From NCBI GenBank assembly GCA_964017235.1, contig OZ024938.1:9353454-9417453 (forward strand): a DNA stretch of 64,000 nt. The letters are read 5' to 3'. Below the pieces are notes generated by a model. The model searched no databases, had not been told where the DNA came from, and saw nothing but the letters and a program-made list of their open reading frames with translations. The stretch comes from Sabellastarte sp. h YS-2021 (taxonomy: Eukaryota > Annelida > Polychaeta > Sabellida > Sabellidae). This document shows, piece after piece, positions 1 through 64,000 of this stretch. The position numbers were made by a program, and so were the translations under genes. Within the stretch, counting starts at the first letter, position 1. Each line of letters opens with the position of its first letter.

Positions 1-600
1 TTTTAGCATCCCCCTTGAGCAAGTGTGTGAGTGTTCGTAGGAACTACTTGTTACTTTTTGAATCATTGGATTCAATCATCTAATAGTCGTACACTCACTC
101 CATAGCTTAGATTATGTGAGTTTAGAATCTAAGACATATATTATTAATGCCCAGGTCAAACACTGAAAAGGGATCATCTTGGCAAATAAAGGAAAATACG
201 GACGATTTCAAATTCGACAGAACTCGCCGAAAAAAGGCGGGAGGATGTGCTATGACGTTTTTTCGTGTATATTTATATTTGTGGAAAGGACACTGTTATA
301 TCCTTTATATTTAATTAATGATGGGTGTTTTATCTATTTACTAGTATATCTGTGAAAGAAGTAGCTGTTGTATCTATTTATACTTGCTTATGGGGGAGGG
401 GGGGACTGTTCCATTTATTCATATTTGTTTGTGAGTCATTGGTATGAATATTTATATCTGTAGATGGGTGGAACCCTACATTTTGTCCTGGTGACATTGT
501 TCTATACACTTATATTCCTTTGTCTTAATTTATCATATTTGTTTGCGTCACAATTTCACATTTTACACATCTTATGAAAGCACAAATCCCCAGGGATATT
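1..600. repeat. degenerate low-complexity tandem-like region, no gene
   Basis: From about 260 to 560 the text keeps returning to loosely similar phrases (tatctatttata, atatctgtgaaag, atatttgtttgtg) at irregular spacings of roughly 55-70 bases, as expected of an old, decayed minisatellite. No long open frame, RNA gene or transposon terminus is visible. A short G-run occurs near 393-404. No function is assigned. Confidence 0.35.
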
Positions 601-849
601 CATATGCAAACTTGATTAATCCTGTTGATTGCTGATATTGTGAGCTGCTTAGCAACAGGTCTGTTGATGGGGTTAATAAAAAGCCTCATTGTGGCTTGTA
701 ATGAACTACATCCTGTGTACTGCTTTAACACAATAAGCCAGTCTTGTGGCCAATTCACCGACAAAATGTTGAGGCGAAGTTGCTTTGAAATAAGGAATGA
801 AGTTTGTTTAGAACTTTTCATTATGTCTCACACACCAGAGCAGAAGTAA
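600..849. other. segment open on both strands, unassigned
   Basis: One frame on each strand is open for about 220 bases (plus 625-849, minus 821-600). The plus frame runs into AAGTAAGTAA at about 845-854, which resembles a vertebrate/invertebrate 5' splice donor (GTAAGT). I recognise no protein family in either frame. It could be a small exon or, more likely in this setting, a conserved piece of an interspersed repeat. Nothing else in the flanks supports a gene. Confidence 0.2.
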
Positions 850-1104
850 GTAACAAGGATTGTTAATATTATCAAGTAACATTTTGTTGTAAAAATTATA
901 TAAATATATATCTTTGCTATCAGGCATGGTAAATTATTATATTTTATATGAACTATCAAAGCATTTTAATCCGGTGAACATCCAGTTATTTCATATTATG
1001 CATCCTTTTGTTGGATATGTTAAGGTTTTTAGGTGATTTTAAAGCTGCAATTTCTATGTGGTTCATTGATATGCAAGTTGACTTCATTGTAACCCTTCCC
1101 ATGC

Positions 1105-1245
1105 ATAGTCAAAGTTGGGGTTTTAAATCCCTTTCAATAGCCAGGATCAAACTGAGACAGGTCCACAGCATTGTCAGTTGTGATGGTCAAACCCACACAC
1201 AGGTGACTGCCTGTGATTGGTTGTCAAACTTGCTAACCCACTAGA
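1105..1245 (-). repeat. tRNA-derived SINE, family B copy 1 (decayed)
   Basis: On the minus strand the copy begins with a tRNA-like head (cctctagtgggttagcaag, then a box-B-like gggtttgaccatc) and ends near a stretch like tttaaaaccccaactttg. The same order recurs at 1246-1370, 3330-3472 and 26183-26322. The box-A/box-B spacing suits an old RNA polymerase III SINE head. It is heavily mutated and unlikely to be active. Confidence 0.6.
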
Positions 1246-1370
1246 GGTTAATACTCAATATGAGTCAGGCCCACAGATTTATCAGTTGTGGGGGGTTGAA
1301 CCCACACAGAGGTGACTGCATGTGATTAGATGCCAAACTTGCTAACCCACAAGTCCACTGTGGACCTTTG
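1246..1370 (-). repeat. tRNA-derived SINE, family B copy 2 (head only)
   Basis: This is a second family-B head placed directly next to copy 1 in the same orientation. On the minus strand it holds gtccacagtggacttgtgggttagc, split here as a box-A region, and a box-B-like ggttcaacccccc. The 3' domain seems missing, so it is either truncated or part of a head-to-tail dimer with copy 1. The younger family-A SINE at 1371 sits immediately downstream. Confidence 0.5.
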
Positions 1371-1602
1371 ATTTTATTTATTTGGGGTTTTACGTCGCTT
1401 TCAACACTGTACAGGTCATATCACGATGGGTAGTTGGAAGGGCAGAGGAAACCAGTACATACAGTTCGTTAGGGTTCTGTACTATAAACTGCCGACCAAC
1501 GGCAAGCAACTACCAGCTTTCCCACTTGAGACCGTGCTGGGAATCGAACCCCGGCCTCAGAGGTGGGAGGCGAGAGTGTTACCATTCTGCCACCATGGCC
1601 CC
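1371..1602 (-). repeat. tRNA-derived SINE, family A, near full length
   Basis: Read on the minus strand it starts GGGGCCATGGTGGCAGAATG (box A), carries the box-B-like GGTTCGATTCCC, a central stretch with actggtttcctctgccc, the 3' motif gacgtaaaaccccaa, and an (AAAT)n tail. Length is about 232 bases, matching the cleaner copies at 37018 and 54409. A 14-base target-site duplication flanks it: CTGTGGACCTTTGA upstream and CTGTGGATCTTTGA at about 1603-1616, with one mismatch. The duplication shows retrotransposition. Confidence 0.85.
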
Positions 1603-2235
1603 TCTGTGGATCTTTGAACCTTTGATATGAGACTTTTAGAAGAACTCAGAATGGCATTCGTGAAACATTTGATCTGATCTTCCAATCGAATTTTAGACTG
1701 ACTTTGATTCATGCACTTTGATGGATTAACACTTGGATCAAGATGAATCAAATATCAGTGATAGAAGATTTCTCAGAGAAGAAGATGAATGTGCTAATTA
1801 GTCATTTCAGAGGCACAGGGTATTTCAAAACTGAATAAAACCTTTACATAGCCTGATACTTGAAGAACTCTATCCAAAAATTTAAAATTGTTAGCAATAA
1901 TTTAAATAAACAGACAAAATATTTAATCTTTTAACCTCAAGTGATCCCTACTTTGTGACTAGCTATTTGATCCACTGGCTCACTTAAAACTTATTTCTCA
2001 AATTTGATCCGATCTTGATCTGGTATTTTTCCATGTTAGTGACTACCGCTCCTCCGCACATTGTTATACATAGCATATGATCGGGTCGCCTTAGGATCCA
2101 TAATAAAAAAAAACGGCCAAAATATTTTAGTATAAATAGTTAATTTAGATAAATAGATAATTTGTTAACATTTCACTTGCAGAGCTATTTACTTGTTTGA
2201 TAGATTCCAAGTTCTTGTTTAACTGGCTTTAAAGA

Positions 2236-2480
2236 CCTTTGCTAAGGAGGGTATTTTTTGGCTGTGTTGGTGTGGTCATTTGTCTGTTTGCAAAAAAAAT
2301 TCAAAAGTTACAGTCGGATTTTGATGAAATTTTTAGGAATTGTGGCCAATGGAACAAGGAACAGATGATTTGACTTTGGTGTGGATCCAGGTCTTCATCT
2401 GGATCCAGAAATATTTTTAAGGATCTTTAATCATTGGAAGATAGGGTCATCTTCAGTATATGTGTATACTTCCGTATTTA
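2236..2480. repeat. fragment of the 'cctccttggcggaggt' dispersed repeat
   Basis: The order (c)taaggagggta, then tttgtctgtttgc, then gattttgatgaaattttta, then repeated gatccaggtcttcatctgga matches better copies at 47611-48063, 30853-31100 and 45120-45300. No protein is encoded. This repeat type is common in marine invertebrate genomes, but its class is uncertain; one copy (26981-27678) has inverted termini. The next kilobase (2480-3330) shows no clear feature apart from short frames open on both strands. Confidence 0.5.
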
Positions 2481-3329
2481 ATTGTCAGATTGCTTGGCAA
2501 AACAACACACAGGACACTCCCACATTAGTGTGTGTAATACACCTAAGTTTGGTCCGGATACTATATGGTCTAGAGCGGCATAAATTAGGCGCTGAAACGA
2601 GCCGCTTCGTGAATGTCTGCACTCTCCGAGTTCTTTCTGGTTTAACATGCACCGGAAATGTAATGAAGATAACCATGTACCATAAACTGTCATTTTTTTT
2701 ATTTGTGTGAAGGAAGTATTGCTGAGTATCAAGGGAATATGGTGTCTCTGAACACAGATCCAAATCCATCTGGAATCTTCAGTGCACAAGTTCAAAAAAT
2801 ATTTGGACAATACCTCTTTTTATATGATTTGGACAGACCTCTGTTATCATTTGCTCTTCTTCACTGACATGTTTCAAGAAAGGGCTTAAAACTTGTCTAT
2901 CCCACTGCACTTGTTCACCTTAATACTTTCTGATTCCCGGGTTTCTCTGGTTTACAACATATGGAAATCTGAATGGGCTTATAAAGTTTAACCGTGATTG
3001 TGTGTTTCAGCAATTTAGAATCTGCTAGTTTTACATATAAAGTTTCATAAAAATAACCTTAAATTATATCATGTTGATTTAATTGTGGCTGTATTTGAGA
3101 ATGATGCATATTCATGACAGATGTGGTATTTTGGGACACCCACACTGAAGAGTGTGACAAAGGTTTAATGTTGCTAGGAATCAATATGACTCAATCACTG
3201 TCTCAGAAGATGCAAGTTACCTTTAGCATAAGTTTACTAATTATACTCTGATTAATTTTACTGTTTACGAATTTCAGCCTGGAGTCGAGAGATGAGAGAA
3301 CACTTAAAGCCTCTGTCAAAGATTAAAGT

Positions 3330-3472
3330 TAGGGTTTTATATTCCATGCAAAAGCAGCGGTCCTATCAGTACGGATCCACAGCATTGCCACTTGTGGGTG
3401 TCGAACACATCAACAGTTAACAGGATGTCATAGCATCAACAGCTTGCTAACCACTAGGCCACTAAGGACCTC
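3330..3472 (-). repeat. tRNA-derived SINE, family B copy 3
   Basis: The minus strand begins aggtccttagtggcctagtgg, a canonical box A (TGGCCTAGTGGTTAGC), followed by a box-B-like tgttcgacacccaca and a tail region resembling ccctaactttaa. The head is one of the better preserved of this family in the window. Divergence makes activity unlikely. Confidence 0.6.
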
Positions 3473-3494
3473 CTGACAAATTGGTTTTGATTAT

Positions 3495-3722
3495 CAATTT
3501 GCATTTAATGCCACTTTCAGCATATTTGTATAGGCTGTAACATCACGGGTAGCTTAAAGCCAGAGGAAACTGGTATAGTTGGTGAAGATTCTGCACTGGA
3601 AACTGCCGGGCATCAATAAGCAAACTACCAACATTCCTACATAGATTCAAGTCTAGGATTTAAACTGCAGACTTCTAGGGTGGGAGGCGTATGTGTTACC
3701 TACTACGTCAAGGAGATCCACT
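3495..3722 (-). repeat. tRNA-derived SINE, family A, strongly decayed
   Basis: The segment follows the family-A order in reverse: tttcagcatatttgta, the gtagctta/ccagaggaaactgg core, ctgccgggcatcaataagcaaactacc, and finally the tRNA-like gggtgggaggcgtatgtgttacc. Many substitutions separate it from the 37018 copy. It lies just after a family-B SINE. Confidence 0.55.
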
Positions 3723-4140
3723 TTGCACACTAAAATCAACAAACTTCCAACCGCCTTAAAATATACCCCCATTTCTAACAAACACCTGCAGTTCATACAG
3801 GGATGAATATGTCTGACTTTACTGTCGAACATTTAAATGTCAAAATATATAGCAAACCACTGTTTGCAGCAATGAAATGCTGCAGGATTTATGCCTCTTT
3901 TATTTTGAAAAAAAAGTACTTCAGCCTTGTGGAGATAGGTGAAGTATCATACCTCAACAAGCTGGGGTGTTAGGTGATATTGATAAATTAGGGGTCTTAC
4001 TGTATCAACATTTTATTTGAGTAAGATTTGTGTCATTAAATGAAAACTTTCTGTTGATGTAGGATTAATTACACTGCTGGTTTTGTGTCATTTTGGTATA
4101 CGTGAAAGTATTTACTAAACTGCTGATATTCTATTGAGAG

Positions 4141-4362
4141 GGGGCCACGGTGGCAGAGTGGTAACACTCTTACCTCCAACGTCTGAGTTCGGAGTTTGGT
4201 TCCTGGCCTGACCTCAAGTGGGAAAGTTGGTAGTTCACAGTACAGAACCTTGACCAACTGTATGTACTGGTTTCCTCTGCCCTTCCTCCTACCCGTCATG
4301 ATATGACCAGTACCGTTGAATGCGACGTAAAACCCCAAATAAATAAATAAGTAAATAAATAA
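4141..4362 (+). repeat. tRNA-derived SINE, family A, full length with target-site duplication
   Basis: It starts GGGGCCACGGTGGCAGAGTG, with box A intact, and ends gcgacgtaaaaccccaaata plus (AAAT)n. The central part is slightly shortened: the gttgcttgcc/ggtcggcag segment is missing. Flanks repeat imperfectly as ATATTCTATTGAGAG and ATATTCTATTAAGAT, which fits a target-site duplication of about 15 bases. It is one of four copies here that allow the element ends to be set by duplication. Confidence 0.85.
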
Positions 4363-4384
4363 ATATTCTATTAAGATCCTCTTG

Positions 4385-5040
4385 GGTTGTTTGCACCCCT
4401 TTATAAGCTAAAGTCAATTCTTACAGGCCAGCAGCCAATCCCTCGTCTTGCAGTGGATTGGAACCCACAGTCCCAGATTTATGAGAGTCTGACAATTAAA
4501 TGCTAAACTTGTCAATTATAATATTTTATAATATTTCCTGTAACAACAAAAATGGTTTGTTTATTTTTGTAACCAGTTTCAATTATTTTATATAAACTAT
4601 ACTCAAATCTACTACCCAGTTTATTATTTCTAACATAACCGTCGAAAAATTAATTTGAGAATATGTAAATTATTGCAATAATAATTTCAAACAAACCTTG
4701 TAAATTCTCACACAAAACAAAAACAAAAAATCCACAGAATCCGCTATCCTTGTGTTGAAACTAGCACATCTTTTACAGCAGAAATTAAGTGCATTTATTC
4801 CAAAAACTGTGCTTAATTGAACAGCTGAAAATAATACAGTTGCCACCAGAAACTGTTTTGCTGCAGGTGCACTTTGCCAAGTCATGAAAAAAGACTGCTT
4901 TAAAGTCATGCTGCGCTTGCTGTCTCATTAAATCTAGAACCCCTAAATCGGGGAAGTTTATTGATCGGCCTTTCCATTAATCACATGACCCACTGTTATG
5001 AAATCACCTGATATCCCCACGAGACATCATGTGAATGTCC
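4385..5040. other. intergenic, weak SINE-like remnant, otherwise nothing seen
   Basis: At about 4400-4520 a text with ggattggaacccacag and gctaaacttg loosely recalls SINE family B, but too weakly to call. The rest is AT-rich with no open frame of note and no recognisable termini. Confidence 0.25.
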
Positions 5041-5042
5041 GG

Positions 5043-5495
5043 GGGCCTATATTCACAAAGATTCTTAGAACTTTTCTCAGAATTACACTTTTAAGACTAA
5101 AAAAAATTCTAAGCTAAGAATTTTCTTATTCTTCGAATAAAACTTATTCACAAAACAATTCTTAGCCAAGAATAATTTGAAGAACAGAAGTAAAAAATAA
5201 ATGTATGCACAGGTTAGACTGCGTGTAATTCTAAGGGAAATTCAAAGAATCATGGTAAATACAGACCCAGAAGTGACTTTGGATGCAATTCTGGTGTCAA
5301 GAATAAGAGTTTTGTGAAATGCAATTTCTTATTCTTACAAAAATTCTATGAATTAGTTTGATTCTAAGAATAAGAATCTTTGTTAATAGAAAAATTATTA
5401 TTCTTAGAATTTTTCTAAGAAAAATTACAATTCTAAGAAAAATTCTAAGAATAAGACTAATTCTAAGAATAAGAATCTTTGTGAATACAGATCCA
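5043..5495. mobile_element. MITE-like element with TTCACAAAG inverted termini
   Basis: The left end reads GGGCCTATATTCACAAAGAT and the right end, reverse complemented, GGATCTGTATTCACAAAGAT: terminal inverted repeats of about 20 bases. Inside, both halves are packed with TTCTTAGAA/TTCTAAGAAT-type motifs in both orientations, so the element can fold on itself. It encodes no transposase. The design resembles non-autonomous cut-and-paste elements with sub-terminal repeats. No clear short target duplication could be fixed by eye, so the superfamily is left open. Confidence 0.7.
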
Positions 5496-5989
5496 GCTAT
5501 GTAAATATTATAATGCAATCGATGAATATATAACAGTAGTGTGAAATTTGGGATGATCTTTTATATGTTTTACCTTTGTTAATATTATGGTATATAATTT
5601 GATTCAAAGTGTTTTATTTATTTAGGCCAGCTTAGACTTTTGGTAGAGCTCTGAGCCTTACAATTACTTTTTGTGTACAAATATGGTTAGCTTAAGCCTC
5701 GGGTTTAGCTAAAACCTCTGTCGAATTGGGTCCCAGCCCACAGGGCCACAAAATGGTTAATTACGCTTTTGTATTAACGAGCATGTGTTTGTTCTTGAGT
5801 AAATTATTGTGACAAGAGCATGAATACCGACCAGCTGACTTTGTAGAGAACTTTTCCGAGGGCGATAATACAGTTTCTATGCTAAATTTTCAAGCAGTCA
5901 ATCTATATGAAGCAGTCGTAGAGTATAATGGTTTATATGCATTAGAAATGTGTCAAGTACAGCGTCTTTTTTTCAGGAACATCAACCTA

Positions 5990-6145
5990 CTCAGGATAAA
6001 GGTCACCTTACATTTAAGGACTTCCTTGAATTTCCCCCTCCTTTTAAAAACTCAGTTTCACAAAGCCTCCTTCCTTAAAGGAGACCTTGAAATTTTGAAG
6101 AAAACTTCTTTGATTTTAAGAAAGCCAAGGGCCTACCATTAATTT
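5990..6145. mobile_element. partial MITE, family of 16350-16719
   Basis: Read in reverse, this piece matches the right part of the MITE at 16350-16719: aggagactttgtgaaactga-type text, gtttaaaggaggg and ttgaatttaaggtgacc occur in the same order. Only one end is present. It may have landed in the 5' region of the LINE that follows, or lie just upstream of it. Confidence 0.55.
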
Positions 6146-6419
6146 AACGAAAATTTCCTTAAGTAATTTTTGTACACTAAAACCTCTGTTTTCAGACCTT
6201 CTGTTTTCTGAATATTCAATTTTATGAACCATTTCCACTCTCCTACATTTGTAGTTCCCTAGTGTTGTATATTAAAATTCTTCTTGCATATTATGAACCT
6301 TTTATTATCTGAAAAAGTCTCACTCTCACAAATCCTTCAGACAATAGATGTTCTAGCTATAGTAAACTATTAAAAGTATCACTACTCATGTAACTTTTTC
6401 ACTCTTTCAGTATACACAA

Positions 6420-7735
6420 TTGAGGTATTATCCTTTCTCAGTGTATTCTTTTACAACACAGCACAAAGTAATGTTGCTTCAACCGCTTTTAGCATATATA
6501 TTGTTTGCAATGCAAAGAGGGAGCATTGAAAAAATAAAGACAATGATTTTGTCAAATTTTACAGAGCAACAAATAATGGAAGCTAAAGATAACCTATGCA
6601 GACACTGTGGGACTTCTATTATTGGGGATAAGAGATGCAGAAAAACAACAATGTCACGCACAGACTTAGATGCTCATGTTTCAGACATTCTGAATGCTCT
6701 CCTCAAATTAGATAAAGTTGAAAAACTGCCAGTTGTTGTCATAGATGCTATGTCCCTTGGAATGATACCTAGGTCTCACCCAGAAGAATTGTCAGACATA
6801 TCCTTATGTGATAGACTGAATCAAATGGAATTAAGAATGAGTAACATGCAGTGTTCTGTTGACTGTGTCATAGCACAGAACATGAGTATGAAAGAAAGAC
6901 TGGATCGAGTGACAAGCTACTCAGCTGCAGCAACATCTTCCTATGGAAATAATCGAAATAGTAAAGGGGTTCGGGGGACCCACATAGTTCGCCACCAGGG
7001 TCAAACAGTATGGTGTCAAACAGTGCTGTGGGATACCATACACAGGATAGCTCTATAAACAAGAGTGTGTCTTATGCAATGGGTGCAATACCCAAAAACC
7101 TTGAATCAAGTAGTTGAGTTAAAGGATACAAGTCAAACCATCTCATGTGCCTCTAGAGGAAAAAGTACAGTTGACTACATCCCAGAAAACAAGTTTAGGG
7201 AGACAAGTCAGACCATTGTTGGTGCCTCTGGTGGAAAGACAGCAGATGACTGCATCCCACAAAACAATTATGAGGACAAGGAAAATGGGGGGACTCTTGC
7301 ATTAGATGCTACAGTTTCATCACAAGCGATGCCTAGAAAATCTGAGAATTATAGTCATCCTGATGATGTTAACTTTCAAAGACCGGCTTATGCAGTAAGA
7401 CGAGAGCGGAAAATGCAAAGCGCAGAAAGATCATCATTGGTAGTGGTCATTCCAGTAAAGTGCAAGGTGCTCCTGAACCTGAGAGACATTTGTTTATATA
7501 GAGAGTTAACCAAACAACAACAACTGATCATCTGCGAGCACACATTCAAAGTCATGGTTTCACTGTTAAGTTCCTGGAGTGTATTTCAAAAAATGTATCA
7601 AAGTTCAAGTTGTTTAAGCTCAGTGTCCCTATTTCAGAATTCAGCAAGCTATTTGATTGTAGTATTTGGCCTGAGGGAATCAGAGTGAGAAAATTTGTGA
7701 CAAACAAACGAGATCCTGAAAAATAAAATACTACC
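6420..7735 (+). pseudogene. LINE ORF1 remnant (Jockey/CR1 group)
   Basis: This is the first ORF of the LINE, encoding the RNA-binding/chaperone-type partner of the reverse transcriptase. The opening frame (6420-7058) has a Cys-rich spot (residues about 60-63, CRHC), a conserved-looking IPRSHPEELSDISLCDRLNQ block near residues 118-140 and a likely coiled coil after it. The frame then shifts. The C-terminal part, in a third frame from about 7445 to 7727, carries an RRM-like stretch (SKFKLFKLSVPISEF, then WPEGIRVRKF). A TAG interrupts it near 7499. The stop lies about 13 bases before ORF2, as is usual for such bicistronic LINEs. A tttttcactctttcag tract just upstream (about 6395-6411) could be a splice acceptor, but may be chance. 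Confidence 0.75.
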
Positions 7736-7739
7736 AGCC

Positions 7740-10635
7740 ATGAATAGCTTAAATATTATATCTTATAACTGCCAAGGCTGCGGTCCTTCTAGATTTCAGT
7801 ACATGCGTGAATTAATGAAGAATAATGACCTTCTGCTGATTTAAGAACACTGGCTGCATGAGAGTCAATTTGTTTTGTTTAAACAAAGTTTAAAGGATGT
7901 TACATATCATGGTATATCTGGTATGCAACGTAATGTGCTGTGTCAAGGTAGACCTTATGGTGGATGTGCTATTATATGGCATAGAAGACTGTTATCCAAC
8001 ATCCAGCCCATTCCATATGATTCGAGCAGGATATGTGCTGTGAAGGTAGAGACAGATAAATATTGTTTTGTTTTATCCAATGTATATATGCCACCTGCAT
8101 ATAGTCCAAAAGAGAAATATTTAGATGAGTTTCATTCTGTGTGCTCAGACTTGAATGCAATTATTAACTTAGCAAGCTGCTCTAATGTCATAATTGGCGG
8201 AGATTTTAACACAAATTTTGACAAACCCGCAGGTAATGTCAGATTGTTAGAAACTTTTATTAATAGAAATGACTTATACTGTGGATTAAATCATTCCATC
8301 AGAAATGTGAAGTTTACTTTTGAGAGTAAGGTACACCATTCAACATCTGTCATTGACCATTTTATATTTAGTTCTAACTTCTTTGATTATATTAATGTCT
8401 ATAGGTCATTTCATGAGCTTAATAACCTATCAGATCATTGTCCTTTAGCTGTAGAGTTTATGATACCTACAGAGTATAGTAAAAAGTCTCAGCCTGTTGA
8501 AAGTGTAATGGTTAATTGGTGTAATGCTACAAATAGCCACAAAGCTGACTACAAAGTTAAACTGGATGATCTGTTGGGTAAAATTGAAATACCATGGAGT
8601 GCTATTAATTGTAAATCTGTGAACTGTAAGAAACACATTTCAGGGTTGCAGTCTTTTCATGATGCCATTATTGATTGTTGTTTGTCATCTGCACAGGCTG
8701 TGATAAGTGTTGGTAAGAAGAGAAGTAGAAAAAAATGTATTCCTGGTTGGTCAGTTTATGTAGAGAAATATGAAAAAGAAGCTCTTTTTTGGCACACTCT
8801 GTGGCATGATTGTGGTTTGCCCACATACTGGCACTGTTGCTAATATTCATAGAACAACAAGAGCTAAGTACCATTATGCAGTGAAATATGTTCATAAATA
8901 AAGCTAACATAATTGCAAATAATATGGCTACTACTTTACTTCACAATAAATCATTATTTGCTCAGAAGTATTCTGAATTATATAATACAGTATCTTATGA
9001 TGTCGATAAATTACAGAAGTTAACTGTTACTGTTAATTATCAAATACAATCACTCTGCTGTGCTGATAATTGTTATTCAAATCATATGTTTACAGTGAAA
9101 GATGTTGCCACTGCAATGAAAAAGCTAAAGCACTATAAAAATGATGATAATATTGTACACTTTTCAGAATATTTGATAAATGGAAGTCATAAGTTACATG
9201 TTTTTCTTACTTTTTTGTACAACATTATGCTCATCCATGGTAACTCTCCTGATAAATTACAGACCGCCACTATTGTTCCTATAGCAAAAGATAAAAAGAA
9301 GTCCCTGTGTCAATCTAGTAATTACCATGGTATTGCTCTAAGTAGTATTGTAGGAAAGGTGTTAGACTTGATTGTGCTGGACAACAATAAAGAAATTTTA
9401 AAAAGTAGTGAATTGCAGTTTGGCTTTAAACCAAAGCACTCAACAAGTCTATGGTGTTAAATGAGATAATTGAGTATTACCACAGTAATAATACTGATAC
9501 TTTTGTCATGATGTGAGATGCATCAAAAGCTTTTGATCATCTAAATTATTATCAGTTGTTCAATCTCCTAGTAAATAAAAGATTATGTCCTATGATAATA
9601 AGGTTGTTGCTGCATTTGTATCTAAACCAAAAAATATGTGTTAAATGGGGAGATGATACATCACAGGAAGTTAAGGTAAAACAAGGTGGAATTCTGTCAC
9701 CAGTGTTATTTACTCTGTATATTGATCAGTTACTGCTAAGGCTAAGGAATACAGGAGTGGGTTGCCACATTGGAAATGTTTTTACGGTTGGGTTGGGATA
9801 TGCTGATGATATCTTGTTAATAGCACCCACTGTATATTCTCTTAGGTCAATGTTGAAAGTGTGATAATTTCGGTTTTGAATTTAATGTGTCATTCAATCC
9901 TGATAAATATCAGCTGCTGAATTTTACAAAATCACGAGAACAGGGAATAGCAGGAATTACACATAGTAATGTGTTCATTAAAGGGACAACAGTGTGTAAA
10001 CATTTGGGCCACTATATAGGTCAAGATGTTGAAAGTTTTTGGTATAGGGATGCTATTGATAATTTGATTATAAATGTTAATGGTATCTTGTCATTATTTA
10101 TTAATGAACACACAACAGTTACTTACTGTCTGTTCCAAAGTTATTGTGTGTCTATGTATGGAGCTGTAATATGGAATTTTAATTCAGTAGGTTTTAAGAA
10201 GGCCTGTAAAACATGGAGAAAGTGTGTTAGACGTGTATTTCAATTATCTAATATGATTCACTCTAGGTATCTTCCTGTGATTTGTAAAGATGTACCCATA
10301 AAATTAAATATATATAGAAGGTTCAATCGGTTTCTTTACAGTATAGTTAATAGTGACAATTCAATTGTTTGACTTCTGTTGATGGGTAGCAAATCTAATG
10401 TTGGTCAAAATATAAAAACCATATCCAATGAGTTAAATTGTTTAAGGGAAGAAGTGTATGCCACCAGGTCTATTTAACATAAAGATAATGCATGGCTTTG
10501 GAAGCCATGTATAGTGAGGAGGATGTTGTAGTTGTTGATAATATTCTAGATCTTTTATATATTAGAGACAAAAACTGTACCCAATTTAGTAAAGAAGAAA
10601 TTGATGGTATGCTTACCTTCTTATGTATTACTTAG
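7740..10635 (+). pseudogene. LINE ORF2 remnant: AP-type endonuclease and reverse transcriptase
   Basis: The reconstructed reading path is about 965 codons. It starts at ATG 7740, with the N-terminal endonuclease motif YNCQG near residue 10. Endonuclease signatures GDFN (about residue 155) and SDHCPL (about 230) are intact. A single TAA at 7842-7844 breaks the endonuclease frame, replacing a codon expected before EHWL. Frameshifts fall near 8820, 8885, 9452 and 9860, and a TGA lies near 9514. The reverse transcriptase keeps DASKAFD (about 9518-9538), KQGGILSPVLF, and the catalytic YADD at 9799-9810. A C-terminal tail ends at TAG 10633-10635. The motif set places it in the Jockey/CR1 group; the finer clade needs a tree. 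The element is dead but only moderately old. Confidence 0.9.
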
Positions 10636-10799
10636 AAAAAATGTAACTATAAAATAGAAATTTTTATTATATTTTTTAAATTTGATGTCATTTATTTGTT
10701 TATCTGTTTGTATGCATGTATTTGTATCTGTATGTATATGAAAATATATTTATGTAATTCTTGTGCCAAGAGCACGATTGTTATAAATAAATAAATAAA

Positions 10800-11928
10800 A
10801 GTATTAATAATAATATTTGATTTCAAACTTACAACTTCAAAAGGAAAATATAATTACAGTGGTGACATAATTAAAACCACTGAAATATTGTTTCCCAATT
10901 TTTCTTATAAAAGGGATATTTTACTTTCAGATTTGTCTGCAACAATGCATAGTGGATACTATTTAAAGAATTCACGATGCATGTGCATAATGTTTCATTA
11001 GAAAAGTGTGGATGCACACTGTAAAACCTGTCCACCAACTGTTGACAATTTTCTCTTCCTGATTGACTTCCTTGATTAGTTGTCCTTTTCTTACATTCTT
11101 TCACTGACATTCACGTTTCTTTGTGGCAAAATTTTACATTTAATTCTCTAGAATAGTGCTACTCTTCAATTACTTCAATAACATCCTATAGGTTCTTACT
11201 TTAGTGGGTATTAAGCATGCATTTTAAATTTGAAATTTTTTTTTGAGGTTTTGCTTACAAAGAGAAACCATATAGGACAAATAGTGAATAGAGTTATTTA
11301 AGGTCACCTACCAGAAAAATTATTGGCCTTACTTTAGCAAAGGGACCTGAAGCATGACAAATGATTTTATCTGTCTAGACAATGGTATTAAACATTTCAA
11401 GTCAGCATGGCAGTATCCAATTCGTATTTAAGAGTAGGGCAATCAAATATCATACATCCCTATAACCTGATTCAGCCCTCAAACTACTCTAGTAGTCTAG
11501 TTTCCATACTTTTCTTACCAGTCTCTCACTTGTTCTGTGAAAAGATTCTGGTATCAATGACCGATTCGGATAATTAGGGTTGGTAGGTACATTTTCAGCA
11601 GGAAGAGAAAAACGCTGATTCAATATGTTTTTCATCAACTTATGTGATGCATATTTTAATATTAGTTCTCTGTTATCTGACCTGATGTTATCAGGTGAAA
11701 GTCTTAATAAATTTATTGTAAATGGAAATATCTGCAATCGTTTAAAGGTTCAAATCATTCATTATCTTCCAGGAAATAAGTTTTGGTTTGTAAATAAATT
11801 ACCAAACCAAATATTTTTTATCTTTACTTTATTATATCAATACTTGATGATAGAATACCGATTATGCATTATACGAGTAAATTTAACCTATATACATTAA
11901 ATATAAATAACTTAATTATTTTGAAAAA
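10800..11928. other. intergenic, no clear feature
   Basis: AT-rich text. A minus-strand open frame at 11737-11489 (82 codons) and a short plus-strand frame at 11625-11900 overlap each other. Neither matches a family I know. I see no termini, tandem repeats or RNA gene. Confidence 0.3.
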
Positions 11929-12162
11929 TTATGGAGATTTCCATATTCACGACAATCAGTTCCACAGTGATTGTGAGTGGTCAACTTGAATACTGTAATT
12001 CTCTGTTCAGAAGTCTGCCCGAATCAAATGTGAGAAAACTACAGTGTGTCCACAATAGCCTAGCTAAAATCATAAAATACGGGAAAACAGTCCCTTTTTT
12101 GTTAAACTTGACAGGCGATTGTCCAACCCTCCCTCTGGTTATTAACTCTGACCATAAATGAT
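11929..12162 (+). pseudogene. LINE reverse transcriptase fragment (Jockey/CR1 group)
   Basis: The plus-strand frame contains LEYCNSLFRSLPES followed by KLQCVHNSLAKII. This is the conserved block downstream of the reverse transcriptase catalytic core (typically R-LDYCNSLL-GLP-KLQ-VQN-AARL). Only about 70 codons remain and no tail follows, so it is a short internal fragment. A related, better preserved copy is at 29155-30125. Confidence 0.75.
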
Positions 12163-12197
12163 CATGTGATCTGATGTCAGCCAGTTGAAACCACAGG

Positions 12198-12263
12198 TTT
12201 TGCAGTAATGCAACATTTAGTTACAAACAGTTTTGCAGTAATGCAACATTTAGTTACAAACAG
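12198..12263. repeat. perfect 33-bp tandem duplication
   Basis: The 33-base unit beginning ttttgcagtaatgcaaca and ending ttacaaacag occurs twice head to tail with no mismatch (12198-12230 and 12231-12263). Perfect identity means a recent local duplication. No coding role is visible. Confidence 0.95.
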
Positions 12264-12761
12264 TGGAAAACATGTTAATTTCTGTTAATGCCGTAAGAAA
12301 TAGTGAAAAAAGACATAATCAACACTGAGGTATTACGTTACATGTCACATTACCAAAAATGAGAAATGAAAATGAATATTTTGCAATTTCATCTGCCTAA
12401 TTACATTTTTGCGCTTTAACTTAGAACTTCCGCGGTATTATTTCCAAATGAGCTCGTCTTTTAATTAATTATTTTATACTTTTTATATTACCTATTAATT
12501 AATTTGTCATTATTAAAGACATGTTTTGCATATAATCCAATATTTTTTCTATCCCGACATTTTATCACCTCTGCCAAGTTGGCATCATGCATCTGTCTTT
12601 CTTGCTGCAAAATAACATCAAAATTACAAACTGATAACAACATATTCAGCCATGTCTGTTTATTTGATAGATATACATATGTATATATAGATCAGTGTTC
12701 ACTTATTATTCAGTGTTCACTTATTATCATTCTTAACATGTTTAGGAAATCGTGAAAAAAT

Positions 12762-13334
12762 GGGACCAGTGCTGGTATTTACAAGGTCAGGTCTTAGGCT
12801 TAAATCCAGTCTTAAAGTTAAGACTTTTGTCTCAGCTAAGTTTTATCTTAAAACGGTATTCACAAAGGGTGACTTAGCTAAGTCCAAGATTATTAAATAA
12901 CCACAGTGGTTTTCTGTGTCATGTGACCTTTCTTTTCTATTCAAACTATACTATTGGAGACATATATCCTTCACTTAATGCATTTTATCTAAGGAAAAGT
13001 GCTATTTTGAAATGGAAAACTTTGTTACCACATATAAACTTTCCAAAGACTGCTTTAGTGAGGTCTTCTGTAAAATTATACATTATTTACAGCCTTTTCA
13101 AATATTGAAGTGGAGAAAAGTTTATGGCAGCCATATTTAAGTCCTCTTTACAAAATTTAAGCCCACTACCAACCAGTCTTAAAGTTGAGCCCTTGGCTAA
13201 GACCAGTCTTAAATTCTTTGTGAATACCACTAAGCCTAAGACAAAAGTCTTACTAGTTTTTGGGCAGACACTTGAGACAAAAGTCTCAACTTTAAGCCTA
13301 AGCCCTGGCTAAAACCTTTCGTGAATACAGGCCC
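12762..13334. mobile_element. MITE-like element with internal 'agtcttaa' repeats
   Basis: The left end is GGGACCAGTGCTGGTATTTA and the right end, reverse complemented, GGGCCTGTATTCACGAAAGG; the match continues inward as gtcttaggcttaaa against gcttaggcttaaag. Both halves carry repeats of agtcttaaa, agccta and gacaaaagtct in both orientations. Length is 573 bases. The right terminus closely resembles that of the 5043-5495 element, so the two families may share a transposase. The core (about 12920-13110) is a short open frame with no known match. Confidence 0.7.
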
Positions 13335-13978
13335 AGACAATGACAACCTGTCTAACATTAATGCCGTCTAACATTAGTGACAATGAAAAACTTCGAACAG
13401 AGGAGTCTATTTCAGTGGTGATCTTTTTAATGGAATTTTTTATTTTTAACCTCATAATAAATGTTGGCAGTGTTTGCGCTCTCTGAGTGGCCTTGTTATA
13501 ACAGTTTTGTACATGTGAAACATATATGTAAAAATTTAATTTCCAGCAAGCAAGAGCCTGAAGGAGTACAAAAATTCTCCTGAGACTCTGGATCTAGATA
13601 TTGACAAAAATGTATATACAAAAAAATTCTGGATTCTTGATCTGGGTTTTTCCCCCAATAATTGAAACAATTGCATGTGATCACGTCCATAGTCTGGTTA
13701 AAATAAGCTAATGTAGAGAGTGCAAATCTTTGTTCTCTGGATATTAAAGAATTGTCCACTGCATTTTCTGCACTCCTGTGGGTACGAATCTAATGAATTG
13801 ATTGGTGCATTGATTGCCTATTATCATTGCCTCCAGAGAAGGTCAAGCAAAGAAAACACCCCAGATTGGGGCTAATGTTTATTATATATACATACATATA
13901 TTACATAACTTATCTAATATTTATATACATTCACAGTTACAGATTTGAATAAAGATATATTTGAAATTTAATACATAT
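13335..13978. other. intergenic, no clear feature
   Basis: The text holds a minus-strand frame of 87 codons at 13759-13496 that I do not recognise, and short AT dinucleotide runs near 13880-13925. No repeats or termini were seen. Confidence 0.3.
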
Positions 13979-14858
13979 TGTTACAGTCACAGGGCAAGCA
14001 CCAGTTGGCAAGCACTGTAGCAGTTACCGGATGCTTTTAAGTTGCAACAGGAAAAGACAAAAACTTTAACTTAACAAATTTATTTAACAATTAAAGTAAT
14101 GATTACAGTCGACTGGTGTGCTCTCAATAGTACAAACAATGATACAATAATGAAACCTATCTGACCTGACCACTGTAACTGATAGTTAAGTTTGTCCACT
14201 ATATCCAGCAATCTGTCCTGTGGTCAGTCCTGTGATCTGTCCAATGTTCACTAACACACAGATATCTGTATCCTGTTATCCTTTTGATATCCAATCAAAG
14301 TCTGTATAGAGATATTCAGAGAGTTTGCAGAACTGTACTTTCTGCTCCAAGATATGGAAAATATCCAAAATGAAGTAAATCCACTCTCTGGTATATGCAC
14401 TATATATAATAAGTATTATCCAAAGTACAGCAAATCTATCCAGACATTGTAGAAAGTTCAAAAGTTCACAACAACACAAGCAGTTTATATCCACTTGAAT
14501 GTTAATTCTAAGACACAATAGCCTTCCTTATAGCCAGGGAATACTAAGTTCATCTGTGGTCAGGTGTACAGTCCTTATATATACTTACAGAAATTCTAGA
14601 ATCTTATAGAACATAACAACTGTCACCAGAGGCAGTGAGGAATTTCTAGAACCTACAGGTAGCTTATAGGGTTTCCCCAAATCTATTAATAGTATCACTG
14701 GGGTTAGCCTAGATGGATTCCCCCAGTCTTTATATAGATCAATCAACATCAGTATCGCATAGCACAAAAAATCAATAACCCCCTTACTTTAAATGTTAAT
14801 ACATACATATGAAGCCTAGATCAAACAATGCACAGACACAGTGCCCGTATATGTAACA
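13979..14858 (-). mobile_element. probable solo long terminal repeat (LTR), reverse orientation
   Basis: The segment starts TGTTACAG and ends TGTAACA, the TG...CA inverted ends of an LTR. On the minus strand a TATA box (TATATATAAGG) lies near 14575-14585, and an AATAAA-type polyadenylation signal lies some 500 bases downstream (near 14075-14080), an order that fits U3-R-U5. No gag-pol frame adjoins it, so it is a solo LTR or the edge of a decayed element. I could not find a matching 4-6 base target duplication at the two ends (catat versus ataat), which weakens the call. Confidence 0.55.
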
Positions 14859-16349
14859 ATAATAAGAAATTAAACAGTTGTGACAGGGAAGTTCAAGGAT
14901 CTCTGAGATAAGGTCATCAGAAAGTTAGATACAAAAAGTGAATTTAATATATTTTGAATGAAAGTTATGGTGGCCTCAAACCTGCGAAATATTTCTCTAT
15001 GAGATAGATGGAAAATACTTTAGTAGGATAAGAATAGCTTTCAATCACAAAATGAGTAAATGAAAATGAACACAAATTAAAGTATACTGTGCGAGTTTAA
15101 GGGTGCCTTAAATTTAAGATTTAAAGGTGAGAGATTTAATGTGGATGGAGGTGAAGTCCAAATGGTTAAAAACTGAAAGGTAATAGATAAAAAATATTTT
15201 TATGTAGAGGTTATTTTGTGGGTTGGTGTTCTGAAAGGAGTCCCTCACCTCAGATGAGTTCAAATCCAGTAGTGATAAGGTAACAACCCGCCATCTAACT
15301 GAAGTATTATTCCCTGGGTAGCTCAGCAATTCAGCTGCTAACTCAGTACTAATTCAGGACAGGTTGACCAAATAGTTGCAGTTGTTAAAGCAATAAAACA
15401 AGATAATAGGAAGTGTAAACATAAATAATCACTAAATATACAAATTAATAAAATGCACTGAAATAACATAAAAGTTACAGATAGTTTAATTGTGATAATA
15501 TAACTTGTCAGACATAAAAGTTAATAAATTGAATAAGCTGCTAAGGTTAATATTGTAGTAAAACTGTTTACAAGGTTACTTGACTAGATTATGAGTAGCA
15601 CACTTATTATACATAATATTAAAGAAAAGGAAATTGTACAACCACTAATGTAAGACATAAAAACAACAGTGCTTAAAATAACTACAAGACCACAAACTCA
15701 CTAATTAGGTAATAGCAGACTGCATTTAATAAGAAAATAACAGAACCATTTACACAATTTCATTTAAAATTATGGTATCTTTATAATGATAGCTGACTTG
15801 ACTTGGGGCCTGATGTCCTCCTCCCCTGTGACCAATAGTGCCAAGTAACATTCAGACAGGACGTTGGACAGCATGGCATGGGGAAACATCTATGTGACAG
15901 CATTATCTTTTCTTGCAGATTTTTGATACCTTAGTTAAGGTGCTGCGTGTCCAAAACCGCCTTGGTCACGACTGGCATGAGATGACATATGTTTGAATAT
16001 TATGAGACTACAACATTTCTCTGTCACTAATTACCAAGAGCTTAATTGTGGGTTTGGATGTCCAACTCCACTGTGGTCATTGATGGTAGCTTAAAGAAGA
16101 GCTGCTAAGGCTGCAATATAGCTGAGCCTGATTCATATATAACCCGGCCCAGAAGCTGTGTGCTGTGGTATGCATACGCTAGGGCAGACATTATTGATGT
16201 TACACTTTATCACAAGCCAGCCATCTACAAATTTATACACATTCCAGATTGAAGTACTGGAACAGTAGGTGGAGAGACTATAACCAGTAATCCTTTCCAA
16301 TGGGTGACCCAGCAGTCTATGGGTAATAAGGGTGGGGCTATGCCTCCCA
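14859..16349. other. intergenic, AT-rich, no clear feature
   Basis: Apart from oligo-A-rich stretches around 15380-15780, I see no open frame of interest, no known repeat edges and no RNA gene. Internal retrotransposon sequence related to the neighbouring LTR is possible but not supported by any protein motif. Confidence 0.3.
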
Positions 16350-16719
16350 GGGCCAGTTTAACAAAGCCTCCTTTGGAAAGGACCTCCTTTAGTAAATGAA
16401 AGTCATTTTTTTCCTTTGTGTAGGCCACCTTAAAATTCAGTTTCACAAAGCCTCCTTTAACTCCCCCTAGCAAAGGTCTTCCTTGAAACCTAAGGAAGGA
16501 GCAAATGTTCATTAAGGTGATTAAACATTCTTTGAAGGACACTATTCCTTAAATTTAAGGTATATCCTTATTTTCCTTGAAATTTAAGGAAGTTTTCAAG
16601 GTATCCTTTAAGGAAGGAGACTTTATGAAACTGAGATTGTTTAAAGGAGGGAGAAGCTCAAGGGAATCCTTGAATTTAAGGTGACCTTTATCTTAAGGAG
16701 GCTTTAAGAAATGAGACCC
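16350..16719. mobile_element. MITE with GGGYCTNNTTTNNNAAAGCCTCCT ends
   Basis: The left end is GGGCCAGTTTAACAAAGCCT and the right end in reverse is GGGTCTCATTTCTTAAAGCC, both continuing CCT. Internal copies of aaggaagga, ccttaaaggag and tttcacaaagcctcc alternate in orientation, making a foldable element of 370 bases. It is non-coding. A partial relative lies at 5990-6145. Confidence 0.75.
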
Positions 16720-17862
16720 TGATGTTCCCCGGATTGCATGGGCTGCAGAGCTGTATAGATGGTATTTAGGCTGCTCCTGTTTCCAAGATACTCCAAGTAA
16801 TAATAATAATAATAGTAGGATTTCTAGAGTGCAAAATTGATACATATCCTCTAATGCGCTTAAGTCCAAGAAGAGAGAGTCCAGGTACAGACATGGGTCG
16901 ACATCTAAAAAGCGAAAGCATTGACTTAAACCATGCATGCTGCTGGCTGTAATGTTACTGGACCATGTGCTGGAGTGGATGAGGTCCAAGAGGGCTGATG
17001 TTACAGATACCTCGAGCTTTGTGGCACACAACTTGACATTGATCACACACAATACACCAAGACACTATAACTGAACAAATAATTGAGAGCTGTAGTTGTT
17101 GTGATCCTCCATGAGGTGATGTAAACCACTGTCCCTGTATGCATGGGGTGACAGCCCCAACAGGTCTGTCACCCCAGCAGATGACACACAGATGCAATGG
17201 TCGTCCCCAAAAACATTGTCAACCAATGTTGTTTAAACGTTTTGTGTATACTGTTTATCAAACACTTCATGATGAATTTATGAAAAACGCTTCCAGTTTA
17301 AACTTCATTTTTTCAGCTATTCTGTAAACGTTTACAAAACATTTTCAGTTAAACCTAAGTTTCTTGAGTTATTTTATAAACATTTAATAAATGTTTTCAG
17401 CAAAAACATTTGTACAGAGAATGTTTGTAAACTGTCTGTTAAACATTACAGTGTAAATGTTTACTTGGAAACGTTTGGTAACCCAAACCATGGGGTTCAA
17501 ATAGGTTTGAAACCGGGTTTGACCATTGTACAATGTCTTTAATGTTTACTGGGAGATTTATAAGTTGTGATTTTTGTTAATGCATATTTTAATCGAAAGA
17601 AATCCACAGACTAGACATAAAACAAACACAAATAAATATTTTGTGTAAAAATTATGGCAAGTTATGACAGGGAGCACATCATTCCATGCAGTTATATGAA
17701 CATATATTTGACTTTTGCTTCACCACCTATTGGGTATTGCACATTCAAAAACTAGCCTCCTTTTTAAAGTTAGCCAGCACCCACCCGACCCTCTGTGAGA
17801 AGTCGTGGCGAGTTTTTCAAACTTTTGGGGAAAATGCACCATAAAAGGTGAATTGAAATTAC
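16720..17862. other. intergenic with degenerate gtaaacgttt/aaacattt motifs
   Basis: Between about 17220 and 17480 the words gtttaaacgtt, gtaaacgtttac, taaacatttaataaatg and aaacgtttgg recur irregularly on both strands. The pattern looks like a decayed repeat or the inner part of an AT-rich DNA element. A short (aat)n run lies at 16799-16813. No protein is recognised. Confidence 0.35.
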
Positions 17863-18413
17863 TACAAAATAAGTCAGTGATACAAAACAAGTTGTCTATA
17901 GAGCAGCTTATTTTGTATTATCGACTTATTTTGTATCACCCTGAAATCTTGTCAAAATTCTGTGCACCGTTTTGTAACATATTAAGTCAACTGTTGGTAC
18001 GAAGTCGGCCAAGTAATACAAAATAAGGCAATTTTACTACAAAATAAGTCAGTAATACGAAATAAGTAAAAAATTGATACAAAATAAGTCAGGTAATACA
18101 AAATAAGTTGTTGATACAAAATAAGATGTTACAAGGCATGGAACAACTTATTTTGTATCAACGACTTATTTTGTATTACATGACTTATTTCGTATCAATT
18201 TTTGACTTATTTCGTATTACTGACTTATTTTGTAGTAAAATTGCCTTATTTCGTATTACTTGGCCAACTTATTTCGTACCAACAGTTGTCTTAATATGTT
18301 ACAAAACGGTGCGCACAATTTTGACAAGATTTCAGGGTGATACAAAATAAGTCGATAATACAAAATAAGCTGCTCTATAGACAACTTGTTTTGTATCACT
18401 GACTTGTTTTGTA
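17863..18413. repeat. large near-perfect palindrome of 'tacaaaataagt' repeats
   Basis: The left arm (about 17863-18125) and right arm (about 18143-18413) are reverse complements over roughly 265 bases with few mismatches, separated by about 17 bases. Each arm is itself built of 14-17-base words such as gatacaaaataagtc and taatacaaaataagg. The single-arm version recurs at 21663-21946. The structure is two transposon ends placed head to head, and as single strand it would form a very long hairpin. Confidence 0.9.
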
Positions 18414-18548
18414 TTATCAGGTTATAAAATGCCACAATGTGTAAGAAATTTTGTTTTTAAAACTGTGGAACTCTTTGTTTATTCATTATTTTTATTTTAC
18501 ATTATATGGAAGCTCTGGACTGCCAATTTTTATTATTTTAATAACTTG

Positions 18549-18905
18549 AATATACCAGTTAGTTAGCTTGAATAATCGAGTTAATAACTGGAATATTTGA
18601 GTTAGTAACTTGAATATACCAGTTACCTAACTTGAATATACCAGTTCACTAACTTGAATATATGAATTAGCTAACTTGAATATACAAGTTAGCTAACTGG
18701 AATATATGAGATACTAACTGGAATATTTGAGTTAGTTACTGGAATATACAAGTTACTAAATTGAATTTATGAGTTAGGAACTGGAATACACAAGTTACTA
18801 ACTTGAATATATCAGTTAACTAACTTGAATATGCAAATTAGCTAACTTGAATATACAAATTAGTTAACTTGAATATATGAGTGACTAACTTCAAAATAAC
18901 AGTCA
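18549..18905 (+). repeat. tandem array of ~22-bp near-palindromic unit (left arm)
   Basis: About 16 units of the form taacttgaatatacaagttag follow one another. The outer seven bases (taacttg ... caagtta) are inverted copies of each other, with an AATATA centre that sets the direction. Units vary at tt/tg and ca/cc positions, so the array is diverged. It corresponds to the reversed array at 21225-21550. Confidence 0.9.
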
Positions 18906-18954
18906 AGTTAGGTAACTGGTATTTTCACCGACTTATTTTGTAGTAATTTTAATT

Positions 18955-20330
18955 CAACTTTTATAGTGCCTTGTCTCCATCAAAGGATGGACTCAAAGGA
19001 ATTTAATCCTTACTGTACTCAATTTTGTAGTCCATTTACCATTTGCCTGATAGCAATTCTTATTTTCAGCACTGAATTTCACAGAGATATAATTGATTAG
19101 ACTAGTCAGTAGTATATTGAAAATTATAACTGTATCTGTAAATGAATTTGAGATGGTGTTAAATCTTGGACTGGAATATATTTGTGGAAGTATGAATGCC
19201 CTTGTTGAATCAGACAAAGTTTACATATAGAGAGCTCAGATTTGGTTTATTGGTAGGAACACTAGCACAAAATCCTACAACCTTGGGAAAAATCAATGAT
19301 CTCCATGAGATAAGATGTTAAAATGTACACTTTGTACACTCAAGAAACCTCTGGCTAAATATTACATTAATGTTCAACATTACAGAGTAAACGTTATAGG
19401 GAGCATTGATGTAAGACTATGAATTTGGACAATACACTGTTAGACTACATATTGCTAACCTACACATCCTAACCAATATCCCTACCAAGTATCAACCTCC
19501 TACACCTTACAGTTTGAAGGATATGAGCCGGATGAGATCAAAGTCACTACAGCAAGGTCAAAGGTCAAATCAAGTTCATACTATGATGTTGCACACCTAC
19601 ACTCCCTAACCAGATTCTCTCAATGTCTCTATCAAGGCTCAACATCCTAACCCTAATGGTTTATGAGATACAGCATAGAGAAGTTAATACTGAACCAGCC
19701 CTCCCGCGTGGCAGAGAGACTGCCCAACTGCCCAGCCTGACACCACGGGTGACAACAATACCTGCACAGCGTAAAACCTACATATATCCCAAATTCTATT
19801 ATGCAAAATGTACAATTCTATAGACAACATGCAAATGTTAATCACATGTTAGCTCAGCCTTATTCCATAGAATATAGAAAAGGTGGCAAATGTGTTTATC
19901 CATTGGTAGCATTAAGCATTTTGTATGCATCAGAAAAAAAACAAGAATGACTGTGCATCATTTTAATAGCCAAAGTCTTTGCAAGTACTAAAATTTCAGG
20001 GATAAATACAATTTTTCCAATTCTTATGTGCTAAGTAACACTGTAAGAAGTCCTTCTTTCACAAAATTATCGTGAAAATTACATGAAAGGGTAAAAAAAA
20101 TCATGTCAAGTTTTAAATTGTACACAAACAAATTCAACCATAAATTATCATAGAATAAAATGTCATAGGCTTTGATAATAAAACTCTGTGAGGTCAAATT
20201 GCCTTGAAAATTGCTGATTGACAAGTTCCTATTATACAGTTGTGTTACAATTGCTATACTTTTTTCAAAACAAAATATATATGCACCTTTCTGAATATTC
20301 AGTAATCTGTGCAAGAGTCTTAATGTTACA
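18955..20330. other. core of the foldback element: LINE tail remnant plus unassigned text
   Basis: At 18955-19010 the reverse strand reads like the 3' end of the Jockey-like LINEs seen elsewhere (gagtccatcctttgatggagacaaggcactataaaa). A minus-strand frame at 19217-18993 (74 codons) has no recognised match. The remainder, including gcaaggtcaaaggtcaaatcaag at about 19552-19574, has no clear class. No transposase motifs were found on either strand. Confidence 0.35.
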
Positions 20331-20332
20331 GA

Positions 20333-21225
20333 AGCTCTGGACTACCAAAGTTTTTCTTTATTTTGCTAACTTGAATATACCAGTTATTTGACTTGAATAT
20401 AGTAGTTAGAAACTGGAATATACGAGTTAATAACTGGAATAAACCAGTCACTAACTTGAATATACAAGTTAACAAACTGGGATATATACAAGTTAGCTAA
20501 CTTGAAAAAACAAATTTGGTAACTGGAATATGCCAGTTAGGTAACTTAAATACAACAGTTAGTAACTGGAATATACGAGTTAGTAACTTGAATGTTCAAG
20601 TTACTAACTGGAATATACAACTTACTAACTTGAATATTCCAGTAAACTAACAAGAATATACAAGTTAACTAACTTGAATATACAAGTTAGCTAACTTGAA
20701 TATACGAGTTAACCAACTGGAATATACAAGTTAGCTTACTGGAATATACAAACTAATAACTGGAATATATGACTGACTATCTGGAATATACCAGATAGCT
20801 AACTTGAATATACAAGTTAGATAACTGGAATATACAAGTTAGCTAACCTGAAAATACGCGTTAGCTAACTTGAACATAAGAGTTACCTAACTGGAATATA
20901 CAAGTTGCCTAACTGGAATATACACGTTAGCTATCTTGAATATACAAGTTACCTAACTGGAATATATGAGTTAGTAACTTGAATATAAGACTTAGCTAAC
21001 TTGAATATACAAGTTAGCTAACATGAATATACAAGTTACCTATCTGGAACATATGAGTTAGTAACTTGAATATACAAGTTAGCTAGCGTGAATATACCGA
21101 TTAGTAACTGGAATATACAAGTTAGAAACTGGAATATTCAAGTTTATATCTTGAATATGCAAGTAAGCTAACTGGAAAATACCAGTTACCTAACTTGAAT
21201 ATTCAAGTAAGCTAACTCGTAGTTT
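20333..21225 (+). repeat. tandem array of ~22-bp near-palindromes, forward orientation
   Basis: This array starts after a second copy of the linker (gaagctctggactaccaaag) that precedes the left array, so it is a second left-type end inside the element. About 38-40 units run in the forward sense. Most read taact(t/g)gaatata(c/t)(c/a)agtta. There are no unique spacers between units. The near-equal unit length across about 860 bases suggests growth by unequal exchange or replication slippage. Confidence 0.88.
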
Positions 21226-21550
21226 GAAGTTAGTAACTCATATATTCAAGTTAGCTAATTTGCATATTCAAGTTAGTTAACTGGTATATTCAAATTAGTA
21301 ACTTGTGTATTCCAGTTCCTAACTCATAAATTCAATTTAGTAACTTGTATATTCCAGTAACTAACTCGAATATTCCAGTTAGTATCTCATATATTCCAGT
21401 AAGCTAACTTGTATATTCAAGTTAGCTCATTCATATATTCAAGTTAGGTAACTGGTATATCCAAGTTAGCAACTTGTACATTCAAGTTACTAACTCGAAT
21501 ATTCCAGTTATTAACTCAAATATTCAAGCTAACTAACTGGTATATTCAAG
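21225..21550 (-). repeat. tandem array of ~22-bp near-palindromes, reversed orientation (right arm)
   Basis: From about 21225 the unit reads ...ggtatattcaagttag, the reverse complement of the units to the left, so orientation switches inside what looks like one continuous array. This part pairs with the left array at 18549-18905 and forms the inner section of the right inverted repeat. Confidence 0.85.
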
Positions 21551-21955
21551 TTGTTAAAATAAAATAAAAATTGGCAGTCCAGAGCATAAAAAAATGAATA
21601 AACAAAGAGTTCCACAGTTTTAAAAAGAAAATTTCTTACACGGTGTGGAGTTTTATAACCTGATAATACAAAATAAGTCAGCGATACAAAAGAAGTTGTC
21701 TATAGAGCAGCTTATTTTGTATTATTGACTTATTTTGTATCACCCTGAAATCTTGTCAAAATTCTGCGCACCGTTTTGTAACATATTAAGTCAACTGTTG
21801 GTACGAAATAAGTTGTCCAAGTAATACAAAATAAGGCAATTTTACTGCAAAATAAGTCAGTAATACAAAATAAGTCAAAAATTGATACGAAATAAGTCAT
21901 GTAATACAAAATAAGTCGTTGATACAAAATAAGTTGTTACAAGGCATCATATTCT

Positions 21956-22553
21956 GAAAATGCCGTCCATATTGATTGAAACACGTTCTACCCAAAATGC
22001 AAATCCCGACTTATTAGATGGAACATTATGAACTATATATTACCAATCTGCTGGACAAGACAAGTCATGTAGGTTGTAAAGGGGGTCAGTTTTCAGACAA
22101 TACAATAAATATATATGGCTGTAGGTCTTAATCAAGAAAGGCGTATATTAATATTTCAATCATACTTAGTTATCCGCTTGTCATATATGATTCATAATAT
22201 ATTAAATATATCATTAACTATTGGATAGTGGATGAAACAGTATTGAGATCCTTGGCTCTATTAATAGGGTTGACTTTTTTTCTGCAAGTCTGAATTGCCA
22301 TAGCCAAGTTCCATACAGGCAATGTATTGTAAGAGCTACCTGATTTAAAACTTGTGAGACTGATAGTAGTACTGTTAAAAGGAATGTTGGAAAAACTGGT
22401 AAAATATATGATTTGTCCCCAGTTAAAGGACAACTCATACAACAGAACTTATCTACCTAAAGAACTGCTCCTGATTGTTAGTATTAATCATCAATGGTCA
22501 TAACACCGAGCCAGACTAACACTTGCGCATTAATTGACAGCTGTATAACTCAT
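21956..22553. other. intergenic, no clear feature
   Basis: The stretch right of the foldback element holds two overlapping minus-strand frames of 74 codons near 22214-22442 with no known match. No repeat edge or RNA gene is visible. Confidence 0.3.
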
Positions 22554-22785
22554 TAGAGGGCTAGGAGGTGTAGTGAGTGATATACTTGCCTCCCACCCGT
22601 GAAGTCAGTGGTTCAAACCCCAGACCAGATCTCATCAGGGAAAGTTGGTAGTTGCTTACCAATGCCCAGCAATTTATAGTGCAGAATCTAGACCAACTAG
22701 TATATACTGGTTTCCTCTGCCCATGTAACTACATATACCTATGGCCTATACAATGTGCTGAAAGTCACACTATTTTCAAATAAAT
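22554..22785 (+). repeat. tRNA-derived SINE, family A, diverged
   Basis: The order is preserved: a damaged head (gggctaggaggtgtagtgag), cttgcctcccacc, the box-B-like ggttcaaacccc, gggaaagttggtagttgctt, actggtttcctctgccc, and a tail with aaataaataaaaa. The gacgtaaaacccc motif has decayed to aagtcacactatttt. Its divergence implies an older insertion than the 37018 copy. Confidence 0.7.
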
Positions 22786-23149
22786 AAAAAATAACTTATT
22801 GGGGTAATCAGGAGGCAACCTCTATATAGTGGAACAATAACAATTCCTTTTTTGAACTAGAGTCCCTGAAGCCACATTGTTATCAAGAGCCTTTATTTTT
22901 TTTCTTTAAGACTTTCTTCAAAGCAGTTGAAGAAGACATAAAAGACCACAGACCACAATTATATAGAACAGCCTGCTGGTCTGATTACAGAGCTAGAATA
23001 ATAAACAGAGGCTGGAATAAGTCAAAAGTCTTAGTGCAAAGCCTGGGATTTAGTGTTCCTTTTCGTGCGAGCAACCAAAGGATATGATTTGAGTGATTTC
23101 TAAAATTGTGATAAGGAATGTTGACAAGTACAACTGGGAATTCTACAGT

Positions 23150-24020
23150 TTGAATACTAATATTTAATTTCTATATTGACCGCATTTTCTTTTTTCTATT
23201 TCTAAATTATTTGCACCATCTCAGATTTGTAATTTCTCGGTTGTTTCATATTTACCTCCAACATGATGCACCCATTTGTTTGATGTTGTTTGTCTCCATT
23301 CACGAAACAAGTAACTCCTTCAGGAAATAAACATAAAATAAACAATCCAAATTGCAGATGGTGTTTGTTTCAAGTTCAAACTATTAAACATCTAATTTTA
23401 GAGTGCCCATACATCAAAAATTTTTGGATTAAATTGCTTGAATTTTGGAAAGTTTGCAATAATGAATATAATATATAATATAGTATGAAAGATATTTTGT
23501 TTGGCTATAATACAGATGACATTACTATGCACAAACCTTTGAACACTCTAATTTTGCAAGCAAAAGCATACATTTACATACATACATACATTTACAACTG
23601 TCAATTTGCCGGAATTCTTTGTCCATTTGAAATATTACGTCTCAATATATATCTTAGCAACAAAAAACACATCGGAATACAAAATAGTACAGGAAATTAA
23701 AAAGTTTGTGAGTAAAGTATAAAGAAAATTGAATAATAAACACACCTATTGTTGTTCTCTGTGTTCTGTCCTGTCTTGTATGAGTGTATCTGTGTTTAGT
23801 ATATATATATATGTAAAAAAAAAAAAAAAGCTCTATTTCCCAGTTAAAAGTGTATTCTAAAGCTGAAAAAAAAGTGTAAATAAATTAACAATTAGTTGAC
23901 ATCATACTGTGTATGATAAACACTGTAAGGTTTCTGATGGAGGGGTTCGCTTCCCTCGCCCCTCCAGAAACTGTTGCACCTGTGTATAAAAAAGGGAAAA
24001 TAAAGAGTTTGAAAAAAAAA
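23150..24020 (+). pseudogene. 3' end of a Tx1/L1-like LINE with poly(A) tail
   Basis: A frame at 23270-23480 contains CRWCLFQVQTIKHLILECPY followed by IKNFW, the C-terminal CCHC-type zinc-binding region of L1/Tx1-group reverse transcriptases. The next frame (ILFGYNTDD, then LNTLILQAKAYIY) matches the extreme C-terminus of the same group. Stops at 23479 and within 23580-23700 break the frame. The 3' UTR ends with gggaaaataaagagtttg and an A9 tail at about 24012-24021. The 5' part of the element is missing, as is usual for 5'-truncated LINE copies. Confidence 0.8.
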
Positions 24021-24021
24021 A

Positions 24022-24250
24022 CTCCTTTCAGGAAACACCTCAAAACTCACCTGTTTAACTCCAGTTTCCCCACCTAGTCTCCTTCTATTTGGTCACACCC
24101 ATTAACTCTGGACTACGGACCTTGATCGCCACTCGACTATCCTTATGACTAATGTATTTATTACTGTATAGCGCACTGAGTTCCCCTTTGTGGGAAAGAT
24201 ATTGCACCTGCAAAGCAGTAGATTAGATTACATTAGATTAGATAAAATGC
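24022..24250 (+). mobile_element. 3' end of a Jockey-like LINE with (ATTAG)n tail
   Basis: Directly after the Tx1-like poly(A), the text reads ctcctttcaggaaacacctc, encoding FRKHLKTHLF, a motif close to the C-terminus of many Jockey/CR1-group ORF2 proteins. The 3' UTR (gtatagcgcactgagttccc) ends in tagattagattacattagat, the pentamer-type tail seen at 30115 and 41680. The copy is heavily 5'-truncated. Confidence 0.7.
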
Positions 24251-25076
24251 GGATTCTATTCTGGATATAAAAATATCCCAAATTTTCAAATAGTAAACTG
24301 TGAGACAGAATATTTAAAAAATACTGTGAGACAAATCCGCAGGTCATAAGTCAGATAGATGGAAACCGGCACTTATCCATCAGCAAGCGCCTGTTTTCTC
24401 ATTTTGTTTATATCCAGCCAACTAATAAGGGTGACACATTCTTTATGGTATACCATCATGACAATAAGCCATAAAACCTGCATTGGAACAGAAGTAATCC
24501 CCCAGGGTTAATCTAATTTCCCTGTCCACACCAAAGTGCTGCGATTAGCTTTTTATGACAAACTTACCGGAATGTCTTGTTCCTAAATCTAACTCGGTCT
24601 GCACTTTTGTGATTTTTGTTGCTTGATTATTGCTCCAACGTGGTAATTTGAAATAACTAGAACATAAAATCCTTATTTGCACTTGTTATATATAAATTTG
24701 GGAGGATTTCCTTTTGAGTAAAATAGCCGTCCAACCTTTTCAAATACTTTTTTTAAAGCCATGCAATTTGCGCATGAAATTGGGGCCCCAATTTGCCACA
24801 AAACCAATCAATCTTGGGCTTATAAGTTACAATGGTATGTTTATGTAAGGGCAGTCCTGATTGGTAAGAACTAAGAATTTAGAATTTTATATTAATTTTC
24901 TAATTTATGCCATTTTAAGTGTCAAATTACTACACCATACAGAATATATTTTAGAAGCTTGTCTCTTTTAGTATAAAATGACATTGTTGTTTGTTTTTCT
25001 TTTATTTTAAAATGGAAAGTAACATATCCTGCGCAGTGATTAGTAGGTGAGTTACTAGCCTAGGAATGTAGACAAT
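24251..25076. other. intergenic, no clear feature
   Basis: AT-rich text with no recognised repeat edges, protein motifs or RNA genes. Confidence 0.3.
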
Positions 25077-25592
25077 TGCCGTGTTCCATTGGTACTTATT
25101 TCTCTAAACCACGCCCACCTGCGCAGTAGCTACCATAATCTTTGCAACAAGTATCACTGGAATGAAATAAATAAGTACTGGGTATATAAAATGGCGCCAA
25201 ATGAACCTATTGGTAGTTCTGTTCTTCCGGTGTAAACAAATGCACATGGTTGGTGAAGATAGGTGAATTTTTGTCTCCATCTACATAACTAAAATGATTA
25301 TCTCTGAAAATACTCTATGGATTTCTGCCAAATAAAAAGCACTGGAAAATGTAATAAATTTCCTTTGAAGTGGTAAAAATATTTTTTATTTTTGTAAATT
25401 TTCATTTACGCTCATTTTTGTGGTGTTTGTAACATGAAAATGTAAATACTTCTCATACAAATTTGGCGAGATATAACAATTAGTTCAATACTTATTTTAC
25501 TCATGGCAAGGTACCACCGGAACACAAAACAATAAGTATTGCAAGGTTTTGATAAGATAAATAAGTATTTTATCGACCACCGGAACGGGCCT
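25077..25592. mobile_element. MITE-like element with GTTCCNNTGGT ends
   Basis: The left end reads GCCGTGTTCCATTGGTACTT and the right end in reverse GCCCGTTCCGGTGGTCGATA; both are followed by words of the type aatacttattt. Further in, aataagtac/tacttattt words recur. Length is about 515 bases. There is no coding capacity, although tatataaaatggcgcc near 25179 looks like a TATA box. The superfamily is unknown. Confidence 0.6.
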
Positions 25593-26182
25593 AATGTGTG
25601 TTTAAAGCCAGGTATAGGCAGATGCATGGGGGATCAAATCAACACTTAAAATGGCAGTTAGCTGGCACGGGTCCTATTCCCAGTGACAGGCTAAAGAACC
25701 TCAGGGATGTGGATAAATGGTCATTCCTGAGACTGTTTCAGTTGGGCGATGTAATTCACAAGAGATTGAGATTCTAATTCTACTAGTAGTAGTGCTTGAT
25801 CTTTATGTTAAAGACATACTCTAGGAGCATTATACAGAAAAGCAGAGATCCGTAAACATTTAACAGGAAACATTGCAGGGATCAGCCTTTCTGACAAAGA
25901 GCGGGTGGGTACTATTTGGTTTTGTATTTCTATTGAACGAGGTAACACAAGAACCTGCAGCTCAGAACCTTGACAAACATAAAAAAACAATCTTCTAGTG
26001 ATCATTATGGCCAGTACTTATTTATGTTTCCTGTTGTATGAAAAGACTTAGAGTACTACTACTCCCCTGCACATTTACCTCCCCAACTGCTATGTATAAA
26101 GTACCTTGTCCAAGGGTACAGTCTCCATTGGCGGGCTAACGATGGAACCCAAAACCTTCTGCTCTGACCACAAGGCCAAAGG
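25593..26182. other. intergenic, no clear feature
   Basis: Short frames only. A short text near 26090-26160 (accttgtccaagggtac) may be another old SINE head, but it is too decayed to assign. Confidence 0.25.
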
Positions 26183-26322
26183 TCAAAGTTGGGATTTTAC
26201 GTCCAGTTCAACAGTCAGGGTCATATTGGGACAGGTTCTCAGCATTGTCACTTATGGGAGTCGAAGCCGCACAGAGGCTTAGACGTCAAACCCGCTAATC
26301 TGCTTGGTCACTGAGGACCCTC
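26183..26322 (-). repeat. tRNA-derived SINE, family B copy 4, best preserved 3' end
   Basis: On the minus strand the head begins agggtcctcagtgaccaagc, with a box-B-like gcttcgactccca. The 3' part reads caatatgaccctgactgttg, then aactggacgtaaaatcccaa. That 3' domain is nearly the same as in family A (gatatgacctgtacagtgtt, then gaaagcgacgtaaaacccca), although the heads differ. It lacks the (AAAT)n tail. Confidence 0.7.
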
Positions 26323-26980
26323 ACATGACAACAGAAACCCCCCTCAAGATAAAGGTGCCTTAATGATATTGAATATTCTATTATCTCCTGTTTAAAGCCA
26401 GTAAACTGAGTCAACATGTCTTCCCTAATGGATGTTGTAATGTTTATTTTCCCTTTTGGATAGATGGATGCAACAGTTTCTGTAAGGACGATCGAACAAA
26501 ACGACAACAGTCAGAGACCTCACAATGTTTATCATATAAAGTATAATGGAAACCAAATGTTAATTATTTTAACACACATGCAAAAATGCTAAACACAATC
26601 ACACATAGACAGGGCCAAACAATAGGTGTGCTTAACATTCCATTTTACGTAAACAAAAATTTACTTCAATTTCCTGTACTATTTTATAGTCAGATGAGCC
26701 TTTGGTTGCTGAGATAAATATTGAAACACAATAGCTTGAAAGGATTAAGCCAAGCTGCTTTAGCATAAGAAATCACCACATTTTGCTTCGCTCAACCAGA
26801 TCAAATGAAACTGGCAGATATTTCTTTGTTGTTAGGCTGTGTCCATTGACTGTAATAAGCTGCCCCAAATCATCAGGACACAGTATGTGGATTCAAATCC
26901 TTTCTCTTTAGACAAACCTACAGCCCGCCCAGTTTAGTGCTTTATATATCCTTATGTTATTCTTTATAACATCAAAAACA

Positions 26981-27678
26981 AACAAGTGCGCTCGGAGAAC
27001 GCAGACCTCCGCTTACAAACTTATAAGTTAATGGAAAAATCGGGATTATTTTTTTTCTATCTAGGTGATCCAGATTATTCTCAAATTTTTATGGGAACTA
27101 AGTTTTCTACGAAGGCCCATCTTCCAATTTGTATGCATTTCCAAACCAGTAGCATCTACGCAATCCTTCAAAGCAAAGAGACAGACAATTAAACATACCT
27201 CCTTGGTGGAGATAAAAATACCAAGAAAAAAAACTAACAATATAATAGAAAATTGTCTTTACTCAAGTTATTAGTGTATAAAGATCATAGTTCATACACT
27301 TCATATACTTCATTGGCTGTAAGAATAAAAAATTCTGAAATTATTATTATTCTATGTTAAAATGGGGTTTTCAAATATCTCGAGTTTACCTCCTGAATAT
27401 CTCAACAATGTAGTCTGAAGCATAAATATTTATAATATGGTTTATTTTCGGCAACACTTGTTGACTGGAGGCTCGGAGCTAGGATTGGCCATTTGATTGG
27501 TCAGGGAATCTTGATTGATCTTTGGTTACCTTGAATTTAACTACCACTAATGCCACCCAATGATGAGATAGTCAGACCATGTGACCGCCACAAAAAGCAA
27601 TTGTATCAATGCACTAATAAACAATATTTCAGGTGTTGGGACTTGGCGGAGGTATGCGCTCCCCCAAATGCTCTTGTT
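26981..27678. mobile_element. element with AACAAG... inverted termini (accttggcggaggt family)
   Basis: The left end is AACAAGTGCGCTCGGAGAAC followed by gcagacctccgc. The right end in reverse is AACAAGAGCATTTGGGGGAG followed by cgcatacctccgcc. The two ends match over about 35 bases and define an element of about 700 bases. No transposase is encoded. Pieces of the same ends occur at 47611, 33107-33137 and 31060-31095. Confidence 0.65.
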
Positions 27679-28235
27679 ATGCCTCAGATCTGGTTACATA
27701 ATGGAGATTAAGTGCTAGATTAAATTAGATCTGTGAAACTGGGTTTAATCTAACCTCACATAACCTTTCAGCCACAAAGGGAAGTTTGACATGTGTTTTA
27801 GACTGTGATCCTTTTTTTCGACTTCTAGCTTCAAGAGTAAATTGAAAGCACACAAAGCCCAGGAAGAAAGATCTGCCTGGCATAAAAACACAGAAATCCA
27901 CCTGCTTTTATTGAACTATTCAATGAGAAAGTGTCATTAGACAGGACTGGCAATGGATGGAATGAAGGGACAGGTAGTAATTCTTCTAGTAATGGATAAA
28001 ACCCACAGGGTTTTATGGTAATGAAGCCTTTCACTTGTGAATAGGGGACAAAAATAGCAATAAAATGGGCATGTGCTGTGCCATTGTTACATGTCTACAT
28101 TGCCAGTCAGGAATCAAGATTATATTCTTGTGTATTGATTTTAATATCACAAGTCAACAGTGACTTTCATATGTTTCCTTTTATCTAGTCAGTGTTTTAT
28201 GTCATGCCTTTTCCCTTTATATCAGTTATATTGTG
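27679..28235. other. intergenic, no clear feature
   Basis: No recognisable protein, RNA or repeat edge. The minus-strand frame of 67 codons at 28034-27831 has no known match. Confidence 0.3.
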
Positions 28236-28412
28236 ACCAGTAGTTGGATTGATGGAGCAAACTAGTGCATACAGTTGGTCAAGGTTCTGTACAGTAAACT
28301 GCTGACCAATGGCAAACAACTACCAGCTTTCCCACTTGAGGTCAGGCCGGGATTCGAACTCACGTCTCAGAGATGGGAGGTGAGTGTGCTACCACTGCAC
28401 CAGTGTAACCCC
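28236..28412 (-). repeat. tRNA-derived SINE, family A, 3'-truncated
   Basis: In reverse the copy has the head (ggttacactggtgcagtggt), box-B-like gagttcgaatccc, ggcctgacctcaagtgggaa, and the central gttgtttgccattggtcagc; the gtactggtttcctctgccc part and the tail are mostly lost. The head reads tggtgcagtgg rather than tggcagagtgg, a variant also seen at 59697. Confidence 0.7.
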
Positions 28413-29154
28413 TTGTGTTCTCCTTCTTACTTCTAACATTATATTTATTCTGTGTGTGATGCAAATGCAATTGAAGTTTATTTTAGTAAAAGGGATTCAA
28501 ACCCATAACAAAAGGAATGTGGATGCGAAAGTGAAGCCGACAATACAACTGTTACCCTAAATACTAAACCAAATAATCTGAATTGAAATAACAAAAATAA
28601 AGACATTTTCACTGAAAGCTAACATGTTGCCATGACAGTGAGAGGACTATGCCTAGGGCAAAATGCTAATGAAATAGTATTATGTTGTTGGAATCCTTTG
28701 AATATTTAGCCACAGTTTCCACGATAGCAACAACAGACAGAAGATACTCAACCGACATCACTTGTGCCATATATTAAAAGCCATTCTTTTATTTTACACA
28801 AGAAAAAAGCTAAATATTCTTTCACTTGTGTTGATTGTTTTATTAATTCAAGTTTAAACATTTATTTTGTTATTTGACAACTAATTCTTGAAAATTCTTG
28901 TACCTGAGTCCTTCATTAGAAGAGAGAAATATAAATAGATGGTAGATTTCAGTGATTGTGGTCATACAAATTGACCCAATTTTTTTCTGAAATGGAACGG
29001 TGGTGCTTGCCCAGTGGTGAAACAAAAAACACAAGATTGAGTCTTTCATTGGGTTTGGGCAATACAATTTTAAATTTCTAACCTTTGAATTTAAAAACTT
29101 CTTTTAACTAACTGTGTACTAACATGCAAGTAAAATTTTCCCAATGTATTTTGA
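28413..29154. other. intergenic, no clear feature
   Basis: AT-rich; the minus-strand frame of 65 codons at 29067-28870 is unrecognised. No repeats stand out. Confidence 0.3.
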
Positions 29155-30130
29155 TCTATGGAATCCTCTAGAAATCCGTGTTAGGTCCTCTGCTGTTCTC
29201 ACTTGATATAACTCCACTAAGTAAATTCATTGGCTTCCATCCAGATATAAAATTCCACTTTTATGCAGATGACACCCAGATGTTTCTTTATCTGATAAGA
29301 ATGTTACTGCTGCTCTTGCTATGTCTAATGTCTGCCTGCAAGATGTACCACGATGGGTGGCTCTAGTAAATTGAAACTCAACAGTGATTTAACTGAATTT
29401 ATTGTTTTGGGCTTTAAGGCTTAACTTAGAAACTCTCCTTTTATTTCCCTGTCACCATCCTCAGAATTTTTCTTTGCCCTACCAACATTGTCAGAAACCT
29501 AGGTCTGTGGTTCGATGCAGACTTCACTTTCACATTAAGAAGACTTGTAAACCCTGCTTTCTCAAAATGTGTGACCTTCATCGAATAACAGTATCTTACT
29601 AATGAAGTGGCCGTCCTTGCTGCAAATGCCTTGGTTAGAAGTCGTCTGGACTATTGTAATTCTCTGTTTCGAGGTTTGTCATGTTTTAATCAGCACCAGC
29701 TGTAGTGTACTCCACTGGCTGTCCTGGCTAATTACCAAGCCATGTTCAAGACCAAAACATTGGCCTAAAGCATTCTTCACAGAGGTTTTCCAAGTTATTT
29801 TTGAACCATCCTTGTCTCCGAGCAGCTGCTCCTACAGCACCAGGCATAGTCACCCCGACGGTCAATACTTTACACTTCCTGGAATGAACTTCCAGACACT
29901 ATATGCAGTGCAACATCTATTACATCCTTCAGAAAAAAGTTCAAAAGTTACCTGTTTGCAAAAGCCTTTTCACCATAGCCTTTCCGTCACCTCTGCATCT
30001 TCTTTTGCTATGGCCTAGCTATGAAATTTGGACTCACAATCACTCACCTAGTTTATGTTTAGCTGTGCCTTAGAGTTTGTCAATTGATAGAGATTAAGTG
30101 CTGTAAAAGTTCACATTAGATTAGATTCTT
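29155..30130 (+). pseudogene. Jockey-like LINE reverse transcriptase, 3' half, with tail
   Basis: The first frame begins with SVLGPLLFSLDITPLSKFI, then FHFYADDTQMF, giving the catalytic YADD of the reverse transcriptase. After frameshifts near 29290 and 29400 other frames continue with DADFTF-like, CKPCFLKMCDLHRI, and the SRLDYCNSLFRGLS block (about 29640-29680). A C-terminal SFRKKFKSYLF lies near 29925-29960. A 3' UTR with tagagattaagtgctgtaaa leads to attagattaga at about 30113. At least three frameshifts and several stops show it is inactive. It is the best preserved of this LINE family in the window. Confidence 0.85.
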
Positions 30131-30852
30131 GTGTCACCTAACTATTTTAGTTGTTGGGTTTGATTATGGGTGAAATTTATGCTTTTGGTTCAAACCTTAA
30201 TGTATCAGCTGCACAGTGCACACTACAAAACATACCTTTTAAATCAGTTTGAATCTTAATTATCTACTTTTATTTTATATCTTTGGTTTGAATCTTCATT
30301 CATATAGACAACAGGCTCTCTGTCAGATGCGTGATTATGTCACTTTTGATCTGGTAATCTGCTGACTGGTGTCTTCAGGCTTAATGTCAGTTTGTGGACA
30401 AAACTAATACTTCTCATTGCTTTCAGCAATGTTTTTTTACCTGACAGCCGATGATTTAGTTGTGCTAACTTACTTAATTTTTTCACGGAAATGGAATCGT
30501 AAGTCTACAAAAAGTAATATATTATGACAGACTAGGATTTACAGAGCTTAATTTTGTAGATATGGGCAAAAAATAATATTTCCCATAGATTTTAGTTGGG
30601 GGACTTCTTCGTGCATATAAAGCAAACTAGTGGTTTTGGCCATTTCTGTTGCGGTCAACCATGCTATTTTTTTAAGAAATGGAATGAATGGGCTTTCACA
30701 ATGTATATAAATGCAATTAAACAGTATTCGGCCTACCGGGTCTAAGCCTCATACATATGGATACAAACATTTATCTTTTTATTTGCGTATAATCAATACC
30801 CTAAATGTATATACAGAGATACCTGCTTTTTACCCATTTTGCCACACCGATA
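30131..30852. other. intergenic, no clear feature
   Basis: No gene or repeat edge recognised; only short frames. Confidence 0.3.
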
Positions 30853-31100
30853 ATTAACTTCTGCCAAGGAGGTATTAAATTCATGACTGCTTATTTTTCT
30901 GTTTGTCTGTTTGTTTGTCAGCAGTAATAGCAGTATATACTACCGGTCTAATCTCTATTTAAAACAATTAGAAGATAGCTCTTGATCAAACTTAGATCAC
31001 CACTTTGATACAAAAATATCAAAGATTCAGCTTTTCCTAGTTACTTATAGTTTTTTTTTTAAATACTTGCCTTGGTGGAACTATGTGCTATGTGGAACAG
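30853..31100 (-). repeat. copy of the 'cctccttggcggaggt' repeat, reversed
   Basis: The copy starts taacttctgccaaggaggta, has tttctgtttgtctgtttgtt, a gatcaaacttagatcacca core, and ends cttgccttggtggaactatg, matching the family order in reverse. It is non-coding. Confidence 0.55.
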
Positions 31101-31888
31101 GGCTATTTTAAAAAATGCAAGTGTACGTTTTAAAAGACTTCATAAGAAGATACTTTTCTTGAAAAAAGGGTCCTGACGAGGGAATATCTCATACTGACTT
31201 TTTTGGGAAATAAATCAAATAATTTTCCAGTTGTATATCCTGATCTTTTAACACATATATACCCTGACTCCTTAAAGAGAAGCACAAAGGTATTGTAACC
31301 ACCTTTATTTGTCAATTTTTTCTGCATATTTTGTCCAAGTGCAAAGATAGAAAGCTATACATTAGATGGGAGTGATATTTCCACACAAGTTTGCTTCTAA
31401 CAGTGGCTGAGTCCTCCTCAGAGCTGATCCTAATCCGGTTCCAGATCAAGACTCCAGAATTGTAAAGGGATTTTTTTATATTAAAGACTATTAAAATCTT
31501 ATTTCCACACAGGGTGAGGTTTACTTCATGCTTAGCCCTCAAAGATTATGTGAATGTGCTGGATCACTGGGTCACGGTTTGCGGGGTCCCAGACACCATT
31601 TCTTTTATTTTGTATTTTGTCCCAATACTTATTTTTAACCATTGGAGTCAGCATCCTACCATCTGATGGGAAGCATCAGAAAATATGTTTTATAAAATCA
31701 TCCAAGGGTTAGTCCATATTTTGGGGGGCAGCTATAGGTTTAACTGAAGGGATAATTAACTTAATCTGCTTCACTCTCTATCTACCTGTCTTCCTCGTGA
31801 TTTGATCAATCACCTAAGGCCAGGAAAAAATACTTATCACTCATCTCAGTTTTCAGCCATTTTTTCTGCTTCTTTCTGCAAACAGATT
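31101..31888. other. intergenic, no clear feature
   Basis: Two minus-strand frames (65 and 76 codons) overlap between 31130 and 31542; neither is recognised. A gagctgatcctaatccggttccagatc phrase near 31420 suggests another decayed copy of the repeat at 47611. Confidence 0.3.
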
Positions 31889-32012
31889 TTATTGACTCCG
31901 TCAAGGTGCTATTACTTTCACAGCCTCGTCTTTGTCTGTTTGTAACAAGTATTATGGAAATACTACTGATAGGGGTATAGGGGCACCAACTACAGCAATA
32001 GAGGAATTACTA

Positions 32013-32475
32013 TTACACAAATTGATTGATGCCAACAGGGCTAATGGTAGGAACCTCCCAAATGTTGTATAATTCTCTTGCTCTGCGCACCTCCTGAGTA
32101 TTTGGGGTAATATCAGAACCTAACCATTGTATCACACTGAATCTCATATTTGAATGAGAGTGATTATCTGAGTGAAAATGTTTAGAAACTGGTGTCTCTG
32201 CATTTTCCCCTGCTTTTGACACTTGCTATGTGTTCTTAAATCCTGTTTCTAAATGGTCTACCTGTTTCGCCTATGTATTGTTTCCCACATTCGGTACATT
32301 CAATCGGGTAAATGATGTTACTGATTTCACAAGTTAAATACACAGGTTTGGGTAAGTTCATGCACGTATACTCTCTACCAGTGTAGTGACTAGTGAAGTT
32401 CCTTATTTTGTTAAGTTTGGGGCAATAAGTACATTTCCCTAATCTGGTGCATAACTTTGGTTTGGTTGTGGTCAA
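32013..32475 (-). pseudogene. PLE endonuclease domain (GIY-YIG type), frameshifted
   Basis: The first frame (32475-32236) holds CTRLGKCTYCPKL, a Cys pair typical of the zinc-binding region before PLE endonucleases, then a YTGREY motif, the nuclease-like NIIYPIECTECGKQYIGETG (pattern Y-I ... YIGET) and FRNRI. A TAA follows at about 32233-32235, and a shift leads into the second frame (32222-32013) with TPVSKHFHSDNHSH and QWLGSDITPN, matching the second half of the domain. The role in the family is to nick target DNA for reverse transcription. One stop and one frameshift make this copy inactive. Confidence 0.85.
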
Positions 32476-32834
32476 AGGGGTGTGTGTAGGGGGATATGAT
32501 ATTTTATTGGATATGATATTTTATTTACATCTGAAAATCACATTTAGATTGGTAAGCCTAAACCATCTCTTAACCTCCTTAAGGCGCTAAGGAGGAAATG
32601 GGACTGAGTGAATTCAAGCAAAGGTTACTATGGCAACCACCTTTTAGTACATAATATTCCACAAAATGATAACTAGTTAAAATAAATTGCTTATAAGCAC
32701 ATCAAAGAATTAGTAATAAGCACCACCATTGACTTAAAAAAATCAACATTAGCACTGTGCAGCAACCACCAATTTATGGAGCCTGCCAGAGCCATAAATT
32801 GTATTTTAAGGGTTCAGATTTTTTATATCCCCCA

Positions 32835-32909
32835 TGCCTCTGATGAGACCATACTCTAACCCAAGAGGGTCGAAATATTTTTTATAAATTCAAAGCAATA
32901 TATCAGGCA
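32835..32909 (+). ncRNA. hammerhead ribozyme motif, type I, in the PLE insertion
   Basis: All core elements are in order. Stem I 5' strand TGCCT (32835-32839) is followed by CTGATGA (32840-32846). Stem II is GACC (32847-32850) with GGTC (32868-32871), extended by CTCT/AGAG. Then come GAA (32872-32874) and stem III ATAT (32875-32878) with ATAT (32900-32903). The cleavage triplet is ATC ending at 32904, and the stem I 3' strand AGGCA is 32905-32909. Cleavage would fall after C32904. Hammerheads are known in the terminal repeats of PLEs, which supports the call. Short stems I and III may limit activity in isolation; many PLE hammerheads work as dimers. Confidence 0.8.
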
Positions 32910-33137
32910 ATTGATTGACTTCTAAGCAACATAATTTTTAAGTTTTATGGAAATACTACTGGTTGGAACTTCATGAAAAAAAATGAAGATTGGTCTTGGT
33001 CCAACTTGGATCCCATTGAATTTTAAAAGTGACCTGGATCACAGTCTGGATGCAAAAAAAAAAAATAATCCGGATTTTCCCATTTATTTATTATTACGTA
33101 CTTTAGCAGAGTTATGAGTTCCCCAAGTGCTCTTGTT

Positions 33138-33869
33138 AGCAATTTTCTTGGACCAGTATATTTGACAAATTTTTCTTAGATAGGAAATTCAATTTTTAAA
33201 TGCAGAAAGACTAAAAGTTTATTTAAATCCTGGTTGGTGATTCTGCTTCACTATCTGTTGTGAATCAGAAAGGAGTTATAACGTGTAAGACAGTGTAATA
33301 TAACGACAAGTATTTTCTTTGGAATAGTGCAATTTTACAATATATTTTATATTACAATTATGTTTTTTGTAAAAAAGGTTTATGTAATGGTGCATGGCAT
33401 TAGAATTTTATAAATCTAACAAAGAGCTAAAAAACACAAAAATTGAATTTGTACACTAGTTGCTACGTAATTGAACATCATAATGGGTATGAAATTGGTT
33501 GTGAGCTCCTGGGTTGGCTCCCCTAGCCCTCCCAGGGAGCAGTAGTATCGTGCAAAAAAAGGTACATAAAGCATTGCCCCCAAAACACCAAAAAAAATCT
33601 AAATGGTTAGAGTCACTGTTAATGATTAAAATTCGTGGATAGTGTGGAAACATCCCTTAATGTTGGATTGAAAAACTGAAACACAACTCAGGGCGATACA
33701 AGTAATATCACTTACCACTCATGCAATAAGGGTTTGCACTGTTAATGGAATTGTTATTTTGTCTGAAACATGATATTGTTAAGTAAACACCTTCTCAAAC
33801 TATCCACAGCGAGCCATATTTGACCCATATAAGGAGTATACACAGTGGGATATATATATTTTTTATACA
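33138..33869. other. intergenic, no clear feature
   Basis: Only short frames; a minus-strand frame of 65 codons at 33653-33456 is unrecognised. Confidence 0.3.
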
Positions 33870-34400
33870 CCAGCACCTCCGTACCCTTGATAATTAGTGT
33901 CAACAAGTTCTGGTTTTCACTGATTTCTCAGAACCTATGTAACCCACCAGTATGTATTATATACCATTAGAAAGATCTTTTACAGCCATTATGCTCCCTT
34001 TTGTTGTATAAAAACCCCTGCAGTAATGGCTGAGATATCCCAAGTTAAAACTTTATGTGTTTGTATTTATTTGTGCACATATGTCTCTTTTGCATCTTGT
34101 CTTTAATGTATCTTGATTTTACTCAGAAATCTTTAAAGTGTGACGTCCTATCTCTATGACCCATGGACAGTGATAAATGGAGCAGGATATATTTTATTTG
34201 TATACAACAGCTGCTCCATACCATGGATAACATGTGTCAATCACTTCCGGTTTTTCACTAATATCTCAGAAATTATGTTACGTACATCTATGTATTATGT
34301 ATAATGAGAAAGCTATTTTACAGTGCTTCTCTTCGTGTTGCATAAAAATCAACGCAGAAATGGCTGAGTTATTGTAAGTTTAAGTTGCAAGGTTTTATAT
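33870..34400 (+). repeat. two diverged tandem copies of a ~330-bp unit
   Basis: Copy one (about 33870-34075) and copy two (about 34200-34385) share the order tata-caac/accagc-tccgtacc or ctccatacc, gtgtcaa, ttccggtttttcact-like text, atatctcagaa, gtatta tgtata, gaaagct/gaaagatctttta, gttgtataaaaa, atggctgag. The copies are too diverged to date and have no coding frame. Confidence 0.6.
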
Positions 34401-34783
34401 TCACTGTTGCCGATGTTTAGGAGCTTTTTCACATTCTCTCTTTAAATATAGATTTATTAAATCATAAAACATATGAAATGGTGGATAATAAAAGTAAAAC
34501 ATCCCACATTAGTCATACACAGAAAAAAAATCACTCATGAAGATAAACAATATAATACTTGTGCTATGCACAGTTATATTATAATTGTTATCTTCATTCG
34601 TAATATATATTTCTGTATATGTCATTCGGGACGTTTTCCTATCATAAACCCTAGAGGGGTGAAGATATATGACAGGAAGCATATACAAACTATCTCATTC
34701 TTCAATGTCCACTGGCCACATACCAGGTCATTTTTCAGAGACAAAAGGACGAAGTCGTAGCGCAGAAATCAAATACATAATTA

Positions 34784-35230
34784 GAATTAGAATTTTATTT
34801 ATTATAGTGACATGCAAATACATTTAACAATAATCAAATAAGACAGTAAACAATTTGCCCAGCCCCAATGGACTTATATGTCACTTTTGTAAGTAATACT
34901 CCATAATAGTGGTTGCTATAAGAATTATAAATGGACAATATTTTACAGTCTTGGACATACTAAAAGAACAAAATATACAGATAATAATATCTAATTATTT
35001 GCAAGAGTTTAACAATATACCTAGTAGTAAAGGAAAACATAATATATAACTAAGCATGTGTACATAAAGTGCGACCTAGGCATTAACTCACGTGTCCATC
35101 ATTACAGCGCAATAGGAGATGATAGAATACAATCCAGTACTTTAGCTGGAAGACATATGTGGTACCTTGGCTATTCTCACTAAACAATGCTACAAAAACA
35201 ACCCCAAAGGAATATGATAATCTGTTTTAA
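34784..35230 (-). mobile_element. probable LINE 3' end, reverse orientation
   Basis: Read in reverse, the text ends tgcatgtcactataataaat followed by aaaattctaattctaatta, that is, a short tail after an AATAAA-like signal, as in LINE 3' ends such as 10799. No coding block was identified upstream, so assignment to a clade is not possible. Confidence 0.4.
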
Positions 35231-35325
35231 AGAACCTTCTGACTTTAATTTGAATTAATAAGGTACCATCAACATACACCTCCACTTAAAATGACTGTAA
35301 TCTTTTTTATTTTGTGTATGAACAC

Positions 35326-35326
35326 T

Positions 35327-35353
<27 letters not shown>
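35326..35353. repeat. poly-C tract (~26 bases)
   Basis: An uninterrupted run of C, on the other strand poly-G, with potential to form quadruplex structures. Similar runs occur at 48521-48541 and 54271-54289. The exact length is prone to sequencing error. Confidence 0.9.
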
Positions 35354-35358
<5 letters not shown>

Positions 35359-35499
35359 AAAACCCAAAGATAGGCAATTGGGATTTAAAATTTATTAATC
35401 TTTATAATATAGCAAGCACAATTACAACGATAATTATAAAACTGAGGTAAATGTAAAAGTATGATAGACAAAATAGTTACATAAATGTTACGATAGAGT

Positions 35500-35830
35500 A
35501 TATGCATTCAAACTTCAGCTACATACGTCAAGATAACAATTACCCTACAATCAAGCTTCAAACTATAAATTCAGGCTACTTAGTCTAACTGGGTTGAAGC
35601 TGTAGTTATAATTAGTAAATGTGACGCTTTAATTATAAGCAATAATTCAAGCTTCAACATGATTGCCAGGTATACAATTAACAGACAATTAAACTACAAG
35701 GAAGCTTCAAACTCTAAATTCAAATCACTAAGTCTAGCTCGTTCGAAGTAGTAATTACAATTACCCAGGCTAAAGCCTCATTACAAGCAATGATTCAAAC
35801 TTCAGCACAATTGCCAGATATGCAATTCAT
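35500..35830. repeat. tandem ~155-bp repeats with 'cttcaaact' core
   Basis: Words attcaaacttcagc, aagcttcaaactataaattca, ttataagcaataattcaag, cttcaacatgattgccag recur as aagcttcaaactctaaattc, ttacaagcaatgattcaaac, cttcagcacaattgccag about 155 bases on. Two or slightly more diverged units are present. In reverse the array leads to an aataaattttaaatccc signal near 35375. Confidence 0.6.
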
Positions 35831-37004
35831 GGAGTACTTTATCAACCTTTGACCTCTGCGGCAGGGGGGCTCGAACAAGAAATGAGAGCAATCTGAGGTA
35901 GCAGGTCAAAAAGGTCAAACCCTCAGATGAGAAACACGGGTACAATGTAAAAGATGACCTGACTAAAAGGGGGAGACCCTGAACACGTCCCCCAGTTTTG
36001 AGGGAAAATAAAGGCACAACTTGTACGAGCCCACCTGACCTTGATACGGGGTAAATGTCGAGAGAGCATGACTTTTGGGTAAATAGTAATGAAAAGGGGT
36101 AGAATCTATGATCTGTGACTCCCAAGGGCCAAAGAATATTCACCAAGTTTTTCACCGTTTATTTCAGCTTGGATAGACTTATATCTGAATGTATTGTATT
36201 TGATTGTGTTGGAATCAGAGGTCCTCTGTAACCTAGCGGGTTAGCATTTAATCACAGGTTGTCACCTCTGTGTGAGACATACAGACTGGGTAATATCTTA
36301 AATATTCCCAGTAGCCCCTTGCTATGAATAAATATTGTTTAAAACTAAGTAAAAAGGTGAAGTAATGGCTACTAATATATGTAAATGTGTGTCTCCATTG
36401 GGGCTTTCACTTATCCTACCCCGACTAGAGACAATGAGGTCAGAATGTCTAATCGGGATGATCATAGACCAACATTCCATTTTTCAAGCACAGTTTAAAA
36501 ATTATACCAGTGTGCTCTGCCTGTCCAAACTTGTTAGTTGTAATTGTGTTAAGACTTATCCTATGCATCGTGCGACTTATTTTGTCCATCTTTATCATGA
36601 CACAACACACTCTTCCTGTAAAAAAAACCAGACAAGCCGTAGTTGGTCCATGAAAAAATTAGCCTTGACAAATCTCCTGATAAATCTTTTTTTTTCTCAA
36701 GACTGATCATGACCTGGTATTTGGAATTATCCTCTTGAATAAGGGTGTTAGTGATTCAGGTTATGTATTCAGACATAGGATTTATTTCCTCAGTCCTAAT
36801 GCCTAATTCACATCTTTTCTGTGGGGTCATTTCCGTACTTATTTGATTTCATGATACTCCTTTTAATGCTCCTGAAAATATACTTCCTATTTCATGATTC
36901 TCCTTCTAATGCACTTGAAAAGAGACCACTTATTTCATGATTCTCCTTCTAATTCACCTGAATAGAGACCTCATATTGGGCTAGTGCATGTTGAAGAGAC
37001 AGCT
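35831..37004. other. intergenic with one SINE-B head, otherwise unassigned
   Basis: At 36216-36290 (plus) lies a family-B SINE head (aggtcctctgtaacctagcg, then ggttagc), cut short. A minus-strand frame of 117 codons at 36155-35802 and a plus-strand frame of 113 codons at 36365-36706 are both unrecognised and show no codon or splice signals I can rely on. From 36840 to 36970 phrases like atttcatgattctccttcta repeat three times about 55 bases apart, a short minisatellite. Confidence 0.4.
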
Positions 37005-37017
37005 TCATCCTCTTCAC

Positions 37018-37252
37018 GGGGGCCACGGTGGCAGAGTGGTAACACTCTCGCCTCCCACCTCTGAGGCCGGGGTTCGGTTCCCGGCACGGCCTCAAGTGGG
37101 AAAGCTGGTAGTTGCTTGCCGTTGGTCGGCAGTTTACAGTACAGAACCCTGACAAACTCTATGTACTGGTTTCCTCTGCCCTTCCAACTACCCATCGTGA
37201 TATGACCTGTACAGTGTTGAAAGCGACGTAAAACCCCAAATAAATAAATAAA
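37018..37252 (+). repeat. tRNA-derived SINE, family A, best-preserved copy with target duplication
   Basis: Length is 235 bases. The tRNA-like head has box A TGGCAGAGTGG and box B GGTTCGGTTCC. The central part runs gggaaagctggtagttgctt, actggtttcctctgccc, gtgatatgacctgtacagtg; the 3' motif is gcgacgtaaaaccccaaata plus (AAAT)3. A perfect 13-base duplication TCATCCTCTTCAC flanks it (37005-37017 and 37253-37265). Its good state and clean flanks suggest a recent insertion. Confidence 0.92.
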
Positions 37253-37420
37253 TCATCCTCTTCACCCCTCAAGCTTGTACATTTTATTACAGTTTGTGGG
37301 AGGTCAGGACAAGGTTTCTTAAATATTTCAAAAAAGGTGTGCCAAATGCAAATCACTTTCTGAGTTGACCCTGATGTTAATCCCACTAAATCGCAACAAG
37401 TATATCCTACCACAATACAA

Positions 37421-37566
37421 GGGGGCCATGGTGGCGCGGAGGTAATACACTCACCTCCTACCTCTGAGGTCTGTGGTTCAAATCCGGGACCTTATTTGGG
37501 AAAGTTAGTAGTTGCTTACTGATTGCCGCCCGTTTACAGTATAGAACCTTGACCAACTGTATGTAC
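37421..37566 (+). repeat. tRNA-derived SINE, family A, 3'-truncated
   Basis: The head is ggggccatggtggcgcggag, with box-B-like ggttcaaatcc. The copy stops after ccttgaccaactgtatgtac, before the gtttcctctgccc part, and has no tail. It lies only about 170 bases after the full copy at 37018 but is more diverged from it than the 54409 copy is, so it is not a local duplicate. Confidence 0.8.
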
Positions 37567-39039
37567 GGACCCCCCAGCACAGAAAAGGTGTGACCTAAGT
37601 ATAAGGAATTATCTTCTGGAACCATAACAATCTGGTGTGAATTATTAGGTTTATTTTCCCACTTGTAAGGCAACGCGTGCCCCATTGAAATTTAACATTT
37701 GATACTCATTTTATGTCACGGAATCACTAATCTCAAGCCCAAAACCATGTAAGTGGAACAGAACCGTATGTAATATATTTATGTCTTAACGATATTTTGT
37801 ACACTAAGAAAGCGAGAATAATCTTTTGCTTGCTTTTAGAAAAGCAAACGGAAAACAAAGTTAAATCTTAACTCATGTTTTTGTCATCCATTAAATTTTT
37901 TTGAATTTGCTTCTTGAAATTTAACTCCATACAACACCAGATGACAGTGTCAGTGATTAATGACATCTTGGATCAGTTTACTCACTTTACAGCAAGGATG
38001 AGTCGGTAGCAGCAGTATCACAAATTAATAGAGTTTGTTTTATTGAAATACTGTAACCTTATATTCTAACCATTTAAATTGTCAACACGTTAAATATAGT
38101 GCGGAAACTTGACATATTACAGAAGCAATAACAAAATTAAAGAAACTCTTGCCATATATTATCCTCCTTATTCTGCGGGGCATAACTCAAAACTTTACAT
38201 TGGATCATAATTATATTTTCACCCAAGATGAGGTCTATCTGTGGTTCAGTTGTATTCATAGCTGATCAGGATCCAGACTGTCAATCCAGAATTGTTTTTG
38301 TGACTTTTTTGGCAGTATCTGCAATTAAAAATAAAAAAACTATTCAACAATTTACAAAAGTTGTTATCTATCCATGACTTGGTCTTCGTCCAAGTTGATC
38401 GGAATCTAAATAAAAAAAATATATCAAGAATTCTTTGGCCTTATTCTGTCAGCACTTCTCGCAGGCAAAGGTTTTGGCATTATCAGGCATTGTATGTCAC
38501 AAACATTTTGTACATTTTGCAGCTTTAACAGAGATTTTTGAAGAGCATATCCAGTCTTTAATATACTCCATTACCTGTTAGATGGGCTAACTGATAAATT
38601 TAATATAAAAAATCAACTCTCTTCTGGTATTCTGAAATCTGAGCAGTTTTGCATTGCCAGGATGATATTATTAAAATATCTCCACAACCCATTTCTGGAT
38701 TTCAATCACCATTCTAACATGTAATTCCATGTTCATACATCGCTTGTAAGTGGTAACTCATGTCCAATGTAATACTGACCCTGTTAATCTGGCAGATGAA
38801 ACTAGGGGTCTAAATTCCATAATAATATATTGTAGATGAACTTATCCAAGTTTTAAGTGACACTAGTCTGGCTTCAGATTGCTTGAGAAAGTATGTTCCA
38901 TTCTGTCAGAGCAGTTACAACTGTGCATCCCCACGAAGAAATAATATATTTTTTAAGTGTGAGATCTAGCGAGGCTCACGTCAAGAGATTACTGTTTTTC
39001 CATTTTTCTACCATTTTTTTTTTTTTTTTTTTTTTTGTC
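37567..39039. other. intergenic with weak repeat traces
   Basis: From 38180 to 38480 the phrases ataactcaaaactttacattg, gatcaggatccagactg, and gacttggtcttcgtccaa resemble the noncoding repeat seen at 44230-44540 and 48420-48620. The rest is unassigned. A T-run lies at about 39011-39036. Confidence 0.4.
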
Positions 39040-39200
39040 TCCGGACTTTCATGAATTGTGACATTGTGTGATGACTACCTGTCTCATCACTGAAGTTAAG
39101 GAACAATGGGCTTGGTTAGTACTTGGATGGGTGACTGCCTCAGTGCACTACTCATGTCTCTGATGGCTTTGCAGTTCGTGCTAGCAGATCAAAACCCCCT
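39038..39200 (+). repeat. 5S rRNA-derived SINE-like repeat, copy 1
   Basis: The block tcatcactgaagttaaggaa, then gggcttggttagtacttgga and tgggtgactgcct, corresponds to the conserved 3' half of 5S rRNA, including the box A, intermediate element and box C region of its internal promoter. It is preceded by actttcatgaattgtgacat and followed by gtgcactactcatgtctctg, neither of which is 5S. The same flanking words occur in copy 2 on the other strand, so this is a dispersed family, not a 5S gene. The 5' third of 5S is replaced. Confidence 0.75.
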
Positions 39201-40072
39201 TTTCGCCTTGCTTTAATTTAAAAGGTGAGAAATCCCCTGGACATGGAGCATCAGCAGTATTGCATCAAAGATGCACATTACATAGAAATAAATTCAAAGA
39301 TGTGAAGAAAATAAATTGCTCTCAATAGCAGAAAAAATCAAAACAATCATATTTCTAGCAAAGAGATACCCAAACCAATTTATCTGTTGCTTTGATGCTA
39401 TTTTTTTTTTCTTGCACAGGTAAAGCTGATTGCATACCTAATTGTCACCTTTCCCAAAATGGGGGGTGGAGCAAGTGTTATGTAATTAGATCTGTTTGTT
39501 TGTCTGTCTGTTTATCCATTTCACATAACTAAAAAAACTATATATTTTTAACAGTGTGACTGTGTTATCAGATGATAGTATATTTATTTAAATGGCTTTT
39601 TATTTGAATGGCTGGAGATTTTTAGTTATTGTTAACATTTGAAGATTTTATTTTAAACAGAAAAATACGGAAGCTGCAAGAAGAACAGAAAGGATCTTTC
39701 TTTGGTGAGAACTGTTATAAAACATTAGTTTGGGAAAGCTGTGTGGAGTTATGAGATATGTTATAAGTGTATAATTTAAATGATTGAATACTGGGTTTGT
39801 ATATGTTTCTGAAATGCTGTAGATAAATAGTCTTGTAATTTAATCTGATATATTCTACTTATTTGATATGTACTACTTATTTGATATATTCTACTTATTT
39901 TGTATTAGATTACATGTTACTGGTGTACTTAGATATTTCTAATTGAAAGGTAATTTAATATTCAGGTCATTTGTTGAGAGAGCCTGTAGTTGACTGTAGT
40001 TTTAAGTAGTTTTATTTCATTTTAATTTGGTTGTGCTTATTGCTTGTAATTCTGATCATTTCATTTAATATG
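39201..40072. other. intergenic with a short 18-bp tandem repeat
   Basis: Three 18-base units tgatatattctacttatt lie at 39846-39899. A repeat copy (gtttgtttgtctgtctgttt) is near 39492-39515. Otherwise nothing is recognised. Confidence 0.4.
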
Positions 40073-41130
40073 GTGTGAACAAGTTGGGATTTTGTACAAG
40101 TTAAAACTTGTACAAAATCTTTTTTATTTTACAAGGTATAACTTGTACAGCCTTTTTCTTCATTGATGTTTAGTAATATATTTTTGCTTTGAACTTTTCA
40201 AATTAGAGTAGGCTTTGATATAGGTATTCCATTTAAGAAAATGGGTTTTTGTAGATATTGTAGTAATGTGACAAATTCCGTATCAAATTATGCAGAAAGA
40301 TTCAACTAGATAGATCAATTTCCTATTGTACTGATTATATGGTTTTTAATATACATTTGTTTTGAACTTTTCAAATTACAGTAGGCTTTAATATGGGTAT
40401 TACAATGAACCTAACAAAAGAATATTCCAAAGTCATCAACTGAACAACATTTTCAATATTAAGTTTAACTGATGATGTGTTTCAATTGTTTACCATAGTG
40501 TATCATAAGCAGAATATTAACACGAAAAGGTAAGCCTTTTGTCATTGCCATAAGCCATTGTCAGTCAATTACAGTCATGTTTAAAATTAACACTCACTAT
40601 TTAACACCTATCTTAACCAACAAAGGGTTTCTTAAGTCTTTCAGGTGCAACCTGTATAAATCCCCACTGTTTAGTTTATGTTAGTCGCAAGATGGTTTTT
40701 TAGTCTTTTACACCTGTATTAATCCCCCAAAATAGGAGTCCAAAACTAAAAAAAACTTACTTGTACAACTCCAAAAGTACTAAAAAGTTTATTTGCGTAA
40801 CTTGTACAACTCAGTTTTTGTGCTTCTAAAAAGTTTCACTTTTACAACTCAGTTACAACTTACATGTTCAAGTTAAGCTTTTTAGAAGCACAAACACTTA
40901 GTTCTACAGCCCCAAAACTATTAAAAAGTGTTTTTGCCTAACTGAGTTGTACAAGTTAACCTTTTTAAGAGCCCAAAATCTGTACAAGTTAGACCTTGTA
41001 CAAAATTTGAAAAAGATTTTGTACAAGTTATAACTTGTATAACTCAGCCGTACAAGTTATAACTTTTTTATAACATTGTGTCAAGATTTTGTACTAGTTA
41101 TAACTTGTACAAAATCCCAACTTGTACACG
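40073..41130. mobile_element. foldback-type element with 'acaagttataacttgtac' palindromes
   Basis: The left end gtgtgaacaagttgggattt and the right end in reverse gtgtacaagttgggattttg match for over 30 bases, and both continue into palindromic words (tacaagttaaaacttgtac, tacaagttataacttgta). The right side (40770-41125) contains many such words. About 1.06 kb long with no coding frame. The architecture (long ends made of short palindromes with CAAGTT/AACTTG arms) resembles the 18134-21955 element. No target duplication was identified. Confidence 0.7.
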
Positions 41131-41499
41131 AAAAATATAAAAATATTAATATAGTTTATATAATTAAAATGCGATAAACTATTAGCTATGCTGAACACTT
41201 AAAATAGTACTTGTATTATAAACTAACTTTTTTATTATGTTCTGTAACGTTTATGTGTATTGAGCATTGCTGTGGTTATAATTGTATTTTATCAACTGCT
41301 GATATTGATTGCTCGCTGAATTGTTCACATTATGCCACTACGCGTAGAAAAGAACAAAGCTTTTAGTTGAGCTTGAGCCTCATTTCACTGACAACATGTC
41401 ATGCAAGTTAGTTTATGCAAATTCTAGTCAATCGCTATATTGGCATAAATATAATGGATTATCTGTTGTACCCTTATAGTTTATGTGACAACTTCGGAA

Positions 41500-41725
41500 A
41501 TAGTTTTGCCTTCTAGAGTCTAAGATTTGGAATGAATGCAATACAACCTCTTTTGCCACTGTTAGGAAAAAGCTTAAACTTACTTCTTTGCAAAATCCGA
41601 TCCCCTGTAGTCGACCTGCCACCACTGTGTATTCTCGGGTCTGATTTAGCTATATCAATGGACCCACGACTGCTCAAACTTCTTAGTCCATCAATTGATA
41701 GACACATTAGATTAGATCAAATAAG
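41500..41725 (+). mobile_element. 3' end of a Jockey-like LINE with (ATTAG)n tail
   Basis: The frame WNECNTTSFATVRKKLKLTS (near 41527-41585) matches the C-terminus of this LINE family (S-F-RKKLK). It is followed by a short 3' UTR (cagtccatcaattgatag type) and tail acattagattagat. It is strongly 5'-truncated. Confidence 0.65.
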
Positions 41726-43139
41726 ATGTTATAATCAGTAGTTGTTTTGATCTATTTGTGGCATACCTACAACACCAAACAATGTTAATTCAGGAACATT
41801 CAAAACACCACAGTTTGTGACAGAGATGGTTTCCTTTTGAGCAAGATCTTGATGACGGAGATTGAGGAAAGACTAATTAATAGCATTAGCTTGTAAGGTT
41901 CTTAGATAATATTATGTTGACTACATAAACTAAAACAAATATTGTTTAAAACGTAAGCTCAACAAAAGCCATTACAGATATTAAAACTGAAGCAATTAAG
42001 TTTAATATATACTGAATAAACTGTTAATAAAATAAGATAACTTTCTGAATGACATGAACGAAAAAAAGTATATTTGAATGAGGATAATATTAGACGAGTG
42101 TGTGTAGCACGAGTATTATGTTGTTTCTCTTTATGAGTAATATATATTTATAATATGTCTAATGAGTGATATTTAATTTTATTGACCACCATTTCGTATG
42201 AATAGTAAGTAAAATAAGTTCATATGTAAAAAAAAGAATGTCAAATATTCTTTTATATACGTAGGGGCACCAGTGAATAAAAGAAATTCAATTTCTAACT
42301 TGAGATTTCTCCATTATTTCTGCACTGATTTTAATGCAATAAAACCAGCAAACCAGCAGAAGTTAAAAACAAAACAACACCTTTCTCATGAGGTGTACAG
42401 AACGTTCACAGGTAGCCTTGCTTGAGGCTCAAATCTGCATGATATCTTTACAAACATGCACACAGATATTTGGTATTCATAAAGCACTCATACATGTTAT
42501 GAGATAGAAGCTTATCAGACAGAGATTTTCTCTTAACTGTATGCTGCTTTAAAAGTCAGTACACATATGAGTACATTAGAGAAACTGAAACCCCATTATC
42601 TAAACTGAAAACTTTCCCTAACTGCAAAGAAACTTGAGCCTTCAGCAAGGCTAGTTCACAGGTTACATCGCTTCCGAAATACAAACAGAACTATGCACTT
42701 GTTGACGAAGTTTTAAGGCTAATTATGCATAATAAGTGAGGTCGGTGAACACAGAAAAAATTCATCACGGTCTGTGTCTCTCTATATAGGCTATGCACCA
42801 TGTGCTCCTGGTTAATAATAAAAAAAAATCTTCCAGAGAGGGAGAGAGGAAAGGCAACTGCCCAATGGAAAATAGATGTATTATCTAATAGAAAGTTTTC
42901 ATGTTGACATGTCAGTCAGGTTACAACCCTGGGGCAATGTGATAATGGGACATTAAGCCCACATTCCATATTCCCGATCAACCATAAACCCTATACAATT
43001 TAAAATTTGGGGTGTTATGAGTGGAACTGTCAAATAGAGCAGTAAAGATCTAGGATCAACTGAAAAAAATACATGATTTGTCTATACCAAAAAGATTGGT
43101 CATGTGACCAACAAGGTCTTAATGTCTTTCAATCTACAG
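41726..43139. other. intergenic, no clear feature
   Basis: No protein, RNA or repeat edge is recognised in this 1.4 kb. Only short AT-rich runs and an oligo-purine stretch (agagagggagagaggaaag) near 42834-42853. Confidence 0.3.
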
Positions 43140-43405
43140 GCCCAAGCTGCAAAGCAATCACTAGGGCACTACCACAAGAGCTTTGAAGCTATCAGAGAGA
43201 CGAGTAGTGCACTAGAATTTTTGAAAGTCTGTTGACAAAAACAAATTCCGAGTCAGACCCACCTCATACCTGGCCTAGAACTCAGGCAGTCACCCATCCA
43301 AGTGCTAACATAACCCTTTCATGCTTAACTTCAGTGACGGGACGGGTATTCATCACACTATGCCACGATTTATGAAAGTCCAGTGACATATAAAATGAAA
43401 GAAAA
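43140..43405 (-). repeat. 5S rRNA-derived SINE-like repeat, copy 2 (longest)
   Basis: On the minus strand, gacatagtgtgatgaatacc-type text (tttcataaatcgtggcatag, gtgtgatgaatacccgtc) precedes cgtcactgaagttaagcatg and gttagcacttggatgggtga, the conserved 5S 3' half. It is followed by ctaggccaggtatgaggtgg and a unique body with gtgcactactcgtctctctg. The body shares words with copy 1 and copy 3, which fixes the family as more than a stray 5S pseudogene. Confidence 0.75.
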
Positions 43406-44220
43406 AGAGATCTCTATAAGCGTGAACCTTACAACAGCTAACACTCAAACACATAGGTCTTATGACCTATTCCTGACTGTCATGATTCATAAAGCTCACT
43501 TGTAGCAACAAGTCCCAACCACTCTTGGGAAGAGGGAAAAATGAAATATCCGTGGACTCATATTTTCGGACAAATTTTCTTATGCAACAGAATAACTAGG
43601 CTTTATTTTTACTGGGCAATTAGTAGTACATGAAAAGAGTGAACACTATAGATTTTAGAACCTTTTAGATAGGTGTCGTCATCCAAAGATAGGTTACAAT
43701 GCAGTAACAGCAAGATCTGTCAGATACAGTCTGAATAGACTTGATCATCTACAAGGTTTTAAAATATGATTGAAAAATGGAATGCATATTTACAGTCCTT
43801 ACAGCTTCAAGTGCATTGAAAGGTTACACAATCAACAACGTGATGCTCCCGAGAGTGTTATCTGGATGGTCGCAGGTGGCAAACTTAGTGACAATGGAAC
43901 TGGGGTATATATGAGCAGATTATCTAAACCCATGGAGCAGACCTGCTATACAGAAATTATCAGTGAATGAGAGGAAAATTTCATATATTTATATATGAAA
44001 ATATATAATAAAAATAATAATAAAATATACAAATATATTTACAACACAGGTAAATGACATTTGAGCATTAATGGTAGATTCACACTTCTCCTGATGAGTG
44101 ACTGCGATAATAGATCATCACTGCTTAAATCGGACACACTAAATAAAGTAGGAAAGTGGGCCATAGTGGATGAACCGGTCCATACTTTTTTCTCTCTAAC
44201 TACCCAATGGTACAACAATT
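43406..44220. other. intergenic, no clear feature
   Basis: Two short plus-strand frames (66 and 76 codons) at 43770 and 44061 are unrecognised. A poly-AT tract with (aaaataata)n lies near 43990-44035. Confidence 0.3.
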
Positions 44221-44224
44221 GTGT

Positions 44225-44545
44225 CTGGGGTTTCTCTGTGGCTGCCTATTTGCATAACTCAAAAACAATGTATCAGATCAGGGTCATATAGTCACTCCAT
44301 GTAAGGTCTACCTATATCTTGGTCTTCCTCAAAGATGATCTGGATGGAGTCTCCAGGAAGTTTTATCAATTGTTTTCGACAATACCTGATCCATAACTCA
44401 AAACAGTAATTATCGCATTGGGGTCTTATTTTTTACACAAGGTGGTACCCACCCCTAGCCCAGTCCTCATCAAATATCATCCATATCTGTGTTGAGACTT
44501 CAGAATTTGTTTCAGGATCTGGGTCCGAATCCACAGCAGAGAGGT
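44225..44545. repeat. dispersed noncoding repeat ('aactcaaaaac...gatcatatt')
   Basis: Phrases cataactcaaaaacaatgta, cagatcagggtcatat, cttggtcttcctcaaagatga and tctggatggagtc occur twice within the segment and again at 48470-48610 (ataactcaaaaactgtgcat, ctcagtcctccttaaagatg, gtctggacc). It is an old repeat without coding capacity. Confidence 0.5.
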
Positions 44546-44569
44546 TGTGTTCCCTTAATCACTGTTTGT

Positions 44570-44735
44570 GCACTAAAATTTATGCAATTCTAGCATCAAA
44601 ACAAATTCCATATCTGGCTTAGAACTCGGAGTACTAAGGTAGCCCATTGCTACTTTACTTTATTGATGAGATGGGCACTCATCATGCTATGCCACAAGTC
44701 ATGAAAGTCTGGTGAAACATACAGTGAGCTCTTGA
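44570..44735 (-). repeat. 5S rRNA-derived repeat, copy 3 (diverged)
   Basis: In reverse: tttcatgacttgtggcatag, catgatgagtgcccatctca and tcaataaagtaaagtagcaa, then ctccgagttctaagccagat. The order matches copy 2, but the 5S promoter block is degraded beyond function. It lies about 1.3 kb from copy 2 in the same orientation, so a local duplication is possible. Confidence 0.55.
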
Positions 44736-45119
44736 AGAGGGAGCCTGGCCTACTTAATAAATTCAACATTTAATAAACTTACCTCCTATTACCTTCATCC
44801 TTGGTTAGTATACAGCTCAGGGCTTCACGTAGTAGGGTATACACTGGGAACATGTGTGTCAGTATGTAAAATACCAACTTTGGCCATGAAGCCATGTTTT
44901 AGGCATGATTTGGTTAATTCTCATTATACACCAATTTTTTTCCTGCATAGAAACATCTGTGGGAAATCACAGCACATTTTCACTCAAGGAAATGACTTCT
45001 TGTATATAAAAGGAAAACATTGAAAATGGCATCTTTGTCCCTGCCGTAACTAGGCACAAACAACCTGGGCACACACAAAATATTTTATTATTTTGAGTGT
45101 GGTTACTTGTATTTCTTTT

Positions 45120-45300
45120 CATTACCTCTGCCAAGGAGGAATTAAACTGTCTGTCTGTGTATGTCTGTTTGTTGTTTGTTCTCAGGATTATGCAAATATT
45201 ACTGCTCAAATCTTCATGGAAATAAGTAACCGTACAGTGTTCTAGGATAAAATGTAAGCCGAAAATTGGTTTAACACAAAATACCATGTTGCAGATAAAT
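45120..45300 (-). repeat. 'cctccttggcggaggt' repeat, reversed, partial
   Basis: It starts cattacctctgccaaggagg, then tctgtctgtgtatgtctgtt and gattatgcaaatattactgc, followed by aatcttcatggaaataagt. The last words align with both halves of the copy split by the PLE at 31969-32944. Confidence 0.6.
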
Positions 45301-45339
45301 ATGAGACTTAAATGGAAAAACTCAGATTTGAGATTGGCC

Positions 45340-45800
45340 CATGAAATTCTGACTTTAATTCTAACTGGACTGTTATAGTGCTTAATCTCTCCTTACAAAG
45401 AGGACTCTAAGGGACAACAAAACCAAAAACAGTCAACCAATTTCAGTATGCAGGGACAGAAAAGAGGTCAAGCACTGCAGAGAATGCCAGGGGATGATTA
45501 AGACTATGGTGAGTATGCCTTGGTGTACAGGTGGCTGCTTTCTGAAAGAGGCTAGGCAGGAGGACCCATGAATCTAATCAGGAAGAGCATTCAAACAGGT
45601 GGGAAGGGACATCAGAAACAAAGCTTTTACCAAACTGTTTGATAGATTTATGAACAGAAAGGTAGCACTTTGGAACGACAAGGAAATTGCCACCACTTTG
45701 ACTGTGCCTGGTGCTATAAGAACTGCGGCAGGAAGAAAGATATGAAATCAAAAGAAAATATAATTCTGGAGCAATGTGGTCTTTATACAAATTCATGTAT
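45340..45800 (-). pseudogene. Jockey-like LINE 3' end, reverse orientation
   Basis: The minus strand encodes SSYSTRHSQSGGNFLVVPK followed by a KSIKQFGKSF block (45780-45600), the typical end of this LINE family's ORF2, then a 3' UTR with cttagagtcctctttgtaag and gagattaagcactataacag. A near-identical UTR in plus orientation is at 49985-50130. Confidence 0.75.
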
Positions 45801-46930
45801 ATATATTAACATACTGCTCCCAGCCAAAGCTCAGCACAACTTGGACACAAAAACCTCAATCTTGCTTGTTTTAAGTGCAAGTGTTGTAATTGCATTTGAC
45901 CCACATCAAATCAAAACAATAATTCTTTTAGAATGTTTTAAAGGGTGATAATATAATTTGTAATTTAAAACAGTGCCCAGACTTAAGTTTGGAAGTTTGT
46001 GATATATGAATACTTTAATTTTGCAAATAAATTTACATTTTTGTGACTGGTTCTAATATTTGTTGTAATATGATACACGGGAGCTGGCTTTTAAATGTCA
46101 CACAGATTGCAGGTATTTTTAATGCATAATGCCCAGTCACACTGCAGGCGGTATTTCCAGTGGTTATAGATGAACCAAAAGGCAGGAGTGGAATGCTATT
46201 CGTTTTTGTAAATCCCAGCTACACACCTCTAGCTACAGTTTTACCACAGACGATAATCAGAATTGGAGAGGAGAATGGCTATGATTTGTAAAGAAAAGAT
46301 ACAGAAGAGATGGTTTAAAGATAGAGTAAAATGATGGCCATATTTAACTCACTGTAAACACAGCAAGAGACAAATCACGCAGAATAGGAAGGAAAGACAG
46401 CATTAGAGCTATAGAAATGATACAACATCTTGCTGTTACAGGCGGTTATAGATAGTTTATACCACCTATGATAGAGGGTAAATTTGGATCTCTCGAAAGT
46501 TCTGTTTTTGGGTGGCACTGAAAGCAGAGATTGCTACAGTATGCAAACTTTACAGACAGAAGGATGGGGGTACGTGGAGGAATGGGGAGTAATATAAAAA
46601 TGTAAATAAAAGTAGGCAATTCCACTTGTAGTGTGACTAGGGCATAAACTAACCTTCAGATATGCCAAATTCCAAACAAAAGCAATTCACCCAATGAATG
46701 GCTTCAAATCAAAGGCTCTGCCTTAGGGATATTGCTGGTAATTGCAATGTCTCTTGGGAGCTTTGTGTGTTGTTTCCACACATGAGATCTGTGATTTGAA
46801 ACAGTGACTTTTCCCCTTTTAAAAGCCAGTGCATCTCAGACTGGTACAATTTAATCCAAAACAATGTGATCCAATAATAAAATTGCAACCAATCTCACAA
46901 ACCATGTCGACAGTCTACATGCCGGTGTAA
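45801..46930. other. intergenic, no clear feature
   Basis: No gene, repeat edge or RNA recognised. Confidence 0.3.
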
Positions 46931-46936
46931 ACCCCC

Positions 46937-47027
46937 GGGGTAGATTCTGGTGGCCTTCCAGAATCTACCCCACCCTCCCAGATTACCCCCCGGGGTAGAT
47001 TTTGGGAGGCCTCCCAGAATCTACCCC
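46937..47027. repeat. pair of GC-rich perfect or near-perfect hairpins
   Basis: Hairpin one (46937-46971) is ggggtagattctgg, a short loop and ccagaatctacccc. Hairpin two (46992-47027) is ggggtagattttggga with a tcccagaatctacccc partner. The four half-sites are all versions of GGGGTAGATTCTGG in alternating orientation, standing out strongly in an AT-rich region. Confidence 0.9.
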
Positions 47028-47328
47028 CTCTACCTAGTTAATACAGGTAACTGATAATTTATGTGACTAAGTATTTAAGCTTTTTTTAAATTGGTCACTG
47101 AGAAATGAATTCATGTAAAATTTAGATGATTTGCACATCTGTTTATGCAAATAATTTGTCATTGAAAGTCTGTGATTTGTATTTCAATATATGCATCAGT
47201 AATAGTTGAGCCAAGTTATTAGGTGAAAATTATTTAATAGTGAAGTGATTGGGTATTAGTATTGATAATTCTGATTTTTCAACAGAGACCCTGTTAGGCT
47301 GTTAAATTGATGGAACTAATTCTTATGT

Positions 47329-47510
47329 ACACTGAGGCCCAGCTTCAGCTAATCCCAAATTATGAAGGAATAACGGGACTTTTGATATACACTAAGGCCC
47401 TGTTTCACCTAATCCCAATTTAGGAAAACAAATACTGACTAGGCTTTTGATGTATACTGAGGCCTAGCTTCAATTAATCCCAATTTATGACATCAAAAGA
47501 ATAAATACAC
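47329..47510 (+). repeat. three tandem ~63-bp units
   Basis: The words tacactgaggcccagcttca, gctaatcccaaattatga recur at about 47329, 47391 and 47456 (spacings about 62 and 65), each followed by gacttttgatatacac-type text. Diverged, non-coding. Confidence 0.75.
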
Positions 47511-47610
47511 CAGTCCAAAGATGATTGATTTCTAAATTTTGAAGAATTCTCAAACTGTGATTAAATTAGCCGGTAATATCAACATATATACAAGAGAGTG
47601 ATTCAATTAA

Positions 47611-48063
47611 AACAAGAGCACTCGGAGAGCGCAGACCTCCGTCAAGGGAGATCAATTCCTGGACTATCATCAAAATAAACCCTAAAATTATCTGGTTATA
47701 ACTTCCTTCAAAAAGGCCTAGATCCAGATGATCCAGACAGTGATCCAGATCATTCTGGAAATCTAATCACTTGTTCCTTGTCCCATTTAGGACATTTCCT
47801 GAAAATTTCATGAACATCCATCTATAACTTTTCGAGTTATCTGTCTTTAAAAATTACATGTCATGGATCCAGAAGATCCAGATAGTGATCCGGATCACTC
47901 TCAAAATTTAATCATTTCTTCCTTTTACCTTTTCAGACATATCCTGAAAATTTCATCAAAATCCGTCCATAAGTTTTTGAGTTATCTTGTTCACAAACAA
48001 ACAAACAAACAGACTGACAGACAAACCCAGGTGAAAACATAACCTCCTTGACGGAGGTAATGA
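47611..48063 (+). repeat. 'cctccttggcggaggt' dispersed repeat, near full length
   Basis: It begins AACAAGAGCACTCGGAGAGC followed by gcagacctccgtcaag, has two internal near-repeats of gatccagatcattctgg-type text and catttcctgaaaatttcatg, acaaacaaacaaacagactg, and ends aacctccttgacggaggtaa. The start equals the terminus of the 26981-27678 element. No ORF is present. The mechanism of spread is unclear. Confidence 0.7.
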
Positions 48064-48285
48064 CAGGAGCCATGGTGCTGCAATGGTAACACACTTACCT
48101 AGCACTTCTGACATCGGAGTGTATTCTGTCCAGACCTCAAGTGAGAGAGCTTCTAATTGCTTGCCCATTTACAGGACAGATCCTTGACCAACTGTATGTA
48201 CTAGTTGCCTCTGCTATTCTGACTACTCTTCACAAAATATTCTGTGCACAGGTACTAGGCATAAAGTAAAACACTGAATTAAAAA
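48064..48285 (+). repeat. tRNA-derived SINE, family A, diverged
   Basis: The head caggagccatggtgctgcaa, tggtaacacacttacc, the acctcaagtgagagagcttc core, ttgaccaactgtatgtacta and gcataaagtaaaacactgaa keep the family order. It adjoins the preceding repeat without a gap. Confidence 0.65.
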
Positions 48286-48419
48286 AAAATCGACGGCCAA
48301 AACTTCTTTATTTATGGTCCAATATTGAATTTTTTTTTTCAGAAAAAGGCTGTATCTAAATCGGATTCAGTTTGGTAGTTGCAGAACTTGATCAATATTC
48401 GAAGACATTTTTACTCTTC

Positions 48420-48620
48420 CCTGTAGCGGAGGGGCAAGAGTATTGAATTTGGGTCTGTTTTTGTTTGTCCATGATCATAACTCAAAAACTGTGCATCGGC
48501 TTTGGATCATATTTTACACGAGGGGGGGGGGGGGGGGGGGGCTTCCTGTGACTCAGTCCTCCTTAAAGATGGTCTGGACCATCACCTGGATTGTGAATCC
48601 GTGATGTTTTTTTGTTTTTG
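48420..48620. repeat. dispersed noncoding repeat with poly-G tract
   Basis: It is the same family as 44225-44545. A run of about 20 G occurs at 48521-48541, exactly where the other copy has acacaaggtggtaccc, so the run is an expansion inside the repeat. Confidence 0.55.
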
Positions 48621-48689
48621 TGATATTTCTGCGTAACCCCTGGGCCTGGGTTTGTACTCAGACACTGCTTGTTATATTCTGAAGTCTGC

Positions 48690-48870
48690 TTGTGTAACTT
48701 GACCAGTTCCCACCTGATCACTGAAGTTAAGCAGGTTAGGCTTGGTTAGTACTTGGATGGGTGATGGTCTGGCTTCTTGGCCAGGTATTGGTGGATGATC
48801 CTGTAAATGGCTGTCCCATTGCAACTGAAACAAGGTACTAGATGTGATCTTAAGTGAATAAATCAATCAA
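48690..48870 (+). repeat. 5S rRNA-derived SINE-like repeat, copy 4, different body
   Basis: The block gatcactgaagttaagcagg, then ttaggcttggttagtacttg and gatgggtgat, is very close to 5S rRNA, but the flanks differ from copies 1-3: cttcttggccaggtattggt, then gtcccattgcaactgaaaca and a tail aataaatcaatcaa. It looks like a second 5S-headed family with its own 3' end. Confidence 0.7.
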
Positions 48871-49849
48871 GTTATAATAATTTTTTATTCGTAGCTATAA
48901 AGATTTACAATAAAGTATACAGTATAACAATGGAAAAAATTAATATGTAGGTATTAATTTCACATACAAACAAATAGACAAAATATTACTGTTATTACAC
49001 ATGCAATCAAGTTATGGTGTAACTACTTTTGTTTTCAGTGATTCATATTTTTAAATTTGTTCACTCAAGAAGATAAAATATATCTTTTTAAAGATAAAAC
49101 TTTTTAAATATTAAACATTTTAAAGATAAAACTTTTACCTCACTTGTATAGTTAGTACATCATTGCCACAAATCACAAATCGTATATATGGAGACACACA
49201 TTCAAACTACTGTCATCAGCAGATATTCAGGGAAGAAAGCACCTATTGTAGGACTTCTTATTGCATTTCCATAAAGAACTGCAAAGTTAAATGTACTGTC
49301 AATTATGTGCGAAGTGAGTTGTCAAAAGGAAAAGTGGCTGGTAAAACAGCAGCAATATTATTGATGTAATTTGGAGGAATCTCCCATTACCCTATTTGTA
49401 CAAAAAGCTTCCCAGGTTGCCTGTAGAATACATAATCATAACCTTTATCAGGATGTTATGCTTTGGGTGTATCTTTTGTCTGTTTGTTTGTCTATGTTTG
49501 CAATAACTCCAAAACTAATGAACTCATAAAGATTTTTTATGTGGGTAAGTCTTGGTCAAAGGAGGAATTGATTTACTTTTTGAAAAGATCCTGATCATCT
49601 TCTGAACACAAAAAATAGGAATTTTCAAGGGTCCTATTTTCAATGTATTTTCAACAACTTTGACTTTTTGGGTTGACATTACTCCTAAAGTAATGGGCAG
49701 ATCTTCAGGAAAGTTTTAAAGTATGTAGGCCCTGCTGGACAATTTAGTACAGTTCAGGTCATATTCTGGACAGAGTAAAAATAATTTTTCTGATATGCCT
49801 CTTAATGGATATCTGCGCCCTAGGAGTGCTGTCTAGTTTACAAGTGGTA
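48871..49849. other. intergenic; possible decayed repeat at 49440-49780
   Basis: tttgtctgtttgtttgtctatg followed by taaagattttttatgtgggt recalls the 'cctccttggcggaggt' repeats. No other feature was seen. Confidence 0.35.
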
Positions 49850-50135
49850 TACCTGTCATTCTACCGTCACAAGTTTGACTCTCAACTGCAAAAAAATATT
49901 GCTGGTCCAAGCATATTCTTATTTGTTACTATTACTTTCAGAAAACAGTTTAAAACCAACCGGTACACTAAGGCATCATACTCACCATAGTCTTAATCAC
50001 CCCCTGGCATTCTCTGTCGTTCTAGACCTCTTTTCTGTCTGTGAATGCTGAAATTGCTTGACTATTTTGGTTTTGTTGCGCCTTAGAGTCCCTTTTGAAT
50101 GAGGGAGATTAAGTGCTATAAAAGTCCAATTCTAA
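49850..50135 (+). mobile_element. Jockey-like LINE 3' end
   Basis: The frame TFRKQFKTNRYTKASYSP (about 49935-49990) is the family C-terminus. The 3' UTR (cctggcattctctgtcgttc, tgctgaaattgcttgact, gccttagagtccctttt, gagattaagtgctataaaag) is the same as the reversed copy at 45340-45560. Confidence 0.75.
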
Positions 50136-50400
50136 CATGACATGGCTGTGTCCTCGATTCTGATTGGCTAAATGATGAAATACTTCACCGGTAAAATCAG
50201 CATAACCTGGTAGCTCCAAATTATTGCCCATTATGGCTGTCGTAACAAGAACCGTTTTTACTGTAAAATTTCCAATAATTATTCATTTTAAAATAATTTG
50301 CAATGTTAGAATAGAAATAACCCCTCCTTTGGGGCTTATAACTTCAAACATCGTTTGGTCGGGGGTTATTCCTTTTTTAGAATTAGACATACTAACATTT

Positions 50401-50620
50401 TTACTCATCTAATCTAATGTAGACTTTTATAGCACTTAATCGCTGATGGACTCTAACGCGCAACTGAACATAAAGCAAGGCAGTTAACATTAATCCGAGG
50501 ACATAGCCAGGTCATACCAAGGAGACACAGAGACACAGCTTACTCTACTCATAAAGGTCAAACCCATATTCGAGTTAATCATCAATGCTTGTATGAGTTT
50601 GACAACTGTTGCCAGTGCTT
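50401..50620 (-). mobile_element. Jockey-like LINE 3' UTR, reverse orientation
   Basis: In reverse the end reads gcgcgttagagtccatcagc, gattaagtgctataaaagtc and tacattagatt, the 3' terminus of the same LINE family. Only the UTR remains. Confidence 0.6.
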
Positions 50621-50789
50621 ATTGCTATCCAAAATTCTCAACTCTGATCTTTTTATAATGCAGTTAGGTCTTATGATTTCAGTACTATGACCAATCGGCC
50701 TCTTAGTTTTTGTCTGCTACAGCTTATCCAGTGTACTCTTCTGTGAAAATGTAGCTGAGCACTATTTTTCAAAAAAAAAGGTTAATCAT

Positions 50790-51515
50790 AGACTATTGTG
50801 TAATTCTCTCCTCAGAAGTCTGTCCAGTTTTTACTTGTGACCACTCCAGTGTATCCAAAATACACTTGCTACGACCAATCCCTGCTTCTTGGAGGAACCT
50901 CCATTCTACCCATCTGTACATGAATTCAAACACTTCAGTGATAGTTTTGCTTATTAATGTTCCTGCAGTTTGGAATGATTTACATGATGGTGTTCTGCCC
51001 CAACACTTGCCTGCTTCAGGAAAAAGCTAGAAATTTTATATCTTCAAAAGGGCTTTCCAAACTTAGTATTAAAGTATGGACTCACCAAGAACTATGTCCG
51101 CTGTTACTGGTTTGTCACTTCACAGCAACACTTGACAGATAACTATATTTACAATATTTATACACAGATTCTAAAGAAACCTGTGCTGCTAGATATTAAG
51201 CAGCAAAGGCTGTCAACTCTTGTGTGACCATGTGTCAACAAGCACTGTCAGAGCTAAACTGACGCTATATTTAAAAAGGCCAGACAAACTCACTTCTGTG
51301 TCCTTGACCCCTGACCTAAATGTCGTGAAGCAGTGGATACTAAACATCGGCACCGAAACACCAGAATTCACCACAGTATGTCTGGTATTGACCTGTCTAT
51401 GTGTATGGAAGAGTGATCATTGAATTAGTTTCTGGTGTTGCACCTTAAAGTTGGCCGTGGGCAGAGATTAAGCACTGTGAAGGTCTTGAATAGAATAGAA
51501 TAGAATAGAATGGAA
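50790..51515 (+). pseudogene. Jockey-like LINE reverse transcriptase C-terminal fragment and tail
   Basis: Decayed frames read LLCNSLLRSLSS-like, QCIQNTLAT, then FCFAY-VPAVWNDLHDGVLP with LPQHLPASGKS (about 50950-51025), typical of the end of ORF2. The 3' UTR with gcagagattaagcactgtga is followed by a tail (aatag)n at 51490-51515. Several stops and frameshifts; inactive. Confidence 0.7.
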
Positions 51516-53770
51516 AGAGAAGTCCCAAGATTACTGTACTAGAACGGACAGGGCTTCTCTTTACGAGTTATTTTTATGAGTTGAAGCAGTTCATACAGCT
51601 TTTTTTTTTCAATTTAAACTCTGCCAGGACTTAATATAACTCACGAAAGTGGGACAGCAGTTTTACCAATACTCGCTTTTAAGGCCCTGAACACTGGTCA
51701 ACCTATTAAAATCCATTCCCTCACTGTAATTCAAACTAGTAATTTTTACAGAGGAGCAGTAAATAGAATAAGCTTCCCCAAAATATCAGGTCACAGAACC
51801 CGGTGTCTGATTTCAGAAAAGACCTAAAACCTATTTCCTCAGGTAAGTCCACCCCCTTCCCTTGTCTCTCCCCTGTTGGGATGAGTATAGCTTTTTGGGG
51901 GAATATGAGCTTTCCCTTCTTGAACATTAGCACCTCAAAGGATGTTTCTCGTCAATTTAGCACTTTACACAATGATTTGATTACAAGGACAAGAAATTGT
52001 ACCATCTCCGTTGCCTTTTAATAAGTCCCTTCACATCTTGTCTGCCAGAATTTGTCGGGCAGGAATGTTATTTCTAAGACGACTATTCTGATGGCATAAC
52101 TAATTGAAAGACCCAGTTGATTTTGAACTGGGAGATTTTCTACAACTGATCATGTCCAAAAATGAGCTGAAAACTGATAAACCACTTGATTTCTCACAAG
52201 TGAAAAGATTAGTTGTACACTTTGAAAAGATGGGCCCCATGACTTATGTATGACTGTTACAAGATGTAAAGATCACTCACAACAGTAAGCCTCAGTGACT
52301 CTTTATGTAGAAATCAAGGTACTTCTCTTTTTGGTAGAAGATCATGCAGCTATTTTAACAGAAGAGTTTCACTAAAGTAACTGCCTTACTACCAAAGAGA
52401 TCCAGTTTGATATCTCGGGAGAGACAATCCACTCATAAGCATTTTAACCATATTTAGTATTTTAATGAGAATCTATAATTACCTAAATTATGCTCCCTAT
52501 CTTCACGACTGAAAAGATGAGTTGTACGACTATAGGATTACGGGGTGACATTAGATAGGGTGCGCACTATGTTTTTGACTCCCGTAAACGTTAAAAAATG
52601 CATGTTTTACATCAGGAATTGTTGTGTGAAACGTCATGTCTAGACAGAACTATGGTAGAAATTAGAGTTTTATAAACTAGTGAGACCTGAGTTACGTAGA
52701 TAGTCTCCCTAAATGTGTTTTTATTTATTAAAAATTTTATATTTTAAAATTTGATGAATAACTGCTACACCACCGACCCCCCACATCATCGACAGAATAT
52801 CTATGGCTATAAGCTCATACAAATCATTGTCATACAATATTGTTTTTGAAAACAATTTTTAGTGTGGCTTTTATTTTATAAAATAAAAGAATGTGTCAGC
52901 TTCTCTTTTGATGAAAGTATATTTTATTTGTAGAGTGATATATAATTCTGATGACAATTTTAAAGTAGGCTTTGAGTACACGTCAAACATATATTTAAAT
53001 ACCTTTGGCCTAAAACTTTACAAACTCATCTGCTACTGCGCAACATCAAATATCTCTCATAACATAAACATTAAACTAATTCACTACATATTTATGTTAA
53101 GGGACAATAAATCATAGTGTGCAACCTCATTATTATTGGATGGTCAAAAGGCAAAGTCACAGCAGAGCAACGATGGTACCAGCTAGACTATATAGTAGAT
53201 TCTACTGTTTGGCTATGTATTCCACATTTTCTTTGCTGTTCAGTTATGATTATTTCTTTCAACAATGCGTTCAATTCAAGGAACAAAATGTTATTGTGCA
53301 CTTCATGTTATTCATTGGTCCCCTAAGAATTTTATGAATGTATTTGTACCATGATGGAAATTTCTCATATTTCCTGAAGTCAATATTACCATATTTTTCA
53401 GAAGGTAATTTCTATCCAAATTATTTCACCCAGAAGAAATACTTTGATCTAAAACCGCGTACAACATAATAACTGAATAGGTCAGAAAATCTAAAACCAC
53501 GCACACAATATATAATTGCATGAATAGGTTCCAAAATCCAGCCATATGTCATGGTATGTTAAACCCAATTTGTGGTGCCTTAGACAAGCAAGAGATTAAA
53601 AGAACAGGAAGAAAGTCAAAATTATCCCATGATATTGGGGAAAAAAACACTTACATGTGGTAGACCCTGAAATACTGAAAAGTTTTAGTCAGTAATCTGA
53701 AGACTAATTTAAATATACAAACTAGAAGCACTCCTACAGCACAGACCGCCGCCAACCAAGCATACCCATA
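51516..53770. other. intergenic, no clear feature
   Basis: A minus-strand frame (65 codons, 51933-51736) and plus-strand frames at 51803, 52893, 53117 and 53119 overlap each other or are short. None is recognised. No repeats with clear edges were seen. Confidence 0.3.
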
Positions 53771-54270
53771 TTGTAATATCCAACAAATACTGCCTTCTAT
53801 TATCCTTTGCATATGAGTATATATATAGCCGCTAATTTTGTCAAACGTCGCTAATAACGATCCGTATGGTCTTTTTATATTCAAACTATCGTAACCATAA
53901 TGCGTTACTCACACTACAGTATAAATCCCTTACTTGATTCTCGAAGCATTGGTGAAAACAATACCCTGCACGCCTTGGGAAAATAGCGTGATATTTCTGA
54001 AGGCTACCTATTTGTAGCTTTATATATTTACATTAATCAATTCTGTGGTTGTTTTAATAGCTATATACAAGATCAAAGTATGAACATGTCAGGCTAGTTT
54101 TTGGTATGATAAATTTCATGTTTTAGTACTATCTCTTTGTTGTAGCAAGTTGCACTTTTTGTGTAGGAAGCGTTTCACACAGAATGGATAGCTTTTTGCG
54201 ACTGTAAAAAATTTTCCAAAGTGTATGAAAGTGCAATGTACATGCTGGAGGGGAGTACTACCCACATAAA

Positions 54271-54289
54271 GGGGGGGGGGGGGGGGGGG
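54271..54289. repeat. poly-G tract in duplication copy 1
   Basis: About 20 G in a row; the equivalent site in copy 2 (60297-60304) has about 8. This is microsatellite-type expansion after duplication, subject to sequencing error. Confidence 0.85.
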
Positions 54290-54408
54290 AGGCATTGTGG
54301 TTGAAATTACTCCAAGGATAATAAAAGGCAGACAAACAAAAGCTCGAAGAACACAATCTCCTAATAAGGAAATATGAATACATATCTCAGTGATTATATC
54401 TTCATGTA

Positions 54409-54639
54409 GGGGCCACGGTGGCAGAGTGATAACACTCTTGCCTCCCACCTCTGAGGCCGGGGTTCAATCCCTGTCATGGCCTCAAGTGGGAAAGCTGGTA
54501 GTTGCTTGCCGTAGGTCGGCAGTTTACAGTACAGAACCCTAGCGAACTTAATGTGCTGGTTTCCTCTGCCCTTCCAACTACCCGTCGTGATATGACCTGT
54601 ACAGTGTTGAAAGTGACGTAAAACCCCAAATAAATAAAT
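54409..54639 (+). repeat. tRNA-derived SINE, family A, inserted after the duplication
   Basis: 231 bases from GGGGCCACGG to (AAAT)n. The 13-base duplication ATATCTTCATGTA lies at 54396-54408 and 54640-54652. In duplication copy 2 the same place (near 60410-60425) reads atatcttcacgta once, without a SINE. This filled/empty pair sets the element's borders exactly and shows insertion after, or lineage-specific to, copy 1. Confidence 0.95.
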
Positions 54640-56989
54640 ATATCTTCATGTATGCTTCGAGTGTTCTCCACATCCATTTACATTTTTTTTTCAAAATATG
54701 CCATTTAATTTTTTGTCTCTCTCAATTTGCTCGAATTTGTCAAAACTGACTTGGTCAAAAAGGTCCACCACCAAAACACAATGTATTAAACCTGGAGGTG
54801 TTTTCAAATCTAAAGAAGACCAAATAATCTCTTATGATTAAATACTGAAAGAAGCTATTAAGCATATAATTTCAGATTAAATTATAATGTAGGTACCCTT
54901 TTACTTTTGGTCTGGTTGACATAACTGATTTTTCTGGAAATGACCTCCAACTACTGCTACTGGTAATTCAGGTACTGGTATATAACTCTAAGACCACAGA
55001 TGATTATAGCAAAACGACTATGAATTAATAGCATCAAATCTCATTTAGTTTTTTACATCTCCTCAAAATCAATGTTAAATTCAGACGGTTATATAATTCT
55101 TAAAGTCTAGTCAAATGCACAAGCTAAAACCATCCCGACATAATTTCAGAATGGCATGAAAAATTTTTCAGAACTGTCTTGCCATATAGTGTTATATTGT
55201 TGTTTATTTATTTCAAAAGTTTACAACTTTTACTTGGCCCTACCTGTTCAGCTATCAAGATGAAACATTCCTAAATTAATCTAGTCTATTCAACATATAA
55301 TGCAAATGGATATCCACTATAAAAGCAAACCATCCTTGCTAGTTACACAGAGATTACACCTTCCCATGTAGGAGGTCACAAGCTACAACTGAACTGGATC
55401 AACTGCTTTCATTTCTTCACCACCGAGTATTTTCATAGGATGTCTTTGATGAAACCAACCACACATTTGGGATACCTTTGAGCATGCAGACATATATCAC
55501 TGGAAAGCTCTTCATTCACAATCTACAGACTGCCAAAAACACCTATCTGTAACATAACCTTCCACAAAAAGATTCTACAGCTGAGAACCAGCTACAGTTT
55601 GCAAATATGTGCATCTGCATGAGTTTCAAAGAAACAGCTGTGAAAACTATCTTGCATTTCAAATTAAGAACATACTGTCCAAACATGTAGGAGTTTAGGT
55701 GTTAAAATCAAATGTGTGACAGATGGATAACAAGAAAATCTCAACAGATTGTGCTAGAGTAATAGCAAATGAAATGTAACGGGTACTTTTAAAGTGTTTG
55801 ATCTTCATCATATTACAGATTTCAAAGTGTGAGGGAAGTGAGAAAACGGAAAAAAAATCAGAAACAAGAGACATAGCCTGGCCAACACCAGAGATGCCAA
55901 GGAAAAGGGAGGGCGATGGGGGATAAGCTTTACTTGAAGAGATATGTTTTCAATGTGTGCCTGTAAGATCATAGAGAAACTGCAGTTCAGATAACACCAG
56001 AGAGCTAATTCCACATATTTGAATTATCATGGAAAAAACTGTGGCTCAAGTGCTGTTTTATCAAAGCATTGAAGACATGAACTGTATGGAACTATGTGGA
56101 ACCCTTGAGTACTTCCTTAGGTTTCCTGCACCTGGTGTTGTAGGTGCATGAAATTTGAGTAAGGTAGGATCTGAATTACTTTGGAAAACCACTGTGGACG
56201 TACATTTATAACAGTGTTTTGAAAATGCAGCAATGTTCAACGGGCAACCAATGTAAATGTTTAAAAACAGGTGTGATTCTAGAAATATATTTGCAATGTT
56301 TCTAACCAGGCTATTTTGATGTAGTGTTTATATAGGATGCCTACAGACTTCTGAACAGTGGGTTACCGTAGTCAAGGGGTATTCATACAAGAGCATTGCA
56401 GGCTAGTATTACAGCTTCACAAGGAGGTATTTCCTAATATATCTGAGGTCACGTATCTGAGCAAAGCAAACTCCAAATATTTTTTGAACATGGTAATAAC
56501 TGAAACCTCTGAATCAAATTAATATATGACCATTAGATATACATTAATATAACAATAGTAAGATATCCCAGTTGACATTTTAATGCTTGCAAACGTTTGA
56601 AGGAAAATGTTTTGTAAAGGTAAAAAAATTATGGGTATGAAACCCATTTATAATAGGTCATCATTATGTTTTATGTATACCATTTATTTAACGTTTACCG
56701 ACAAATGTTAGAAAAAACGTCACAAATGAACATTAGAATGCCTCAGAAATACTATTTCAGAACTGCTTGTCAATATTAACCTTAATTGGAGTCAGAAGTC
56801 AAATTAAACCTGTTTGTAGGTAACTCACTAATAAAAAAGTTATATTTATGTATTTTATGCCTAAATCCCCAATAATTGCTCACTGCCATCTTTGAAAATG
56901 TTTGAAGTTAAGCATTTAACTAGAGGATCGCTTGCAAAACAAAGCAATTATTTTTGCATGGCAAAACACAGCATCCCGAGAAACAATGG

Positions 56990-58020
56990 CAGCTTAATCA
57001 TGTAAGAAAGTTTTTGGTGAGTGAAATATTCGTTGAAACTTGGAAAGGTTAGTCTCCACAGATACCCTGTGGATCAAATATTTGGCCGACTTTGCTCTAT
57101 CTGGCATGGTTTTCGAGATACAAGCATTTTTGTGTTATGCAATTTTTGCAAAAAATTCGAAAATTAAAAATTGCCGCCATTTTTGACGGGACAAAAAAAT
57201 GTTGAAAATTGGGTCAGCTACTCAGCAGAGTTACCCTACGAGTAAAAAAATCTGTCGAAATTGCTCTATCTAGCATGGTTTTCGAGATACAAGCATTTTT
57301 GAAAAAACTCGAAAATTCAAAATGGCCGCCATTTTTGGCAAGTGAAATATTTGTTGAAATTTGGAAAGGCTAGTCTTTACAGATACCCTGTGGGTCAAAA
57401 ATTTGGCCAAATTCGCTCTATCTGACATAGTTTTCCAGATACAATTTTGTGTTTTGCAATTTTTGTGAAAACTTCGAAAATTCAAAATGGCCACCAGTTT
57501 TGGCCGGACAAAAAATATTTGAAAACTGGGTCTGGTACTCAGCAGAGATTCCCTGTGGGTCAAAAATTTCACCAAAATCGCTCTATCTAGCATGGTTTTC
57601 GAGATGCAAGCACTTTTGTGTTTTGCATTTTTGAAAAAAATTCTAAAATTCAAAATGGCCGGCATTTTTGGTGAGTTAATTATTTCTTGAAACTTGGAAA
57701 GGCTAGTCTTAACAGATACCCTGTGGGTAAAAATTTTGCCAAAATCTCACAAGTAAATTTTTATTTTATGAAGAAAATGGTTTCAAAAAGTACTCATATA
57801 ATACTTAGTATCACTTAGTTCTATATGTGTATCTTATGAGCTTAAATTTCCAATTTTGTGTTTTGCATTTTTTGTCAAAAATTCAAAAATGGAATATGCC
57901 CCCCATTTTGCGGGAAGAGAACATTTTTGGAAAATTGGAGGGAGTAGTTTAATTAGATACCCTGTGGGTCAAAAATTTCGACAAAATTACTCTATCTCAT
58001 ACGGTTACTCATTAAGAAAA
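56990..58020. repeat. ~166-bp tandem repeat array, about six units (copy 1)
   Basis: The phrase taccctgtgggtcaaaaat or a variant occurs near 57065, 57232, 57384, 57550, 57718 and 57958, giving spacings of about 167, 152, 166, 168 and 240. Each unit has cgctctatctagcatggttt, gagatacaagcattttgtg, and attcaaaatggccgccattt. The minus strand is open across two and a half units (57665-57270), and neighbouring units alternate between two sub-types. Confidence 0.88.
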
Positions 58021-58993
58021 TTGTTAATGCTCAATTAATCATCAATAACTCAGTCATTTCTTAACCTATCCCTGCCAAAATTTAATGTCGCCCAGATCTT
58101 TATATCAGGAAGGTCTTTGCTAAATTTCAGCTGGATAGATAAAATGCTTCGTAAGTTATTATCCGGACAAGTACGCCCTTGCAAAAAAGCGCATTTTTTG
58201 CCATGTGACCTCTCTGATTGGTGAAAATGTCATCGCACATATTCATGAAAATTTACTTGGGCTACTGCATACACCTGCCAAATCTGAAAAGAATTCGTCT
58301 TATGGCTGCGAAGCTATTGCAAAAAGAAAATGCGGATCCGGTGGAGTCGCTTCTCCCATATACAAACAAGCGTCATTTTTAAAAACATTTCAAATTTTTA
58401 CTGAGAGAAAATCGTGGTAAATTCTGAGGTTTTGTGAAGGTTTCTTTTACCAAAAAGTTTATACACATGAGGAGACTGTCAAAAGTACTTCATCAACCAA
58501 ACATAACCCAAAGGAATTAGTTTTGACACCTCAAAATATGGAAAAATTAAATTTTTAGTTGATTGTTATTATGTGTTTTGAAATAATATTTTTGCATTTA
58601 ACATTCATTGATAAGTATTCAAGTTACAAAATAAATTGTTTATTCTGTTTACCCTCTTTAAAAATTAATGTTTTGTATTTTGCTACATGATAAAACATTG
58701 TGACATGTTAAAGCAAAATTTGTATTTGGAATAATGTTTTCAACCTTTTATGTCAATAGATTTTAATGCAACAAAAGTGAGCAGAAGCATATTCAAATAC
58801 TTACACAATGATATATATTACCTATTTGTGCCTTAAAGTTTTTAAATGATTTGCAGAAAGATGAGCAATTTTCAACTTATATTATTGTCCGCCAATTGTA
58901 TCCACCAGATGCTGTATGCCAGTTGTTTTGTCGGTTAAGTGCAGGGGGCTTCACCTATGACTAGAGTCTTGTTATCTACCACAATAAAAACAA

Positions 58994-59696
58994 TTGGCAA
59001 GTGCACATCTTTACTTATACTCCAATAACACTACATGCGGTATAGCCCATGGTAGTACACATCAGGCAAAGCACCCCCGCCATTTAACTACTGCCTGACG
59101 CCCATATACAAACTTATGACACAGTGGCAAAATGTCCAATACTTTGCTATGGAAGTTTTAAAAAGATTAAAATTTCTGCCTCTGACTGTCTCACTGGGAG
59201 TATGCACAGATGATTTTTTCCACTGGTTACTGAAGGTGTGGTCCATGGTGTATATAAGATTGTGCCTCAGTATTATTTTTGTAAATATGGCTACATAAGG
59301 TGACCAAAGGTGAATGGAAATTGTCTCTCAGTGATACACATTTATATTACTGTCATTGTACTGCCATTCTACTGTTATTTGCACTTACACACTATGTCAA
59401 ATCAGTGATCATGCACGTTATACTGTATGGAAACACTTAACGTGGAAGATATGAGGCTTCCCGGGAGTAAAACTTCTAACGACGGGGGATACTACCTGTG
59501 ACTGGGGCAATACGACCATAAACCTAGTGCAAGATCCTTCCTTAGTGCACTTCTCTAAGCTCATTTCCCTTCCAGTAAGAGTGTAAAATCCTGACTGATA
59601 AAATCCACTCATTTAATGTGTCAAAAAATCCCAAAGAACTTGTAAGCAAGTCAACAAACGCCATGACATTTAGTTATTTGCTACAAAAAAGCAAAT
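58994..59696. other. unique spacer between the duplication copies
   Basis: This is the only part between copy 1 and copy 2 apart from the truncated SINE. It contains short frames only (60 codons plus, 64 minus), none recognised. Copy 2 runs off the window, so part of this may also be duplicated beyond the edge. Confidence 0.4.
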
Positions 59697-59798
59697 AGGG
59701 ACCATGGTGGTGCAGTGGTAACACACTCATCTCCCACCTCTGAAGTTTCCAGTTCAAACCCCAGACCCTATATGGTTAAGTTGGTAGTTGCTTACTGA
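59697..59798 (+). repeat. tRNA-derived SINE, family A, cut at the duplication junction
   Basis: The head gggaccatggtggtgcagtg and box-B-like agttcaaacccc, then aagttggtagttgcttactg, stop abruptly where the duplicated sequence begins (attgtaatatccaac). In other copies this point is followed by the ggtcggcag region, so the break lies inside the SINE. Confidence 0.85.
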
Positions 59799-62514
59799 TA
59801 TTGTAATATCCAACAAATACTGCCTTTTATTATATAGCATCATATAAGTAGCTCATATTGTCAAATGTCGCAAATAACGATCCATATGGTCTCTTTATAT
59901 TCAAACTACTGTAACCATAATGCGTTACTCACACAACATTATATATTCCTTACTTGATTCTTGTGTCATTGGTGAAAACAATACCCTGCACGCCTTGGGA
60001 AATTAGCGTGATATTTCTGAAGGCTACCTTTTTTGTAGCTTTACATATTTACATTAATGTCTTCTGTGGTTATCTTAATAGATGTATACAAGATCAAAGT
60101 ATGAACATGTCAGACTAGACTTTGGTACGATAAATTTCATGTTTTAGTACTGTCTCTTTGTTAGAGCAAGTTGCACTTTGTATCTGAGTAGGAAACGTTT
60201 GACACAGAATGGATAGCTTTTTTGTGAATGTAAAAACTTTTGCATAATGTTTGAAAGTGCAATGTACATGCCAGAGGGGAGCACTACCCACATAAAAGGG
60301 GGGGATTGTGGTTGAGATTACTCCAAGGATAATAAAAGGCAGACAAACAAACAAAAGCACCAATAACACAATCTCCTAATAAGGAAATATGAATACATAT
60401 CTCAGTGATTATATCTTCACGTATCCTTCGAGTGATCTCTACATTCATTTACATTTTTTTTTTCAAAATGTGCCATTTGATTTTGTTTCTCTTTATTTTT
60501 GGTCAATTTGCTCGAACTTGTCAAAACTGGCTCGGTCAAAAAGGTCCACCACCAAAACACATTGTATTAAACCTGAAGGTGTTTTTAAATCTAAATAAGA
60601 CCAAATAATCTCTTATGATTAAATACTAAAAGAAGCTATTAAGCAAATAATTTCAGATTAAATTATAATGTAGGTACCCTTTTACTTTTGGTCTGGTTGA
60701 TATAACTGATTTTTCTGGAAATGACCTCCAACTACTGCTACTGGTAATCCAGATTCTGGTATATAACTCTAAGACCACAGATGATTATAGCAAAACTACT
60801 GAATTAATAGATTTTTTTTTACATCTCTTCACAATCAATGTTAAATTCAGACAGATCTAAAATTCTTAAGGTCCAGTCAAATACACAAGTTAAAACCATC
60901 CCGACATAATTTCAGAATGGCATGAAAAATCTTTCAGAACTGTCTTGCCATATAGTGTTATATATTGTTGTTTATTTATTTCAAAAGTTTACAACTTATA
61001 CTTGGCTCTACCTGTTCAGCTATCAAGATGAAACATTCCTAAATTAATCTAGTCTATTCAACATATAATGCAAATGGATATCCACTACAAAAGCAAACCA
61101 TCCTTGCTAGTTACACAGAGATTACACCTTCCCATGTAGGAGGTCACAAGCTACAACTGAACTGGATCAACTGCTTTCATTTCTTGACCACCAAGTATTT
61201 TCATAGGATGTCTTTGATCAAACCAACCACACATTCAGGATACCTTTAAATATGCAGACATACTAGTATATGGCTGGAAAGCTTTTCATTCACAGTCGTT
61301 TACAGACTGCCAAAAACACCTATCTGTAACATAACCTTCCACAAAAAGATTCTACAGCTGAGAACCAGCTACAGTTTGCACGAGTTTCAAAGAAACGGCT
61401 GTGAAAGCTATCTTGCGTTTCAAATTAAGAACATACTGTATAAACATGTAGGAGTTTAGGTGTTAAAATCAAATGTGTGACAGATGGATAACAAGAAAAT
61501 CTCAACAGATTGTGCTAGAGTAATGGCGAATGAAATGTAATGGGTACTTTTAAAGTGTTTAATCTTCATCATATTACAGATTTCAAAGTGTGAGGGAAGT
61601 GAAAAAAGGGAAAAAATCAGAAACAAGAGACATAGCCTGGCCAACACCAGAGATGCCAAGGAAAAGGGAGGGCGATGGGGGTTAAGCTTTACTTGAAGAG
61701 ATATGTTTTCAATTTGTGCCTGTAAGATGACAGAGAAACTGCAGTTCAGATAACACCAGAGAGCTAATTCCACATATTTGGATTATCGTGGACAAAGCTG
61801 TGGCTCAAGTGCTGTTTAATTAAGCACTGAAGGCATGACCTGTATGGAACTATGTGGAACCTTCCTTAGGTTTCCTACACCTGGTGTTGTAGGTGCATGA
61901 AATTTGAGTAAGGTAGGGGCTGAAATACTTTGGAAAACCACTGTGGACGTACATTTACAACAGTGTTTTGAAAATGAAGTAATGTTCAACGGGCAACCAG
62001 TGTACACGTTTAAAAACAGATGTGATTCTAGAAATATATTTGCAATGTTTTTAACAAGGCTATTTTGATGTAGTGTTTATATTGGATGTGTACAGACTTC
62101 TGAACAGTGGGTTACATTAGTCAAGGGTATTTATACAAGAGCATTGCAGGCTGGTATTACAGCTTCACGCAGGAGGTATTTCCTAATATATCTGAGGTCA
62201 CGTATTTGAGCAAAGCAAACTCCAAATACTTTCTGAACATGGTAATAACTGAAACCTCTGAATCAAATTAATATATGACCATTAGATATACATTAATATA
62301 ACAATAGTAAGATATCCCAGTTGACATTTTAATGCTTGCAAACGTTTGAAGGAAAATGTTTTGTAAAGGTAAAAAAATTATGGGTATGAAACCCATTTAT
62401 AATACGTCATCATTATGTTTTATGTACACCATTTATGTTACGTTCACCGACAAATGTTAGAAAAAACGTCACAAATGAACATTAGAATGCCTCAGAAATA
62501 TTATTTCAGCAACT

Positions 62515-62950
62515 CAGGTACTCAGCACAGATGCCCTGTGGGTAAAAAATTTCGTCAAAATCGCTCTATCTAGCATGGTTTTCAAGATACAAGCACTTTT
62601 GTGTTTTGCATTTTTGACAAAAATTCTAAAATTCAAAATCGCCGCCATTTTTGGTGAGTGAAATATTTCTTGAAACTTGGAAAGGCTAGTCTTCACAGAT
62701 ACCCTGTGGGTCAAAAATTTTTCCAAAATCCCACTAGTAAATTTTTATTCTATGAAGAAAATGGTTTCAAAAGTACTAAGTATCACTTAGTTCTATATGT
62801 GTACCTGATGAGCCTATATTTCCAATTTTGTGTTTTGCATTTTTTGTCAAAAATTCGAAAATTGAATATGACCCCCATTTTGGGGGAAGAGAAAAAGTTT
62901 TGGAAAATTAGAGAGAGTAGTTTAATCAGATATCCTGTGGGTCGAAAATT
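62515..62950. repeat. ~166-bp tandem repeat array, about three units (copy 2)
   Basis: The anchor phrase ccctgtgggt occurs near 62530, 62701 and 62933. The first unit starts right after a point where copy 1 carries about 800 more bases, so whole units were lost here or gained in copy 1. Confidence 0.85.
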
Positions 62951-63661
62951 TTGACAAAATCGCTCTATCTCACACGGTTAAGGAGATACAAGCAGTTTTG
63001 TGTTTTACTCGTTAAGAAAATTGTTAATGCTTAATTAATCATCAATAACTCAGTCATTTCTTAACCTATCCCTGCCAAAATTTAATGTCGCCCAGATCTT
63101 TATATGAGGAAGCGTTTGCTAAATTTCAGCTGGATAGATAAAATGCTTCATAAGTTATCATCCGGACAAGGATGCCCTTCGAAAAAATGCATTTTCAGTC
63201 ATGTGACTTCTCTGATTGGTGAAAATGTCAATGCAGCATATTCATAAAAATTCCTTGGGTTACTGCTTACACCTGCCAAATATGAAAAGAATCTGCCTTA
63301 TGTGGCTGTGAAGCTATTGCAAAAAGAAAATGCTGATCTGGCGGATCCGGCGGAGTCGCTTCTCCCATATACAAACAAGCGTCATTTTTAAAAACGTTTC
63401 GAACTTTTACTGGGAGAAAATCTTGGTAAATTCTCAGATTTTGTGAAGGTTTGTTCTACCAAAAGTTTATACACATGAGGAGACTGTCAAAAGTACTTCA
63501 TCAACCAAACATAACCCAAAGGAATTGGTTTTTGACACCTCAAAATATGGAAAAATTGAATTTTTAGTTGATTGTTATTATGTGTTTTGAAATAATATTT
63601 TTGCATTTAACATTCATTGATAGGTATTCAAATTACAAAATGAGTTATTTATTCTGTTTAC

Positions 63662-63759
63662 CCTATTTAAAAAATTAATGTTTTATATTTTGCTACATGA
63701 TAAAACATTACCTATTTAAAAAATTAATGTTTTGCATTTTGCTACATGATAAAATATTA
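63662..63759. repeat. 49-bp tandem duplication private to copy 2
   Basis: The unit cctatttaaaaaattaatgt ... gctacatgataaaayatta occurs twice in a row (63662-63710 and 63711-63759) with three differences. Copy 1 has it once (about 58652-58700), so it arose after the segmental duplication. Confidence 0.9.
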
Positions 63760-64000
63760 CATGTTAAAGCAAAATTTGAATTTGGAATAATGTTTCAACC
63801 TTTTATGTCAATAGATTTTAATGCAACAAAAGTGAGCAGAAGCGTATTCAAATTTGCAAAAAGATGAGCAATTTTCAACTTATATTATTGTCCGCCAATT
63901 GTGTCTACCACTGATGCTGTATGCCAGTTGTTTTGTCGGTTAAGTGCAGGGGGCTTCACCTACGACTAGAGCTTCTGTTATCTACCACAATAAAAACAAT

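Follow-up and report, generated by a model that had tools for sequence, protein, structure and literature searches.

A probable decayed Penelope-type hammerhead in a rearranged, 5'-truncated retroelement insertion

A short piece of plus-strand DNA in a 64-kb window (the whole stretch of DNA analyzed) from the annelid Sabellastarte has the parts of a hammerhead ribozyme and lies beside a broken endonuclease gene of the other strand. The locus raises the question of whether the motif belongs to the same mobile element as the endonuclease, came with a different one, or is a chance resemblance. The motif is real: all of the parts named in the initial annotation are present in their places on the plus strand (table 1). 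Assessed by the core CUGANGA ... GAAA ... UH and the type I arrangement of three helices, with stem I open, it has both the core and the three-helix layout of a type I hammerhead. Stem II has an ATA bulge on one side only, and 58 nt separate the start of stem II from the predicted cut. A three-stem descriptor scanned over both strands of the 64-kb window has this motif as its single match and finds no second hammerhead; a scan with a minimal descriptor adds one weak 4/3-bp match at 40469.

Table 1. Positions of the insertion, its host repeat, and the parts of the hammerhead motif in the window.
Feature	Position	Strand	Basis or remark
Old dispersed repeat hosting the insertion, one half on each side	31890-33137	+	
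Other copy of the host repeat	27183-26981	-	
Other copy of the host repeat	30853-30998	+	
Other copy of the host repeat	45117-45225	+	
Other copy of the host repeat	48005-47876	-	
Target duplication, left copy, 17 bp	31952-31968		
Target duplication, right copy, 17 bp	32945-32961		
One retroelement insertion, 976 bp	31969-32944		target duplication and empty-site alignment
First endonuclease stop codon to insertion end, 44 nt	31969-32012	-	
Frame-broken GIY-YIG endonuclease and Penelope linker	32016-32580	-	upper limit approximate
Putative inverted pseudo-LTR and ORF start	32581-32944	+	position compared with PMC11167929
Hammerhead motif, predicted cut after C32904	32835-32909	+	motif reading, descriptor scan, fold
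Stem I, 5 bp (TGCCT/AGGCA)	32835-32839/32905-32909	+	
Core CTGATGA	32840-32846	+	
Stem II, outer part, 4 bp (GACC/GGTC)	32847-32850/32868-32871	+	
Stem II, inner part, 4 bp (CTCT/AGAG)	32854-32857/32864-32867	+	
GAA (32872-32874), weak stem III with 21-nt loop, ATC triplet	32872-32904	+	
Stem III, 4 weak bp (ATAT/ATAT)	32875-32878/32900-32903	+	
ATC cleavage triplet	last base 32904	+	

The frequency of such matches by chance was estimated in simulated 64-kb windows with the trinucleotide composition of the real window and with G-U pairs allowed. Across 16,437 simulated windows, stems of at least 5, 4, and 4 bp occur 24 times (∼0.0015 per window) and arrangements with at least 13 pairs overall occur 177 times. 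A smaller run of 150 simulated windows has no occurrence at 5/4/4, one at 4/4/3, and 14 at 3/3/2. When the insertion alone is simulated (976 bp, own composition), at least one match to a descriptor demanding stems I and II only is present in 1 of 20,000 simulations. These frequencies agree with the earlier claim that the combination of stems and core is unlikely by chance. At the rate observed per window, a match alone is weak evidence if many windows are scanned.

The covariance search that the initial annotation had offered as a check goes against it. At the gathering threshold, no Rfam family exceeds its threshold anywhere in the window, and under permissive thresholds no hammerhead does so in searches of 1,001 bases, 96 bases, or the whole window. 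Only the 96-base search listed any hammerhead among the permissive searches. Its best family, RF03152 (RAGATH-1-hammerhead), matches exactly 32835-32909 on the same strand with model positions 26-77 of 77, but scores 17.3 bits versus a threshold of 56.3 (E 0.57). We give this negative little weight because Rfam also lists no hammerhead, up to an E of 10, for the predicted hammerhead-like motif of an independent Penelope element (locus L001, described below), whether 4,168 or 96 bases are searched. Rfam seems insensitive to hammerheads of the Penelope type, judged from a control motif that is itself only predicted, and its threshold may not discriminate as a criterion for this kind. A negative result from the library is by itself no ground to dismiss Penelope-type hammerhead motifs.

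Predicted folding separates the first two stems from the third. Ensemble pair probabilities in the 75-nt piece are 0.52-0.95 for stem I and 0.69-0.74 for stem II. The four pairs of stem III in the active register have probabilities of 0.001-0.002 in the same piece, and these round to 0.0 in longer contexts (212, 364, and 401 nt). Stem III is improbable because its AT-rich arms pair two bases off register, GA with UC, which is the arrangement in the minimum-energy fold; the active fold with stem III in register is not favored in prediction. The fold energy is ordinary (z of -0.66), with 46 of 200 shuffles folding equally well or better. The description of the core as complete thus holds for the presence of its parts but not for stem III, which is weak, off register, and closed over a long loop. 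AUC is said, in the title of one work, to be a trinucleotide lacking in most natural hammerheads, and given this rarity, the ATC triplet of the window motif counts against strong activity. As a monomer, the window copy is probably a poor ribozyme. It is most likely a weak relic that has lost most or all of its activity in that form.

A target duplication marks the limits of the DNA that carries the motif. An exact 17-mer that recurs at a distance of 200-2000 bp, as the target duplication does, occurs in only one other place in the window, counted outside of the array regions 17500-22500 and 56900-58100. Once the insertion is removed in silico, its two flanks join into a single copy of an old dispersed repeat, which can be aligned through the junction to four further copies. 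Matches of the unjoined left flank that reach the duplication stop at 31964-31968, and the matches of the unjoined right flank closest to the duplication begin between 32932 and 32953. Together, the 17-bp duplication and the alignment to the empty site indicate that the DNA between arrived as one 976-bp unit, and the endonuclease of the minus strand lies within this single target duplication together with the hammerhead motif of the plus strand. The host repeat was rejected as the carrier of the hammerhead, since the motif is absent from the copy aligned there and from the four other copies and the three-stem scan matches nowhere else in the window. A DNA search of plasmids with 32400-33100 gave no match.

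The minus-strand part identifies the insertion as Penelope. It has a GIY-YIG endonuclease of the Penelope type with the linker, and the hammerhead motif lies inside the same element. In one of three frames, the stretch scores 22.5 bits against Pfam GIY-YIG (PF01541), just below the cut-off of 22.6 (E 1.4e-4). Five short relatives (from 7 candidates) and nine longer ones (from 110 candidates) pass an E of 0.001. All 14 relatives retrieved align to the endonuclease stretch, and four of the nine longer ones have precomputed domains for both reverse transcriptase (PF00078) and GIY-YIG. Similarity to Penelope proteins on the minus strand ends near 32580. No reverse transcriptase domain is found in the insertion, which is a 5'-truncated copy. 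The target duplication, empty-site alignment, and endonuclease uphold the earlier view of a truncated Penelope-like insertion. The 44 nt that follow the endonuclease stop contain neither a hammerhead nor a pseudo-LTR, and no repeat of the right segment occurs at the left end of the insertion, that is, pseudo-LTRs common to both ends were not found. Searches of phages and plasmids with Penelope protein gave no match. Matches in the PDB to two designed repeat proteins were dismissed; their query frame differed from that of the endonuclease. Within the Penelope linker, a 17-bp tandem duplication (32492-32525) breaks the alignment of the endonuclease frame.

Minimal hammerheads of Penelope-like elements are reportedly described by Cervera and De la Pena in 2014 and by Lunse et al. 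in 2017. The window motif resembles them in type I topology, in location at a Penelope end, and in short stems I and II. They reportedly lack helix III, whereas the window motif has four weak pairs with a 21-nt loop and is a single broken copy. In the available portions of two papers, Penelope hammerheads are usually minimal and without helix III (PMC6155905, PMC7761336). The window motif does not have this form, as four pairs are possible, but these are predicted not to form in register. The same two papers and a third, in their accessible text, state that Penelope hammerheads may act as dimers and that their role is unknown (PMC6155905, PMC7761336, PMC6466107).

The position of the motif is compatible with that in the Penelope elements PAc and L001. 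Penelope elements have a tandem arrangement with pseudo-LTRs, and the hammerhead of PAc (Poseidon of Anolis carolinensis) is located where the pseudo-LTR meets the ORF, with the cut 26 bp past the start codon and reverse transcription beginning 111-118 bp into the ORF (PMC11167929). The window copy likewise has its hammerhead near a possible ORF start and ends ∼100 nt past it. Relative to ATG 32843, the insertion end is at +102, and relative to ATG 32834 it is at +111; these positions fit PAc well. Only 40 nt lie between the predicted cut and the end of the insertion, compared with 85-92 nt in PAc (111-118 minus 26), an inexact fit. We infer from its place, hammerhead, and end point, rather than from sequence similarity, that the plus-strand segment is a pseudo-LTR. 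Sequence comparisons are negative. The segment matches no pseudo-LTR; against that of L001 it shows no similarity, with 186 of 300 shuffles scoring equally well. No protein match above 22 bits is found among the 14 Penelope relatives, a negative weakened by the small number of them that extend to the N-terminus.

If the plus segment comprises a pseudo-LTR and the beginning of the ORF, the hammerhead has the normal orientation of its source element, and the inverted part would be the endonuclease piece, relative to the hammerhead's own sense. That the motif and the endonuclease ORF are on opposite strands had been recorded at the outset and is correct. The arrangement is not odd because an inverted pseudo-LTR is common in Penelope inserts, according to the available part of a study of Adineta vaga (PMC3846280). 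As described there, Penelope of this species has a typical structure with inverted pseudo-LTR and target duplications, the Pen2a pseudo-LTR includes the first 12 ORF codons (22 with the tail), and Pen2a and two other inserts have target duplications of 8-10 bp (PMC3846280). Like the inserts so described, the window insertion is a single insert that has a target duplication and whose parts face opposite ways, but its duplication is 17 bp and it has only one pseudo-LTR-like segment. Terminal repeats of Penelope elements can be direct or inverse, in the accessible text of another source (PMC7334843).

An independent Penelope element provides a second case. Scans of public contigs for relatives of the endonuclease found a single locus, L001, on a contig of 4,168 bp, and scans of genome and viral contigs with a single protein, most alignments, and the L001 protein found no further endonuclease relatives. 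The contig is binned in a Deltaproteobacteria MAG and is probably misbinned eukaryotic DNA. RVT_1 and GIY-YIG domains occur together in frame 1-2379, and a 196-nt sequence recurs at the two ends of the contig (99% identity, at a distance of 3,972 nt), a terminal redundancy of the kind seen in tandem or circular units. It has a single CTGANGA core, at 2768 in the sense orientation and ∼380 nt past the endonuclease stop. When the pieces of the window insertion are placed in one sense order, coordinates would put its hammerhead ∼300 nt past the stop. The L001 motif has stems I and II of 6 and 4 bp, with an additional A between the core and stem II, GAAATATC, and a predicted cut at 2801, with an ATG ∼41 nt past the cut. 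Its predicted fold is clean (stem pair probabilities of 0.86-0.98), and a match of its type occurs in 10 of 5,000 simulations. Both motifs have CTGANGA, GAAATAT, and an ATC triplet; aligned with each other, the hammerheads share only a match of eight bases that 245 of 1,000 shuffles equal. Just past the endonuclease stops, the two distant elements have AGTTGGTRCCCCYAT in common (31977-31991 of the window, minus strand; L001:2393-2407). This match of 15 bases with two differences is reached in 14 of 1,000 shuffles against the first 101 nt and 66 of 1,000 against 471 nt, and as a similarity between the two Penelope elements it is suggestive only.

We suggest, with a probability of roughly 0.8, that the motif is a decayed Penelope-type hammerhead in a pseudo-LTR segment at one end of a Penelope insertion that is single, rearranged, and truncated at its 5' end. 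Several observations argue against this reading: the plus segment matches no Penelope sequence, stem III and its loop are atypical, no Rfam match is above threshold, the target duplication is longer than 8-10 bp, the distance from cut to end differs from that of PAc, and stem II of L001 has its extra A. A rival reading is that an AT-rich stretch of the insertion resembles a hammerhead by chance and was never active. A scan of many windows will meet some matches at the simulated rate, and the lack of an Rfam match above threshold and of any conserved relative observed, the off-register stem III, and the ordinary fold energy are consistent with such a coincidence. We nevertheless consider it unlikely, given the 1 in 20,000 for the insertion alone, a host element of a class known for hammerheads, a position that fits near the inferred priming end, and a sense-strand motif with GAAATAT and ATC in L001.

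We consider it very unlikely that the plus segment is instead a separate nonautonomous element, such as a metazoan retrozyme, that arrived together with the endonuclease piece or next to it. In many animals, type I hammerheads reside in retrozymes (PMC7229834, available portion), invertebrate hammerheads of that kind possess helix III (PMC7761336, in its accessible text), and no sequence links the plus segment to Penelope. The motif also resembles those of metazoan non-LTR retrozymes, as far as the available text describes them, in its type I form and in an AT-rich repeat of the animal type (PMC7229834). But the tandem units of 150-450 bp with a hammerhead in each that characterize retrozymes are not found in the window, nor is a second hammerhead; helix III is weak here, and one target duplication surrounds both parts.

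A decayed Penelope-type hammerhead leaves the layout of the insertion to be explained. In a living element, the hammerhead would cut a tandem transcript where the pseudo-LTR joins the ORF, and cleavage would probably be weak and occur as a dimer or with the aid of the element's protein. PAc RNA cleaves only when its protein is added, cleavage is dispensable for insertion in vitro, and the protein cuts and extends both target strands in vitro (PMC11167929). Tentatively, and at somewhat less than even odds, the insertion may be the footprint of Penelope priming from both target strands. The right target strand would prime ∼100 nt into the start of the ORF and yield the sense segment with pseudo-LTR and hammerhead, whereas the left would prime the same tandem RNA 44 nt behind the stop and yield the inverted endonuclease piece. 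Priming of this kind explains the single pseudo-LTR-like segment, the right end near the ORF start, and the internal left end. Twin priming of LINE-1 offers a comparison. A limited search of the literature for such priming found no titles on Penelope insertion, which is not a claim that it is absent from print.

Alternatively, head-to-head self-priming could have made the layout, with an inverted 5' pseudo-LTR and the 3' pseudo-LTR missing. This process competes with priming from both strands and not with the hammerhead being of Penelope type. Inverted pseudo-LTRs at the 5' end are typical, and self-priming is their proposed cause in the available portion of PMC3846280, but the inverted copies described there carry a pseudo-LTR at each end, and in the window the endonuclease side stops 44 nt past the stop codon with neither pseudo-LTR nor hammerhead. 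We regard self-priming as a possible but rather doubtful origin. Priming from both strands would be expected to leave an insert in which just one end is pseudo-LTR-like, the hammerhead is close to the priming end, and the endonuclease piece is inverted. If priming from both strands did occur, the insertion would be a genomic footprint of the in vitro cutting and extension of both strands by PAc (PMC11167929) and would offer a route other than self-priming to inverted Penelope copies.

Hammerheads in Penelope elements are already known, and a layout with one pseudo-LTR-like end is mildly novel. Their activity and role in vivo are called a mystery in the accessible text of PMC7761336, so one more decayed copy changes little.

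The window has other repeated and mobile sequences. A fold-back at 18139-21941 has 354-nt arms, 95% complementary and separated by ∼3.1 kb, that flank arrays of a 22-bp repeat. Pieces of 53831-58664 and 59851-63673 form a direct multi-kb duplication, are 5.0-6.0 kb apart, and are 90-97% identical. Dispersed repeats at 1373-1603, 4140-4316, 28225-28413, 37018-37257, and 54408-54647 have a head that by eye resembles a tRNA-derived SINE, and a subthreshold match to mascRNA-menRNA is within one copy. On the plus strand, a subthreshold match to 5S rRNA at 48672-48791 (26.4 versus 38 bits) is possibly a 5S-derived SINE, and ORFs at 7845-10372 resemble, by eye, the endonuclease and reverse transcriptase of a non-LTR retrotransposon.
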